From: Chloroflexota bacterium
Lineage (GTDB): Bacteria; Chloroflexota; Anaerolineae; Promineifilales; Promineifilaceae
Assembly: GCA_024277135.1 (NCBI GenBank)
Contig: JAJRVV010000102.1
Coordinates: forward strand, 22,885 to 86,884
Direction of reading: 5' to 3'
Length of the DNA: 64,000 bases
The notes under the pieces are model-generated. The model saw nothing but the letters and a program-made list of their open reading frames with translations. It was not told the DNA's origin and searched no databases. How positions within the stretch are numbered: the first letter of the stretch is position 1; each line of letters opens with the position of its first letter. This document shows positions 1 through 64,000 of this stretch, one piece after another. Made by a program: the position numbers and the translations under genes.

Positions 1-1141
1 GCGCGCCAAACAAGCCCACTTCCGCCGCCGCGTCTATTAAAACCATACGCGCCGGTTGGTAGTTGTAGATGAAATCTGGTTGATTTTGCCGCAGCGCCAC
101 CGCTAATCCGCCTAGACCCACGCCGGTGATGGCGTGGTTGATGAATAGTTGATTGGCCGCCTCATTCAACGCCTGCCGTTCCGCCTGCTGAAACTGCCGC
201 TGGGCCAACCGCGCCGCAATCACATCAAGCTGCTCGCCGCTGCTCAAAAACGCTCGGTTTTGCCACACAAACGGTAACGCAACTGCCATCATCACCAACG
301 CCAAGAGCAGCCAACGGCCGATCCCCCGCTCCCGATTCCCATACCGCCACAACGCCAACGCCGCCAGGCCGCCCAAAACCAACGCCAGCCACGCCGTCCG
401 CGAAAAGGTGAAGAACAACGCCGCGCCCGCCGCCACAAACAGGAACAGCCACGCCGCTTGCGCCCACGGCCGCGCCCGTAAATAACAGGCCAACAGCATC
501 AACAGGCTAAATGCCAGCCCCGCCGCCAGGATATTGGGATGATCGGACAGGCCAGCCGCCCTTAGCGCCATTCGTCCCCCCTGCGCCCAGACCGTCGGGC
601 TGCCCTGGGCCGCGTCCAGCGCCAACTCCCCCCATCCGGCCAGCCCCAAATCCGCCTGCCGCAGCCATTGGCCGATGGCGACGGCCGTCTGCACAGCCAC
701 TTGAACCGCTAATCCAGCCCCCACCAGAGGGAAAACCCTGGTTTCGTTGAGCAGGAAAAGGTAGAGGAGAAACAGCAAACTCATACGTATCGCCTGAGCG
801 CCGGCCGCCAACGGATCAACGGCCGTGACCACACTCAGCCAACCCGCCGCCGCCAGCCCGGCCAGGGGCAGCCAGAGCAAAACCGGGCCGGCCTGCAATC
901 GAAACGGCCGTGCCGCCAGTTTCACTCCCCAAAACAGCGCCAGCGCCAGTAAACAAACATCGCTGGCAAACAGCAGCACATCGGAAAAATCAGCATACAC
1001 CGGGGGTGACGGCCGGGCCAGCGTCCACAAGCGCAGCCGCCAGGGCAGCGTCGCCAACAAAGCGAACAGCGCCGCCCGCGCCAGTCTATCAAACGCCAGC
1101 GCCGGCCGTTCCCGCCACCGCGATTCAATTATCCCTGCCAC
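1..1141 (-). CDS. O-antigen ligase (Wzy/WaaL)-like polytopic membrane protein, truncated by the window edge (start probably GTG at 1141)
   Basis: Manual minus-strand translation: VAGIIESRWRERPAL...LSDHPNILAAGLAFSLLML...FFTFSRTAWLALVLGG...NHAITGVGLGGL...YNYQPARMVLIDAAAEVGLFGA. HPN, SRTAW and E-x-G-L-F-G patterns are typical of O-antigen ligase family proteins. Absent from the ORF track because it is open at the edge. Confidence 0.7.
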   Translation of the reverse strand, partial: MAGIIESRWRERPALAFDRLARAALFALLATLPWRLRLWTLARPSPPVYADFSDVLLFASDVCLLALALFWGVKLAARPFRLQAGPVLLWLPLAGLAAAGWLSVVTAVDPLAAGAQAIRMSLLFLLYLFLLNETRVFPLVGAGLAVQVAVQTAVAIGQWLRQADLGLAGWGELALDAAQGSPTVWAQGGRMALRAAGLSDHPNILAAGLAFSLLMLLACYLRARPWAQAAWLFLFVAAGAALFFTFSRTAWLALVLGGLAALALWRYGNRERGIGRWLLLALVMMAVALPFVWQNRAFLSSGEQLDVIAARLAQRQFQQAERQALNEAANQLFINHAITGVGLGGLAVALRQNQPDFIYNYQPARMVLIDAAAEVGLFGA

Positions 1142-2286
1142 CGATCAACCCATCGTATCAGACGAAAAAGAAGCTCACGGCGGAGTGACGGCCGTCGTCC
1201 CCGGCCATAATAATCCGCCAATCGCGCCGCTGCTGCCAGCCGCGCCCGCCAATCAAAGCGCACATCGGCGCGGCGGCACAAAGCGATCCCCTGGCCCGGC
1301 ACATTTTCAGCCACATTCGCCGCCAACGGCCGCATCGCCATCCCCCAGGTCTGCTGCGGGTTCCGGCACAGTTTACTGGTCAGGGTGTACGGCCGTGTCA
1401 GTTTCGCCGCCGATTTTACACCCGCCAAATCCACATCAAAATCCATCCCTGTCAATGATGGAGCCAACCGCGCCAGCCGATCCGGCAGTAGTTCCTGGAA
1501 TGAGTCGTAGACGGCCGTCGCCTCAGCAAACCGCCGCCACTGCCACCGCCGCCGCTCATGTTGCAGCGGAACCTGGAAAAAGTGCGTCCGCTGCGCAAAA
1601 TGCGTCCCCATCTCGCCAAAATTCGTCGTCAGCGATTCGCGGGGAAAGACGTAGAACCGGCCGGTTTCCACCAAGAACTTAGTCTTAACGGGGAACCAAT
1701 CCGTCTCCGGGAATTGGGAAAATAGCTCGTGCATCGGATCGTGGGGCAAGACGCGCGGTTCCGCCGCCTTTAACCATGCCCGAAAAGAGGCCCACTGCGC
1801 CGCCGTGTATGCCTGCCCCTGATACCAGGCCACTTGCATGAAAAAGCCGTCGCCGCCATCATGAATGGGGATGAACGGCCGTTGCGTGAACCCATTAAAC
1901 CAGAGCGCATTCAGCGAAATTCCGGCCACACGGGCTTCATCCGCATAAAAATCTAGCGCGGCTTGTGCATACCGGTAAAATGCCCGCGACACCGCCAAAT
2001 CATCTTCCAGCAGGATGATACGGCCGTATTCCGCCGCCAAATCCCCGCTAAAAAACACATTGCCAATCAGCCCCAGGTTCCGCTCATGCCGGATGACCCG
2101 CTTTTCCCCGGCCGGCCAAACAAAATCAACCGCCGTCTGCGCCACCGCCTCATGCCGCGCCCCGCCGCCATCAATCGAAATGACCAACGGCGCGCCCGCC
2201 GCCACCTCAGCCCGGCCAATGGACGCCAACAGCCGCGCCAGCGATTCCGGCCGGTTATAGGCAACGACAACGATGGCTGGGTTCAT
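1129..2286 (-). CDS. Family 2-like glycosyltransferase
   Basis: MNPAIVVVAYNRPESLARLLASI... with EDD motif (LLEDDLAVSRAFYRYA). Start at the internal Met preferred over the 2337 start. Confidence 0.7.
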   Translation of the reverse strand: MNPAIVVVAYNRPESLARLLASIGRAEVAAGAPLVISIDGGGARHEAVAQTAVDFVWPAGEKRVIRHERNLGLIGNVFFSGDLAAEYGRIILLEDDLAVSRAFYRYAQAALDFYADEARVAGISLNALWFNGFTQRPFIPIHDGGDGFFMQVAWYQGQAYTAAQWASFRAWLKAAEPRVLPHDPMHELFSQFPETDWFPVKTKFLVETGRFYVFPRESLTTNFGEMGTHFAQRTHFFQVPLQHERRRWQWRRFAEATAVYDSFQELLPDRLARLAPSLTGMDFDVDLAGVKSAAKLTRPYTLTSKLCRNPQQTWGMAMRPLAANVAENVPGQGIALCRRADVRFDWRARLAAAARLADYYGRGRRPSLRRELLFRLIRWVDRWQG

Positions 2287-2340
2287 CTCTACCTCCGTTG
2301 ACAGGGTGACGAGGCGACTGTCGCTTTTTCGTTGCACAGT

Positions 2341-3102
2341 TCACATTCCCATGGCCACGGCCGTCTCCAACAACCTCTTCATCTTCTCCCTCACCCACTT
2401 TTGATCTGGCGTAGGCTGCCAACGGCCGCCCGCCAACGAATCGCTGACCACCACCCCGGCCGCCGCTGCTGCGCCTCGCGCCTGGGCTACGGCAAACAAT
2501 GCCGCCGCTTCCATCTCCACGGCCAACGCGCCCAGGGCCACCGCTTCGGCCGCGCCGCTCGCCGTTTCTCGGTATGGGGTGTTGGTTGTCCATATATTGC
2601 CTACACGAAAATCATGGCCTCGTCCCTGCAACGCCGACTGCCACGAAGTTAGTAAACGGCCGTCCGCCGCCGCCAACTCCCCCGGCGGCAGATAATGCGC
2701 CGACACCCCATCCTGCCGCACCGCCCCCGCCGCCAGCAGTATATCGCCCGCCGCCAAATCGGCCGTCAACCCGCCGCAGGTACCTACTCCGATGAACTGT
2801 TTGGCCCCCCACTCCGCCAACTCCTCCACCAACACCCCCCCCACCGGCCCGCCTATGCCAAACCGGGAAGCAAGAGCCACCCGGCCGTTCAGTCGCCGCA
2901 GCCGGTGTAAATCCCCAAAAAAGCCGCCAATTCGCCGGCCCCGCCACTTCTTCACCCCCCAATCAGCCAGCCAGGGCTGGTAGCAGAAAATCACCCGCTC
3001 CGGAGGATTTCCAACCGGCCCCTGCCCCACCTTTCGCCGGTAAGCTAACGACTGCGCGGCCGTCAAAATCCCATTTTCGCTTAAAAATTTTCCTATCATC
3101 AT
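2341..3102 (-). CDS. Nucleoside phosphorylase (PNP/UDP family)
   Basis: GTCGGLTADLAAGDILLAAGAVRQDGVSAHYLPPGE...ALAVEMEAAALFAVAQ...VVSDSL. Confidence 0.8.
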   Translation of the reverse strand: MMIGKFLSENGILTAAQSLAYRRKVGQGPVGNPPERVIFCYQPWLADWGVKKWRGRRIGGFFGDLHRLRRLNGRVALASRFGIGGPVGGVLVEELAEWGAKQFIGVGTCGGLTADLAAGDILLAAGAVRQDGVSAHYLPPGELAAADGRLLTSWQSALQGRGHDFRVGNIWTTNTPYRETASGAAEAVALGALAVEMEAAALFAVAQARGAAAAAGVVVSDSLAGGRWQPTPDQKWVREKMKRLLETAVAMGM

Positions 3103-3162
3103 TATCGCTATCCGAAATAAAGTTTAATGCAGACGATCAAATCCAAAATCGCCAATCCAAAA

Positions 3163-4473
3163 TCACTTCTCTTTTTGCCGCCAATATCCGGCGACCGCCA
3201 ACATTTGCAGGAACAGGAGGGTACAAACGCCATAAACGGCCGTCACTCCCCAGCGGGGCAGCAAAAAAGCGAAGGCCAACGGCGGGCCGATGGCGCTGCC
3301 CAAATCCCCCGCCGTGAACATCACGCCCAGGATGCGGCCTCGTTCCGCTTCTGCGGAAAAATCGCCAGCCAAGGCGGTGGACAACCCCTGATTGCTGCTG
3401 CTGGCAACGGCCGTCAGCGGCAAAGCCAGCAAGAACAGCCACGGATTCCCCCACCACAACAAACCAAACCCAATCACCCCGGCCACCAGCCCCCACAAAA
3501 CAACCCGCCACCGGCTGCCTACCCGGTCAGAGGCAGCGCCCAGCATGGGGGTAAACATCACGCTGAAGAAGGTGTTGACCGCCAACGCCATGCCGGTGAG
3601 AGAGGAGACGCCGATGACCCGGCCGTGTACCATCACCGAATCTCCCCATAAACCGGCCATTAACACGCTAACAGTAGGGATGAACATGCCGGCGATGACA
3701 ATGCGATTGACGCCCAACAAACCGACGGCCGAGATCAACTGCGGTCTACGGCGGAAATTGATCAACAAATTTTGCGTATGCTTCCATTTTTCCGCCCACC
3801 AGGCCACATTGATGACGGGCAACTGCATCGCAGCAGCCGCGGCGTTACCTCCTGTTTCCGGCAGCAACGCCCAAGCGATCAGCGCCCCCAACAAGTTCAG
3901 GGCGGCGGCGACGGCCATGGCCGCGTGAAACCCCAGCCAATCCGTCAACACGCCGCCGGACAATGCCCCCGTCGCCGCGCCGGAGAAAAAGGAAATCTGG
4001 TAGAAACCAACCCAGCGCCCCCGATTGTTGCCATCTGAAATATCAAAAATGATGGCGTTGCCTGCCACCCAAATGCCAGACCAGGCAATGCCCCACAACA
4101 AGCGGCCCAGCAGCAGCGGCCAAAAGCCGACGGCGAGGGCGTAAAACGCGGTGGAAATAGCCCCCAAAAACAGCGCGGGGACGAACAGACGGCGGCGCGG
4201 CCAACGGTCACACAACCAACCCAGGGCGTTGTTGCTGAACAGGCGGATAAAGCGATTGGCGGAGAGCAGGATGCCGACGGCGGCCAGCAAAACGCCAGCT
4301 TGCTCGGTGTGGGTGGGCAGCACCGTGTACAAGGCGGTGTCGCCCAAAAGGGACAGCCCCGTGCCCAAGCTGACAGCCCAGATCACGCGCTGGGGCGAGA
4401 TGGCGGCGTCCAGGTTCGCAGTCCGGCTCTCTTTTGGGGGGACGTGAGACATGGTGGGGGATGGTAACACACT
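3163..4473 (-). CDS. MFS transporter
   Basis: About 12 hydrophobic segments; GWLCDRWPRRRLFVPALF motif. Track start at 4578 lies upstream of a terminator hairpin, so the start is probably MSVLPSPTMSHV or MSHVPPKES. Confidence 0.75.
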   Translation of the reverse strand, partial: SVLPSPTMSHVPPKESRTANLDAAISPQRVIWAVSLGTGLSLLGDTALYTVLPTHTEQAGVLLAAVGILLSANRFIRLFSNNALGWLCDRWPRRRLFVPALFLGAISTAFYALAVGFWPLLLGRLLWGIAWSGIWVAGNAIIFDISDGNNRGRWVGFYQISFFSGAATGALSGGVLTDWLGFHAAMAVAAALNLLGALIAWALLPETGGNAAAAAMQLPVINVAWWAEKWKHTQNLLINFRRRPQLISAVGLLGVNRIVIAGMFIPTVSVLMAGLWGDSVMVHGRVIGVSSLTGMALAVNTFFSVMFTPMLGAASDRVGSRWRVVLWGLVAGVIGFGLLWWGNPWLFLLALPLTAVASSSNQGLSTALAGDFSAEAERGRILGVMFTAGDLGSAIGPPLAFAFLLPRWGVTAVYGVCTLLFLQMLAVAGYWRQKEK

Positions 4474-4489
4474 CATTCCCCTGGGCACA

Positions 4490-4536
4490 AAAAAACGGCC
4501 GTTCTCGCGGGAGAGACGGCCGTTTTCAATTGGCAG
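4490..4536 (-). terminator. Intrinsic terminator of the CBS-domain gene
   Basis: Minus strand AAAACGGCCGTCTCTCCCGCGAGAACGGCCGTTTTTTTG: stem whose two arms are both ACGGCCGT, followed by a T7 tract. Confidence 0.8.
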
Positions 4537-4552
4537 ATTTTGAGCAGACAGA

Positions 4553-4993
4553 TCAGGCGCGGCTGCCCACCTCTTCATTAAACCAGGCGATCAAAATGCG
4601 AAAAATATCTGATTCGGTGATGATGCCCACCAGGTTATTGTCATCATCCACCACCGGCAGCGCGCCAATGCGGTTGTTATAGAGCAGCGTCGCCGCCGTT
4701 TTGATAGTGTCATTGGGGCCAATGGTGGTCACATCGGCCGTCATGATTTCTTTCACCGTCAACTTAGCCAGCAGGTAATTAATTTCCCACACATTCAGCG
4801 ACGTGGCATCCGAAGGTTCTGCCTGCCGCACATCGCTGCGGGTGATGATACCCACCACATTGCCGTTTTCACACACCGGCATCCGGCGAATCTTGTTGCT
4901 CCGCATCAATTTGTGGGCTTCCAGCATGGGCATATCGGGGCTGGCGGTCACCACATCAGCGACCATCCAATCTTTGACGAGTAAATTTTTCAT
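4553..4993 (-). CDS. CBS domain-pair protein
   Basis: Two repeats: LVKDWMVADVVTASPDMPMLEAHKLM...MPVCENGNVVGIITRSD and VKEIMTADVTTIGPNDTIKTAA...LPVVDDDNNLVGIITESDIFR. Confidence 0.9.
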   Translation of the reverse strand: MKNLLVKDWMVADVVTASPDMPMLEAHKLMRSNKIRRMPVCENGNVVGIITRSDVRQAEPSDATSLNVWEINYLLAKLTVKEIMTADVTTIGPNDTIKTAATLLYNNRIGALPVVDDDNNLVGIITESDIFRILIAWFNEEVGSRA

Positions 4994-5108
4994 AAGGAAA
5001 TTCTCCTTTTCCCTTTTAGTTTTAGTTGGTAATTCACGGGACTTACCAGATCATTGTAACATAAAATTCAGGGAAGCGAGTCATCATTTTTCGTGATATT
5101 TGTCACCA

Positions 5109-5819
5109 TCAAAGGCCGAGATAGGCGGCGCGTACATGCTCGTTGTTCATCAAATCGCGGCTTTTCCCTTCCAATTCCACCTTTCCCTGCGCCAGAACAA
5201 ACCCATAATCGCTGACGGCCAGCGCCATTTGCACATTTTGCTCCACCAGCAACATCGTGATCCCTTCTTTCTTGAGTCGTTTGAGCGATTGGAACAAGTC
5301 TAACACCAGCACTGGCGCTAAACCGAGGGAAAGTTCGTCAATCATCAACACTTTAGGTTCAGCCATGATGCCGCGTGCGACGGCCAGCATTTGCTGTTCG
5401 CCACCGCTCAACGTGCCCGCTTTCTGGTCTCGCCGCTCTTTGAGTCGGGGAAACATCTCGTAAACCCGCTCCAAGTTGCGGGCGGTGTGCGGCCGTGCCC
5501 GTTTGGGTGAAGCGCCCATCTCCAGGTTTTCTTCTACGCTCATGTCTGTGAACAACTGCCGCCCTTCCGGCACCAAAATCAAACCCATATCTGCTTTGGC
5601 ATGGGCCGAGACTTTACTCACATCCTCCCCTTCAAACCAAACCGACCCTTCCCAGGGAGACAGCAATCCCATCACGGTGCGCAGCATGGTCGTTTTACCG
5701 GCGCCGTTGGCGCCCACGAGCGAGGTCAGTTTTCCTTGCTCCAGTGTCATGGTGGCGCCCCAAAGAATCTGGACTTCGCCATAACCGGAAGCTACGTCTC
5801 GAATTTCTAGTATCGCCAT
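5109..5819 (-). CDS. livF: Branched-chain amino-acid ABC transporter ATP-binding protein
   Basis: GANGAGKTT Walker A, LSGGEQQMLAVARG signature, order in liv operon. Confidence 0.92.
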   Translation of the reverse strand: MAILEIRDVASGYGEVQILWGATMTLEQGKLTSLVGANGAGKTTMLRTVMGLLSPWEGSVWFEGEDVSKVSAHAKADMGLILVPEGRQLFTDMSVEENLEMGASPKRARPHTARNLERVYEMFPRLKERRDQKAGTLSGGEQQMLAVARGIMAEPKVLMIDELSLGLAPVLVLDLFQSLKRLKKEGITMLLVEQNVQMALAVSDYGFVLAQGKVELEGKSRDLMNNEHVRAAYLGL

Positions 5820-6586
5820 TATTCTGCCCTCACAAATTCGTCGTCGTCCTGCATCAGTCGCTCGGCCAGTTTTGGATCGCCCAGGTAAGCCTCGATCACC
5901 TTCTCATTATTGGCGACTTCTTCCGGGGTGCCTTCAGCAATTTGACAGCCGTAATCCAGCACAATGATCCGCTCCGACACGTTCATCACGGCGTGCATCA
6001 CATGCTCAATCATGATGATGGTGATGCCTCGGTTCCGAATTTTACGCACGATTTCGACCATCCCGGCGATTTCAGAGGGATTCAACCCGGCCAGCACTTC
6101 ATCCAACAGCATGAGATACGGTCGTGACGCCAATGCCCGCGCCATCTCCAGCCGCTTTTTCTGACCCACGTTCAAACTGCTGGCTAACTGGTCAGCCCGA
6201 TCCGCCAAACCAACAAACTCCATCACTTCCTCGGCGATGTCGCCCGCTTTGCCCAAGGAGTGATTTTCCCGGCCAAAGCAAGCGCCCACCATCACATTTT
6301 CGCGGACGGAGATTTCGTTTAACGGCCGTACAATTTGGTGCGTCCGGGCCAACCCGGCGCGGGCCATCTCATACGTCTTCATCCCGGCCGTTTGCTTGCC
6401 ATTAAACAACACCCGGCCCTCATTCGGCGTGTACACCCCATTAATCACGTTAAACAGCGTCGTCTTCCCCGCCCCATTCGGGCCAATCAATCCCAAAATC
6501 TGGCCTTGCGGCAAATCAAACGTCACATCCGTCAACGCTTGCAGGCCGCCAAACAGTTTACTTACGCCTTCAACCTGCAAAATCAT
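5819..6586 (-). CDS. livG: Branched-chain amino-acid ABC transporter ATP-binding protein
   Basis: GPNGAGKTTLFNVINGVYTP, LNVGQKKRLEMARAL, LLDEVLAGLNPSE. Confidence 0.92.
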   Translation of the reverse strand: MILQVEGVSKLFGGLQALTDVTFDLPQGQILGLIGPNGAGKTTLFNVINGVYTPNEGRVLFNGKQTAGMKTYEMARAGLARTHQIVRPLNEISVRENVMVGACFGRENHSLGKAGDIAEEVMEFVGLADRADQLASSLNVGQKKRLEMARALASRPYLMLLDEVLAGLNPSEIAGMVEIVRKIRNRGITIIMIEHVMHAVMNVSERIIVLDYGCQIAEGTPEEVANNEKVIEAYLGDPKLAERLMQDDDEFVRAE

Positions 6587-7554
6587 TGTAATATCCTCCG
6601 CGATTTCGGGAACCGGTTTCGCACCCAGCCCACGACGCCGGCCGGCACAAACAACACAATCCCCAACAGCAACGCGCCGGCCACCGCCAATTGAATATCC
6701 TTGAAGAAACGACTCGTCAGCAGCAAACCGCGCATCCGCTGGTAGCCGGCGCCGCCTAGAATCGGCCCCAGCACCGTTCCCTGGCCGCCCAACATCACCA
6801 TCACGATCATCTCAATCGAAAGATGCAGCCGGAAAGCCGGGGCCGGTTCGATATTTCCGTTTTTGAAGAAGAAAAGCGCCCCCAAAATGCCGGGGAACAA
6901 CGCCGACAACACATACGCCCATGTTTTGGCGTTGGGCGCCGCTACCCCCATCACTTCGGCTGCGTCTTCATCTTCCCGAATCGCCAGCAAACCGAGGCCG
7001 AATTTAGAAGTGCGCACCAGATAGCTGACAATGATAACCGCCATCGTCAACGCCACCAGAACATAAAAGCTCATCCACAAAGCTTCCCGCGCGCCGCCAT
7101 ATGCCTTATAAACTGAGAAATTCAAGGTCATGCCCACCGGGCCGCCAAATAAGCCGAAATTATTGATGAAAGCCCGAATCGCCTCGTTGACGCCAATAGT
7201 CGCCAGAGCAAAATAGCCGCCGCGCAAGCGCAAAATCGCTTTACCCAACAAAAAAGCCACCAGAGCGCTGGCCAGACCGCCGGCCAACATCGACGGCCAC
7301 AACGACCACTCTTGCGCGCTCATCAGATAAAACCCGACGTAACCGCCCAGACCAAAATAAACCACATGACCAAAGCTGACGTAGCCGGTATATCCCAAAA
7401 AGATATTCAGGCTGGAAGCCAACGCCACCGACAGCAGCATGGTAAAGGCTTCTTCACGGGTGATGTCTTTACCAGTAATAACTGGCCAGAGGGCCAAAGC
7501 CAAAACGGCCGTGAGCGAAATGATTAAGCCAAGATAATTACGCCACCCTTTCAT
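6583..7554 (-). CDS. livM: Branched-chain amino-acid ABC transporter permease
   Basis: Polytopic; GYTGYVSFGHVVYFGLGGY, AIREDEDAAEVMGV typical of LivM. Confidence 0.9.
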   Translation of the reverse strand: MKGWRNYLGLIISLTAVLALALWPVITGKDITREEAFTMLLSVALASSLNIFLGYTGYVSFGHVVYFGLGGYVGFYLMSAQEWSLWPSMLAGGLASALVAFLLGKAILRLRGGYFALATIGVNEAIRAFINNFGLFGGPVGMTLNFSVYKAYGGAREALWMSFYVLVALTMAVIIVSYLVRTSKFGLGLLAIREDEDAAEVMGVAAPNAKTWAYVLSALFPGILGALFFFKNGNIEPAPAFRLHLSIEMIVMVMLGGQGTVLGPILGGAGYQRMRGLLLTSRFFKDIQLAVAGALLLGIVLFVPAGVVGWVRNRFPKSRRILQ

Positions 7555-8408
7555 TTTTTCGCTCCAAATATCCCAGAGGGGCGAACCAGCAGGATGAGAA
7601 CAAACAGGATGAACTCAAGAACTGGCACCCAGGTAGTGGGCATGAAGGTGGGGATAATGCCTTCCATCACGCCTAAAATCAAGCCGCCAAACAAAGCCCC
7701 AATCGGGTTTCCCAAACCGCCCAACACACCAATGACAAAACTTTTCAGCTCATAAACCCCGCCGGCCAAAATGGTGAAGGGAAAGAAGGTGGCAATCAAC
7801 GCCCCGGCAATGGCGGCCAACATCGTGCCCAACCCAAAGCTGAGGGCCAGGATGCGGGTGGAGGGAACGCCCATCAATTCGGCGGCGTCCCGGTTATTAG
7901 CCACCGCCCGCACATAACGGCCGGGGCGGGTTCGGTGCAGGAAGAAGTACAAAGCGCCTGTCACCAACAGCGCCACTAATGCAGCCACCAGGCGGGTTCC
8001 CAACATAGTAATTGGGCCTACGGTGACGCTGCCCATTGTAAAATCTACATTGCGGGGAGAAGCGCTGAAAACGGCCGTGCCCAGGCCGATGATAATCATG
8101 TTGACCGCAAACGTCGCCAGCAACGTAGACAAATGCGGGGCATTAATCACACGATGCACCGCTACGTAATAAATCACAACCCCCAGCAGCAATCCGATAC
8201 CAGCGACTAAAATCAACGCAATGTATGGATGCAAACCCAGGCCGGTCACAATAAGATAGACGCCAAACATACCAACGGCAATCACGGGGCCATGCGCCAG
8301 ATTAATCACATTCATGACGCCCCAGATTAAGGTTAGTCCCATGGCAGCCACGCCATAAACAAAGCCCAGGAGCAGGCCATCAATGATAGAAGCAAATAAA
8401 AAATCCAT
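7551..8408 (-). CDS. livH: Branched-chain amino-acid ABC transporter permease
   Basis: DGLLLGFVYGVAAMGLTLIWGVMNVINLAHG; start probably MDFLFASI. Confidence 0.9.
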   Translation of the reverse strand: MDFLFASIIDGLLLGFVYGVAAMGLTLIWGVMNVINLAHGPVIAVGMFGVYLIVTGLGLHPYIALILVAGIGLLLGVVIYYVAVHRVINAPHLSTLLATFAVNMIIIGLGTAVFSASPRNVDFTMGSVTVGPITMLGTRLVAALVALLVTGALYFFLHRTRPGRYVRAVANNRDAAELMGVPSTRILALSFGLGTMLAAIAGALIATFFPFTILAGGVYELKSFVIGVLGGLGNPIGALFGGLILGVMEGIIPTFMPTTWVPVLEFILFVLILLVRPSGIFGAKK

Positions 8409-8427
8409 TCGATCCTCCTTCATAAAA

Positions 8428-8460
8428 ATCCCCGTAGGCACAATAAGCGCCTACGGGGAT
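8428..8460 (-). promoter_or_regulatory. Stem-loop between substrate-binding protein and permease genes of the liv operon
   Basis: ATCCCCGTAGGC-9 nt-GCCTACGGGGAT, 12-bp perfect arms in the 8442-8481 gap / livH 5' end. Confidence 0.7.
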
Positions 8461-8481
8461 CAAGGCGGGTCAAGTCATACC

Positions 8482-9864
8482 TTACTCCATCGGGTAGATG
8501 GTGTCGGCAGTGGCCCCGGCCGCAGGCCAGACCACTTGTTTCATCAAATTACCATCTGCATCACGCTGCCATTGGATATAAATCATGGAGTGTCCAATCT
8601 GCAAGCCGTGCAGTTCAGCGCTGGTATCAAATTTGATGTTACCGTAGAAGGTAAGCAGATCCATATTTTCCAACGCTGCCCGTACCGCTTCCGGATCAGT
8701 GGAGTCGGCGTCCACAATCGCTTTTTGCAGGATCAGTCCAGCCGCATAACCGCCGGCCGAATGATAGGATGGTTCTTCGCCGTTGTAAGCGGACTCATAA
8801 CCGGCTACAAATTCATCGCCCGACGGGCCAAACCAATCCAGGCCAGCTTCGGCCGCAGATTCCGGGGTAAAGGCGGCCAGGGGTTCCCATTGGCTGGGGC
8901 CAATCACGCCATAAGCGGCATCGCCCAAATCGGCGAAATCGGGTTCCGGCGGAGCCACCAATAAGGTCAAGAAGTTGATGCCCACGCCTTTTTCACTAAT
9001 CTGGCGGGCAAACGTGCTGCCATCCTGGAAGTGGCCGCCGCCGAGAATCGCTTCCGGATCCGCATCCTGAATTTTGTTGATGAAAGGAGAGAAATCAGTC
9101 GTTTCCGGGTCGTACCCTTCGAACAAGACGATGTCATATCCCAATTCCTCAGCATATACTTTGGCCGCTTCCACCACAGTGGTGGAGAATTTGCTGTTTT
9201 CGTAAACAAACGCCAACTTGGAGACATTGGGGTCTATCTGGCGCAGCAGATCAATCGCGCCCGTCAGGTAACGACTGGCAGGGGTGTATGCCTGATAAAC
9301 CATGGTGTACCCCTGTTTGTACACCGAGTCAGACGCGGCGCCGGTGGTAATCATCACTTTGCCATACTGCTCGGCGATCACGGCCGACGCGGCCGTCAGG
9401 CCGCTGGAATAGGGGCTGATGAGGAAGTCTGCTTCATCTTCCGTCGCCAATCGGGTGTATAGTTCCTGCACCCGGTCAGAGTTGCTCTCATCGTCATAAG
9501 TAACGGAATCGAACATCACTTTGGTGCCGTCGCTCAATTCGATGCCGCCGGCGTTGTTGACGTCATCCATCCACTGCGTCAAACCATTCACCTGACGAGT
9601 AGAGGATACGTTCAGCTTGCCCGTTTGTGAAGCGGTGAAACCGATGGTCAGAGTCACTTCTTTCGCTTCCGGGGCTGCGGCCGTGTTGTCCGTTGTGTCT
9701 GCGGCCGTGTTGTCCGTTGTGTCTGCGGCCGTATTGTCCGTTGTGTCTGCGGCCGTATCGTCCGGGGTGTCCGTGGCGCTATCTTCTGTATCGCCGCCAC
9801 AAGCCGCTAACACCAAACTCAACATAAGTAAAACCAGTAAGAAAAGGGTAAATGTGCGTTTCAT
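8482..9864 (-). CDS. livK: Branched-chain amino-acid-type ABC transporter substrate-binding lipoprotein
   Basis: Lipobox LVLAACGG; periplasmic-binding fold ITIGFTASQTGKLN; adjacent to livHMGF. Confidence 0.88.
   Translation of the reverse strand: MKRTFTLFLLVLLMLSLVLAACGGDTEDSATDTPDDTAADTTDNTAADTTDNTAADTTDNTAAAPEAKEVTLTIGFTASQTGKLNVSSTRQVNGLTQWMDDVNNAGGIELSDGTKVMFDSVTYDDESNSDRVQELYTRLATEDEADFLISPYSSGLTAASAVIAEQYGKVMITTGAASDSVYKQGYTMVYQAYTPASRYLTGAIDLLRQIDPNVSKLAFVYENSKFSTTVVEAAKVYAEELGYDIVLFEGYDPETTDFSPFINKIQDADPEAILGGGHFQDGSTFARQISEKGVGINFLTLLVAPPEPDFADLGDAAYGVIGPSQWEPLAAFTPESAAEAGLDWFGPSGDEFVAGYESAYNGEEPSYHSAGGYAAGLILQKAIVDADSTDPEAVRAALENMDLLTFYGNIKFDTSAELHGLQIGHSMIYIQWQRDADGNLMKQVVWPAAGATADTIYPME
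9677..9772 (-). repeat. 24-bp tandem repeat (3 units plus one divergent unit) coding for (A)DTTDNTA in the lipoprotein linker
   Basis: GCGGCCGTgTTGTCCGTTGTGTCT at 9677, 9701, 9725, then a degenerate unit at 9749. Confidence 0.95.
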
Positions 9865-9963
9865 GATTCGTCCTCCTTAAAGACAAATGAAACTATAGTA
9901 GAAACATAAGCCATGGATGCTCAGAAAAGATTTTGGAATTAGGAGTAACTTGCCCAAGGGCAA

Positions 9964-9991
9964 CTCAATCCAAAATCCAAAATCTAAAATC
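9964..9991. repeat. Heptanucleotide tandem repeat (CTCAATC CAAAATC CAAAATC TAAAATC)
   Basis: Direct reading, period 7. Confidence 0.9.
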
Positions 9992-10090
9992 GCGCATCCT
10001 ATAGCCACTTTAGTTTAGCCATGAAGCGCAAAAAATGAATAAAGGGAGACGGTCCTATATAAAAAATGTATAAAATCAGGTGGGATTGGG

Positions 10091-10125
10091 AGACCTGCGC
10101 GGTTTTGCCAAAACCGCGCAGGTCT
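10091..10125. repeat. Palindromic element AGACCTGCGCGGTTTT-GCC-AAAACCGCGCAGGTCT
   Basis: 16-bp perfect inverted arms just downstream of the response regulator stop. Confidence 0.95.
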
Positions 10126-10127
10126 AA

Positions 10128-10820
10128 TCAATTTGCGCTGGAAAAGCAGTAACCGACGCCGCGTTCGGTGCGTAAATAGCGGGGATTGGCCGGGTCGTCT
10201 TCGATTTTATGCCGCAGACGGCCGATATACACGCGCAGATATTCCGTTTCCTGACCATATTCTGGCCCCCACACTTTTTGCAAGATGGCGCGGTGCGGCA
10301 GCACCTTGCCCGCCTGTTCCATCAGGAAAACCAGCAGATCAAATTCGGTGGGGGTCAAGTCCAATTTCTGGCCGCGCAGGGTGATGGCGTGCGCCTCTAA
10401 ATCAACCGCCAGATCGCCGCGAACGATGCGCCCTTCCCGCCCCGATGGCAGCGGCTGCATCCGGCGCAAAACTGCCTGAATGCGGGCCAACAATTCCCCC
10501 ACCCCAAACGGCTTGGTCAGGTAATCATCCGCCCCCAAGTTGAGCGCCTGAATTTTGTCTTCCTCTTCGCCCAGAGCCGACAAGACGATGATCGGAATCT
10601 GAGAAAGCTGGCGAATGCGGCGAATGGTCTCCAGCCCGTTCATGTGCGGCATCATCAAGTCCAGAACCACCAGATTGATTTGCTCCGTTTGGAACAGCGC
10701 CAACGCTTCCAGACCATTGGCGGCAGTGTGTACCTGGAAATTCCGCACTTCCAGGTTGCGGCGCACAAAGTCGCGCAGGGATTTTTCGTCGTCAACCACG
10801 AGGACGGCCGTTCTTGTCAT
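10128..10820 (-). CDS. OmpR-family response regulator
   Basis: Receiver VLVVDDEKSLRDFVRRNL...VVLDLMMPHMNGLE...LTKPFGVGELLARI plus winged-helix LTPTEFDLLVFLMEQAGKVLPH...RVYIGRLRHKIEDDPANPRYLRTERGVGY. Confidence 0.93.
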   Translation of the reverse strand: MTRTAVLVVDDEKSLRDFVRRNLEVRNFQVHTAANGLEALALFQTEQINLVVLDLMMPHMNGLETIRRIRQLSQIPIIVLSALGEEEDKIQALNLGADDYLTKPFGVGELLARIQAVLRRMQPLPSGREGRIVRGDLAVDLEAHAITLRGQKLDLTPTEFDLLVFLMEQAGKVLPHRAILQKVWGPEYGQETEYLRVYIGRLRHKIEDDPANPRYLRTERGVGYCFSSAN

Positions 10821-13522
10821 ACGCTTGTCCCTTCTCCAGAAATCACTTCCTCAGAAACCAGGGGCAGAGAAAACGAAACACAAGTCCCCTTCTCCTGGGG
10901 TTCCAGCCAAATTTTGCCGCCATGCGCCCGAATAAAACCATGACAAATCGCCAACCCCAAACCGGCCCCATCCGAACCACGTGTCAAACCATTTTCCACC
11001 CGGTAAAAACTGGTAAAAATGCGCTGGCCGTGCTCTTCAGGAATCCCCGGCCCTTCATCCGCTACCGACACAATTATTTGGGTTTGGTCAGCCTGGGCGC
11101 GCACATAAATGGGGGAATCCTCGCCGCTGTATTTGGCGGCGTTTTCAATCAGGTTACGCAAAACAGATTCGATACGCTGCGGATCGGCGTACAGCGGCGG
11201 CAGGTCAGGCGGGATTTCGATGTGGAGACGGCCGTCCGCCTGGAGATGGGTACGCAAAGCCGCCTGCATCACCAACTCACCCAGGTCACACGCCATCCAC
11301 TTCACTTCCAAACTGCCCGCTTCAATGCGGGACATATCCAGCAAATCCGTCACCAGATCGCTGAGACGATCCGTTTCCAGCGAAATGATGTCCAGAAATT
11401 CCCGCTGGCTGGCTGCGTCCCACTCCACATCATCGGCCAACAGCGTCGTGGCATATCCTTTGATGGCTGCCAGCGGCGTGCGCAGTTCATGGGATACAGT
11501 GGAGATGAGGCTGGATTTCATCCGGTCAATTTCATGCCGCTGGGTGATGTCGCGCAGAATGCGCCCCCGGCCAATTAACGTGCCTTCAGGGTCGGTCACA
11601 TCAAACACCCGCATCCGAAAATAGCGGGGGCGGTCTGAAAACTCCAGAGCAAATTCGGCGTGGCGCGTCCCGGTGTCGGAGACGGCCGTCTTCACTGCTT
11701 GTGCCGCCCCTTCCCTATCCAACGCCCGCGCCAACATAGCATCCATGAGCGATTCGACGGGAAGACGGCCGTTTTCCGGCAAAGAAACCCCGGCCAACTC
11801 CAATACGCTGCGATTTGCGTACACCACTTGCCCCGTCAAATTCTCCAAAATCAAACCATCCGTCATGGACTGGATCAGCGATTCCAGGCGGCGGGTTTGC
11901 TCCTGCAACTGCATATCACTACGCGCAAACAATGCCGCATTCTCAATCGCCATCGCCGCATGATTGGCAAAATTCGTCAACAAATTAATTTCCCGCCGCG
12001 TAAATTCATGCGGTTCTGGCCGGAAAACCAGTAGCGCCGCCGGGGACGTATGCCGCGCCTTGAGCGGCACGGCCAACACGGAACGATAGCCCGCCACTCT
12101 GGCCCGCCCCCGATGCTTGCGGAACGAAGGGTTGGTTTCCGTGTCACTAATCTGAATCGGCTGGCCGCTGTTAATCGCCCGCATCGTCACCGACCCCGGC
12201 TCATAAGGGGCGATGATGGCATGTTCCGTGTACCATTGCGACAACCCCCGGCTGGCATAGGCGCGGAAAATGTCTTGCTGCTCATCCAAAGCAAAAACGG
12301 CGCTCATTTCCAACCCCATCAACCGCTCCACCTGCTCTAAAATCCGGTCAAGAACGGTGCGGGAATCGAGACTGGAAACAACGGCGGCGCTAGTTTGCAG
12401 CAGGGTGGATAATTCGTTCAGCCGGTCGTCAATCGTTTGCCGCATCCAGGTGAGACTGCGAGTGAGATGGCCGATCTGATCCGGCCGGGCGCGAATGCGG
12501 GAAATGTCAAACTGATCTTCGGCGACGACGGGCGCTTCCTCGCCAATGGCCTGGCTGTAGGCAGCCAATTTCTCCAATGGGATGATGATACGGCGGGACA
12601 GCGCCAACCAATAGAAGAAGCCGCCAGCCAGGAAGATAGCAATGGCGATGAGAACGCCGCGTTGTAAAGCAATGGGGGTGGCAAAGGCAACGGCCGTCGG
12701 CCGGCTGACGATCACCCCCCAACCCACGCTGTACACCGGAGTAAACGTGTACAATCGCTCCACCCCGGCCGTGTCGGTGCGGATGAGGCTCTCTTCCTGA
12801 CGGGACAAGACAGCCTGCGTCACCTCTGGAATGCTCTCGGTGGCATTTTCTAACAGATGCTTGGGGTCAGAATGGGCGATCACCTGCCCGGCCGAATCAA
12901 TGATGAGGATTTCAAACCCTTCCTCAGGCGGATATTCGCGGACGATGCCGCTGAGAGTGTGGCTGAGAGATTGCAGTTTGATGTTGGTGGCGACCAGTCC
13001 TAAAAACTCATCTTCTGCCGACCAGAGCGGCATAACGGCCGTCGCCACCGCCTGATTCGTCGTCGGCGAAGTCCGCCCTTTGGACACCAGCGGGCCATCA
13101 GATGTCAGGGCGCGTTGAAAGTAATCCCGAAATGAGAAATCAACCCCCAGCGTGCTGTCCAATCCTTCGGGGTAATGGTAAAGCATGATGCCGTCGCTGC
13201 TCAGCCGGTAGACCAGATTCACATCGGAGCGCACGCTCATCAACGTGCTGAAAATGTCACGCATCCCGGCATCATCGGCCTGGATGACGGCCGTAAACCC
13301 GGATAATTGGCGGACGGCTTCCTGAGCGCTGGTCATGGCGGCATTAGATTCCTGGGCCACCGCCCGCGCCAGCGCCAGGTCGGCCGCCTTCACATCCGCC
13401 TGTACCCGGTCGCCGGCCAAGCGGGAAAAGAAGAGGGCAGCCGCCACCACCAGCCCCACGAACAAAATGTAGAGCGCCAGCAGTTGCAAACCCAGATCAA
13501 CTTGCAAAGAGAATCTACGCAT
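10817..13522 (-). CDS. Sensor histidine kinase (dCACHE-like sensor, HAMP, GAF, PAS, HisKA, HATPase)
   Basis: STVSHELRTPLAAIKGYATTL; ADEGPGIPEEHGQRIFTSFYRV; GAGLGLAICHGFI; overlaps the response regulator start by 4 nt. Confidence 0.92.
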   Translation of the reverse strand: MRRFSLQVDLGLQLLALYILFVGLVVAAALFFSRLAGDRVQADVKAADLALARAVAQESNAAMTSAQEAVRQLSGFTAVIQADDAGMRDIFSTLMSVRSDVNLVYRLSSDGIMLYHYPEGLDSTLGVDFSFRDYFQRALTSDGPLVSKGRTSPTTNQAVATAVMPLWSAEDEFLGLVATNIKLQSLSHTLSGIVREYPPEEGFEILIIDSAGQVIAHSDPKHLLENATESIPEVTQAVLSRQEESLIRTDTAGVERLYTFTPVYSVGWGVIVSRPTAVAFATPIALQRGVLIAIAIFLAGGFFYWLALSRRIIIPLEKLAAYSQAIGEEAPVVAEDQFDISRIRARPDQIGHLTRSLTWMRQTIDDRLNELSTLLQTSAAVVSSLDSRTVLDRILEQVERLMGLEMSAVFALDEQQDIFRAYASRGLSQWYTEHAIIAPYEPGSVTMRAINSGQPIQISDTETNPSFRKHRGRARVAGYRSVLAVPLKARHTSPAALLVFRPEPHEFTRREINLLTNFANHAAMAIENAALFARSDMQLQEQTRRLESLIQSMTDGLILENLTGQVVYANRSVLELAGVSLPENGRLPVESLMDAMLARALDREGAAQAVKTAVSDTGTRHAEFALEFSDRPRYFRMRVFDVTDPEGTLIGRGRILRDITQRHEIDRMKSSLISTVSHELRTPLAAIKGYATTLLADDVEWDAASQREFLDIISLETDRLSDLVTDLLDMSRIEAGSLEVKWMACDLGELVMQAALRTHLQADGRLHIEIPPDLPPLYADPQRIESVLRNLIENAAKYSGEDSPIYVRAQADQTQIIVSVADEGPGIPEEHGQRIFTSFYRVENGLTRGSDGAGLGLAICHGFIRAHGGKIWLEPQEKGTCVSFSLPLVSEEVISGEGTSV

Positions 13523-13544
13523 CAGTGCAAAATGAGGTAATGAA

Positions 13545-13594
13545 AAAGGCCGTTACCATCCCCTCGGCCAGGTTATGGAACAGTAACGGCCGTC
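13545..13594 (-). terminator. Terminator-like hairpin downstream of the 50-aa ORF
   Basis: Minus strand GGCCGTTAC-26 nt-GTAACGGCC-TTTTT; one arm contains ACGGCCGT. Confidence 0.6.
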
Positions 13595-13628
13595 TAAAAA
13601 CAAATTTTATGCTTGATAGCTCATGTAG

Positions 13629-13781
13629 CTACCAAAGAGCATAAACTCCTTCATCAACGGGAAGCAACCACGCTTGTCCACGAGCGCGACCAGCTAATTC
13701 ATTCTCTTGGGAGTGAGATAGAACCAAAAACAAGCTGACTGCAAAAAGGAAAACTCCTAAAAGCAAGAGTATCTGTTTCAT
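13629..13781 (-). CDS. Small protein, 50 aa, with N-terminal hydrophobic segment (absent from ORF track)
   Basis: MKQILLLLGVFLFAVSLFLVLSHSQENELAGRARGQAWLLPVDEGVYALW*, preceded by AGGAGG 6 nt upstream of ATG. Confidence 0.65.
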   Translation of the reverse strand: MKQILLLLGVFLFAVSLFLVLSHSQENELAGRARGQAWLLPVDEGVYALW

Positions 13782-13998
13782 AAAAAACCTCCTGCAAATA
13801 GACGACAGTAAAAACCTAGCCCATGGCTGTGATTATAGACAAAAGCGAAGGGTTTTCAAACAAAATTCAGGACGATTTCAAATACATCGTCAACTAAAAA
13901 CCGCAACATCGTAAAGGTGGGGAATGGGCGCCAAGGCAAGATAGTACGGAGGAGAGCGCTTTACTTCCAACCAGACCTCCCCGCCCCTATTTTACGTT

Positions 13999-16900
13999 TC
14001 ACGTCCCTCGCTCTTCTGTCTTGATCTCCTCAATCAAAGCATCTACCTGGGGCAGCAGCGTCTCTAACTTGACGCTATGGAGGCGAATGATGTCGGGCAA
14101 AGGCGGCAGCTCGGGCGGGTCTGGCAATGGGTCGCCGGTAATATTTTCGTACCGGTGTTTGTATTCCAGGTTGGGGGTTTTCCGATACAATTGCCGGTAC
14201 AAGTCGGCGGCGGCGGTTCTGGCGTTTTTGTCTCGCTTTCCCGACAGCCGCCACATGTCGTAATAAATGGCAGCCCGGTTCGCCAGAGCCGGATATTCCG
14301 CTAAAAGCCGCCCCAATTCCGCCAAAACCTGCTCGGTGTCTCCTGCTGCTGCCTGACGCACCCGCGCCGCCAACAATTTTACCTTTAGCGACTGTTCTGG
14401 GTCCGCAACCAACTGTTCCGCTTCAGTCACGGCGGCTTGCGCCTGCTCCAATCGTCCTAATTTTAGGTAGACTTCGACACCGCAGCACAAAGAGTCACAT
14501 AATTCGTAGTTTAAGTCTAGTGCCCGGCCCAGGAAAATCGCGCGGGAGACTAGAGTATCAGCTTCCAGCAAATTGCCATACGCATTGCGAATTTCTGCCA
14601 GCACCCAGAGGGCAAGACTGACGCCCAGCCGGTCACCCAGATCCAAGGCGGTGTGCAGGTTTTGGGTAAAAATGTGCTCCGCCTCGGATAATCGCTTCAG
14701 ATTCTCAAAGTAGATGATGCCGATATTGCCGATGGCGATGTTGACGCCCTGGCGATAGCCAAGCTCGATAGCCAGGTTAAGGTTTTGGGTGAACCAATGG
14801 AGCGCAGCAATATAATCGCCTTCTCCCTGGTAAATGGCGCCTATGTTGCCCATGATAAGGCTGATGGTCAATTTGTCCCCTTGGTCAACGGCAAAGTCGT
14901 AATACTTGAGGTAGTTATCCAGGGCTTCGTCGGTTTTGCCCTGGGACCAATTCACCAAACCGATGTTGGCAATAGCCCGATAGCGGCTTTTCTGGTCGCT
15001 AGTTTCCTGCGCGATTTCCATTGATTTTGTAAGGAAGATGAGTGAGGCATCGTAACGGCCGTGACTCCAATACACCATGCCGATCTCCCGGTTAATATCA
15101 CTCAAATCTCCGGCATCCCCATATCGCTCACACTGCGCCTTAGCCCGACCCAGCCACTCAAGCGAATCCTCAAATTTCCCCTGGTTTCGCAACAAGACCC
15201 CGATTAGTTTATAACAATCTGCCAGCAAATCGGGTATATCTATTTCTTCGCTGATGGCAAAAGCCTGCTGGTACACTACTTCGGCATCGGCCCACCGGCC
15301 CACCAACAAATACACTTGTCCCAACTCTAGCAAAATTTCAGCCCGCTCCCGATCCTCGATCAACGGCAAGAGCCGGTTGAAATAATCAATGGCGGCATCA
15401 TTGGCAAAAGCCTGGCGGGAAGCTTCGGCCGCCCGCCGGAAATAATGACGCTGCCTGGTCTGATTTTGGCTCAAGCCATAATGATAAGCCAGCAAGTCAA
15501 GATATTGATCCAGACTGTCAGGGAAATGGCGCTCAATGTACTTGCCGATTTGTTCATGCAGCATGGTGCGTGTTGTCAGCGCCAGACTCTCATAAGCGAC
15601 TTCGCGCGTTAGAATGTGCTTGAAGAGATATTCAACTTCTTCATCCACGCCCTGGTCGAGCGGAGTAATATCCAAACGATTTAACAATTCCAACTGGGCT
15701 AAAACCTGTTCCGGCTTGCCCAACTTCGGATATATGTGCCATAACCAGTTGGCCTTAAACAACCTGCCGATGACGCTGGCAACCTTGAGCGTTGTCTTCG
15801 GTTCTTCAGCCAGTTGATCCAGTCTGCTGATGATGAGACTCTGCAAACTATCGGGTAAATCAATTTCGTCTAACGCCTCGGTGTCATTGGGTTTGACGCC
15901 CCGATCTCGGAGCAGATTAACTAATTCGTCAATATAAAATGGGTTGCCGCCGGCGCGTTCTGTGATGCGCCCTATCATTTCCCCCGAAACTTTGGCCTTC
16001 TCCCCAAAGAATTTTTTCATCTTCAAAGAAATGAGCCGGTTTGCCTCTTGGGGGGTAAACTCTTGAAGGGAGATGAGGTTGAAGTGAGACATCTGGCTGA
16101 CTGGCAGTTGCACCTGGGAAGCATCCAACGGCCGATAAATCACCAGAATAAGCGCCGGTAAATCCCGAATGTTTCGACCAATAATGGTTAATAATTCGCT
16201 GGACAAGGGATCGATCCAATGACAATCTTCCAGTACCAGGAACAACGGCCGTTGCCCCGCTTCATATCGCACCACATCCACCAGCAAAGCCTCCAGTGAG
16301 GCCTTGCGCAGTTTGGCGTCCATCTGCGCCGTCAAATCATTGCCAGGAATCGCTATGTTTAAGGGCAGGGATAATAGGGGAAGCCGGGCTGCCAGACCTA
16401 GATCAATTGCTTTTAGTTTATTTTCGATATGTGCCGTCTGCACCAGCAAAGGCCATTCCGCTTCTACGCCCAACACTCCCCTGAGTAAATTCTGCCATAC
16501 CAGGTAACTGGTTTTGGTCCCGTGCGATAAACATTCTCCGCCATAGCCAACCAAGCCCTGCTTTGTTGCCAGTTTAATCACTTCAGCGGCAAATCTGGAC
16601 TTGCCCATACCGGCCTCAGCGGTAATGCCGATGATTTGCCCTTGTCCGCGCCAGACTTTTTGCAGACTCTGGGAAACAGTTGCCAATTCTTCTTGCCGCC
16701 CGACCATGGGCAAAGCATACTTTGGTTCCTGTAAACGGATGTTGCTTACCTGCTTCAGTCCGGCTAAAGCCGCTACATGAACCGGCTCTTGTTTGCCTTT
16801 AACCTGCAGAGGCGGCCGTTGCTCCCAAATAAATGACGCCGGTATCGCCGATTGTGTAACCACACTGACCAAAACCTCATCCAGACCGGCCGCCTGCATC

Positions 16901-18036
16901 AACCGGGCCGCCAAGTTCACCGCATCCCCCATTACCGTGTATTCCCGGCGCAAGTTAGAACCGACATGGCCACAATATACCGAACCGGTGTTGACGCCCA
17001 CGCGAACCGGCATCTCTTCCATTGCCCGCAGCGCCAGGGCGCAGCGCAACGCCCGATCCTCATCATCTTCATGGGAAATAGGCGTACCAAAAAGGATGAT
17101 GAATTTACTTCCCTTATCCCCCATATCAATCTTGTTGAGATACCCATCATACCGGCGAACAATCTCAATAACTTGAGCAAAATATAATTGCAGTTTTTGA
17201 GTGACGGCGTCATCTTTATCGTAATCAAAACCAACAAAACTGACAAAAAGAATAGTGACGCGGCGATGCTCATTGATGAAGCTGAGTTGATCCCGTCGCA
17301 GCCGCTTGGCGATGCTAGGGTGCATGAATACAGAGATGGTGTCAAGCGTTTCTGCCGGCAGGGAGCCCAAATCGGGTAACGGCGCAGTGGATACTTGTGT
17401 TTGCCACCGGTTGACTTTGAAAAATGCGCCGCGTTCTTCAAGTTGAGCGCAGTTGGCGACGGCCGTCGCCACATCCGCACAAACGAGAATCTCATCTCGT
17501 TCAGCATGATGCTCCGCATCGGCGCATTTATCCAAGGCGCTGCCTGCCAACACATACTCCAGACGCACCTCCCGGTCCCCCACCACCGTCGCCAAAATCG
17601 GCCCGGCGGCAATCCCCACCTTCATCGCCAAGCTAAACATCCCTGCTCGCGTCTCAATGGCCGCATAATCCGCCATCTTGGCTTGCATTTCCCAGGCGCA
17701 TTGCACAGAGCGACGCGCCACATCCACAAAACTCGTCGGGCTGCTAGGGAAAACCACCGTCATCGCATCCCCGCCAAATTTACCCACAATGCCGCCATAA
17801 GAGTGAAGCAGCTCAATCATCGGCTCAAAATATTGGTTCAAAATGACGGTTAATTCTTCGGAACCGGTACGCCCAGCCGCCCCCAGTTTTTCGCTGATAG
17901 CGGTGAAACCAGACACATCGGCAAACAAAGCGATGGCCTGAAATCGCTTTTCTTGACCAATAAAACGTTTATCAGGCTGGGTTATCAGGTCTTGGGTAAC
18001 GTGATAGGGAATGTATGACTGCCAGATTGATTGCAT
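13999..18036 (-). CDS. Tandem class III nucleotide cyclase domains + AAA/NACHT-like ATPase + TPR repeats
   Basis: C1 LFADVSGFTAISEKLG...GGIVGKFGGDAMTVVFP; C2 YLNKIDMGDKGSKFIILFGTP...REYTVMGDAVNLAARLM; Walker A GITAEAGMGKSRF; C-terminal TPR-like helices. Confidence 0.88.
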   Translation of the reverse strand: MQSIWQSYIPYHVTQDLITQPDKRFIGQEKRFQAIALFADVSGFTAISEKLGAAGRTGSEELTVILNQYFEPMIELLHSYGGIVGKFGGDAMTVVFPSSPTSFVDVARRSVQCAWEMQAKMADYAAIETRAGMFSLAMKVGIAAGPILATVVGDREVRLEYVLAGSALDKCADAEHHAERDEILVCADVATAVANCAQLEERGAFFKVNRWQTQVSTAPLPDLGSLPAETLDTISVFMHPSIAKRLRRDQLSFINEHRRVTILFVSFVGFDYDKDDAVTQKLQLYFAQVIEIVRRYDGYLNKIDMGDKGSKFIILFGTPISHEDDEDRALRCALALRAMEEMPVRVGVNTGSVYCGHVGSNLRREYTVMGDAVNLAARLMQAAGLDEVLVSVVTQSAIPASFIWEQRPPLQVKGKQEPVHVAALAGLKQVSNIRLQEPKYALPMVGRQEELATVSQSLQKVWRGQGQIIGITAEAGMGKSRFAAEVIKLATKQGLVGYGGECLSHGTKTSYLVWQNLLRGVLGVEAEWPLLVQTAHIENKLKAIDLGLAARLPLLSLPLNIAIPGNDLTAQMDAKLRKASLEALLVDVVRYEAGQRPLFLVLEDCHWIDPLSSELLTIIGRNIRDLPALILVIYRPLDASQVQLPVSQMSHFNLISLQEFTPQEANRLISLKMKKFFGEKAKVSGEMIGRITERAGGNPFYIDELVNLLRDRGVKPNDTEALDEIDLPDSLQSLIISRLDQLAEEPKTTLKVASVIGRLFKANWLWHIYPKLGKPEQVLAQLELLNRLDITPLDQGVDEEVEYLFKHILTREVAYESLALTTRTMLHEQIGKYIERHFPDSLDQYLDLLAYHYGLSQNQTRQRHYFRRAAEASRQAFANDAAIDYFNRLLPLIEDRERAEILLELGQVYLLVGRWADAEVVYQQAFAISEEIDIPDLLADCYKLIGVLLRNQGKFEDSLEWLGRAKAQCERYGDAGDLSDINREIGMVYWSHGRYDASLIFLTKSMEIAQETSDQKSRYRAIANIGLVNWSQGKTDEALDNYLKYYDFAVDQGDKLTISLIMGNIGAIYQGEGDYIAALHWFTQNLNLAIELGYRQGVNIAIGNIGIIYFENLKRLSEAEHIFTQNLHTALDLGDRLGVSLALWVLAEIRNAYGNLLEADTLVSRAIFLGRALDLNYELCDSLCCGVEVYLKLGRLEQAQAAVTEAEQLVADPEQSLKVKLLAARVRQAAAGDTEQVLAELGRLLAEYPALANRAAIYYDMWRLSGKRDKNARTAAADLYRQLYRKTPNLEYKHRYENITGDPLPDPPELPPLPDIIRLHSVKLETLLPQVDALIEEIKTEERGT

Positions 18037-18157
18037 AAAGTCGAGTTACATTAAGGTTTTTGGGAATTGAAGCCATTTTAACACGAAATGCTTTGGGAAC
18101 CATTACCGCTTTCCTGTTTTGACGAGGATTTCACCGATGACCAACCGGCAAATAAAA

Positions 18158-18178
18158 AGAGGACGCTGTGCGTCCTCT
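18158..18178 (-). terminator. Intrinsic terminator of the giant DUF11 gene
   Basis: Minus strand AGAGGACGC-ACA-GCGTCCTCT followed by TTTTATT. Confidence 0.8.
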
Positions 18179-18219
18179 CTTAATTCATCCTTTCGGAACC
18201 AGTCAACTGCGGATCACGG

Positions 18220-21200
18220 CTACTGTCTCAGAACAACCGGCAGGTAAACCGTGTAGGCGCCAGGCTCCGCACTGGGCAAGCCCACATCGTCTGTCGGGTC
18301 TTCGCCAGGAACCAGCATCGGTTGGCCCCGCGCCCGGCCGCTGGGGCGAGCAATGAGCAAGGGCGTCGTCGTCGAGACGGTGGGGATTACTTCTAATGTG
18401 TAGAGGGAAAGGGTGGCAAAGCCCTCGACTTCAATCTGGTAGACGCCGTCCATCGCCGCCGTAAACGACACTTCATCCACTGTGCTGGCCAAAGAATCGT
18501 TGTAGCTACTGCCCGCCGACGTGCTGTCCGGGTTCCACACATACAGATCGGCGTCGCCGGCAAGGGAGGTCAGACGCACCCGCAACCCGTCGCCCGCATT
18601 CAAGCGAACGCGATAGATATATACCTGCCCCTCAACGATCTCCGCCTGATCCGGCATGTAGTTTATCAGCTGACTGCCGGGCGTCGGCGACACATTGCCG
18701 GCGCCGTCCGCCACCCACGCTTTGATATAATGTGCGCCGGGCGACGGCCGTAACTGCCACAGATAATCCACACTCGCCTGAGCATACGGCAGCCAATCAC
18801 TCACCTGCACCGGAACCCAATCCTTGATACTCTGCACAAACTCAAATTCCACATAGATGACGCCAATCACATCACTGGCGGGCTGCAAACTGCGCAAAGC
18901 CGAGTCAACCGCGCTGATATTCAACGCCACCTGCCGATCATTGGTTGTTTGAGCGCCGCCATTCACCGTAAAACTGATCACCGAAGGCGGCGTCGTGTCC
19001 GGCAGCGATGGCAACACCGTCACCGTGCGCGTCACCACATTATTCATCTCATTGGTTTCAACCACAGAATCGCCTGAATCAATGACAGCATAAAGCGTGT
19101 AAACGCCGGGCGCGGCCGGCTGCCACGGAACCGGCAGCGTCGAACCTTTATCGCCTGGATCAATCAAGGGAACACTCCCCAGACCAATAAACGCGCCCCC
19201 TGCCTGCGGATCGCCATCCCAGAAAGCCACCTTGACATTGGCCAGGGGCGTTTGGCCGCTGGCCCGGTGAACCCGCAGCCCAATCAACGGCGTCACCGCC
19301 GCGCCGGCGCGAATCGTGGGCGGCTGCGCCCAAAAGTCCAGCGTCTGGGCATACAGATCGTCTAACGACGCCGCATCTACCGATTCATAAGCCATCGGCA
19401 GTTGCGCCGAAGTCTGGTTTGGGTTGACAACTGTGAGCGTGTAAACTCCTGGCGGCGTGTTAATGGGCACAATCGCCCGCAGATGATAGGGAGATAACAA
19501 GGCAATCCCTTGCAATGGAATCACCGTCGGAGCCGCCGCGCCAAACGACCGACCCAAAAACCCGCCAGTTTCCAGCGTGACCGAAATACCCGGCGCAAAG
19601 TTCACGCCATAGATGTCCAGCGTCACCGGCACGTCATTCGGCCCTAACGGCGGCCAACTGTCGAACAGCACTGGCGGCGTCGGTTCTACCACGACAAAGG
19701 CATTGAGCAGCATGTCAGATGCGCCGTCAGGGTTCACCACTTCCAGATCATATATACCCGATGTCATCCCCGAAGGCACAATGGCTTGCAGTTGTTTAGG
19801 GCTGATGAAAGTGATGGATTGCAAGAGTGTGCCGCCCAGACTAAGCACAGCCCCATTTTGGAAGTTAGCGCCTAAAACGGTCACAGACGTTGACTGATCG
19901 TTTGTTCCTGAATCCGGCAGAATCGCAACCAGGAAGACTTGAGCCTGGTCTGTCACCGTCGTTTGCACGCCGCTTATATCGTTCTGTGGGTTTATATCTA
20001 TCTCATTGGCGTCTACCACAGCGTAATTCACAATATCCCGGACGACAGTGGGCGTCACCCACAGAGTGATGGTGATACTCTCACCGGCGATCATGCCGCC
20101 CAAATTGCATATCAAATCTCCGGCATTGGTCAGGTTGCAGTTTTGAGCGCCAAAGAGCGCGTTAGGCAGTACACTGAACGGCAAGGCATCGTACAAGATC
20201 ACCCCCGTCGCCGCATCCGGGCCGTTATTGGTGACGGTCAACGTGTAAACGAGCATCTGGCCGACCTGCACCGGATCGGGGGCGGCGATTTTTTGTACGC
20301 TCATGTCGGCCACACCAGAGGGGTACTGCACCTGGAATTCGCTAAAGGCGGCGTTGTCCTGCCGGAATGGGTCGGCGTCGGAGATGGGGTTGGTACTGGT
20401 GATGACCACCTGGTTCACCAGAATTGAGCCGCTGCGAGCAGTGTCGCTCACCAACGCCGTGATCAGGATTTCATCAAACGCCCCGGCGCCAATCGGCACC
20501 AGGCGGAAGCCCAATTGATTCCCTTGAACCGTGTCCGGTACGATGGGGCAGTTTCCGCACGAAGGCCAGATCGCGGACACAAATTCTAGATCGTCCGGCA
20601 AGGTGTCGGTGATCCAGACATCGCCCATTGTGCCCCACCACCATTCGTTGCCGCCTTCACGATTACTCCAATGGACATTAAAGGTGATGAGTTCGCCGGG
20701 CAGCGGGATACCGGCCACAAATTCTTTACTCACGGCCAAATCCGGGCCGGTTCCTAGAATGAAACTATCCAGATTGTCAAGAGGGGTGGGGTCGCCAGAC
20801 GGCCGCATCACACGCACATAATTATCAAACACCAAACCAGCGGCCAATGGGCCAGAACCGGGCACTTCGGCAGTGAAGTCGAACCGGGCCGCTTCGCCGG
20901 GATACAAGGCATCAAACGTAACCGTCAATTGATTGCTGGCCGCGAGATCGGCCCATGACCAGAAGAAAGGCCAATCGCTGTTCACGCCGCCCAGCAACAC
21001 CATCGAGGCCGGATACGTATCCGTCACCACCACGTTGTTGACGGGCGCATCGCCCACATTCTCGACGAAAACGTTATACCAGACGGCCCGCGTTCCTGGG
21101 CCGTTATCCACCCAACCGCCTTCTTTGCGGACACGCAAGTTCGGCCCCGGCGGGTAAACCTGCTCCACCCACACAGCCACATTGTCATCATAAGTTACTT

Positions 21201-24200
21201 CGCCGGTCAGCGGCACAACTTCAGCGGTGTTGGTCAGCGCCGTCCCCGGCGCGGTCGAATTATTGATCCCTAACTGCACATCCAACGCAGCGCCGGCGCC
21301 GGCGTCCAATGCGCCCACATCCCACACCACAAAACCCGTCCCGGAAATGACGGGCACAGCTTGCACCGGCCCGGTATCCGTTTGCAGCCAGGCGTCCTGG
21401 AATGTGGTACCCATGGGCAGGGTGTCCGTCACCCAAACCGGGGCCGCCACCGGGATGTTGCCGCTGTTGGCCACACTGATGTTGTAATTGATCACGCCGC
21501 CTGGAACCAGATCGCCGCCATTCCATTGCTTTTTCACGTCGAGGTTGAGACGAGGAACGCCTGCATTCAACACCAGGGTCGTTTGGTTATCGCCGGCGTC
21601 CAGATCGTTGCTGGATGTGATGACGGCCGTATTCGTGATCGGCGTTCCCGGAGTGATGACCGGAGACAGCGTCACCTGCACAAAAATCGTCCAACACGTA
21701 CCCGCATCCACCGTGGGTCGGGTCACGACCAATTGGTTCGGCCCGCTGGACAGTTCCGACCAGCCAGGGATATTGGCCCACCAAGCAACCAGCGTTGTTT
21801 CGGCGGGCAGCGTATCGGTCAACGTCACCGGCGCGCTGCCTGTGGCTCCGTAGTTGCAGGCATCCACCGTGTACACAAAATCGTACCCAGGCGCCGGGTC
21901 TGGCGTCCACGACCCTTTGGTCACGTAAACATGGGTGTCGTTGGCGATGGTCATGGTCGTCCAATCTACTGTATTGTCCCCAGGATTGGGGTCTACTTCA
22001 TTGGAACTGATGACGGCCGTATTCGTCAACACCGTCCCCGGCGCTACCCCGGCCGACACATCCACAAACACGTCAAAGAACCCATTCTCGCCCGGTGAAA
22101 GCGAACCCATATCCCAAGAAACCACATTGCCAGCCACCGTTGATGGTACGCCGGTTGTGTCAGTGATATATGTCATATCGGCCGGTAAAACATCGGTGAT
22201 GAGGACATTATTGGCAATAGCGCCACCGTTATTTGCATACGTCACATTGTAGCTGTAACCGCCGCCAGCCGTGGGCTGACCCGCGCTGGTTTTACCCACC
22301 ACCAAATCAGGGGCCGCTTCCACAAAGACATTGTAAACGATGTCCCCATCCGGCTCGAAGTAAGCGACGCCTACCTCCTGGCCGGGCTTTATGTCCCACT
22401 CTGTGAATGGATCCCAACTGCAATTGTAGGCAGCGACGCCATCCGGCAAAACCGTACCCGTCCGGGACGGAGCGCCGCCAGGCGACCCCCATGCCTGACA
22501 TTCGATATTCAACAGCGATGGCATCCACCAGGGGGCAGAGATAGCGCCGCTGATGCTGTCTGTGGCTGAATCCACCGCGCCGCTGATTGCGCCGATTTGA
22601 ACGGCAGCCGTCTGGCCGGTATCCAGCCGGGCAAACACCCAATCACCAGACTGAATATCGGGTCGAATGCCGAAATCCCAACCCGGCCAATCGGTGCTAA
22701 AGCCAGTATCGCCGCCCCACCAGGGCACAGGTCCGGTGGTGAGTACGGCCGTCGCCTTAATCGTCACCGAACTGCTATCCGTCACCGTAATCCAGACCGT
22801 ATGCCCCGGCTCGTACCGCCCCTCAACCCAATCATGTCCGTAATTCACGCCCAACAAAAAGTCGAGCGCCCGGTATGGTTTATGGAATGTCACGGCGGCC
22901 GCGTTAATCACAGTCTGGTAGCGCACCTCGCCATCGCCGCCCGGCGGAATGTCGGTGAAATTAGCCAGAAAATTACCGGCGCTATCTGTGGTGGTGTTGA
23001 CAATCTCGCCGCTGTTCGCTAATTCAACCGCCACCGGCTCCGCATTTAAATTATCAATCCGGCCCCAAACCTGGTCAGTCGTGGAACTGGCCGTCGCCGT
23101 AAAGGGCGTGGGAATGGTAATAATCACCGGCTGAATCCCGGCCCCGGCCGTCACCGTCACCACATCCCCCGGCAGGAAGGGCTGCGGGAATGTCCAATCA
23201 AAATAGCCGGAGAACGGGAATACCGTTTGTGTGTATGCGGTGGTGATGGACACCGGATCAATCGTTGTATCGCCATAAATATGACCGCTGTCCACATCAA
23301 TATCCACCCAATTTATCTCCAACCCAGAAGTGGCTACATCTACAAACACATTATCCGACAGATCGATATCCGCCCCGCCGGTAATTTCCACGGTGTTGGT
23401 AAAGGTCTGGAAAGGCAAGCCGATCAGACCGGGATCTAAATCCACATCAAAACGCGCGTAAGCGAAATCCCCCGGCGCCAAATTGGGGAAATTCCAACTG
23501 ACGATATTGCCTGAAGAGAAGAATCCAGGCGGCGTGATACTGCCCCAAACCGGCTCAAATTCTTGAAAACCGGTGGCGGTAGTCGAGATCGGCAGCGTAT
23601 CCGTCACCAGTACGTTTGTGCTTGAAACAGTTCCTATGTTTTTGACGGCGATCTCATACCGCAGTTGGCTGTTGCCCATCCACTGACCTTGCTTGGTAAC
23701 TTTCAAATTAGGGCCGGGTGGATTGAGCCACAGGGAAACACAGGCCGTATTGTCAACAGGGGTCACATCCGTCGCCAGATTGGCAATGTCTATGCAATTG
23801 GTAACTGGCACGGTCAAGCTGGCAGTGTTGGTGATGTTCATGTCTATATGGAACCAGGCGGCTTCGCCCGGCTGCAGCACGCCCAAATTCCAAACCAACT
23901 GGTTGCCCAGGACGGCTGGCGGCGGGAATGGGTCGTTTTGCTGCGGCTGGCCGCCGCCCCAAAACGCGCCGGCATAACTCAGTTCGGGCGGGAGGGTGTC
24001 GGTAATGATGACGGGCACGGCCGTATTGCCATTGTTGGCGTAATTGACAAAGTAGTTGATCCAACCGCCGGGGACAGGCACGGCCGTATGCGCCGATTTA
24101 TTGATCCACACGTCTTCACGCGGTGGCGAGACGACGGCCGTGCTATCCTCAAATAAATTATTGCTGAGATCAACGTCCCCCGGCGCGTCAATTTCCACTC

Positions 24201-25098
24201 GATTCACCAGCGCCGTCCCCACCGCCGCCGCCGGGTCCGCCAGCAGCCGCAAACGAAGCTGACCATTCATTTGCCCCGGCAGCCCGGCCGGCGCATAAAA
24301 CACAACTTCATTCGTCGTCGTCATCACCATCGTCCACAGCCCCGGCCAATCCATCGCCTGCCAGCTAACCAGCGTGGTGGAGAGCGGCAAGGTATCGGTC
24401 AACACTGCCGGGCCAGAAGCGGCGCCGCCCATATTGCTGTAGTTGATGTCGTACACAACCGTTTGACTTGGCGTCGGATCTGCCGGCATCGGCCCCTTAT
24501 TTACCTGCAAATCAACCACGTCAAAATTAACCGGCGCATTGCCCGTACAAACCGAATTGTTCAGGAGATCAGTATCGCCCGGCGTGGTGGAACTGATTCC
24601 TGCGCAATTTATGTCTAGTTGTGACGAGGGGAAACCGGGATCAATGTTAAGCGCCACATAAAAGGTTTCATTCGTGTTCGTCAGCAAAACGCCCAACGTC
24701 CAGGTCACAATGTTGCCCGGCCCTACTACAGGCGATATCCCTAACGAATCATAGGCATAGGTGGTAGACAAGGGCAGGGTATCCGTGAGAATGACGTTGT
24801 CGGCCTGCGCTCCGCCCTGGTTCCCATAATTTATTTGGTAGATGTACACACCGCCGGGAACGGCCGCGCCTGACGTCCCCATCTTTTGCACGTAGATGTC
24901 GTGGGCGGCAGCCACGCGGGCGGCCACGCTCCCGGCGCCTGCTTCGGCCAGAGGTAGAGAGACGGGTTCCGGCTGCCACGTTTCCAATGCTGACAGGGAA
25001 ACAGCTTCGGCAGACGGTACGGAGAAGGCTGTCACCAGGAACAATAAACCAGACAGCGCACCAATGATAACCAAGATTAACAACAATGAACGACGCAT
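18220..25098 (-). CDS. Giant secreted protein (2292 aa) with about 10 DUF11-type repeats, IPT/TIG, CARDB-like and PPC-like domains
   Basis: Signal peptide MRRSLLLILVIIGALSGLLFLVTAFSVPSAEA; recurrent ITDTLPxxTTYV...NTAVI...DNN modules; C-terminus AYTVYLPVVLRQ. Confidence 0.9.
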   Translation of the reverse strand: MRRSLLLILVIIGALSGLLFLVTAFSVPSAEAVSLSALETWQPEPVSLPLAEAGAGSVAARVAAAHDIYVQKMGTSGAAVPGGVYIYQINYGNQGGAQADNVILTDTLPLSTTYAYDSLGISPVVGPGNIVTWTLGVLLTNTNETFYVALNIDPGFPSSQLDINCAGISSTTPGDTDLLNNSVCTGNAPVNFDVVDLQVNKGPMPADPTPSQTVVYDINYSNMGGAASGPAVLTDTLPLSTTLVSWQAMDWPGLWTMVMTTTNEVVFYAPAGLPGQMNGQLRLRLLADPAAAVGTALVNRVEIDAPGDVDLSNNLFEDSTAVVSPPREDVWINKSAHTAVPVPGGWINYFVNYANNGNTAVPVIITDTLPPELSYAGAFWGGGQPQQNDPFPPPAVLGNQLVWNLGVLQPGEAAWFHIDMNITNTASLTVPVTNCIDIANLATDVTPVDNTACVSLWLNPPGPNLKVTKQGQWMGNSQLRYEIAVKNIGTVSSTNVLVTDTLPISTTATGFQEFEPVWGSITPPGFFSSGNIVSWNFPNLAPGDFAYARFDVDLDPGLIGLPFQTFTNTVEITGGADIDLSDNVFVDVATSGLEINWVDIDVDSGHIYGDTTIDPVSITTAYTQTVFPFSGYFDWTFPQPFLPGDVVTVTAGAGIQPVIITIPTPFTATASSTTDQVWGRIDNLNAEPVAVELANSGEIVNTTTDSAGNFLANFTDIPPGGDGEVRYQTVINAAAVTFHKPYRALDFLLGVNYGHDWVEGRYEPGHTVWITVTDSSSVTIKATAVLTTGPVPWWGGDTGFSTDWPGWDFGIRPDIQSGDWVFARLDTGQTAAVQIGAISGAVDSATDSISGAISAPWWMPSLLNIECQAWGSPGGAPSRTGTVLPDGVAAYNCSWDPFTEWDIKPGQEVGVAYFEPDGDIVYNVFVEAAPDLVVGKTSAGQPTAGGGYSYNVTYANNGGAIANNVLITDVLPADMTYITDTTGVPSTVAGNVVSWDMGSLSPGENGFFDVFVDVSAGVAPGTVLTNTAVISSNEVDPNPGDNTVDWTTMTIANDTHVYVTKGSWTPDPAPGYDFVYTVDACNYGATGSAPVTLTDTLPAETTLVAWWANIPGWSELSSGPNQLVVTRPTVDAGTCWTIFVQVTLSPVITPGTPITNTAVITSSNDLDAGDNQTTLVLNAGVPRLNLDVKKQWNGGDLVPGGVINYNISVANSGNIPVAAPVWVTDTLPMGTTFQDAWLQTDTGPVQAVPVISGTGFVVWDVGALDAGAGAALDVQLGINNSTAPGTALTNTAEVVPLTGEVTYDDNVAVWVEQVYPPGPNLRVRKEGGWVDNGPGTRAVWYNVFVENVGDAPVNNVVVTDTYPASMVLLGGVNSDWPFFWSWADLAASNQLTVTFDALYPGEAARFDFTAEVPGSGPLAAGLVFDNYVRVMRPSGDPTPLDNLDSFILGTGPDLAVSKEFVAGIPLPGELITFNVHWSNREGGNEWWWGTMGDVWITDTLPDDLEFVSAIWPSCGNCPIVPDTVQGNQLGFRLVPIGAGAFDEILITALVSDTARSGSILVNQVVITSTNPISDADPFRQDNAAFSEFQVQYPSGVADMSVQKIAAPDPVQVGQMLVYTLTVTNNGPDAATGVILYDALPFSVLPNALFGAQNCNLTNAGDLICNLGGMIAGESITITLWVTPTVVRDIVNYAVVDANEIDINPQNDISGVQTTVTDQAQVFLVAILPDSGTNDQSTSVTVLGANFQNGAVLSLGGTLLQSITFISPKQLQAIVPSGMTSGIYDLEVVNPDGASDMLLNAFVVVEPTPPVLFDSWPPLGPNDVPVTLDIYGVNFAPGISVTLETGGFLGRSFGAAAPTVIPLQGIALLSPYHLRAIVPINTPPGVYTLTVVNPNQTSAQLPMAYESVDAASLDDLYAQTLDFWAQPPTIRAGAAVTPLIGLRVHRASGQTPLANVKVAFWDGDPQAGGAFIGLGSVPLIDPGDKGSTLPVPWQPAAPGVYTLYAVIDSGDSVVETNEMNNVVTRTVTVLPSLPDTTPPSVISFTVNGGAQTTNDRQVALNISAVDSALRSLQPASDVIGVIYVEFEFVQSIKDWVPVQVSDWLPYAQASVDYLWQLRPSPGAHYIKAWVADGAGNVSPTPGSQLINYMPDQAEIVEGQVYIYRVRLNAGDGLRVRLTSLAGDADLYVWNPDSTSAGSSYNDSLASTVDEVSFTAAMDGVYQIEVEGFATLSLYTLEVIPTVSTTTPLLIARPSGRARGQPMLVPGEDPTDDVGLPSAEPGAYTVYLPVVLRQ

Positions 25099-25240
25099 GA
25101 TGACCCTCCAACTATAGACAGAACAGGATGACCACTACCGGCCATGCTACCTCTTTTGCTGACAAATTATTCCGACATCTATAAAGGTAGCATAGTTACA
25201 ACCCAAAAATCAACCGCTAAGAACGTGAAGTTTTTTGGCT

Positions 25241-28030
25241 CTAATGACTTTTAGCCTCTGCTTTTCGATGGGTTCGTCTCCTGTGCTCCCAGCCGATAAA
25301 CATCGCCAAAATCGCCCACGCGATCACGCTGATCGCACGGCCGTACCCAAAACCAGGTGACACAAACGAGAAGGTTATCTCATGCTCACCTGATTCAAGA
25401 ATGATAGCACGAAACAACCCATCTGCTTGATAAACAGGCGACAACTTGCCATCAATGGCGGCCTGCCAACCGGGATAAAAAGCATCGGTGAGCAGCAGCA
25501 CGGCCGTTCCCTCCGTCTCCGCTCGTATCACCACTTTTTCCGGGGAATAGGCCATGATTTGCGCACTGCCAGCCACCGGCTCGCCGGACGGTTCGATGCC
25601 CTGGCCCTGCAAGACGGCCGTGCGCCGGGGGTCGAAGTTGGGCCGCCGCATCTCCGCCAGAACCCGGTCGCCGTCCGGCTGCCACGACCAATCCGACAGC
25701 AAAAAAACGCGGGGCAACACATCCAGGTTTTCGTAAATTTTGACATCGCCGGAATGGATGAGCCGGTACTGTCCCAGCACCAACGGCTGAAACGTATCAT
25801 CTTCCGTATTCACCAACGTAACGCCCTGCACCATGACCGCCTGCCCCTCAGCCGGATGCAGCGCCATTTGTTGGATTTTAACGGGGCGGGGATCAATGAA
25901 AACGCGGATCAAACCATTTTCCATCAGCGTCGGTTCGGCCAACAGCCGCCGCCCATCTTCAAGCAAAATTTCCACATACCCCGGCGCGCCATCCGCCACC
26001 AGCCAGACGCGATTGGCGGCGAACGGGGGCATATACCCCACGCTTACCGGCCGCGTCAGCGTCACCGGATGCTGCAAATCGAAGAACACCCCATCCTGCC
26101 ACACATCTCCTACCTTGTCAGTGATAAGATAGCGAGCGTTAAACAAGTCCAACCACTTCGCCGCCGGAACCCTCTCCAGATTTTCCCGCAAACGGCCGTC
26201 CGTCGTCTCCTTCCCCTCCCCCAACAACAACGACATGAGGCGGCTGTAATCTCGCAGCGGCAAAATGCCGCCGTCAAATCCATCCACCGCCGTCAGGCCA
26301 AACGCCATTGACAAATTGGGAGCGATGATTTCCTTTTGCTTGATGGCGATGGTGTAATCATACTGCGCCGCTGCGTCCAACACGTCGGCGTAAATGGTAT
26401 CAATTTCTGCCTGGTCGCCGGGGTCAAAAAAGATGTCGGACAGGCTCAAAAAGCGATCTGGCGGCGTATTTGTTTGGGCTTGTAGCCGGGCGATAGACGG
26501 CCGTACATCAAAATACGCTTCCGGGGTGGCGAGTTGGTTGTAAGGCAGCGGTCGGGAAGCCAGGAAAAGCGAAATCAGGGAGAGGAGGATGAGCGGGGAG
26601 CGGGGAGCGGAGAGCGGAGAGCGGAGAATCGCCAGGGCCAGGATGAGTTCAACAATCCAAGCGACGGCCGTTGCCGCCGAGGGATAAGCCGCCGGAGATT
26701 CGGGGGCAACCGGCAAAAAACGAGACAGCGGCACGCTGACCACGCTCCACCCCATCAAAAACAGCAGAAATAACGCGCTTCCCCAAAACCACCCCGGCGA
26801 ATAAATTCGCGGCAACCGCTGCCAAACCAACCTGCGTCGGCTGCGGTCAGTCGGCGCAGGCCGACTTGGCAAATGTAGCCGCAGTTTCAACTGCCGCTGC
26901 CGCACCCCATCCAGCCCCACCCCGGCCAGCAGCGCCATGCCCAACGCATACCACACCAGCCAGCGCGCCGGAACCCGAAACAGGTCAAAGCCGGGCAAAT
27001 GGGCCAGCAGCCAATAAACCGGAGTGAACCGGCCCAGAGCCAGGAGCAGGCCGACGGCCGTCACGCCCAGCAACGGCCGTACCATCCGATTCCGCCGCCA
27101 CTGCCCCGCGCCGATAAACGCCAACAGCACGGCCGTCAGCGGCACAAACGCCACATACTCCGAAAACAAAGATTGACCCACACCCGGCAGCAGCGCCCGC
27201 CCTAGTAGCAGCGGATGCAGCGAAAAGGAGACCACCTCATTCAGCGCCAACCCACCCTGGCGGCTGGAAACCTGCGTCAACTCCCATGTCGGCAGCAGTT
27301 GCACGGCCGTCAACCCCAACGCCAGCGCCCCGCCAGCCAACAACGCCCACACACACCGCCCCAATTTACAATTCACAATTGACAATTCACAATTCACAAT
27401 TAAAAATACGCCCACCCCCACCCCGGTAATAAACGCCGTCTGCGTATGCCCCGCCAAAAGCTGCAAAGCAAACAACACTCCCACCCCCGCCATCCGCTTC
27501 CCGCGCCCCGTGTTCCACTCCCTAGCCCCCAAAACCAGCAAGAACCAGGGCAGCCACGCCATCCCTTGCAGTTGGTTGACATGCTCCACCTGCGCCGTCA
27601 CGTAACCGCCCAGGGCAAACAGCGCCGCCGCCAGCCACGCCGCCTCCCGGCTTAGCCCCAGGACGCGCCGCCCGGCCAGATACGTCCCGGTGGCGGCAAT
27701 CGCCAGATGCAGTAAGATGCTGGCGCTGACGGCATACGGCGGGGGCAGCAGCCGCCAGAGCGGCCAATTGAGCGGGTAAAAAAAACCAACCTGGCTGTTG
27801 GCTAAAAAGGGCGCGCCCATGAACAGATTGGGGTTCCACAAGGGGATACGGCCGCTCCGCAACGCATCCGCCGCCGCCTGCCAGTAGGGGTAAAAATAGA
27901 GAAAGGTGTCTCCCCGCGCCAAAATCAGATTGGTGAAGGCCATTTTGTGGAAGAAGAGCAGGATGGTTCCAACCAAGGCCAGAATGGGCAAAAAACGAAA
28001 AACGAAAAACGAAAAACGTGAAGATTTCAT
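25241..28030 (-). CDS. YfhO-family-like polytopic membrane protein (probable glycosyltransferase-associated)
   Basis: RGDTFLYFYPYWQAAADALRSGRIPLWNPNLFMGAPFLANSQVGFFYPLNW motif; many TM helices; C-terminal LLTDAFYPGWQAAIDGKLSPVYQADGLFRAIIL. Confidence 0.85.
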   Translation of the reverse strand: MKSSRFSFFVFRFLPILALVGTILLFFHKMAFTNLILARGDTFLYFYPYWQAAADALRSGRIPLWNPNLFMGAPFLANSQVGFFYPLNWPLWRLLPPPYAVSASILLHLAIAATGTYLAGRRVLGLSREAAWLAAALFALGGYVTAQVEHVNQLQGMAWLPWFLLVLGAREWNTGRGKRMAGVGVLFALQLLAGHTQTAFITGVGVGVFLIVNCELSIVNCKLGRCVWALLAGGALALGLTAVQLLPTWELTQVSSRQGGLALNEVVSFSLHPLLLGRALLPGVGQSLFSEYVAFVPLTAVLLAFIGAGQWRRNRMVRPLLGVTAVGLLLALGRFTPVYWLLAHLPGFDLFRVPARWLVWYALGMALLAGVGLDGVRQRQLKLRLHLPSRPAPTDRSRRRLVWQRLPRIYSPGWFWGSALFLLFLMGWSVVSVPLSRFLPVAPESPAAYPSAATAVAWIVELILALAILRSPLSAPRSPLILLSLISLFLASRPLPYNQLATPEAYFDVRPSIARLQAQTNTPPDRFLSLSDIFFDPGDQAEIDTIYADVLDAAAQYDYTIAIKQKEIIAPNLSMAFGLTAVDGFDGGILPLRDYSRLMSLLLGEGKETTDGRLRENLERVPAAKWLDLFNARYLITDKVGDVWQDGVFFDLQHPVTLTRPVSVGYMPPFAANRVWLVADGAPGYVEILLEDGRRLLAEPTLMENGLIRVFIDPRPVKIQQMALHPAEGQAVMVQGVTLVNTEDDTFQPLVLGQYRLIHSGDVKIYENLDVLPRVFLLSDWSWQPDGDRVLAEMRRPNFDPRRTAVLQGQGIEPSGEPVAGSAQIMAYSPEKVVIRAETEGTAVLLLTDAFYPGWQAAIDGKLSPVYQADGLFRAIILESGEHEITFSFVSPGFGYGRAISVIAWAILAMFIGWEHRRRTHRKAEAKSH
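26591..26625. repeat. Heptanucleotide tandem repeat GAGCGG[G/A] x5 inside the YfhO-like CDS
   Basis: Direct reading, period 7; encodes RSPLSAPRSPL on minus strand. Confidence 0.95.
26841..26884. repeat. Nested palindrome CTGCGG..AGTCGGC-GCAG-GCCGACT..CCGCAG inside the YfhO-like CDS
   Basis: 7-bp inner arms and 6-bp outer arms, in-frame. Confidence 0.75.
27363..27404. repeat. Heptanucleotide tandem repeat AATTCAC-type x6 inside the YfhO-like CDS
   Basis: AATTTAC AATTCAC AATTGAC AATTCAC AATTCAC AATTAAA; encodes LIVNCELSIVNCKL on minus strand. Confidence 0.95.
27991..28018. repeat. Heptanucleotide tandem repeat AAAAACG x4 at the 5' end of the YfhO-like CDS
   Basis: Perfect 4 units; encodes RFSFFVFRF immediately after MKSS. 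Confidence 0.97.
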
Positions 28031-29445
28031 CGGGAAATTCGGTACAGAGACATGCCGGGCGTTTGTTGGGTCTGAAAAACTATGTTTAATTGGAAACCAG
28101 CCGCCTGCACTTCTGGCAGAATGGACTGGCCCTCCGGCTCGTTGGGCAAAACCAGGTAGCGGTCGCCTCCTTTACCGGCAAAGACGGTCAAATCCGTCAC
28201 CAAGCTATCGGCGTCGGGGAACCAGTTGACGAACACCTTTTTATCAAACAGATGATACCGCCATTGCCAGCTAAACCAATGATCATACAACACTGTGCCA
28301 TAGGGCGCATCGGCCAAAAATCGGGCCACTTCCGCCGCGCCGCCATCTGCGCCGGGGTAACTGCCGAACGAGTAACGGCCGTCCCGCGCCGCCGCCGCCA
28401 TCGGTAACTGCGCCGCGATCACGCCTGCCAAAACCAGCCATCCCCAAAACTGGTTCAAGGGCAATCCATCACGCGCCACTTTCAACGCGCGACCGGCCAC
28501 AATCGCCGCCAGCGGCAGCGGCAGCAGCAGATACCGACCCCACACCGGCACAGCCAGCAACCAATGGAGCAAGAAATAGCCGCCTACAAATCCGATCAGC
28601 AACCGCTCTTTTTGGCCCATGCGCTTGATCAGAACCAATCCAAACGCCGCCAGCCCGCCGATGACCAGCGCCCCTTGCCGCCACAAGGCCAGCCAATCCG
28701 CCAGCCGGGGGCGCAATTCCCACACCCCAACCAAGCGGATGCCGCCGTAGTTGCTGACCTGAGTCTGCCACAGCGTAAACGCGCCGGTTCGCGCCATTTC
28801 CCAGAGGAATACGGCCGTCGCCACCGGCGCTACGCCCGCCAGCCACCGCCCCCATTCCCGCCGCCAACCCTGCCCCGCGCCCAACGACAGCAGCAGGGGC
28901 AAAAACAAGACCGCCTGGTATTTCGTCGCCAACGCCAGCCCAAACAACAACCCGCTGGTAAACGGCCGTCTCCCCATCACCGCCGCCAGCGCCGCCACTA
29001 ACAACGTCGTCAACAGAGGATCGGTGAATGCGGTGGGACTGAATTGGATGGCTAATGGGGAAAATGCCAGGAGGACGGCCGTGAGCACGGCCGTCACCCC
29101 ATCGCCAAACAAGCGCCACGCCAGCAGCGCCGCCAACGGTATGAGCAAAATCGAGGCGATAAAGTCAGGCAGTCGCGCCGCCCATTCCACCGGGCCAAAC
29201 AACGGGTAAAAAACAGCTTGCGCGTAAAACAAGAGCGGCGGTTTATCCACCGGCTGCAATCTCAACAACGGGTCTTGCCAGACGGCAATCGTGCGGGCGA
29301 AACTGGCGAACAACGCCTCATCCGCCTGAAACCCATTGGCAAACAACCCCGGAAACCGCCAAAACGCCGCCGCCGCCGTCACTGACAAAATAGCTGCCCG
29401 CTGCCCGCTGCCCGCCGCCTGCTGTTTTTGCAAATTAGTCCACAA
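28027..29445 (-). CDS. Family 39-like (ArnT/PMT) membrane glycosyltransferase
   Basis: FQADEALFASFARTIAVWQDPLLRLQPVDKPPLLFYAQAVFYPLFGPVEWAARLPD, polytopic; overlaps neighbours. Confidence 0.85.
   Translation of the reverse strand: MWTNLQKQQAAGSGQRAAILSVTAAAAFWRFPGLFANGFQADEALFASFARTIAVWQDPLLRLQPVDKPPLLFYAQAVFYPLFGPVEWAARLPDFIASILLIPLAALLAWRLFGDGVTAVLTAVLLAFSPLAIQFSPTAFTDPLLTTLLVAALAAVMGRRPFTSGLLFGLALATKYQAVLFLPLLLSLGAGQGWRREWGRWLAGVAPVATAVFLWEMARTGAFTLWQTQVSNYGGIRLVGVWELRPRLADWLALWRQGALVIGGLAAFGLVLIKRMGQKERLLIGFVGGYFLLHWLLAVPVWGRYLLLPLPLAAIVAGRALKVARDGLPLNQFWGWLVLAGVIAAQLPMAAAARDGRYSFGSYPGADGGAAEVARFLADAPYGTVLYDHWFSWQWRYHLFDKKVFVNWFPDADSLVTDLTVFAGKGGDRYLVLPNEPEGQSILPEVQAAGFQLNIVFQTQQTPGMSLYRISR
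29394..29414. repeat. Heptanucleotide tandem repeat CTGCCCG x3 at 5' end of GT39-like CDS
   Basis: Direct reading; encodes AAGSGQRA near the N-terminus. Confidence 0.9.
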
Positions 29446-30124
29446 AACGATACTTCAGCAAGTAATACAGCGCCTTCGGCCCTTCTACCCAGGGGTTAAG
29501 TTTTTTGCCTTCGTCGAACTCACGGCCGTTGTATGAAATCGGCACCTCATAAATCCGGTGTCCCCGTTTCAACACCTTCGACGTAATCTCCGGCTCAAAC
29601 TCGAACCCTTTGGCGCGGATGGGGATGTCCCGCACCACATCCGCCCGGAACACCTTGTAGCAGGTTTCCATATCCGACAAAATCGTGTTGTAAACGATAT
29701 TGGTGACCAACGTCAGCAGCTTGTTGCCCACCATGTGCCAGAAAAACATCGTTTTTGTTGGGCCGCCCCGGAACCGGGAACCATACACAACGGCCGCTAT
29801 CCCTTCTTCAATCGGGCGAATCAGCGCCGGGTAATCACGCGGGTCATATTCCAAATCCGCGTCCTGAATCAGAAAAATATCGCCGGTGGCTTTGCTGAAC
29901 CCGGTGACGAGGGCCGCCCCCTTGCCCTGGTTTGTCTCCTGCAAATGCACTTGGATGATGTCCGACAGCGCCGCCATCTCATCATACAAATCCCGCGTGC
30001 CATCCGTCGAGCCATCATCAACGATGATGATCTCATGCGCCAGCTCAACGGCCAACACGCTCCGCACACATTCAAGCAGGGTTTCTCGCTCGTTATAAAC
30101 TGGAATAATGACTGAAAGTTTCAA
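29435..30124 (-). CDS. Dolichol-phosphate mannosyltransferase-like family 2 glycosyltransferase
   Basis: MKLSVIIPVYNERETLLECVRSVL...IIVDDGSTDGTRD...IQDADLEYDPRDYPAL...GSRF. Confidence 0.92.
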   Translation of the reverse strand: MKLSVIIPVYNERETLLECVRSVLAVELAHEIIIVDDGSTDGTRDLYDEMAALSDIIQVHLQETNQGKGAALVTGFSKATGDIFLIQDADLEYDPRDYPALIRPIEEGIAAVVYGSRFRGGPTKTMFFWHMVGNKLLTLVTNIVYNTILSDMETCYKVFRADVVRDIPIRAKGFEFEPEITSKVLKRGHRIYEVPISYNGREFDEGKKLNPWVEGPKALYYLLKYRFVD

Positions 30125-30241
30125 CTGTGCCTTCCTTTTACCAAGTTTCTCCCAGGATTATACAACCGGCGGGAGACGGTTCCAATGTTAACCATGCCTG
30201 AATGACCTACCCCTGGCGGACGGTTACGTTATAATCCGCCT

Positions 30242-31039
30242 ATGCTGCAACAAATCAAAAATCTCATTCTGGATATGGATGGCGTACTGTGGCGCGGCGA
30301 AACGCCGATGCCGGGGCTGAATCATTTTTTTGACACCCTGCGCCGGCGCGACATCAACTTTGTGCTGGCGACCAATAACGCCACCCAAACGGCCGTGCAA
30401 TACACCGGAAAACTGGCCCGATTCGGCGTCACCGTCCCGCCATCCCAAATCGTCACCTCGGCCGAAGCGACAGCCGATTATCTGCGAGATGAGTATGCGC
30501 CCGGCACGGCCGTCTACGTCGTCGGCGAACCAGGGTTGCACCAGGCCCTCCAGGCCCGTGAATTCGTAATTTGCGGCGCGCAAGAAGTGCGGGATGGGTT
30601 GGTTCCGGCGCTGGTTGTTGTTGGCTTTAACCGTCATGCCGATTACCCGCTGTTGGCTATGGCCGCTCTGGCCATCCACAAAGGCGCTCGTTTCGTCGGC
30701 ACCAACCCCGATGTCACCTTCCCTTCCGAAATCGGGCTGATGCCCGGGGCCGGTTCGCTGCTCGCCTTTTTGCAAACCGCTACTGATGTCCAGCCCACCA
30801 TCGTCGGCAAGCCGGGGCCAATCATGTTCCGGCAAGCCCTCAAACGGCTCGGCGGCACAACAGCCAACACCGCCATGGTCGGCGACCGGCTCAACACCGA
30901 CATCGCTGGCGCCAAAGCCGCCGGATTACGCGCCATTCTGGTGCTGTCCGGCATCACCCAACCGGAAGACATCCCGGCCAACGGCGCGGGGCCGGATTGG
31001 ATTTTCGCCGACATTTCGGCGTTGGCGCAGGTACTTTAA
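30242..31039 (+). CDS. HAD-superfamily IIA hydrolase (NagD-like)
   Basis: LILDMDGVLWRGETPMPG...ATNNATQT...GKPGPIMFRQAL...MVGDRLNTDIAGAKAAG. Confidence 0.9.
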   Translation: MLQQIKNLILDMDGVLWRGETPMPGLNHFFDTLRRRDINFVLATNNATQTAVQYTGKLARFGVTVPPSQIVTSAEATADYLRDEYAPGTAVYVVGEPGLHQALQAREFVICGAQEVRDGLVPALVVVGFNRHADYPLLAMAALAIHKGARFVGTNPDVTFPSEIGLMPGAGSLLAFLQTATDVQPTIVGKPGPIMFRQALKRLGGTTANTAMVGDRLNTDIAGAKAAGLRAILVLSGITQPEDIPANGAGPDWIFADISALAQVL

Positions 31040-31040
31040 T

Positions 31041-31115
31041 GAATATCCGCCGATTTCGCGGATGGCGCAGATTTTTTTAATCGGTGAAATCAGCGTAATC
31101 AGCGGATTGTTTTTG
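31041..31115. repeat. Intergenic repeat-like tract rich in ATCAGCG/CGGAT units
   Basis: ATATCCGCCGATTTCGCGGATGGCGCAGATTTTTTTAATCGGTGAAATCAGCGTAATCAGCGGAT contains AATCAGCGT/AATCAGCGG tandem 9-mers and an inverted CCGATTTCGCGG. Confidence 0.5.
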
Positions 31116-31125
31116 TAGGAGTTGG

Positions 31126-32181
31126 ATGAACAGCGTTTACGATCTCGATTTTGCCGCATTGACCGGCTTGCTAACCGGCCTGGGCCAGCCCAAATTCCGC
31201 GCCCGGCAGGTGTGGGAATGGTTGTACCAGCAAGCTGCCCCCGATTTTGCCCACATGAGTAATTTGCCCAAGGATTTGCGCGAAACGCTGGCGGCCAAGC
31301 TCCCGTTTCCGCAAATGACGACGGCCGCGGATCAGCTTTCCCGCGATGGGCAGACGAAGAAGGTGTTGTGGCGGTTGGGAGACGGCCGTTTCATCGAAAC
31401 CGTCCTCATGCGCTACCACAAACGGCGCACCCTGTGCATCAGCTCCCAGGCGGGATGCGCCATGGGCTGCGTTTTCTGCGCCACCGGGCAGATGGGCTTT
31501 TTGCGCCATCTCACCGTCGGCGAAATCGTGGCCCAAGTCCTGCATTTTGCCCGCGAACTGGCGGCCGAGGGAGAACGAGTGACCAACGTCGTCCTCATGG
31601 GCATGGGGGAGCCGCTGCACAATTATGAGAACACATTGACGGCCGTTGATCGCCTGATTGATGGCGATGGCTTCAACATCGGCGCCCGCAAAATCACCCT
31701 CTCCACCGTCGGCCTGGTTCCCGCCATCCGCCGCTACGCCGACGAAAAACGGCAAACGCCGCTGGCCGTCTCCCTCCACGCCGCCACCGACGCCGAGCGG
31801 AACCGGCTCATCCCCACCGCCCGCAAGTGGCCCCTGGCCGAGTTAATGGCCGCCTGCCGTTATTACATCGCCCAAACCGGGCGGCGGCTGACTTTCGAAT
31901 GGGCGTTGATCAACGGCGAAAATGACACCACCGAACAGGCGCAGGCGTTGGGACGGCTGATACAGGGGATGATGTGCCACGTCAACCTCATCCCCCTCAA
32001 CCCCACCCAAGGGTACGGCGGCGTCCCCTCCTCCCGCGAGCGCGCGGCCCAATTCCAGGAAACGCTGGCCCAATACGGCGTCACCAGCACCATCCGCCTG
32101 CGCCGGGGTATAGACATTCAAGCGGGCTGCGGCCAGCTCCGCCAACGTTTTGAAGATGAGGGATTGGGAACTGGGACATAG
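31126..32181 (+). CDS. rlmN: 23S rRNA (adenine2503-C2)-methyltransferase
   Basis: CISSQAGCAMGCVFCATGQMGFLRHLTVGEIVAQV; NVVLMGMGEPLHNY; KITLSTVGLVPAI. Confidence 0.96.
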   Translation: MNSVYDLDFAALTGLLTGLGQPKFRARQVWEWLYQQAAPDFAHMSNLPKDLRETLAAKLPFPQMTTAADQLSRDGQTKKVLWRLGDGRFIETVLMRYHKRRTLCISSQAGCAMGCVFCATGQMGFLRHLTVGEIVAQVLHFARELAAEGERVTNVVLMGMGEPLHNYENTLTAVDRLIDGDGFNIGARKITLSTVGLVPAIRRYADEKRQTPLAVSLHAATDAERNRLIPTARKWPLAELMAACRYYIAQTGRRLTFEWALINGENDTTEQAQALGRLIQGMMCHVNLIPLNPTQGYGGVPSSRERAAQFQETLAQYGVTSTIRLRRGIDIQAGCGQLRQRFEDEGLGTGT

Positions 32182-32182
32182 T

Positions 32183-33226
32183 CTAACAACCAATATACCA
32201 ACACGGGTTCAACCGGTCGTTCTGCCGCCGGATCTCAAAGTGGATGTGCGGCCCGGAGGAGTTGCCGGTGCTGCCCGTGCCCGCAATAACATCCCCCTGG
32301 TAAACAATCTGCCCCGGCCGCACATAAATCTGGCTCAGATGGGCGTAGAAGGTCTCGTCCCCATTGCCGTGATTGACGACAACTAAATAGCCGTAACCAT
32401 AGGTGTTCCAACCGGCAAAGGTCACAGTGCCGGTATCGGAAGCGTAAACTGCGGATCCCAGCGGCAAAGCCACATCAATTGCCGGATGACCGTACCAATA
32501 GTATTGGGTGAAAATGCGGGACACCACCGGGAAGATGTACGTTCCCGTGCCCACAACCACCGGCGATACGCCGCCGCCGATGCCGGAGGTTCCCCGATTC
32601 ACCGAGGTCAAATCCGGCGGCGTCCACACGAACAATTGACGCACGCCGCCGGGCACGATGATTTGGGTGTCGGGGTAGAGCCGGTACGGGAATTCCAAAT
32701 TGTTCGGCTCATAAGCGATGATGTCATCCACAGACGCGCCATACAAGGCAGCTACGCTCTCCACCGTATCGCCGGGGCGTACGTCGTGCAGCACGCCATC
32801 AACCGGCAGGATGACTATTTCGGTGTCCGTCTGCAGCAAGCTGGATTCTTCGCTCAAGCGCGGGTTGCCGCCCAGGATGGTTTCGGGGGCGATGCCAAAG
32901 GCTTCGGCAATGCCGGTGGGCGTATCGCCTCGCTGAACCAGGTATGTCTGGTATGAAATGTTGGGCTGTTCCCCCTGGAATGTGTGGGGGATGGGGGCCG
33001 GGGCCAGGCTGTTGTCGCTCAAAATGGAGATTTCGACGGGTTGGGGGATGGATTCGTCTGTGGCATTGGGGAGAGCGGGGGGTACGGCCGTCTCCACACG
33101 CACCACATCCTCATCCCCACCCCTGGCCTGACTGACGCGCCAACCGAATAGGAGGACGGCCGTGACCAGCAAAAACAACAGATGCCCCCCATAGCGATAG
33201 AAAAAACCCTTGTTACCATTTAACAT
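32183..33226 (-). CDS. LysM + M23 peptidase, membrane-anchored
   Basis: YLVQRGDTPTGIAEAFGIAPETILGGNP; HPAIDVALPLGSAVYA...GNSSGPHIHFEIR. Confidence 0.92.
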   Translation of the reverse strand: MLNGNKGFFYRYGGHLLFLLVTAVLLFGWRVSQARGGDEDVVRVETAVPPALPNATDESIPQPVEISILSDNSLAPAPIPHTFQGEQPNISYQTYLVQRGDTPTGIAEAFGIAPETILGGNPRLSEESSLLQTDTEIVILPVDGVLHDVRPGDTVESVAALYGASVDDIIAYEPNNLEFPYRLYPDTQIIVPGGVRQLFVWTPPDLTSVNRGTSGIGGGVSPVVVGTGTYIFPVVSRIFTQYYWYGHPAIDVALPLGSAVYASDTGTVTFAGWNTYGYGYLVVVNHGNGDETFYAHLSQIYVRPGQIVYQGDVIAGTGSTGNSSGPHIHFEIRRQNDRLNPCWYIGC

Positions 33227-33247
33227 GACAAATGCTCATATCTTCCT

Positions 33248-33268
33248 GGAAACTGCCGCGCAGTTTCC
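33248..33268. repeat. Palindrome GGAAACTGC-CGC-GCAGTTTCC between tandem M23 genes
   Basis: 9-bp perfect arms with partially complementary flanks TCTTCCT/GGAAAGA. Confidence 0.85.
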
Positions 33269-33305
33269 GGAAAGATGAAATCGCTGACTTATTTTTAGAT
33301 GATTC

Positions 33306-34508
33306 TTAATTGGCTGTGTAGGTGCAATCTTGCGTTGGCCCAGAGAGATAAAGCAGCGGATCGTAGCGAATATCGTTCAAACGGACTTCCAGGTGGAGAT
33401 GCGGGCCGCTGGATCGGCCGCTGTTGCCGCTGGCAGCGATCACCGCCCCCTTCTCCACCACCTGTCCCGGAAACACGTCAATCCGGCCCAAATGAGCATA
33501 CAACGTTTCAAACCCATTGCCATGATTGACGACAACCAGATAACCATAATCAAAATACGTGCCGGCCGCCCAACTGGCGTAGGTCACAGTGCCCCGGTCA
33601 GCGGCAACGACAGGCGTTCCCTCCGGCACGGCCATATCCAGCGCCGGGTGTCCATACCAGGCATACTGCGTAATGCACCGGCTCGTCATCGGCCAGATAA
33701 AAGAGCCAGTCCCCTGCACCGTAAATGTTGATGGGCCAGAACCGCCGCCGTTGCTGCCGCTCCCCGCCACTGTCTTGGGCGCCGTCCAATAAAACAGGCC
33801 GATTTCCGCGCCCGGCACCATCAACTGGGTGTCAGGTTGCAGCCGGTAGGGAAATTCCAGATTGTTGGAGGCAAAGGCGATGATCGCCTCAGCCGGCACT
33901 TCATAATCAGCCGCGATACTTTCCACCGTTTCCCCGGGTTTGACAGTATGCAACGCTCCATCTGAGGGCAAGATGGTGATTTCAGTGCCGGATTGGAGTT
34001 GATTCGATTCCTGGCTCATCCAGGGATTGCCGCCCAGCAGCGTCGCCGCCGAAATGCCAAATTGGTCGGCGATCTTGTTGGGAGTATCCCCCCTTTCAAC
34101 GATGTAGGTCTCAAATTGGTGGGATGGAGGCTGCGCCTGAAACGTGTGGGGGTTGGGCAAGGGGGACAGGCTGTTGTCGCTGACAACGGGTAAGGCGGAA
34201 ATGGGTTGGGGTTGTGCGGCAGAACCGCTGACAACGGGGGGCGGCAAGGTGGTAGCGGGGCTGAGGATAGGAGAAACGGCCGTCTCTCCCCCCACCCCGA
34301 TGTCCACCGCAGCCGCCTCTTCTGTCAGGCTCACGCGCCCAATCAAGATTAAAACCAGAGCCACGACTGCCAACATCAAATGCGCGCCAAACCGTTGCCC
34401 AAAACTCGAAATCATCTCCATAATCCTCTTGCCAATGCCGCGAAATGCTACCACAAACCCCTTGAATAACAAAAGCGGATCAGCCGTGCTGACCCGCCTC
34501 TTTAACAA
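33306..34508 (-). CDS. LysM + M23 peptidase, paralogue of the neighbouring gene (true start probably internal, near MEMISSFGQ)
   Basis: YIVERGDTPNKIADQFGISAATLLGGNP; HPALDMAVPEGTPVVA...SSGPHLHLEVR. Confidence 0.9.
   Translation of the reverse strand: MLKRRVSTADPLLLFKGFVVAFRGIGKRIMEMISSFGQRFGAHLMLAVVALVLILIGRVSLTEEAAAVDIGVGGETAVSPILSPATTLPPPVVSGSAAQPQPISALPVVSDNSLSPLPNPHTFQAQPPSHQFETYIVERGDTPNKIADQFGISAATLLGGNPWMSQESNQLQSGTEITILPSDGALHTVKPGETVESIAADYEVPAEAIIAFASNNLEFPYRLQPDTQLMVPGAEIGLFYWTAPKTVAGSGSNGGGSGPSTFTVQGTGSFIWPMTSRCITQYAWYGHPALDMAVPEGTPVVAADRGTVTYASWAAGTYFDYGYLVVVNHGNGFETLYAHLGRIDVFPGQVVEKGAVIAASGNSGRSSGPHLHLEVRLNDIRYDPLLYLSGPTQDCTYTAN
34475..34497 (-). terminator. Probable intrinsic terminator downstream of rho
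   Basis: Minus strand GCGGGTCAGC-ACG-GCTGATCCGC-TTTTGTT (one mismatch). Confidence 0.55.
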
Positions 34509-34518
34509 CTACTTGGCG

Positions 34519-34552
34519 AGACCTGCCAGGTTTCTGTAAACCTGGCAGGTCT
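34519..34552. repeat. Palindromic element AGACCTGCCAGGTTT-CTGT-AAACCTGGCAGGTCT
   Basis: 15-bp perfect arms downstream of rho; same outer heptamer as the 10091-10125 palindrome. Confidence 0.95.
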
Positions 34553-34558
34553 GGATAG

Positions 34559-35875
34559 CTACATCATATCTTTGGTAAGCATCTCCAAGAATTCGTAATT
34601 AGTCTTCGTGTTGCGCATCCGCTGCATGACGGCCGCCGTGGCGCTGCCGATGTCGTAGCCGGGGGTATCCATCAGGTGGGCCAACATGCGGCGCATGGTA
34701 TACACGCGGGCTAATTCATCGCCAGACAACAGCAAATCTTCGCGGCGGGTGCTTGATTTTTCGATGTCGTAAGCCGGGAAAATACGCCGCTCTTGCAGGC
34801 GGCGGCTCAGCACCAGTTCCATGTTGCCGGTACCCTTAAACTCTTCGTAAATCACGTCATCCATACGGCTGCCAGTATCCACCAGACAAGTGCCGATGAT
34901 GGTAAGGCTGCCCCCTTCTTCCAAGTTGCGAGCCGCGCCAAAGAAACGTTTAGGCGGGTACAGCGCCGTTGGGTCAAGACCGCCAGACAAGGTACGGCCG
35001 CTCGGCTGCACCACCAGGTTATAAGCGCGGGCCAACCGGGTGATAGAATCCAGCAGCACCACCACATCCTGGCCGCTTTCCACCAGACGCTTGGCGCGAT
35101 TGAGCGCCATTTCCGCTACCCGGCAGTGCTGGCGCACCGGCTCGTCAAACGTCGAGGCGACTACCTCGGCCGGGGTGGAGCGTTCTATATCGGTCACTTC
35201 CTCCGGTCGTTCCCCAATCAAGACAAACATCAAGTGGATTTCGGGATAATTGGTAGCCACGCCATTGGCGATATCTTTGAGTACGGTGGTTTTACCCGCT
35301 TTGGGGGGCGACACGATTAAACCACGCTGCCCTCGACCAATGGGCGCTACCAAATCCAGCATTCGGGTGGAAATGATGTTAGGCAATGTTTCCAGCTTTA
35401 GTTTTCTATCAGGGAAAATGGGGGTGAGGTCTTCGTGACGCGGTCGTTTTTTGGCTAATTCCGGGGGGCCGCCGTTCACCGCTTCTACGCGCAGGAGGCT
35501 GAAATATTTTTCATTTTCCTTAGGACGCCGCACCTGCCCCATTACCACGTCGCCGGTGCGGAGGCCCATGCGCCGGATTTGGGAATTGGATACATAAATA
35601 TCGTCATTGCCCGGCAAGAAATTTTTAGAACGTAAGAAGCCCATCGGCTGCTTGTCATCATCCACCACCTCAAGAAAACCGCCGCTGAAATCATGGCCGC
35701 GGGCTTGGGCATCGGCTTTCATAATGTGGAACACAAGGTCGTGTTTTTTCATCGCGCTGAACCCGGTTATTTCTTTCTCGCGGGCCAAATCACGCAATTC
35801 GCCTATTTTTTTTGATTCAAGTTCTACTATGTCCATCATAATACTCCGAAAGTTTGTTTTTTTTGTGATGGTCAA
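34559..35875 (-). CDS. rho: Transcription termination factor Rho
   Basis: [59 protein letters not shown]. Confidence 0.97.
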
Positions 35876-35889
35876 GAATTACTTGTAGC

Positions 35890-35934
35890 CGCGAAATCCC
35901 TTTCGCGTCAGACAGCGCGGTATGGGAAACCGCG
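35890..35934 (-). promoter_or_regulatory. Two consecutive hairpins upstream of rho
   Basis: CGCGAAA-TCCC-TTTCGCG and CGCGGT-7 nt-ACCGCG separated by 8 nt. Confidence 0.5.
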
Positions 35935-36478
35935 ACTAACCTTTGACCAGTACAAAAGATTGTTCTGTTTGCCTGCAGTTGAATTTTGCTCTTAATCATG
36001 CAGGAATTTGTTGTGGACTGGGATGGAGACGGCCGTCGCCATGTGGGCGTCCCTATTGTTTTTCAATCCGGAAAATTCAGGCTGGGTAAGCACACTGGTA
36101 AATTTGAATACGGTGCGCCAAAAGCAAGATGCAAACACACCGTTGCGGAATTTCAAATATGGATAACTTCGGTTTCAATTAAAGGATTTATGATCGTTAA
36201 ACGACTTTGCTCGTCCGACTCTGCTCGTCCACCCGCTGCCAACGAATCGTTTGATTGTCAGTTTTTCATGGGGAGTTTTCCGAATTATTGATAACTTACT
36301 ATTTTAATCGTTATTAAAACCATTTGGAGAGAATTTAATTTGGGATTTGAATGGTGGGCAGGAAAAGTATAACACGCTGCCAGAGGCAAGTCAATTTCTA
36401 TGAAGGCAGGATTAAAGTGAAGGTCTTGCCAGATGATTCTCCTCCTGACAAGACCCAACTGCTTTGCCTACGGCCGTT

Positions 36479-37483
36479 TCACGCCGCCACCATCTCTTCC
36501 TCTTGCAATAGCTGTTCAGCCCGTCGCACCAAATCCGTATTGCCAATGTACAAAGGCACTCGTTGATGCAGTTCAGTGGGGTCAATATCAAGAATGGGCG
36601 TACAGCCATCTGAGGCATACCCGCCCGCCCGATCAATCAAAAACGCTAACGGGCCGGCTTCATACAGCAACCGTAATTTGCCTCGCGGCTTATTCGCTTC
36701 CGTCGGATAGAAAAACACGCCGCCCCGCAGCAAATTCCGATGGAAATCTGCCACCAGAGAGCCGATATACCGCGCCGACAACGGGGGAGAATCTGGCTCA
36801 CCTCCTTGCAACCAGCGCATGTATCGTTGGTTGGCCGGCGACCATCGCTGGTAATAAGCGCTGTTCACGCTGAAATAAGTCGGTTTTTCAGGAAGTATCA
36901 TATGCGGGTGCGACAATAAAAATTCGCCCAACTCAATGTCCAGCGTAAAGCCGTGTACGCCATCCCCGGTGCTGTACACCAGCATCGTGCTGGCGCCAAA
37001 CAAGACATACCCGGCTGCCACCAGATCGCGGGCCGGTTGCAGCACGTCCTCCAAACGACCCCGATTCGCCTTATCTATACACCGATAAACGCCAAAAATT
37101 GTGCCAATACTGACGTTGACATCAATATTTGACGAGCCATCCAGCGGGTCATACACCAGGACATAGGAGCCTTTTTCAAACTGCTCTGGAATTTCGATAA
37201 TGTCTTCGCGCTCTTCAGAGGCCATGACACAAAGTCGGCCCGTGTGATCACAAACCCGGCGAATCAAATCATCGGCGAATACATCCAGCTTTTGCTGATG
37301 CTCACCTTGCACATTGACATTGCCGGCCCGGCCCAAAATATCGCTCAAACCGGCCCGGTTTGTTTTAGTAGCAATAATTTTGGCTGCCAGGGCGATGTCA
37401 TACAATAAATTGGTAAAGGTTCCGCGAGCGTGGGCAGGCTGGTTTTCTAAAATAAATCGTTCAATTGTAACGATCTTAGACAT
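36479..37483 (-). CDS. fbp: Fructose-1,6-bisphosphatase class I
   Basis: [54 protein letters not shown]. Start at [11 protein letters not shown]. Confidence 0.95.
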
Positions 37484-37571
37484 GACTTGTGCCTCCGTAG
37501 AAAAATAGTGGGAACTGCTTTTAGGAACATAACTTTTGTGAGAGTCAACCGGTGGGAAACGGTTTGACGTC

Positions 37572-38387
37572 TCAACGATTAACAAACAAAACCAGATAAT
37601 AAGCCATTGTAACAGACCACATCAAGGAATCAATGCGATCCAACGCGCCGCCGTGACCCGGAAACAAAACGCCGGAGTCTTTGACACCCGCTTCCCTTTT
37701 GAGCAAGGAAACGGCCAAATCACCCAGCGGACCGATGATGGTGATCAATAAGCCCATAACAAGAGCCGGCCACAAAGGCAGACTTAACCAGGAAGCCAGG
37801 ATGACGCCGATGCTGACGCCAAAGGCGATGCCGCCAATATACCCTTCGACGGTTTTGTTGGGGCTTAACCGGGGCGCGAGATGGTGACGGCCGAACACCT
37901 TATTGGTCAGGAATTTGCCCACCACATACGCCGCCGAATCGGACATCCAGGTGGTGACCATGGCCAGCATCGTCCACTGCCAGGCCATGTCTGCCAGCCC
38001 GCGAATGCGGAAGAAATGGCTGGACAGCCACCCCAGCAGCACCACAGCTCCCATCATCGCCAGCCAATCGGCCGGAACGGTTTTGCTGAGCCGCCGCTCG
38101 TATAACCACAAGGCGTAAGCCATCACCGCCAACAAACTGCCCACCATAACCGGAGCCAGTAGATTATATTGGGGCCATTGTCCCTCAATCAGGAACAACA
38201 AGATAATAGGCAGCAACAGCCGGGCAGGCATTTGCCAACCGATTTTTTGGATCATGTGGGCATATTCGTGGACGCCAAGAAGGATGACGGCCGTAAGCGG
38301 CAAAAAATAAAACCAGCCCCCCAGGTAGATCAAATAGAGCGCCAGCGGTCCGACAGTGAATGTGATGAGAGCGCGTTGAACAAACAT
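37572..38387 (-). CDS. cdsA: Phosphatidate cytidylyltransferase
   Basis: [39 protein letters not shown]...[34 protein letters not shown]. Confidence 0.95.
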
Positions 38388-38402
38388 GCAAATCGTTTAT
38401 AT

Positions 38403-39143
38403 CTATTGGGATTCTTCGGGAACCAGACCAAACCGGCGTTCCCGCTGATTGAAAGCGACAATCGCTTCAAACAATTCTTCCCGGCCAAAATCAGGCCACA
38501 AGGCTGGCGTGGGATAATATTCGGAATAAGCGGCCTGCCAGATGAGGAAATTGCTGATGCGCAGTTCGCCGCTGGTACGTATCACAATATCGGGGTCTGG
38601 CAAATCTCGGGTAAATAAATAGTAACTAAAAAGCGCTTCGGTCAAATCGTCTGGCGAGATATTGTCAGCCAACATTTGGCGAACAGCGTGCAAAATTTCT
38701 GCCCGCCCGCCATAATTGAAGGCCACATTCAATATGAGTTTTTTGTTATCTTTGGTAAGTTGCAGCGCGCGCCGCACCTTTTCTTGTAAATTGGGCGCTA
38801 TGCCGGTTAGGTCGCCCAGGTGATGCAGGCAAACGCCTTGTTGATGCAGATCGTCTAATTCCTGGTCAAGTACACGAGCGAAAATCCGCATAAGTCCCCG
38901 AATTTCAGCTTCGGGCCGGCCCCAGTTCTCGGTGGAGAAAGCGTAAATGGTGAGGATGTCCACGCCAAATTCGACACAGGCGTTGATGATACGGCGCAGG
39001 TTTTCAGCGCCGGCCCGATGTCCGGCAACTCGTGGCAAGCCTCTTTTTCGCGCCCAACGGCCGTTGCCATCCATGATGATAGCCACGTGCCGGGGGATAG
39101 TATAGGTAGATAGATCGAGAGACTTTTGCTGCCGCAGCGCCAT
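38403..39143 (-). CDS. uppS: Isoprenyl transferase (undecaprenyl diphosphate synthase)
   Basis: PRHVAIIMDGNGRWARKRGLPRVAGHRAG; LNVAFNYGGRAEI; PDIVIRTSGELRISNFLIWQAAYSE. Confidence 0.96.
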   Translation of the reverse strand: MALRQQKSLDLSTYTIPRHVAIIMDGNGRWARKRGLPRVAGHRAGAENLRRIINACVEFGVDILTIYAFSTENWGRPEAEIRGLMRIFARVLDQELDDLHQQGVCLHHLGDLTGIAPNLQEKVRRALQLTKDNKKLILNVAFNYGGRAEILHAVRQMLADNISPDDLTEALFSYYLFTRDLPDPDIVIRTSGELRISNFLIWQAAYSEYYPTPALWPDFGREELFEAIVAFNQRERRFGLVPEESQ

Positions 39144-39144
39144 A

Positions 39145-39702
39145 TCAAACTTCCATGATTTCGGCAGCTTTCTTTTCGCCGATTTCGTCGATTTGTTTGA
39201 TAAATTTATCAGTCAATTCTTGCAGGTCTTCTTGCCCCCGGTAAAAATCATCCTCCGCGATCATCTTTTCCTTGTTGAAATCGCGCAAATCAGTGAGGGC
39301 GTCCCGGCGCACATTACGCACCGCCACTTTCCCCTCTTCGATCCGACGATTGACCAGCTTGTTGAGTTCACGGCGGCGCTCCTCGGTCAGGCGGGGGATG
39401 TTTAGGCGAATGATTTTACCGTCGTTGTTGGGGTTCAAGCTCAAATCTGATTTGAGGATGGCGCGTTCGATGGCGCTGATGGCGTTGGCGTCATACGGCC
39501 GTATCGCCAACTGCTGCGGCTCCGGCACACTGATCACCGCCATCTGGTTCAACGGCATCGCCACCCCATACATTTCCACTTCCAATTTTTCCACCAATTG
39601 GGGCGCGGCCCGCCCGGTGCGAAACGTAGCCAAATCAGACTCAAGCGATGAAATGGCCCCTTTCATCCGGCTATCTGCATCTTGCAAGACTTCACGTATC
39701 AT
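39145..39702 (-). CDS. frr: Ribosome recycling factor
   Basis: RTGRAAPQLVEKLEVEMYGVAMPLNQMAVISVPEPQQLAIRPYD; LTEERRRELNKLV. Confidence 0.96.
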   Translation of the reverse strand: MIREVLQDADSRMKGAISSLESDLATFRTGRAAPQLVEKLEVEMYGVAMPLNQMAVISVPEPQQLAIRPYDANAISAIERAILKSDLSLNPNNDGKIIRLNIPRLTEERRRELNKLVNRRIEEGKVAVRNVRRDALTDLRDFNKEKMIAEDDFYRGQEDLQELTDKFIKQIDEIGEKKAAEIMEV

Positions 39703-39740
39703 CGGAACCTCCACAAAAACTGAAGTTGAGAGCTAGTACC

Positions 39741-39823
39741 AGTAATCAGTTTTCAGTTTTCAGTAAGTGTTTGCCAGAGATAAGCTCTACTGATAACTGC
39801 ATACTGAACACTGAACACTAACC
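39741..39823. repeat. Intergenic element with inverted heptad tracts (AGTTTTC-type left, ACTGAAC-type right) around a GTGTTTGCCAGAG core
   Basis: AGTAATC AGTTTTC AGTTTTC AGTAAGT ... ACTGATA ACTGCAT ACTGAAC ACTGAAC ACTAACC. Confidence 0.8.
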
Positions 39824-39830
39824 TCACGAT

Positions 39831-40571
39831 CTACTCGTCAGGATGACAAATAATCGTCCCCACCGACTCGCCCAGCATCAGGCGCTTAACGCTGCCCTTT
39901 TGCCAGAAATTAAGCGTGACGATGGGCATGTCATTTTCCATGCAAAGCGAAACGGCCGTGCTATCCATCACCTTCAATCGCAAATTGAGAAAATCTATAT
40001 ATGAAATGCGGTCAAAACGGCGGGCATTGGGATTTTTCTTGGGATCGTCATCGTAAATCGCGTCCACCTTCGTCGCCTTAATCAGCACATCCGCCCCAAT
40101 CTCCATCGCCCGCAACGCGCCCGCCGAGTCCGTCGTGAAATAAGGGTTGCCCGTGCCGCCGCCGAAAATAACGACCCGCCCCTTGTCCAGGTGACGAATA
40201 GCGCGCAAGCGAATGTATGGCTCAGCCACCGTGCGCATCTCAATGGCGGTTTGGACGCGGGTGACAACGCCGGTTCGTTCCAGCGAATCCTGCAAAGCCA
40301 GCGCATTCATCACCGTGGCGATCATCCCCATGTGGTCGGCCGTGGAGCGTTCCATGCCTTGCTTTATCCCGGCCGAACCGCGCCACAGGTTGCCGGCGCC
40401 AATCACAATCGCCACCTGTATGCCCAAATCATAAACCCCCTTGACGATCTGGGCAACCTCTGCCGCTCGCGCGGGATCAATACCAAACCCCTGCGGCCCG
40501 GCCAAAGCCTCACCGGACATCTTCAACAAAATCCGTTTGTAGCGCGCGTCACTCATGTAAATTGACCCCAT
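39831..40571 (-). CDS. pyrH: UMP kinase
   Basis: [54 protein letters not shown]. Confidence 0.96.
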
Positions 40572-40634
40572 TCAGATGGCGCGCCAACCAGACCATTAAA
40601 AAATTATCTGATCAGCGATATGGTTTGAAAGAGT

Positions 40635-40658
40635 AAGGGCGTTCTGGTGAACGCCCTT
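40635..40658. promoter_or_regulatory. Hairpin in tsf-pyrH spacer
   Basis: AAGGGCGTTC-TGGT-GAACGCCCTT, 10-bp perfect arms. Confidence 0.75.
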
Positions 40659-40671
40659 TTACTGCCGATAT

Positions 40672-41274
40672 TTAGTCCAGCGCCTCGCCCAATTCATACC
40701 GGGCAAAGCGGCGAATCATGATGTTTTCGCCGGTCATGCGAATGGCATCCAAAATCAAATCCTTGATTTTGACGCCCTCATCTTTGATGAAGGGCTGTTC
40801 CAGCAGACAAAATTCTTCGTAGAATTTATTCATCCGGCCAGAAATGATTTTTTCGACGATAGCTTCCGGTTTTCCTTGGGCCAATGCCTGATTCCGCAAC
40901 ACGTCCAATTCGCGGTTGAGATGTTCTTGGGGCACATCTTCGGTGTTGAGGTATCGGGGGCTGGCAGCGGCGATGTGTAGGGCAATATCGTGCGCCAGGG
41001 TCTTGAATTGGTCGTTCCGCGCCACAAAATCAGTCTCGCAGTTCAACTCTAAAATCACGCCAACGCGGTTGCCGGGATGAGCGTACATCTCAATCAACCC
41101 TTCTTTGGCGGCCCGGTCGGCGCGTTTGGCGGCGCGCGCCGCTCCTTTTTCGCGCAGGATGTCCACGGCCGCTTCGTAATCGCCATTCGTTTGTTCCAGA
41201 GCTTTTTTCGCGTCCAAAACGCCAGCGCCGGTTGCCTGACGCAGTTCTTTTACCATTTGTGCTGTAATTTTCAT
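40672..41274 (-). CDS. tsf: Elongation factor Ts
   Basis: VKELRQATGAGVLDAKKALEQTNGDYEAAVDILREKG; ELNCETDFVARNDQF. Confidence 0.96.
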   Translation of the reverse strand: MKITAQMVKELRQATGAGVLDAKKALEQTNGDYEAAVDILREKGAARAAKRADRAAKEGLIEMYAHPGNRVGVILELNCETDFVARNDQFKTLAHDIALHIAAASPRYLNTEDVPQEHLNRELDVLRNQALAQGKPEAIVEKIISGRMNKFYEEFCLLEQPFIKDEGVKIKDLILDAIRMTGENIMIRRFARYELGEALD

Positions 41275-41317
41275 TTAGTATGACTCCTCAGGATTGGGTC
41301 TTTTCTTCCCCTTTCGC

Positions 41318-41359
41318 GCCAAGACATCCGGCCTCTTGGCAGAAGTCGGATGTCTTGGC
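41318..41359. repeat. Dispersed AGACATCCG palindrome, copy 1 (intergenic tsf/rpsB)
   Basis: GCCAAGACATCCG-16 nt-CGGATGTCTTGGC, 13-bp perfect arms. Confidence 0.85.
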
Positions 41360-41385
41360 ACAACCCAGGGGCATTTGTATTGGTT

Positions 41386-42348
41386 TTATTCGCTTTCTTC
41401 TTCGTCGGCGCCGGGGGCGGCCGTTTCTTCAGTTGTCGTCTCTGCGGCCGTTTCCGTGGCAGGCTCTGCGGCTACTGTCTCTGCGGCCGTCTCTTCGGCT
41501 GTCGTCTCTACGGCCGCGGAAGCGGCTGCTTCATCTTCAGCTTCGCGCAGTTTGGCCAGGGTAGATTCGCCTAACAACACCTCGTCTTCAGCGTCTTCCA
41601 TGCCATCAAAGGATTCGCGGGCGTACCCATCGTAATCCGTAATTTCTTCTTCGAGGGTTTCTTTGTGCATGGCAATCCCTTCCAGAGCGGCGTCAGCCAT
41701 TTTGCTGACGAGAAGCTTGATGGCGCGGATGGCGTCATCGTTGGAGGGGATGATGTAATCAATCGGGTCAGGATCGCAGTTGGTATCCATCACGGCGATG
41801 ATGGGGATGTTCAGGATGTTGGCCTCGCGCACGGCCGTTTCTTCTTTGTTCACATCCACAACAAACAGCAGCGCCGGCAGACCGGACATTTCCCGGATAC
41901 CGCCCAAACGCAGATTCAACTTTTCGATTTCCCGCTCTTTCCGCAGACGTTCCTGCTTTTTGAGCAATTCCAATTCGCCGGCGTCACGGCGCGCTTCCAG
42001 CTTTTTCAGGTAATCAATCCGTTGGCGGATGGTTTGCCAGTTTGTCAATGTGCCGCCCAGCCAGCGAACGCTGACATACGGCTGTCCGGCGCGGGACGCT
42101 TCATTGGCGATGGTGTCTTGCGCCTGCCGCTTGGTGCCGACAAACAAAATCTCGCCGCCTTCGGCAACGGTATCCCGAACCAGATTATATGCTTCCTCCA
42201 ATAATATCAGGGTTTGTTGTAAATCGAGGATATGAATGCCGTTGCGCTCCGTAAAGATGTACGGTTTCATCTTAGGGTTCCAACGACGAGTACGATGTCC
42301 AAAATGCACGCCGGTTTCCAGCAGCGCTTTCATCGAAACGATGGCCAT
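41386..42348 (-). CDS. rpsB: 30S ribosomal protein S2 with long acidic/Ala-Thr low-complexity C-terminal extension
   Basis: [55 protein letters not shown]. Confidence 0.97.
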
Positions 42349-42540
42349 AGGGGTATTCTCCTTTAAGTTAGTTTTACGCTTCCACGCGCTTCAACCTGCC
42401 GCAGGACTCGCATGACCGACGCGCCAGTATGACTTTCGGGGGTATCTGATTAAGATTAAGAGAGCCGGGATGGCGCGATGCGAGCACACCCACGTTAGTC
42501 CGCGCGTGTGTAAGATGTTAATCACTCTTGAAAAAGAGCC
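42349..42540 (-). promoter_or_regulatory. rpsB 5' leader, about 190 nt with hairpin potential
   Basis: Long untranslated segment between the predicted promoter and ATG with complementary CACACG/CGTGGGTGTG segments. Confidence 0.4.
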
Positions 42541-42545
42541 GGTAA

Positions 42546-42573
42546 ATTATAGCTTAAGTGAAAATCGGCGCAA
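42546..42573 (-). promoter_or_regulatory. Predicted sigma70-type promoter of rpsB operon
   Basis: Minus strand TTGCGC-16 nt-TATAAT. Confidence 0.55.
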
Positions 42574-42574
42574 A

Positions 42575-43369
42575 TCATTTCCAGCGAGTGAGGATGGTTT
42601 CCCGTTGGAACAGTTGAATCGCCAGATAAACGAGAACCACGTCCAACACGGCCGTCACCGCCGCCATCACCCAAATCATCGTCTGGTTCACCAGAATCAA
42701 GCCCATGGATTGGCCCACGATGAGCAAAATCAAGGGCATGATGACCAGCGCCGACAACTGTTCCGCCACGCGCGGATCGGAGACGCGGGATGAGACCATG
42801 ACAGCCACGCTGACGGCCGTGATCGTCAACAACGGCCCCACCACAAAAATGGCGATCAACCACTCCGGGGCGATCACCTGAGCGAACACCACATCATTCA
42901 CCATAAATCGGGCCGTTACCACGTATATCAGAAATGCCAGCCAGGTGGCCCCCACCGCCGGCACAAACGCGGCAATCGTCTTGCCCGCTAAAAGTTCCGT
43001 TGTGGTGATAGGCGTTGCCAACAGCGGCTCCAAGCTGCGGGACGTTTTCTCCCCGACAATGCTGTAAGCGGCGATGGTGGCCGGAATGGCCACCGGCAAA
43101 ATCATAAACATCAAGGTGTAGAGATTGAGCATATACGCTTGGACGCAATCAGCCTCTTCCATGTCTACACACAGATCGCCCACCAACTCCTCCGGCATCT
43201 CATCCGCAGTTGACATGGAGCTGCCATCATCAAACGAATTAATGGCGACCAACGTGGCAATGGGTAAAATGATGAAGATCAAAGGCAAAAAGGCGACGGT
43301 AAACAACACCAGCCGGTTCTTAAAAACTTCTGCCCATTCTTTGCTAACGATTGTTTTTACTTTGTCCAT
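42575..43369 (-). CDS. ABC-2-type transporter permease (NatB-like)
   Basis: VSKEWAEVFKNRLVLFTVAFLPLIFIILPI...YSIVGEKTSRSLEPLLATPITTTELLAGKTIAAF. Confidence 0.88.
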   Translation of the reverse strand: MDKVKTIVSKEWAEVFKNRLVLFTVAFLPLIFIILPIATLVAINSFDDGSSMSTADEMPEELVGDLCVDMEEADCVQAYMLNLYTLMFMILPVAIPATIAAYSIVGEKTSRSLEPLLATPITTTELLAGKTIAAFVPAVGATWLAFLIYVVTARFMVNDVVFAQVIAPEWLIAIFVVGPLLTITAVSVAVMVSSRVSDPRVAEQLSALVIMPLILLIVGQSMGLILVNQTMIWVMAAVTAVLDVVLVYLAIQLFQRETILTRWK

Positions 43370-43377
43370 TTTTTCAC

Positions 43378-44298
43378 CTACGATTCATCACCTTCGTTGA
43401 CCAACTGCAAGTAGATGTCTTCTAATGAGTGGCGCAGTTCGCCCACAAATTGGATATTGGCGCCGGCATTGACCAGCCGGCGAATGAGTTCCGGATTGTG
43501 CGTTTCCGGATCGTCCAGCGCCAATATCAGCTTGTTGTCAACAGCCTGGATCTGGTTGATGAAGCCGCAGTCGGCAACGGCCGTCACAAAAGGTTCCGCG
43601 CTCGCTTCCGCCAGATGGATCACCACCTGACGGTCGTACATCTGCTGCCTCAACCCGGATGGGGTGTCTACCACCCGCAGGCGGCTGTTAAACACCGCAA
43701 TACGGCCGCACAACCGATCCGCTTCATCCAAGTTGTGGGTGCAGATGAACATCGTGCGCCCCTGCCCCCGCAGTTCGGTAATGAAATCCCGCACCAGTTT
43801 GGCCGCCTCCGGGTCCAGGCCGGCAGTTGGCTCATCCAAAAACAACACTTTCGGCTCGTGGAGCAAGGCGCGGGCAATCGCCAGCTTTTGTTTCATCCCC
43901 TTGCTGAACGTGCTGGCCGCATCCTTTCGCCGTTCCCACAGCCCCAGCATCCGCAGATATTTTTCCACCTGTCCCGGCACATCGGCCACTTCGTAGAGAC
44001 GGCCGTAAATCTCCAGATTCCGCTGCGCCGACAGCCGGTCATACAACCCTGGCGTCTCCGTCAGAATGCCCACATTTCGGCGAATCTCCTGGTCATCCCG
44101 CCCCGCCTGGTAGCCAAACACCGTCGCTTGTCCGGCCGTCGGCCCGATGAGACTGGTCAGCATCCGCACCGTCGTCGTTTTCCCGGCCCCATTCGGCCCC
44201 AAAAAGCCAAACACCTCTCCTTCATCAATTTCCAGCGTCAGCCGATCCACGGCCACATGCTCATCAAACTTCTTCGTCAACCCCACCGTCTTAATCAT
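43378..44298 (-). CDS. ABC transporter ATP-binding protein (NatA-like)
   Basis: GPNGAGKTTTVRMLTSLIGPTAG; FSKGMKQKLAIARALLHEPKVLFLDEPTAGLDPEAA. Confidence 0.93.
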   Translation of the reverse strand: MIKTVGLTKKFDEHVAVDRLTLEIDEGEVFGFLGPNGAGKTTTVRMLTSLIGPTAGQATVFGYQAGRDDQEIRRNVGILTETPGLYDRLSAQRNLEIYGRLYEVADVPGQVEKYLRMLGLWERRKDAASTFSKGMKQKLAIARALLHEPKVLFLDEPTAGLDPEAAKLVRDFITELRGQGRTMFICTHNLDEADRLCGRIAVFNSRLRVVDTPSGLRQQMYDRQVVIHLAEASAEPFVTAVADCGFINQIQAVDNKLILALDDPETHNPELIRRLVNAGANIQFVGELRHSLEDIYLQLVNEGDES

Positions 44299-44309
44299 TT
44301 TTTCCGCCT

Positions 44310-45164
44310 TTACAAGTACCGGCTCCGATCCAACGCCTCAGCGTCTAATGCCACAGATAACGGCCGTACCAATTCCACATCCGGCAAAGGGGACAAATCC
44401 GCCGCCGCCGGTTCCGGCCGCCGCAGCCAGAAAATAAGACCGAGGCTGAACAAGGCGAACACGCCCAACAGCGCTTCGGTCACAAACACATTCCAGGTAA
44501 CGGCAGCGTAAACGGCCGTAAAGTTTAATACAGTATGCCACAGAATCGAGAACCCCAGCCAACGAATCTGGCCGCGAACGAACGCCTGCATCACCAGCAG
44601 CGAAGCCGACAAATGAAAAGTGATGGCAAAGACCCGCTCCAACGCCCCCATCAAAATCAAATACCAGGGCGCGGCAAAAACAGCCTCAATTTGCGCCTGA
44701 ACCACCGGCAGTTGTTCGGTGGAAATCTGGTTCAGCAGCGATCCGTCCCGCATCGTCGCCAGCGCCCCCACATTCAACAACGTCACAAAGCCGACCAAAA
44801 TCGCTTCCACGCCGCCATGCCCTGCGCCCAACATCAGCCCGGTTCCCCAGGATCGGGCCTCTTTGGCCCAAAAGCGGCAGGTCAGATAACGGCCGACTTC
44901 CTCAAACAGCCCGGCCGACAACCCCAGGAACAGCGCCAGGATGATGAGATTGCGCGGCACGGCCGTATCCGTCGGCAGCAGCGCCCATTTTTGCAGCGCC
45001 AGCCAATTAAACGGGATATGCCCCACTTGCGATAAAATAAAGGTGGCGCCGCCCACCATAAACAACTCCCAACTCGGCCGGCGGCGGCGATGGATCAACC
45101 GCGCCAACCACAGCGGGAAGCCAATCATTAGCAACACATCCAGGGCGTACCAGAAAAAAATCAT
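44310..45164 (-). CDS. YhfC-like putative intramembrane metalloprotease
   Basis: LFEEVGRYLTCRFWAKEARSWGTGLMLGAGHGGVEAILVG, polytopic. Confidence 0.75.
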   Translation of the reverse strand: MIFFWYALDVLLMIGFPLWLARLIHRRRRPSWELFMVGGATFILSQVGHIPFNWLALQKWALLPTDTAVPRNLIILALFLGLSAGLFEEVGRYLTCRFWAKEARSWGTGLMLGAGHGGVEAILVGFVTLLNVGALATMRDGSLLNQISTEQLPVVQAQIEAVFAAPWYLILMGALERVFAITFHLSASLLVMQAFVRGQIRWLGFSILWHTVLNFTAVYAAVTWNVFVTEALLGVFALFSLGLIFWLRRPEPAAADLSPLPDVELVRPLSVALDAEALDRSRYL

Positions 45165-45184
45165 TGTCTTGCCGCTGGTGCCAG

Positions 45185-45278
45185 TTTTCAGCAATCAGTA
45201 CGGTCTCCCCCTGGCAAACGTCACCAAAAACTGAAAACTGATCACTGAAAACTGATTACTGATTACTGATTACTGATT
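45185..45278. repeat. Heptad-repeat element (ACTGAAA/ACTGATT x7) with inverted AGTTTTC flank, overlaps MscS stop codon
   Basis: 45230-45278: ACTGAAA ACTGATC ACTGAAA ACTGATT ACTGATT ACTGATT ACTGATT; core CTGGCAAACGTCACC related (inverted) to the 39741 element. Confidence 0.9.
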
Positions 45279-46326
45279 GGGCTTCCACCGAATTCGGCGC
45301 CAAATGAACCTGCCGCTGCGGTAACGGAATGATGATACCGGCCTCATTCAACGCCAGGTAAAGCGTCGTGTTCAATTTGTCAATGATGCGCCGGGTTTCC
45401 ACATAATGCTCAATCCAACAGCGCACCCGAAACGTCAACGCCGACTCCCCAAATACTAAAAACAACGCCTCGATGCGCTCGTCCTGCATCACCCAATCCT
45501 GGGCGCGAACGGCGTCAATCATCACCTGACGCGCATACTCGATATCCGTGCCATAGGCGATACCGACATGGGTTTGCACCCGGTACACCGTGCTCGGCTC
45601 GGAGTAGTTCACCACCAACCCCTTGCCGATGACAGAATTAGGCACAGAAACAGTGCGGTTGTCCCTCGTCAAAATGCGGGTGCTGCGCAGCCCGATGTCA
45701 ATTACATCCCCCCAGGTATCAATGTCCTGGATTTCCACCCGGTCCCCCACCTGAAAGGGCTGGTCAATCATAATGGTGAAACCGGTGATCATGTCGCCCA
45801 ACGTTTCTTGCGCCGCCAAGGCAATCGCCAGCGAACCAATGCCCAATGTGGTCACCAATGCGCTGACTTCGATGCCAAAGCGGCCCATCACGGTCACAAT
45901 GACGACGGCCGTCAACACCCCCAACGCCAACCGCCGAAAAAGGTGCAAAAAGCGGTCATCCAATTCTGTTTCGGTCTTATCGGCCACCTCACGGCCGTAC
46001 CAGTAAACCACTCCCCCAATCAACCGGAACAAAAACAGGTAAATCACCAGAATATACAGCATAAAAAAGGCCTGATTGATGTCATCCCGCCAGACGTCCG
46101 GGATAGTGGAAACTTGCCGCAAAGCCAAATCCAGCCCCCCCGCCATGATAGCCAGTCGCAACGGCACGGCCGTTGCCCGCACAATCACATCATCCAACTG
46201 CGTCACCGTCCGCTTTGCCAGCCGCCGCTGCACAAATGCCAGAAAAACTCGGGACAACCGGCTCAACAACGCCGCCGCTAACAAAACAACCAGGCCAACC
46301 AGCAAATCTCGCCAAAATGGGGTCAT
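45256..46326 (-). CDS. MscS-family mechanosensitive channel
   Basis: TTLGIGSLAIALAAQETLGDMITGFTIMIDQPFQVGDRVEIQDIDTWGDVIDIGLRSTRILTRDNRTVSVPNS. Confidence 0.93.
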   Translation of the reverse strand: MTPFWRDLLVGLVVLLAAALLSRLSRVFLAFVQRRLAKRTVTQLDDVIVRATAVPLRLAIMAGGLDLALRQVSTIPDVWRDDINQAFFMLYILVIYLFLFRLIGGVVYWYGREVADKTETELDDRFLHLFRRLALGVLTAVVIVTVMGRFGIEVSALVTTLGIGSLAIALAAQETLGDMITGFTIMIDQPFQVGDRVEIQDIDTWGDVIDIGLRSTRILTRDNRTVSVPNSVIGKGLVVNYSEPSTVYRVQTHVGIAYGTDIEYARQVMIDAVRAQDWVMQDERIEALFLVFGESALTFRVRCWIEHYVETRRIIDKLNTTLYLALNEAGIIIPLPQRQVHLAPNSVEAQSVISNQ

Positions 46327-46537
46327 GGGTCAACGCCTCCTTCAAGTGTATGATCGCTGCAACTTCCGTTATAATATGCCACTGTTCCCGACCTTTCAAG
46401 CGGGGGCTTTCGCTACCCAGACCGATCCCCCCTCATACCCGTAATCTGAAATCGGTAAACGGTTATTAGGGAAACCTACCAGATAAAGCGTTTACAGTGT
46501 ACCGGTTATGGCCTACTGAATGCAAGGAAGGTACGTC

Positions 46538-47893
46538 ATGGAAGAATCATTCGTCAACCTGCCCACAATCGAAGAACTGGAAGCCCTGATACAGAAACGA
46601 AAATTTGATGAGCTGCACCAACTGCTGGCGACCATCCATCCCGCCGACATTGCCGATTTACTGGATGAACTCCCTTCCGAAAGCGCCCTGGCCATATTTG
46701 AACTATTAGCGATTCCCACCGCCAGTGAAGTGCTGGATGAAACCGGCAGTCTGGTGCGGCAAGAGTTGGTGGAAAAAGTTGACGACGAACGGTTGGCCGA
46801 TCTGCTGGACGAGCTGCCCATGGATGACGCCGCCGAATTTCTGGAAGATTTGCCGGACGAAGTGGCCGACCGGCTCATCGGCCTCATGGAACCGGAGGAG
46901 GCGGAAGAAGTCCGGGAACTGCTGGCGTATGAGGAAGAGACGGCAGGGCGTTTGATGACGCGGGATGTGGCGGCGCTGCGCCGTCACTGGACGGCGGCCG
47001 AAACCTTCGACCATTTACGCGCTTTGGACGACGCCGAAACGCTCAACTACCTCTACGTGGTGGATCGGGAGGATAAACTGATCGGCGTCACTCCCCTGCG
47101 TAATTTGATTTTGGCCCAGCCCGATCAAACGATTGAATCCATCATGGCGCGCGACGTGGTCTCGGTTCCGGCCGCCGCCGACCAGGAAGAGATCGCCGAA
47201 ATTGTGGCCCGGTATGACTTTTTTGCCATCCCGGTGGTGGACGACGACGGCCGTCTCCTGGGCGTGGTCACAGTAGACGATGTACTCGACATTTTCCAGG
47301 AAGAAGTCACTGAAGACATCCAACGACTGGGCGGTTCCGAGCCGTTGGATCAACCCTATTTCGCCGCCTCCCTGGGCCAGGTGGTGCGCAAGCGGATTGG
47401 CTGGCTGCTGCTACTGTTTCTGGCCGCCACCCTGTCCGGCGCCGTCATCCGCCATTTCCAACCGTTGATTGACGCCGCGATCATCTTAACCATATTCACT
47501 CCCCTCATCAACGGAACCGGCGGCAACGCCGGTTCCCAAACCGTGGCCACCATCATTCGCGCCATCACCCTAAACGAAGTGCGATTAGGTAATTTATGGC
47601 GCGCATGGCGGCGAGAAATGGCCGCCAGCCTCATCCTGGGAGTCGTCATGGGAGTTGTCGGCTTCGCCCGCGCCCTATTGTGGAACACCGGGTATGACAT
47701 TGCGCTGGTGGTCGCCCTCACCCTGCCCTTTGTCGTCGTCTGGTCAACCACCATCGCCACCATCGTCCCCACCGTCGCCGACCACCTGGGCATTGACCCC
47801 ACCGTGATCAGCGGGCCTATGATTTCTACCCTCGTGGATGCCAGCGGCTTGTTCATCTACTTCTCGCTGGCCCAAGCCATGCTCAACTTGTAA
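46538..47893 (+). CDS. mgtE: Magnesium transporter MgtE
   Basis: HPADIADLLDELPSESA; two CBS domains; NGTGGNAGSQTVATIIRAI. Confidence 0.95.
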   Translation: MEESFVNLPTIEELEALIQKRKFDELHQLLATIHPADIADLLDELPSESALAIFELLAIPTASEVLDETGSLVRQELVEKVDDERLADLLDELPMDDAAEFLEDLPDEVADRLIGLMEPEEAEEVRELLAYEEETAGRLMTRDVAALRRHWTAAETFDHLRALDDAETLNYLYVVDREDKLIGVTPLRNLILAQPDQTIESIMARDVVSVPAAADQEEIAEIVARYDFFAIPVVDDDGRLLGVVTVDDVLDIFQEEVTEDIQRLGGSEPLDQPYFAASLGQVVRKRIGWLLLLFLAATLSGAVIRHFQPLIDAAIILTIFTPLINGTGGNAGSQTVATIIRAITLNEVRLGNLWRAWRREMAASLILGVVMGVVGFARALLWNTGYDIALVVALTLPFVVVWSTTIATIVPTVADHLGIDPTVISGPMISTLVDASGLFIYFSLAQAMLNL

Positions 47894-47907
47894 CTTTGGA
47901 GGCAGCC

Positions 47908-48648
47908 ATGTCACATCCCTTTCCCCCAGTTTTGATCGAAAAGTTAAAAACAGCGCAGCGGGTGGCCGTCCTCACCGGGGCCGGTGTCTCGGCCGAAAGC
48001 GGCGTGCCCACCTTCCGTGAAGCCCAAACCGGCCTGTGGGCGCAGTATGACCCGCAGGAGTTGGCGACGCCGCGCGCCTTCCGCCAAAACCCGAAGCTGG
48101 TGTGGGAATGGTATGCGTGGCGGCGGCAGTTGGCGGCAAAAGCGGAACCCAATCCCGGCCATTTGGCTCTGGCGGAGATGGGAAAGCGCGTCCCTCACTT
48201 CACGCTGATCACGCAAAATGTGGATGGCCTGCATCCTCGTGCCGGCAGCCGACATGTGGTGGCGCTGCACGGCGACATCACCCGCACCAAATGTTTTGCC
48301 GACGGCCGTCCCGTCGCCGTCTGGCCCGAAACCGACCAAATCCCGCCCCGCTGTCCCCGGTGTGATGGCCTGCTCCGCCCCGACGTGGTTTGGTTTGGCG
48401 AGGGGTTGCCGCCGGATGCGCTGGGTACGGCCGTGTCCGCCGCCCGCAGTTGCGACCTATTTTTCTCCATCGGCACCTCCGCCCTCGTCCAGCCCGCCGC
48501 CTCCCTGCCCATCGAAGCCTTAAACAGCGGCGCCTTCGTCGTCGAAATCAACCTCAACGAAACCCCGCTGACGCCGCACATCCATCTGCTGCTCAAAGGC
48601 GCTTCAGGCGTGATACTGCCCAAGCTCATCCAGGCGGTTTGGGCGTAA
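47908..48648 (+). CDS. NAD-dependent protein deacylase, Sir2 family
   Basis: VAVLTGAGVSAESGVPTFREAQTGLW; LITQNVDGLHPRAGSRHVVALHGDI; CPRCDGLLRPDVVWFGEGLP. Confidence 0.94.
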   Translation: MSHPFPPVLIEKLKTAQRVAVLTGAGVSAESGVPTFREAQTGLWAQYDPQELATPRAFRQNPKLVWEWYAWRRQLAAKAEPNPGHLALAEMGKRVPHFTLITQNVDGLHPRAGSRHVVALHGDITRTKCFADGRPVAVWPETDQIPPRCPRCDGLLRPDVVWFGEGLPPDALGTAVSAARSCDLFFSIGTSALVQPAASLPIEALNSGAFVVEINLNETPLTPHIHLLLKGASGVILPKLIQAVWA

Positions 48649-48682
48649 AAGACATCGATTTCTTAGAGAAATCGGATGTCTT
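48649..48682. repeat. Dispersed AGACATC(C)GATTTCT palindrome, copy 2 (intergenic Sir2/sortase)
   Basis: AAGACATCGATTTCT-TAG-AGAAATCGGATGTCTT starting at the Sir2 stop codon; one base missing in the left arm. Confidence 0.85.
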
Positions 48683-48698
48683 AGTTTATACTACCCGC

Positions 48699-49487
48699 AT
48701 GGCTGAACAAGACCCCTCTGAACCCCGCGTGCCGTTGAGCGTGGTATTGATGTCGGTAGGCGGCATTATTTTGGCGGCGGTGTTGCTGATTTGGGCATTG
48801 GTTCCGGCCGCCATGCCCAGAGGCGTGTTTCGGGTGGTGACGGCCGTATTCCCCAACAACAGCCCCCCCCTGCCCACCCCCGTCCCCGCCGCCAGCCTGC
48901 CCGATTTAGCCCCCCAGCCCGGCGGCATAGTCGCCTTGCTGCCCGAAACCCCCATCGAACCGGAATCGCTGCCAGAATACTTCGTCAACGCGGCCGACGC
49001 CATCGTCGCCGACCCGCTGGCCGGCCAGCCCATTCGCATCGTCATCCCCCAGATTGATTTAGATGCGCCGGTCGTCGAGAGCCAACTCACGCCCATTGAG
49101 AGCGACGGCCAAACCTATTACCAATGGCAGGTTCCCAACGGCTTCATGGCCGGGTGGCACAATAGTTCCGCGCTTTTGGGCCAAAAGGGGAACACCGTCC
49201 TCAACGGACATCACAACATCTTTGGCGAACTGTTTCGGGATTTGATTGACCTGGAACAAGGGGCGGAAATCGTCATTTACGACGACAAACGCGCCTTCAC
49301 CTATCGGGTCACGGAGAAATGGATTTTGCCAGAGCGGGGCCAACCGCTGGAAGTACGTTTAGCCAACGCCCGCTGGATGGCCGCCGCCAATGATGAGCGC
49401 ATCACCCTGGTCACCTGCTGGCCTTACACTGACAACTCCCACCGGCTCATCATCGTCGCCAAACCAGTGGGCGCGGCCGGGTCCTAA
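48699..49487 (+). CDS. Sortase family protein
   Basis: MAEQDPSEP...TM...IRIVIPQIDLDAPV...NTVLNGHHNIFGELFRDLIDLEQGAEIVIYDDKRAFTYRVTEKWIL...ITLVTCWPYTDNSHRLIIVAKPV with catalytic His/Cys/Arg. Confidence 0.85.
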   Translation: MAEQDPSEPRVPLSVVLMSVGGIILAAVLLIWALVPAAMPRGVFRVVTAVFPNNSPPLPTPVPAASLPDLAPQPGGIVALLPETPIEPESLPEYFVNAADAIVADPLAGQPIRIVIPQIDLDAPVVESQLTPIESDGQTYYQWQVPNGFMAGWHNSSALLGQKGNTVLNGHHNIFGELFRDLIDLEQGAEIVIYDDKRAFTYRVTEKWILPERGQPLEVRLANARWMAAANDERITLVTCWPYTDNSHRLIIVAKPVGAAGS

Positions 49488-49535
49488 AACGAAAAACGTA
49501 TGCCGTTCCCGTACAGCATTCCGTTTTTCGTTTTA
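49485..49535. terminator. Bidirectional terminator-like inverted repeat between convergent genes, built from the AAAACGA heptad
   Basis: TAAAACGAAAAACG-23 nt-CGTTTTTCGTTTTA, 14-bp perfect arms, overlaps sortase stop codon. Confidence 0.7.
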
Positions 49536-49545
49536 CGCCTTTATC

Positions 49546-50559
49546 TCAGGGAATCAGCAGCACCTTGCCGATATTCTTCCGCTCCTGAATGTAATCGTGG
49601 GCGGCGGCCGCTTCCGTGAAGGGAAACGCGCGGTCAATGTGGGGCCGGAACAACGCCTCGTCATACCAACTCATGATTTGTCCCATCCAGCGGCGGACTT
49701 CGTCGGTATATTCCCATAAATGAGCCAGATTGACGCCGAGGACGCCTTTGTTGTCGCTCATCAGCCGGACAGGGGTGTAGAAGCGCAGGTTGACGGCCGC
49801 TTTGAACAAATGCCATAACGAACGCTTTTTGCCGGCCACGCCGCTGCTGATGCCGTAACAAATCAAGCGGCCGGCGGGGGCCAGCAGGCGGTAATTTTTG
49901 TGCCACAACTGGCCGCCGACCGGGTCAAGGATAATTTGGGGGCCACGGCCGTTTGTCAAATCCAGCGCCACCCGCCCAAAATCCTGCCGGTGATCAATGA
50001 CCACATCCAGCCCCCGCTCCTTGAGAAACTCATGCTTGTGCGCCGACGCTGTCCCAATCGGTTCCGCGCCGATAATACGGCAAATATCCAACGCCGCCAG
50101 CCCCACGCCGCCGCCAACGCCATGAATCAGCGCCTTATCCCCCGGCTTGGCCGACCCCATCACCACCAGCATTTGGTAGGCGGTGAGATAGTTGACCAGC
50201 AACGCCGCCCCATCCTGGGCGTTCATCCAATCAAACCGCTTGAACGCCTGCTTGTGCGGCACACACACCACGTCGCTGTAGCCGCCAAACCGGGTCAGCG
50301 CCAATACCTTGTCCCCCTCCTGAAAACCGGTCACGCCGGGCATGACTTGATCCACCGTGCCGGCGACTTCATAACCGGGGACGAAAGGGATGGCGGGCGC
50401 GTCGGGGTAGACGCCCATCCGCCCCATGATGTCGGCAAAGTTAACGCCCACCGCTTCCACCCGGATGCGGATTTCGCCGTTTTTGGGCATGGGATCAGGC
50501 GATTGGTCGAGGCGCAGCACCTCAGGGCCGCCCGCTTTGGGAATCCAGATTTGTTTCAT
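49546..50559 (-). CDS. Medium-chain zinc-type alcohol dehydrogenase / quinone oxidoreductase-like
   Basis: IRIRVEAVGVNFADIMGRMGVYPDAPAIPFVPGYEVAGTVDQV; ALIHGVGGGVGLAALDI. Confidence 0.9.
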   Translation of the reverse strand: MKQIWIPKAGGPEVLRLDQSPDPMPKNGEIRIRVEAVGVNFADIMGRMGVYPDAPAIPFVPGYEVAGTVDQVMPGVTGFQEGDKVLALTRFGGYSDVVCVPHKQAFKRFDWMNAQDGAALLVNYLTAYQMLVVMGSAKPGDKALIHGVGGGVGLAALDICRIIGAEPIGTASAHKHEFLKERGLDVVIDHRQDFGRVALDLTNGRGPQIILDPVGGQLWHKNYRLLAPAGRLICYGISSGVAGKKRSLWHLFKAAVNLRFYTPVRLMSDNKGVLGVNLAHLWEYTDEVRRWMGQIMSWYDEALFRPHIDRAFPFTEAAAAHDYIQERKNIGKVLLIP

Positions 50560-50580
50560 GGCAGGTAGAGTATAAAACTT

Positions 50581-50625
50581 AAAACGAAAAACGGAAAACG
50601 AAATACCTTTCCGTTTCCCGTTTTG
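50581..50625. repeat. Heptad repeat / imperfect inverted repeat of AAAACGA type in divergent promoter region
   Basis: AAAACGA AAAACGG AAAACGA ... TTTCCGTTTCCCGTTTT. Confidence 0.8.
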
Positions 50626-50641
50626 CCGCTACAATCGCCAC

Positions 50642-51298
50642 ATGAGTATACATCACATCATTTACCTGCATGGCTTCGCTTCCTCCGGCGGTGGAACCAA
50701 AGGGGTATTTTTCCAACAGCAATTCGCCGCGCTGCCGCCAACGGCCGTCGCCTACCACGCCCTCGATTTCAACCCTACCCCCCGCGATTTCGAGTTCATG
50801 ACCATCACCGGCATGATCAACCGGCTGCGGCAGTTCATCCTGGCTCTGCCTGATGGCCCGGTCAGCCTCATCGGTAGTTCGATGGGCGGGCTGGTGGCCG
50901 TAAATTATGCCCACCGATTCGGCGGCGTCGCCAAACTACTGCTGCTATCGCCGGCGCTGCGCTATTTGGAACGGCTGCGCACCGAATCGGAAACGGCCGT
51001 CTGGCAGGAGAAGGGAGCAGTTGATGTATTTCACTTTGCTTTTGAGCGGATGCTGCCCCTGCGATATGCGTTTGAGCGGGACGGCCGTGCTTACCGCCAC
51101 CCGCCGCCGCCATCCGCGCCCACCCGCATCCTGCACGGCCGCGCCGACGAAATCGTCCCCATCGAAAGCAGCCGCGCCTACGCCCAACAATATCCCAGCC
51201 TCGTCACCCTGACCGAACTGGACGCCGGACATGACGTTAACGCGCATCTGGATGTGATTTGGACGGCCGTGACGGGGTTTTTGTTGGGGGAGAGATAG
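50642..51298 (+). CDS. YqiA/YcfP-like alpha/beta-hydrolase (esterase)
   Basis: IIYLHGFASSGGGTKGVFF; VSLIGSSMGGLVAVNYAHRF; ILHGRADEIVPIESSRAYA. Confidence 0.85.
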   Translation: MSIHHIIYLHGFASSGGGTKGVFFQQQFAALPPTAVAYHALDFNPTPRDFEFMTITGMINRLRQFILALPDGPVSLIGSSMGGLVAVNYAHRFGGVAKLLLLSPALRYLERLRTESETAVWQEKGAVDVFHFAFERMLPLRYAFERDGRAYRHPPPPSAPTRILHGRADEIVPIESSRAYAQQYPSLVTLTELDAGHDVNAHLDVIWTAVTGFLLGER

Positions 51299-51329
51299 AG
51301 TGTAGAGATAGAGATAGAGGAAAGACGAC

Positions 51330-52085
51330 ATGGATCCGACCAAACGATTTTCCAGCCGGGTAGACAACTATGTGAAATACCGTCCCGGCTATCCTAACGA
51401 GATTTTGGACTTGCTGGTTGATGAATGCGGGCTGACGCCGACGGCCGTCATCGCCGACATCGGTTCCGGCACGGGTAAATTGGCCGAACTATTCCTGCAA
51501 AATGGCAACCCGGTGTGGGGCGTGGAACCCAACCACGAGATGCGCGCCGCTGGAGAGCGATATCTGGCCGGGTATGAGAAATTTATCAGCGTGAACGGCC
51601 GTGCCGAAGCCGCCACCCTCCCCCGCCAACACGCCGACTTCATCACTGCCGGGCAAGCGTTCCACTGGTTTAGTCGATCCCAAACCGCCCCTGAATTTCG
51701 GCGCATCCTCAAACCTGACGGCTGGATCGTGCTGGTGTGGAATGATCGCCCGGCCAACGCCACCCCTTTCATGCAGGGATACGAGCGCATCCTGGATGAA
51801 CACGCCATTCGATACCGGGAAGTTCATCACCAGCGCGTGAGCATGGAAGAGATAGCGGCGGGATTGGGGCTGGCGTCGTGGCAGACGGCCGTCTTCAGCT
51901 ACCGGCAGCAGTTCGACTGGGACGGGCTAAAAGGGCGGCTGCTCTCCTCCTCCTACGCCCCAGAAGCGGGACACCCCAACCACCAGCCGATGCTGGCCGC
52001 GCTGCGCCAACTGTTTGACCAACAGCAACGTGACGGGCAGATTCAATTTGACTACACGACACGGGTTTACTACGGTTCGTTCTAA
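51330..52085 (+). CDS. Class I SAM-dependent methyltransferase
   Basis: VIADIGSGTGKLAELFLQNGNPVWGVEPNHEMR. Confidence 0.92.
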   Translation: MDPTKRFSSRVDNYVKYRPGYPNEILDLLVDECGLTPTAVIADIGSGTGKLAELFLQNGNPVWGVEPNHEMRAAGERYLAGYEKFISVNGRAEAATLPRQHADFITAGQAFHWFSRSQTAPEFRRILKPDGWIVLVWNDRPANATPFMQGYERILDEHAIRYREVHHQRVSMEEIAAGLGLASWQTAVFSYRQQFDWDGLKGRLLSSSYAPEAGHPNHQPMLAALRQLFDQQQRDGQIQFDYTTRVYYGSF

Positions 52086-52093
52086 TGAATAAT

Positions 52094-52114
52094 GAAGTGT
52101 GAAGTGTGAAGTTG
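52094..52114. repeat. Heptanucleotide tandem repeat GAAGTGT x3
   Basis: GAAGTGT GAAGTGT GAAGTTG just after methyltransferase stop. Confidence 0.85.
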
Positions 52115-52293
52115 GTCTGTCATACTGATCGCTTGTTAAGTCAATTATCGCTCAAATTTACCAGGTTGTGGTAGACGCGGGAGAAGCCGAGCGCCCGGCG
52201 GCGCAGGTGAATGATCACCAAGAAAAGAACCACTCCCCAACCTGTCGGCAGACGGCCGGGGAGTAGCTCTTCATGGCGGTTAACCCGCGTCGG

Positions 52294-55200
52294 TTACGGT
52301 TTCATGACGACGGGCAAGTAGATGTATTGCCGGTTGACGGTAGTGGTTAAGGTAACGGCCGTCTTGACAGTGGGCGCCGTCAACGAAGCGGCGGTGAAGG
52401 TAATCACCTCCACCGACGCTGCGCCGGCGGCCGGCACCGTGACGGTGACGAATATCCCCGCCGCCGCTCCCGGAGCCAGCGTCACGTCAGCGGGGACGAT
52501 CACTATCCACTCAGCATTGGACACGGCCGTAAACGTGAACGTGTCGGTGAAATTGCCGGTGTTGGTGATGGTGTGACTGTACACCGCCTCCTGCCCCGGA
52601 TCGGCCGTTTGCGCTCCATCTGGCGTCAAACTTACCCCCACCACATTCAAGATAGTAGTTCTGGCCGTCAGGTCGGGGATGGAGAAGGTGTCGGCGATAT
52701 TGCCGGAGACGGCCGTTTGGTTCACCACATCAAATGGATTGCCCGGCGTACCCGCCACCTGAACCTGATAGTTAATATGCGCCTCATCTCCCCCGGCCAG
52801 GCTGCCGGTCCAAATGATGCTGTTTGTGTTAGTGTCATACACAACCCCGCCGACGCCATCCAGCCCAACAGAACCGTTTACATACGCCGTGTTTGCCGGA
52901 ATCGCATCCACTAAAGTAATGGTCGAGCCGGTTCCATCATCGCCGCTGTTCGTCAGCCAGATGTCATAGGTCAATGTATCCCCCACCCAGGCGGTGGACT
53001 GATCAACCCCTTTGAACGAGGCGGCTAGACTAAGCGGCGACTGCGTCCGGCCCGCGCCGCCAACCACCGGCTCCAAGCCAATATCCAGGTGAACCGGTGT
53101 TGTGATCACCGTTAATACCTGGCTCTGGAACGGTTGATAACCGGGGGCTGATGCTTCAATTCGATATTGACCGGATGGAGTGAGGAAGCTGTAATATCCG
53201 GCCGTCGGCACTTCATCCGCCACCGATGGATCCGTGGCTTGCGGATTCACCTGCCCATACAGATAGGCGGGCCATTCCTGCCAGGTATCGTTCAGCTTGA
53301 CAAAAGCAGTCACGGTGGCGTTTAGAACGAGTGCGTCAGTAATGGGCGATCCGGCGTCCACCAGCGACTGATCATACACAAAGCCGTCCGGATCAATCAA
53401 GATGAAGATGAGCAGTTCCGAATAATCCACACCATCGCACTCCCACTTCACCCAGATTTCATAACTACTATGCGGCTCAGCCAACCAGACTCGGTATTGC
53501 GTCAACCAATCCGATGGTCCGGCCACTGTTGTCGTGATCGCTGGGATGTTGTAGGTGAACAGGCCGTTTTCCGTCACCTCCAGATAAGCGGTCGGCGTCA
53601 CCGAACAAGGCAGCGCTACCTCAACATCCAGAGTGCGGTGGGCCAGCGTCCGAATTTCGGCGCGGACGCTGCCGCTGGCGATGCCGGCGCCGTTGGCTGA
53701 AATGTCTACAAGGTCGGTGTCCAGCGGCAGGTTGTCGGCGACGACGATGGTGACGGCGTTGGAGTAATTGCTGGTCAGCCCCGCTTTGCTGGCCTGGGCG
53801 ACGATGGCGTAAGTGCCGGTGACCGACAAAGTCGGTTCGATGCTGAATGTGCCGCTCACTGTAGCGGTGGTACTCATCACCCAGGTAGCTGAGCCGCCGG
53901 ATAGGTCGTAGAAATCTACGACTGAGCCGGAGGGAGCCGACCCGCTGAAGGTGGGCGTGTTATCGGTGGTTCCCTGGGTAGGCCGCAAGATGACGGGAGC
54001 CAGGATGTCGGCGACGGTTTCAACGTGGCTGTCGCTGTTGTTGCTAAAACTGGTTTCGGGGCCGCCGTAGTTGATGACGGCCGTGTTCGTCACCGTCCCC
54101 ACATTTGTGATTTCGGCCGTCACCTGAATCTGGCCCGACCATTGATTGCCGGGCAGCGTGGGCAGCGTCCAGGTAACGACAGAACCGTCCATGCCATCCG
54201 GCGGCGGGCTGGCGCTCCAGTAGCGCACTTCCGGCGGCAGGGTGTCGGTGATGACGGCCCCCGAAGCCGGCGCGCCGCCCCAGTTGGCGTAGCCGATGTA
54301 ATAATCAAACATCTCGCCTACGGCCGGTTGGCCGACGCCATTTTTCGTCACCGCCAAATCCACATCTTCGCGTACCGTGATTTGGTGGATAAAGCCATTG
54401 TTGCCCGGCTGCGTGTCCGCCTGGTCGCCGCCAATCTGGACGCTGTTGCTGATGATTGCGCCATGCGTGGCCGTCGCCGGAATTTGCACGGCGATGGCGA
54501 TAGTTTGCTGCGGGCTGCCGCCGGGCAAATCGCCCAGGTTCCAGAGCAGGTTGGTTCCGGTGATGGCGTCTGGCGGCGGGTCGGCGCTGACGTAGGCAAC
54601 GTTGCCGGACAGCGTGTCCAGCAGCGCAGCGTTGGTCACAGTGAACGCGCCCGCGTTGCGGTAGCTGACGACATAGGTGATGGCGCTGCCCGGCTGCGGC
54701 GCGGGGCTGTCCGGGCTGAGCTGCTTGCGCACTGTCAAGTCATACGGGTTGGCTGGCATCTCCCATTCGGCGATGTTCCAGGTGTAGGGCGTGTTTTGCG
54801 CCGATGGCGGGCTGAAGTTGAGCAGGATGGGGGTTGAGGCCACGCGAGCGGCCCAGAAATGGCTCACCCAAATGGGCATGTCTTGAGAAAACTCGGCCAT
54901 TTGATCATCGTAGTCGGCTTGCAGCGCGGCCGCGTCCAATTCGGTGCGGGCGGCCTCAAGGAAAGCGTCGTTGGCGCTGTTGCGCCAGCCGGTATTGTAG
55001 AGGTTCCAGGAGTAATTGTTGTAAGCGGAGGCGATTTGACTGCTGTGGAAGAGTACATCGCCCATGGGGTCATACCGGTTGTCGAATCCCCAACCTAACG
55101 TGTAGGAATCGAGACGGCCGTACCGGATATCCTCCAGCATATTCCCCCAATCCGCATCAACCACCTGCACATCCACCCCAACGAGAGCCATATCCGCCTG

Positions 55201-58200
55201 GAATTGGAAGGCCAACGCCTGTCGAGAGATAGAGCCGGTGGGGTAGACGAGATCAAATTGCAGTTCCACCCCTCCTTTGTCGCGGATGCCGTTCCCATTG
55301 GTGTCTGCCCACCCAGCGGCGGTTAGCTGAGCGGCAGCGGCGGCCAGATCGGGGAAGTAGCTGGTGAAGGGAGCGGCCAGCGGGTGGCCGGGCGGCAGCC
55401 AGGAAGCGTCTCCCGGCGCGAGCGTAACGCCGGGCAGCGCCGCCGCAATCTGATTGACGGCGGCGGGACGGTCAAAGGCGCGGTAGATCGCCTGGCGCAC
55501 GGCCGTCTCCTGGAAGATGGGGTTGCGCAGATTAGGCATAATGGCGTCGAACCGGTTATACATAGACGTGAAAACGCGGATGTCGAACGGAGCCAGATCG
55601 TCGGGCCAGCCATCGCCGACCAGCGTCACTTCGGCGCTGCCCTCCGCCAGCGGCCAGAAGTTGTCGCCGGTGAAGAGGAAGCGGATTTCGGGGATGCGGG
55701 GATAGCCCAACCCCCGTTTGTGGTAGTTGGGGTTGGCGCGCAGGTCGAGATGCGCGCCGGGAATCCATTCCTCAACCACGTAGGGGCCGTTGCCCACCGG
55801 ATTGTGGGCGAACAGGCTGCCGTAACGGACGTCGAAGGGATGCGTACCGCTGAGGACGTGTTCCGGCAGGGGGTAGAGGATGGCGCCCAGGTAGGCGGGC
55901 GGGAATTGGCGCGGTTTGTAGGTGAGGACGGCCGTCAACGCATCCGGCGTATCCACCCGTTCAATCTTGCGGGCGGTTGAGATGAATGCCAGATAGCCGT
56001 CCGACTGCGGGTGCGGCCGGATCATCTGCTCCCAGGCAAAACGGATGTCGGCGGAAGTGAGCGGCGCGCCGTCTGACCAGAGCAGCCCCGGTTTGAGGGT
56101 GTAGGTGACGACGAGTTGATCGCCATGAACGACCGCGCCGCCATTGGCCGGGGTGGGAACCTGAACCAGCAATTCGCTGTACCAGTTGCCGCCGTCGTCC
56201 AACTGCGCCAGCGGCTCGAACAGGGCGGGTAAAATCTGATCCACAGTCCGCAGGTAAGCGCCCTGGCCGGAGGTGTAGGGGGTGAAGTCGGAGGCAGGAT
56301 TGGCGCGGACGGTGAACGGCCGAGGCGGAGGCGTCCCCTGCGTCATCGTCAGGTTCAGGGTGTAGCTGCCGCCGGAAACGGCCGTCAACGTTTGGGTCAC
56401 GCTTTGGTAATCGTATGCGCCGCAGTCGCCGACGGCCGTGATGATCACATCCCCCGGCCAGAGGCGGTCAATGGCGTAACTGCCGTTTTCATCGGTGCAG
56501 CCGTTCCACTCTGCGGCCGTCTCCCGGTTGTTCACGGCGTCTACCGTCAACGCCGATATCTGAATGCCGCCCAAAGGCTGTCCTGTCCCCGCATCTGTCA
56601 CCTGGCCGCTAACCGAGGCGGGGCGTTCCAGCGTCATGGTGATGAAGGTGGAAGCGGGCAGGGGGTTGATGGAGAGCGGGGCGCCGTTGGCAGCGGTACG
56701 GCCGTTGGGATACACGCCCAACACCGTCTCCCAGAACTCATCAGAGATAAAGGTCACGATATGATCGCCCACCGGCAGATCAATGGTGAAGTAGCCGTTG
56801 GTTTGCGAGTAACCGTACCAGACGCCGGAATCATTAAACGCGCTGACCCGCACCCCTTCAATCGGGGTGGAGCCGTCCAGTTCATACACATATCCTTCCA
56901 ACTGCCCGGCCAGCGGCGCTTCAAAGTCCAGGCCGGTGATGGTCTGGCCGCTTTCCAGGCGGATGCGCTCCGCCCAATCCGAATCATGACCGCCATAGAG
57001 AGTATGGGCGCGGTCGCCGCCCCACCATCCCGTCTCGATAGTATAGTCGCCCGGCGGCAAATTTGTGACGGTGTAATAGCCGCTGGCGTCCGTTTGCGCG
57101 CCGCTGCCCATCTCATCGGCATGGACATCGAGATTGAGGTTGGCGACGGGAACGCCGCCATCGGTGACACGGCCGGCGATGGTCGCGCCCGGCCCTAAGT
57201 CAAAGTCCCAATGGGCGTTTTCGGCCAAGTCGAAATCATGCGCCTGTTTCTGAGCCAGATCAGTGCCCCACGGCCGCGCCGCCACCGCCCAACGACTATC
57301 ATAAATTGGGGGAACCGGAATCTGGTAATAGCCGCTGGCGTCCGTCGGCCGTTCTGTGCCATAACCATACTCAATCGTTTGCCAGACACCAATCTGTATC
57401 CCCGCCGCCGAGTAGCCGGGGGGGACGGTGACTGTGCCGGTGATCAGCGCGCCGGAATTCAAGCCAAAATCAACGCCGGTGACGGTAATGCCGGACGTGA
57501 CCGTGATCAACGCCGCATCCTGGATGTGATAAACATCACTGTAATACTCATTCACCAGGAATTGTCCATTACAGTCAGCGCAGGCGTAGACGACGTATGC
57601 TCCCGGCGGCAGCGGGCCGAGCAGGTACTTTCCGTTAACATCGGTGTCAGCGTCTTGAACCCAGTTGCTGCACCAGGGGCAGTTGAGATCGGGAATCAAC
57701 GCGCCCATGCGCAGATTGGATACCGGCGCGCCGCTGGTTTCGTCCAGCGCGGTTCCGGCGATGTAACTGCCGCCGCCCAACGCGAAATTAATGTTGCCCA
57801 CATTGGGCGAGCCGCTGTTGACCGGGATCATGTCTGCCTGGTCATAGAAAAACTTGCCATCGTAAAACTCGCCGACGTAGCTGTTAGGTTGATCCAAACA
57901 CCAGTTCCAGCCATCGGCGGCGGAGACGACGTAATCGCCATAGGGCAGGCCGTTGATCACGTACACGCCGTTGGCGTCGGTGCAGACGCCCATGCCGCCC
58001 TGACCGGGCAGATCGGCGTTGATGTTAATATTTTCCAGGGGCAGACCGCTGTTTTCATCGGTGACGATGCCGGTGATGACGCCGCCCGGTTGGAGGGGGA
58101 AATCAATGTCAGTGACGGTGCCGCCGCCGGAGATGTTGACCGGTGTGGCCGCGTCATAGTTGACGGCTTGATCATAGTATTGGCGGGCGTATCCGGCCGG

Positions 58201-59700
58201 AATACTGTTGCTGTCATCCACCCGAACCCGGTAATCCTCATCCGGCAGGCCGCCGATGACGTAGTAGCCGTTGGCGTCGCTGCTGGCGTTTCCCCAATAC
58301 CATTCGTTGTTGCTGTCGTAGGCGCTGGCGGAGACGTTAACATCGGCCAGGGGAGCGCCGCTGCCGGCGTCGGTGACGCGGCCGGTGATGACGCCGCCCA
58401 GGTCAAGGGTGAAGTTGACGCCGGTGTACAGGTCGCTCCCGGCGGTGAGGGTGAAGGGAACGGCCTGATCCAGAAGCAGGGTCTCGGAGTAGTATTCGCG
58501 GACGTAGAGGGATTGTTGATCCAGACACCAGTTCCAGTCGCCGCCGGCGCGGATTCTGTAGGTATCGTAGGGGAGACGGCCGAGGGTGTACATGCCGTTA
58601 GCGTCGGTGCAGGTTCCCATGCCGCCGCGCTCGATGTCTACGTTGATGTTCGCCAGCGGAGTGAAGCCGTCGCTGGCGTACACTATGCCGGTGATGTCGC
58701 CGCCGGGTTCCAGAGCAAAGTCGATATTGCCCACTGCGCCGCCGCCGATGATGGCGACGCGGTCAGCCTGCCAATGGTAAAGATGAGCGTTGTAGTATTG
58801 GCGGGCGTAGCCGGGGGGCATGTTGTTGGGGTCGTCAATGCGGACGCGATAATCGGCGTCTATCAGGCTGGTGATGGTGTAGTAGCCGCTGCTGTCGCTC
58901 CACCCGCCACGGCCGTTGCCGCCATTATCATACTCATCGGCATAAACCCAGGTGGCGCTGATGGGCAGGCTGGCAGCGGCGTCTGTAACCTGGCCGGTGA
59001 TGACGCCGCCCATGCTCATGGTGAAGTCAATGCCGGTGACGGTATCTTGGGTGATGGTGATGAGGAGCGGGGCCGCCAGATTGATGTCCGTCGTCTCTGA
59101 ATAGTATTCAATCAGATAAACAGAGTCCTGGTTGATGCACCAGTTCCAATCCCGGCTGGCGACGACTTTGTGATTGCCGTAGGGGATGCCCTGGATGGCG
59201 TAACGGCCGTTGGCGTCGGTACAAGTTCCATACCAGCCTTGTTCCAGGTCTACGTTGATATTTTCCAATGGGGTAATACCATCATCAGCGTAAACTGTGC
59301 CGCTGATGACGCCGCCGGGCTGGGCGACGAAGTTGACGCCGGTGATGACGGCGGCTCCGGTGATGGCGACGGCGTCGGCTGATTGGCCGTCTACTTGCCC
59401 GTTGTACCATTGGTTGGCCCACGGATAGCCGGCATTGAGCCTGAGCGCGTAATCCTCATCCGGCAGACCGCCTAGATAGTAGCTGGCGTCGGAGAGGCTG
59501 TAGATGTTACCGGCGTAGTTGAAGTCGGGCAGGATAAAAATCTCAACATTGCCGTTGCTCAACGGCGTTGAACCATCGCTTTCAAACAAACTGCCGCTGA
59601 TGACGCCGTAGTCGGGGGTGGCGATACGGCCGTTGACGGATTGGCTGCCGATGATGTCCACCCGGCCCACGAAGGGTTCGCCAAAGGGGGCGTTGTTCAT
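52294..59700 (-). CDS. Giant surface protein: alternating carboxypeptidase-regulatory/Cna-B-like modules, embedded family-5 extracellular solute-binding domain, then DUF11-like modules (coding frame continues upstream to a stop at 59881)
   Basis: GGVITGxVTDxxSGxPLxNIxV...CTDANGxYxIxGLPYGxY repeats; SBP_bac_5-like VTYTLKPGLLWSDGAPLTSADIRFAWEQMI...PVGNGPYVVEEWIPGAHLDLRANPNYHKRGLGYP; C-terminus QYIYLPVVMKP. Confidence 0.88.
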   Translation of the reverse strand: MNNAPFGEPFVGRVDIIGSQSVNGRIATPDYGVISGSLFESDGSTPLSNGNVEIFILPDFNYAGNIYSLSDASYYLGGLPDEDYALRLNAGYPWANQWYNGQVDGQSADAVAITGAAVITGVNFVAQPGGVISGTVYADDGITPLENINVDLEQGWYGTCTDANGRYAIQGIPYGNHKVVASRDWNWCINQDSVYLIEYYSETTDINLAAPLLITITQDTVTGIDFTMSMGGVITGQVTDAAASLPISATWVYADEYDNGGNGRGGWSDSSGYYTITSLIDADYRVRIDDPNNMPPGYARQYYNAHLYHWQADRVAIIGGGAVGNIDFALEPGGDITGIVYASDGFTPLANINVDIERGGMGTCTDANGMYTLGRLPYDTYRIRAGGDWNWCLDQQSLYVREYYSETLLLDQAVPFTLTAGSDLYTGVNFTLDLGGVITGRVTDAGSGAPLADVNVSASAYDSNNEWYWGNASSDANGYYVIGGLPDEDYRVRVDDSNSIPAGYARQYYDQAVNYDAATPVNISGGGTVTDIDFPLQPGGVITGIVTDENSGLPLENININADLPGQGGMGVCTDANGVYVINGLPYGDYVVSAADGWNWCLDQPNSYVGEFYDGKFFYDQADMIPVNSGSPNVGNINFALGGGSYIAGTALDETSGAPVSNLRMGALIPDLNCPWCSNWVQDADTDVNGKYLLGPLPPGAYVVYACADCNGQFLVNEYYSDVYHIQDAALITVTSGITVTGVDFGLNSGALITGTVTVPPGYSAAGIQIGVWQTIEYGYGTERPTDASGYYQIPVPPIYDSRWAVAARPWGTDLAQKQAHDFDLAENAHWDFDLGPGATIAGRVTDGGVPVANLNLDVHADEMGSGAQTDASGYYTVTNLPPGDYTIETGWWGGDRAHTLYGGHDSDWAERIRLESGQTITGLDFEAPLAGQLEGYVYELDGSTPIEGVRVSAFNDSGVWYGYSQTNGYFTIDLPVGDHIVTFISDEFWETVLGVYPNGRTAANGAPLSINPLPASTFITMTLERPASVSGQVTDAGTGQPLGGIQISALTVDAVNNRETAAEWNGCTDENGSYAIDRLWPGDVIITAVGDCGAYDYQSVTQTLTAVSGGSYTLNLTMTQGTPPPRPFTVRANPASDFTPYTSGQGAYLRTVDQILPALFEPLAQLDDGGNWYSELLVQVPTPANGGAVVHGDQLVVTYTLKPGLLWSDGAPLTSADIRFAWEQMIRPHPQSDGYLAFISTARKIERVDTPDALTAVLTYKPRQFPPAYLGAILYPLPEHVLSGTHPFDVRYGSLFAHNPVGNGPYVVEEWIPGAHLDLRANPNYHKRGLGYPRIPEIRFLFTGDNFWPLAEGSAEVTLVGDGWPDDLAPFDIRVFTSMYNRFDAIMPNLRNPIFQETAVRQAIYRAFDRPAAVNQIAAALPGVTLAPGDASWLPPGHPLAAPFTSYFPDLAAAAAQLTAAGWADTNGNGIRDKGGVELQFDLVYPTGSISRQALAFQFQADMALVGVDVQVVDADWGNMLEDIRYGRLDSYTLGWGFDNRYDPMGDVLFHSSQIASAYNNYSWNLYNTGWRNSANDAFLEAARTELDAAALQADYDDQMAEFSQDMPIWVSHFWAARVASTPILLNFSPPSAQNTPYTWNIAEWEMPANPYDLTVRKQLSPDSPAPQPGSAITYVVSYRNAGAFTVTNAALLDTLSGNVAYVSADPPPDAITGTNLLWNLGDLPGGSPQQTIAIAVQIPATATHGAIISNSVQIGGDQADTQPGNNGFIHQITVREDVDLAVTKNGVGQPAVGEMFDYYIGYANWGGAPASGAVITDTLPPEVRYWSASPPPDGMDGSVVTWTLPTLPGNQWSGQIQVTAEITNVGTVTNTAVINYGGPETSFSNNSDSHVETVADILAPVILRPTQGTTDNTPTFSGSAPSGSVVDFYDLSGGSATWVMSTTATVSGTFSIEPTLSVTGTYAIVAQASKAGLTSNYSNAVTIVVADNLPLDTDLVDISANGAGIASGSVRAEIRTLAHRTLDVEVALPCSVTPTAYLEVTENGLFTYNIPAITTTVAGPSDWLTQYRVWLAEPHSSYEIWVKWECDGVDYSELLIFILIDPDGFVYDQSLVDAGSPITDALVLNATVTAFVKLNDTWQEWPAYLYGQVNPQATDPSVADEVPTAGYYSFLTPSGQYRIEASAPGYQPFQSQVLTVITTPVHLDIGLEPVVGGAGRTQSPLSLAASFKGVDQSTAWVGDTLTYDIWLTNSGDDGTGSTITLVDAIPANTAYVNGSVGLDGVGGVVYDTNTNSIIWTGSLAGGDEAHINYQVQVAGTPGNPFDVVNQTAVSGNIADTFSIPDLTARTTILNVVGVSLTPDGAQTADPGQEAVYSHTITNTGNFTDTFTFTAVSNAEWIVIVPADVTLAPGAAAGIFVTVTVPAAGAASVEVITFTAASLTAPTVKTAVTLTTTVNRQYIYLPVVMKP

Positions 59701-59880
59701 ATCGTAGGTGTAAGATGCGCCAGAGTTGAGGTTGATGGGGCCGTCGCTGGCCAGGTAATCGCCATTGGGCCAGTAGAAGTCGAATGTATAGCCGGCGCTG
59801 ATGGTTCCGGTGTTGGTGATGACGAAGGCGGATGAGAAACCGTTGCCGCTGTCGTTGCGATGAAGCGTGGACAGGGTGAT

Positions 59881-60363
59881 TTAATATCCGGCCGCGCGCC
59901 GGGGGACAACGGCGGGGGCTGGGGAGCGGTATGGTTGGCGAGTGACGGATTGGAGAGATCGGGGAGCGGGGGAGCGAGGGGGCAGGGACATGACGACCCG
60001 CGGCGGCGGAGAGAAGGTGTCTGGCGATGATGAGGGGCGAGGCGGCCGATTGGTGAGCCAGGCCGGAGGAGGTTGATCCTGGGAATGGTTGGCCGGTCGT
60101 TCTATAACAGGCTGATCAAAAATGTTTTCGATAGACTGCTCTGGGGAACGGCCGTCAGCCGCTTGAGTTGGTGGATCAGCGGCGCTTTCCGAGGCGCGGT
60201 CTGGCGCTGACGCGGGGGTGAAATGGGTCACGGCCGTTTCCGGCGACAAACTCTCCGGATCAAAAACAGACGCCTGGGCGGGCGTCTGTCCAAATGAAAA
60301 GATAAAGCCAAGAATACAAACTGCAAACAGAACAGGAACGAAAAGGACCGCAAAACGCCGCAT
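59881..60363 (-). CDS. Signal-peptide-bearing N-terminal ORF in the same frame as the giant protein, ending at TAA 59881-59883
   Basis: RBS GGAGG before ATG at 60363; MRRFAVLFVPVLFAVCILGFIFSFGQTPAQA; Pro-rich linker ending VVPRRAAGY-stop. Confidence 0.65.
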   Translation of the reverse strand: MRRFAVLFVPVLFAVCILGFIFSFGQTPAQASVFDPESLSPETAVTHFTPASAPDRASESAADPPTQAADGRSPEQSIENIFDQPVIERPANHSQDQPPPAWLTNRPPRPSSSPDTFSPPPRVVMSLPPRSPAPRSLQSVTRQPYRSPAPAVVPRRAAGY

Positions 60364-60719
60364 CACACACCTCCGGTTCACAATGAAGTCAAATATTCAG
60401 TTGGTTTGACGAACGTCGAGAAAGATTGGCAATGTTGTAAAGAAGACAGTGACAAGATTTAGCAATGATAATCCAACATCCGGCGTCCCCTCGGATCAAA
60501 CCCCGATTACAAAAGCACTTTACATTCTAGCAGAAGAAGCGGCAAATGTCACCTCTGGTTTACCGGTTCCGGTCTGGAATATCTGCCAAATTTCATGACT
60601 TTTGGTGAGATGATAAAATAGCTTTATGATACTGTCTTCCCCGTGATGGGAATGGCATCGCTTAGAATCCAGGAGTCGGCGTGTGGCGCAGCCTGCCTCC
60701 CTTTGGAGAAATTGATCTG

Positions 60720-63434
60720 ATGGATAGAAAAGAAACGGCCGAACAGCAACGCTTAAAAGACAAACGGTGGCAAAAATGGGGGCCCTATCTCAGCGAACGC
60801 GCCTGGGGCACGGTGCGCGAGGATTACAGCGCCAGCGGCGAAGCGTGGGAGTACTTCCCCCACGACCACGCCCGCAGCCGCGCCTACCGCTGGAACGAAG
60901 ACGGCATCGGCGGCGTTTGCGACGACCAACAGACGATTTGTATGGCGCTGGCTTTCTGGAACGGCCGTGATCCCATCCTCAAGGAGCGTTTCTTCGGCCT
61001 GACCGGCAACGAGGGCAACCACGGCGAGGACGTGAAGGAGATCTACTTCTACCTGGACAACACCCCCACCCATTCCTACATGAAGATGCTGTACAAATAT
61101 CCGCAGGCAGAGTTTCCCTATGCCGACCTGGTGGCGGAGAACGGCCGTCGCCCGCGCCAGGCGTTTGAGTACGAGTTGCTAGATTCGCTACACGAAGCGT
61201 TTGAGCAAGGACGCTACTTTGACATCACCATCGAGTACGCCAAAGCGGACGCGGAAGATATTTTGTGCCGGGTGACGGCCGTCAATCGCGGCCCTGACCC
61301 GGCTCCACTGCATATCCTGCCCCACCTCTGGTATCGCAACACTTGGTCGTGGGGGGATGGGGGCATAAGACATCCGATTTCTCAAGCGACCTCCGGTCGC
61401 CGAAATCGGATGTCTGAGACGCCGACTGCCTACACCAACCACCCTGTTTTAGGCGAAAGGTGGTGGAGTGTGGACAGCGGCGCATTGATGTTCACCGAAA
61501 ACGAATCGAACAAGGAGCGGCTGTGGGGCGCGGCCAACGATTCCACCTACGTCAAGGATGGCATTCACGAGGCGGTGGTGAACGGCAGACATCCGATTTT
61601 TCAAAGAAATCGGATGTCTACGACTAACCCCGACCAGGGGAGTAAGGTGGCGGCGCATTGTACGGCCGTCATCCCCCCTGGCGGCAGTTTCACCATCCGC
61701 GCGCGGTTTAACAATCAACAGCCAATAGTTAACAGCCAACAATCAACGGGGCCGTTTGTGGGTTTTGATGCGATTTTTGAGCAGCGGATTGCCGAGGCGG
61801 ATGAATTTTATGCGGCCGTGCAGCCCCCCGCCCTGAGCGGCGATGAGCGCAACGTGCAGCGGCAAGCGTTCGCCGGGCTGCTGTGGAGCAAGCAGTTTTA
61901 CCATTACCACGTGCAAAAATGGCTGGATGGGGACCCGGCTGGGCCGCCGCCGCCCGATTCACGCAAATACGGCCGTAACCGCGACTGGTTTCACCTGGAC
62001 AACGCCGACGTCATCTCCATGCCCGACAAGTGGGAGTATCCCTGGTACGCCACCTGGGACACGGCCTTCCACATGATCCCGATGGCGCTGATTGACCCCG
62101 ATTTCGCCAAAGCGCAGCTCATCCTCTTCCTGCGCGAATGGTACATGCACCCCAACGGCCAATTGCCCGCCTACGAATGGGCCTTGGGAGACGCCAACCC
62201 GCCCGTCCACGCCTGGGCTTGCTGGCGCGTCTACAAAATTGACCGCAATATAAAAGGAAGAGCCGACGCCGAATTTTTGGAGCGCGTCTTCCACAAACTG
62301 CTGCTCAACTTCACCTGGTGGGTCAATCGCAAGGACGCCGACGGCAACAACGTCTTCCAGGGCGGCTTTTTGGGGCTGGACAACATCGGCGTCTTCGACC
62401 GCTCCGCCCCGCTGCCCACCGGCGGCCACATGGAGCAGGCGGATGGTACCGCCTGGATGGGGATGTACTGCCTCAACATGATGGCCATCGCCCTGGAACT
62501 GTCCCGCACCAAACCTGCCTACGAAGATGTGGCGACCAAATTCTTTGAGCATTTCATTTACATTGCCAACGCCATCAACAAATCGTGTGGCGAACAGGGG
62601 TTATGGGACGAAAAAGATGGCTTTTACTACGACATGGTACACACGCCGGACGGCCGTTTCTTCCCCCTCAAAATCCGCTCCCTGATCGGCCTCATCCCCC
62701 TCTTTGCCGTGGAGACGCTGGAGCCGGAGGCGCTGGACGCGCTGCCTAATTTTCGCGGCCGCATGGAATGGTTCATCGAAAACCGGCCCGATTTAGCGCG
62801 TAACATCCATTCGCTGATCGAACCGGGGGTTGACGGCCGCCGCCTCCTCTCCCTCGTCAACCAGGAGCAGCTGACGCTGGTGCTTAAGCGGATGCTCGAC
62901 CCCGGCCAATTCCTTTCCGACTACGGCCTGCGCTCTCTCTCCAAACGGCATGAAGCGGAACCGTTCGCGCTGCATCTGGACGGCCGTACCTACACCGTCC
63001 GCTACGAACCGGCCGAATCGCAGACGGGCATGTTTGGCGGCAACTCCAACTGGCGCGGTCCCATCTGGTTCCCGGTCAACTATTTGATGATCGAATCGCT
63101 GCAAAAGTACGCCCACTACTGCGGCGACGCCTTCAAAGTGCAGCTGCCCCGCCGCTCCGGCAACTGGATGACGCTGGATGAGGCGGCGGCTGATTTGTCC
63201 GGCCGTCTCGTCCGGTTGTTTTTAAGGGGTGGGGACGGCCGTCGCCCCATCTACGGCGGTCTGGACATCTTCCAAAACGATCCCCACTGGCGCGACCACA
63301 TCCTCTTTTACGAATACTTCCACGGCGACAATGGCGCCGGGCTAGGGGCCAGTCACCAAACCGGTTGGACGGCGCTGGTGGCAAAGCTGATCCAATACAG
63401 CGGCAAACCCCCTGTCCAGGCAGGAAGCGGGTGA
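60720..63434 (+). CDS. GH63-like glucosidase / MGH1-like glycoside hydrolase
   Basis: [52 protein letters not shown]...[27 protein letters not shown]. Confidence 0.88.
61368..61415. repeat. Dispersed palindrome copy 3, in-frame inside the GH63-like CDS
   Basis: AGACATCCGATTTC-20 nt (nested GCGACC-TCC-GGTCGC)-GAAATCGGATGTCT, 14-bp perfect arms; encodes [18 protein letters not shown]. Confidence 0.95.
61587..61619. repeat. Dispersed palindrome copy 4, in-frame inside the GH63-like CDS
   Basis: AGACATCCGATTT-7 nt-AAATCGGATGTCT, 13-bp perfect arms; encodes [12 protein letters not shown]. Confidence 0.95.
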
Positions 63435-63485
63435 AAATGTTATACTCATCGTGTATGATTCAGGGGATAAATGGGCAAAACAACA

Positions 63486-63728
63486 ATGGCTATTTCTGAC
63501 ACCGATCCGGCAGCAGAGCGCGTTTTGATCCAGCCTTTGCAACAGGTTCCCGTTTGGCGCAAAATGCAGATGTTGGGCGACCTGAATCAAACCGCGCGCC
63601 GGCTAGCGTTGGCGGGACTGCGCGCGCGTTTCCCGGAAGCGTCTGAATTGGAACTGCAACGACGCCTGGTCGACCTACTCCTCGGCCCGGAGCTGGCAAA
63701 GCGGGCTTACGGCCCGTACGAGTTTTAA
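63486..63728 (+). CDS. Small conserved-looking hypothetical protein
   Basis: MAISDTDPAAERVLIQPLQQVPVWRKMQMLGDLNQTARRLALAGLRARFPEASELELQRRLVDLLLGPELAKRAYGPYEF; hairpin plus TATTTTT downstream. Confidence 0.65.
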   Translation: MAISDTDPAAERVLIQPLQQVPVWRKMQMLGDLNQTARRLALAGLRARFPEASELELQRRLVDLLLGPELAKRAYGPYEF

Positions 63729-63947
63729 CCTCCTCCACCTGAGAACGATGTTCAAGGTGGATATTTTTCTGCCTCAGCAACGGCCGTTTGACCAGCAGCA
63801 GTTCGCCCGCCGAACATTTAGTAGACATAAGTATTGGATATTCGTGTTATTATGGTGCAATGTTTTGGGCTCAATGGATCGATCTTAACTCCTGCGGATT
63901 TTAATCATCTACCGTAAAATTATGGGGTAAAAACCGAGGAGTATCCC

Positions 63948-64000
63948 ATGTTTATCCCTGTTGTCGAACTTCCTGATAGTTTAGCCGAGCATTTGAATCG
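63948..64000 (+). CDS. 5' end of an unidentified CDS running off the window
   Basis: GAGGAGTATCCC-ATG; MFIPVVELPDSLAEHLNR. Confidence 0.45.
   Translation, partial: MFIPVVELPDSLAEHLN

Follow-up and report, generated by a model that had tools for sequence, protein, structure and literature searches.

What does the receptor domain of a nutrient importer do in the middle of a giant, repeat-built protein? Oligopeptide-type SBP_bac_5 domains are normally free-standing receptors of nutrient importers, whereas a first-pass annotation of the DNA studied here (a stretch of 64,000 nucleotides, called the window below) placed one between the carboxypeptidase-regulatory and DUF11 modules of a giant surface protein. 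The window lies on one contig (C58) of a fragmented MAG (251 contigs) of a Chloroflexota bacterium, class Anaerolineae, family Promineifilaceae. The features of the giant gene are as follows:

59884-60381 (-), 166-aa ORF with a signal peptide (MRRFAVLFVPVLFAVCILGFIF...) and a Pro/Ser-rich linker, in the same frame as the giant ORF and aligning with the N-termini of three orthologues
59881-59883 (-), in-frame TAA between the signal-peptide ORF and the giant ORF, present in the window MAG only; the three orthologues are open here
59608-59880 (-), conserved N-terminal module, predicted by sequence only to be a beta-sandwich; 44-53% identity between window and orthologues
56323-59607 (-), 11 carboxypeptidase-regulatory/TTR-like repeats of about 100 aa each, counted by eye (PF13620, 7.4e-80; PF13715, 1.6e-43), collinear in orthologues
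54757-56322 (-), complete family-5 solute-binding domain (SBP_bac_5), 522 aa (PF00496, AlphaFold2, Foldseek and PDB profile search)
54013-54756 (-), two DUF11 modules (PF01345), 53-63% identity to orthologues
52654-54012 (-), Big_13-like module, conserved mid block with a carboxypeptidase-regulatory-like part, and third DUF11 module (Pfam and orthologue alignment)
52294-52653 (-), last Ig-like (NEW3-type) module, C-terminal tail YIYLPVVMKP and stop codon (orthologue alignment and tail scan)

The open frame (52294-59880, minus strand) comprises 2528 codons, and the giant ORF read from its first ATG at 59700 (52294-59700, minus strand) encodes 2468 aa. All three domain families named in the first-pass annotation were recognised by Pfam in this ORF: SBP_bac_5, CarboxypepD_reg (7e-80, nine stretches) and DUF11 (2e-32, three stretches). 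The SBP module is in frame with its carboxypeptidase-regulatory and DUF11 neighbours within the one giant ORF, and it sits in the middle of the stalk (residues about 1354-1875 of about 2695) and not at the tip.

The module runs from RPFTVRANP to TWNIAEWEM, within 10 bases of the limits proposed earlier (54760-56330), and every peptide quoted for it was found. It matched PF00496 with E=3e-49 and 168.5 bits, far above the curated cut-off of 32.4 bits, over profile positions 12-353 of 368; by a match exceeding this cut-off across most of the model it belongs to the SBP_bac_5 family. An AlphaFold2 model of the module alone (27-row alignment) gave a confident SBP fold (mean pLDDT 83, pTM 0.84), and a Foldseek search of PDB matched NikZ (E=1e-34) and AppA (3.5e-33) over approximately the whole length, with NikA and OppA likewise among the matches. 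The top TM-scores (about 0.75) were mostly to unliganded forms. A PDB profile search with the family alignment had AppA (1xoc, 3.6e-93) as its best match, with 2d5w also among the best. A domain first described as near-complete is thus complete, and model and fold matches agree on the two-lobed cluster C fold; because of the PF00496, AlphaFold2 and Foldseek results, the concern that profile models might fail to recognise an SBP fold falls away. In a model of the module together with both flanking modules (pTM 0.64), the linkers were of low confidence.

A survey of 35 genomes of the family yielded orthologues in three MAGs of other genera, with open frames of 2785-2814 aa and SBP domains 47-52% identical to that of the window (contigs JACSRF010000217.1, JAGOMA010000021.1 and JAHEEY010000126.1, from genomes G032, G001 and G020, respectively). 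The four giants align end to end, module junctions included, and have the same Pfam architecture, with a full-length two-lobed SBP fold in each. The orthologues begin with a signal peptide (by inspection) followed by repeats, and they have one more Ig-like (NEW3-type) module at the C-terminus that is absent from the window copy. The first-pass annotation had suggested a survey of related genomes, and in it the architecture is rare: of the 52 family genomes, 4 carried the collinear giant, and no further giant was detected in 397 genomes of the class (E<=1e-55) or 399 genomes of the phylum (E<=1e-60) when three candidates were scored for each genome.

In a 50-sequence tree, the SBP modules of the four giants formed one clade (support 100/100, stem 0.93) among stand-alone lipoprotein relatives. 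On the basis of these data, the reading that we prefer, at about even chances, is that, in one family of Anaerolineae, a secreted fibre protein built of repeats acquired a complete SBP domain in its middle in a single event, and that this domain is now a displayed ligand-binding module uncoupled from import. The orthologues would be exported via the N-terminal signal peptide, and the transthyretin-like, Ig-like and DUF11 repeats would form an elongated stalk. Far from both ends of the chain, the two lobes would close on a small ligand, peptide or peptide-like, and the bound ligand would be used either for capture close to the cell or for attaching to debris or other cells. The gene of the window strain may have an interruption at a single codon, or that codon may have been read wrongly.

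The same tree contained a second giant with an SBP_bac_5 domain. This protein of 1788 aa (locus L032, 2902-8268, plus strand; contig C106 of genome G011) has seven FG-GAP stretches, Big_5, SBP_bac_5 and He_PIG, and no relative of this fusion was found in the 52 family genomes besides that in G011. Like the stalk giants, it is a secreted, multidomain protein that contains SBP_bac_5, comes from the same GTDB family and has a [YF]LPxx tail of similar form, but its partner domains are others and its SBP module is of another clade, pairing with the stand-alone SBP L097 (100/99). With this module outside the giant clade, the two captures look independent by their phylogeny. A broader proposal, to which we give somewhat less than an even chance, is that family-5 domains were captured independently at least twice in giants of Anaerolineae, where they would serve ligand recognition on fibres, diverge faster than the stalk and have no tie to transport; such giants would make up a class of SBP-based proteins for capture or adhesion.

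The in-frame TAA is the sole separation between the signal-peptide ORF and the giant ORF, and because it splits off the former, the giant ORF as called in the window has no export signal. The alignment of the three orthologues continues through the region that matches this TAA. Since all three are open here and the conserved N-terminal module starts 5' of the first ATG (59700), the typical protein of the family would be about 2700-2800 aa and exported. In the window copy, the TAA is either a recent nonsense mutation or an error of the consensus. That the gene of the window strain is a recent pseudogene, stopped between signal peptide and body, is a serious possibility which we nevertheless consider less probable than its opposite. 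The stop falls between the linker and the first conserved module, at a site open in three of three orthologues; that module begins upstream of the first ATG, and one C-terminal module is missing too. However, there is no further stop in 2528 codons, codon-position GC is of coding type along the whole giant ORF, and one wrong base in the MAG consensus would look identical. A pseudogene in the window can coexist with the preferred reading of a displayed binding module, as it concerns the window copy only.

Between the closest orthologues, G032 and G001, identity was 67% in the carboxypeptidase-regulatory array, 81% in the mid block and 54% in the SBP module, and the drop started around the last carboxypeptidase-regulatory repeats and ended at the DUF11 boundary. 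For this pair, dN was 0.40 in the SBP module (dS 0.92), 0.36 in the last carboxypeptidase-regulatory repeat, 0.22 in the remaining array, 0.20 in DUF11 and 0.13 in the mid block, with dS of 0.92-1.41 across modules; the SBP value thus exceeds those of the array, DUF11 and the mid block by a factor of 1.8-3. The contrast between modules was weaker in deeper orthologue pairs. A comparison of trees showed that the SBP branches were all longer than the branches for the flanking parts.

Such figures could also be expected if the domain had lost ligand binding and was kept as a structural spacer or a general interaction surface. This is an unlikely explanation, though not a negligible one. Its case is that the SBP module has the highest dN among the large modules (0.40 versus 0.13-0.22 between G032 and G001, at similar dS) and that its branches all exceed those of the flanking parts; the neighbouring last carboxypeptidase-regulatory repeat was variable as well. 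On the other hand, the full-length two-lobed fold is retained in all four giants, a two-lobed domain of 520 aa would be costly amid repeats of 100 aa, and dN/dS is well below 1, with ratios that are approximate because dS is near 1. The SBP module is under net purifying selection, and the ratio below 1 therefore indicates that its fold is maintained. Its faster evolution is compatible with both relaxed constraint and diversified recognition.

Module exchange by recombination was considered as a source of the low SBP identity between G032 and G001 and rejected: SBP trees still pair the two, with support of 99/94 in one and 96 in another. Because this pair is kept, the more economical reading is that the module evolved faster, though an exchange between close relatives is conceivable.

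It would be quite improbable, in our judgement, for the module to be still an importer receptor that hands peptides over to an Opp/Dpp permease whose gene lies at another place in the genome. The genome does have 38 matches to the BPD_transp_1 permease, and several of its SBP genes have no permease nearby, so that orphan SBPs exist. However, an Opp/Dpp receptor would be about 500-650 aa long, either a lipoprotein or free in the periplasm, with linked BPD_transp_1 permease and ATPase genes, whereas here the SBP domain is an internal module in proteins of about 2700-2800 aa, hundreds of residues from either end, with no lipid anchor, no linked permease or ATPase genes and a restricted distribution. 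The first-pass annotation had seen no opp/dpp permease adjacent to the gene; in fact, none of the 38 matches is on the entire contig. Five other SBP loci of the genome (on C107, C27, C48, C218 and C234) are close to BPD_transp_1 permeases. The statement that such domains are normally stand-alone lipoproteins also agrees with our data, as the signals of the stand-alone relatives are lipoprotein-like and permeases adjoin them at several loci. The giant gene stands alone, with a divergent glycoside-hydrolase-like gene (60681-63434), a methyltransferase and an alpha/beta hydrolase as neighbours; the orthologues have different ones (phosphoglycerate mutase, peptidase S51 and others). No ABC genes were found among the neighbours examined at the window gene and at loci L029-L031. 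A branched-chain-amino-acid-type ABC cluster (ATPase, BPD_transp_2 permease and Peripla_BP_6) is located at 5109-9864 on the minus strand of the window; it is 42 kb from the giant gene and of a different family.

An assembly chimera joining an SBP gene to a surface-protein gene, one doubt left by the first-pass annotation, has a vanishingly small probability, had nothing found in its favour and is ruled out by three independent MAGs with collinear proteins and the same in-frame junctions; because three related genera share it, the arrangement is genuine and not an assembly error.

The domain and its predicted fold are those of the cluster C/family 5 SBPs (OppA, DppA, AppA and NikA/NikZ; PF00496), but these are free-standing proteins that act as ABC-importer receptors and, among the Chloroflexota relatives, are lipoproteins, whereas the module here is internal, with no lipid anchor or linked permease. 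In the Isd haem relay, the cell wall retains binding proteins at a distance from the permease. The Zn binders ZnuF and ZnuG of Corynebacterium diphtheriae are likewise reported to reside in the cell wall, apart from their permease (PMC12445094). The folds of both systems differ from that of the SBP module, and the znu proteins are encoded with their own ABC transporter, unlike the giant gene. Use of the SBP domain outside import is already known from the non-transport fusions of SgrR/DsvR-type regulators (HTH plus SBP_bac5; PMC13060122); these act in the cytoplasm as transcription factors and carry the SBP domain at the C-terminus, without repeats or export, and the giant differs from them in this. 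DUF11 is likewise already known as a stalk domain of fibrillar adhesins (PMC9210967), which are secreted, long and repeat-built, like the giant. The orthologues have both a signal peptide and stalk-domain arrays (carboxypeptidase-regulatory, DUF11 and Ig-like), the signal of the window copy being split off by the TAA. However, the adhesive domain of fibrillar adhesins is usually N-terminal, distal to the anchor, whereas the candidate binding domain of the giant is mid-chain. No known adhesive Pfam domain was found among the matches of the giants, and SBP does not occur among the adhesive domains in the main text of that study (PMC9210967). We found no description of SBP_bac_5 within a giant repeat or surface protein in the open-access literature (most subscription journals and the domain-architecture databases were outside the scope of the search), and such a module is apparently undescribed.

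Among the proposed roles of capture, sensing and adhesion, sensing is the least likely, because a signalling domain was looked for in the giant protein and not found. If the module still binds ligand, the cluster C fold, familiar from importers and from a few regulators, would be reusable for recognition in extracellular fibres. The module would then also offer a candidate for how uncultured Chloroflexota, some from activated sludge, hold peptides, debris or cells.

The description of the protein as a giant, repeat-rich surface protein holds for its size, its repeats and the signal peptides of its relatives, while its tethering to the surface is conjectural: inspection by eye detected neither an LPXTG motif nor a transmembrane helix at the C-terminus nor, in the signal peptides, a lipobox. 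A tail scan showed that all four stalk giants share a C-terminal [YF]LPxx[MLVI] tail with the FG-GAP fusion and with a further giant of the window; the tail is possibly a sorting or attachment signal. The tails are located as follows:

52294 and 18220 (-), window
171, locus L029
5256 and 14949, locus L030
9319, locus L031
8268, locus L032

A gene with a sortase domain (PF04203, 5e-25) is located at 48390-49487 on the plus strand, 2.8 kb past the 3' end of the giant gene. The second giant of the window (18220-25098, minus strand, 2292 aa) contains at least seven DUF11 stretches, CARDB, TIG and PPC, and ends in a like C-terminal tail.
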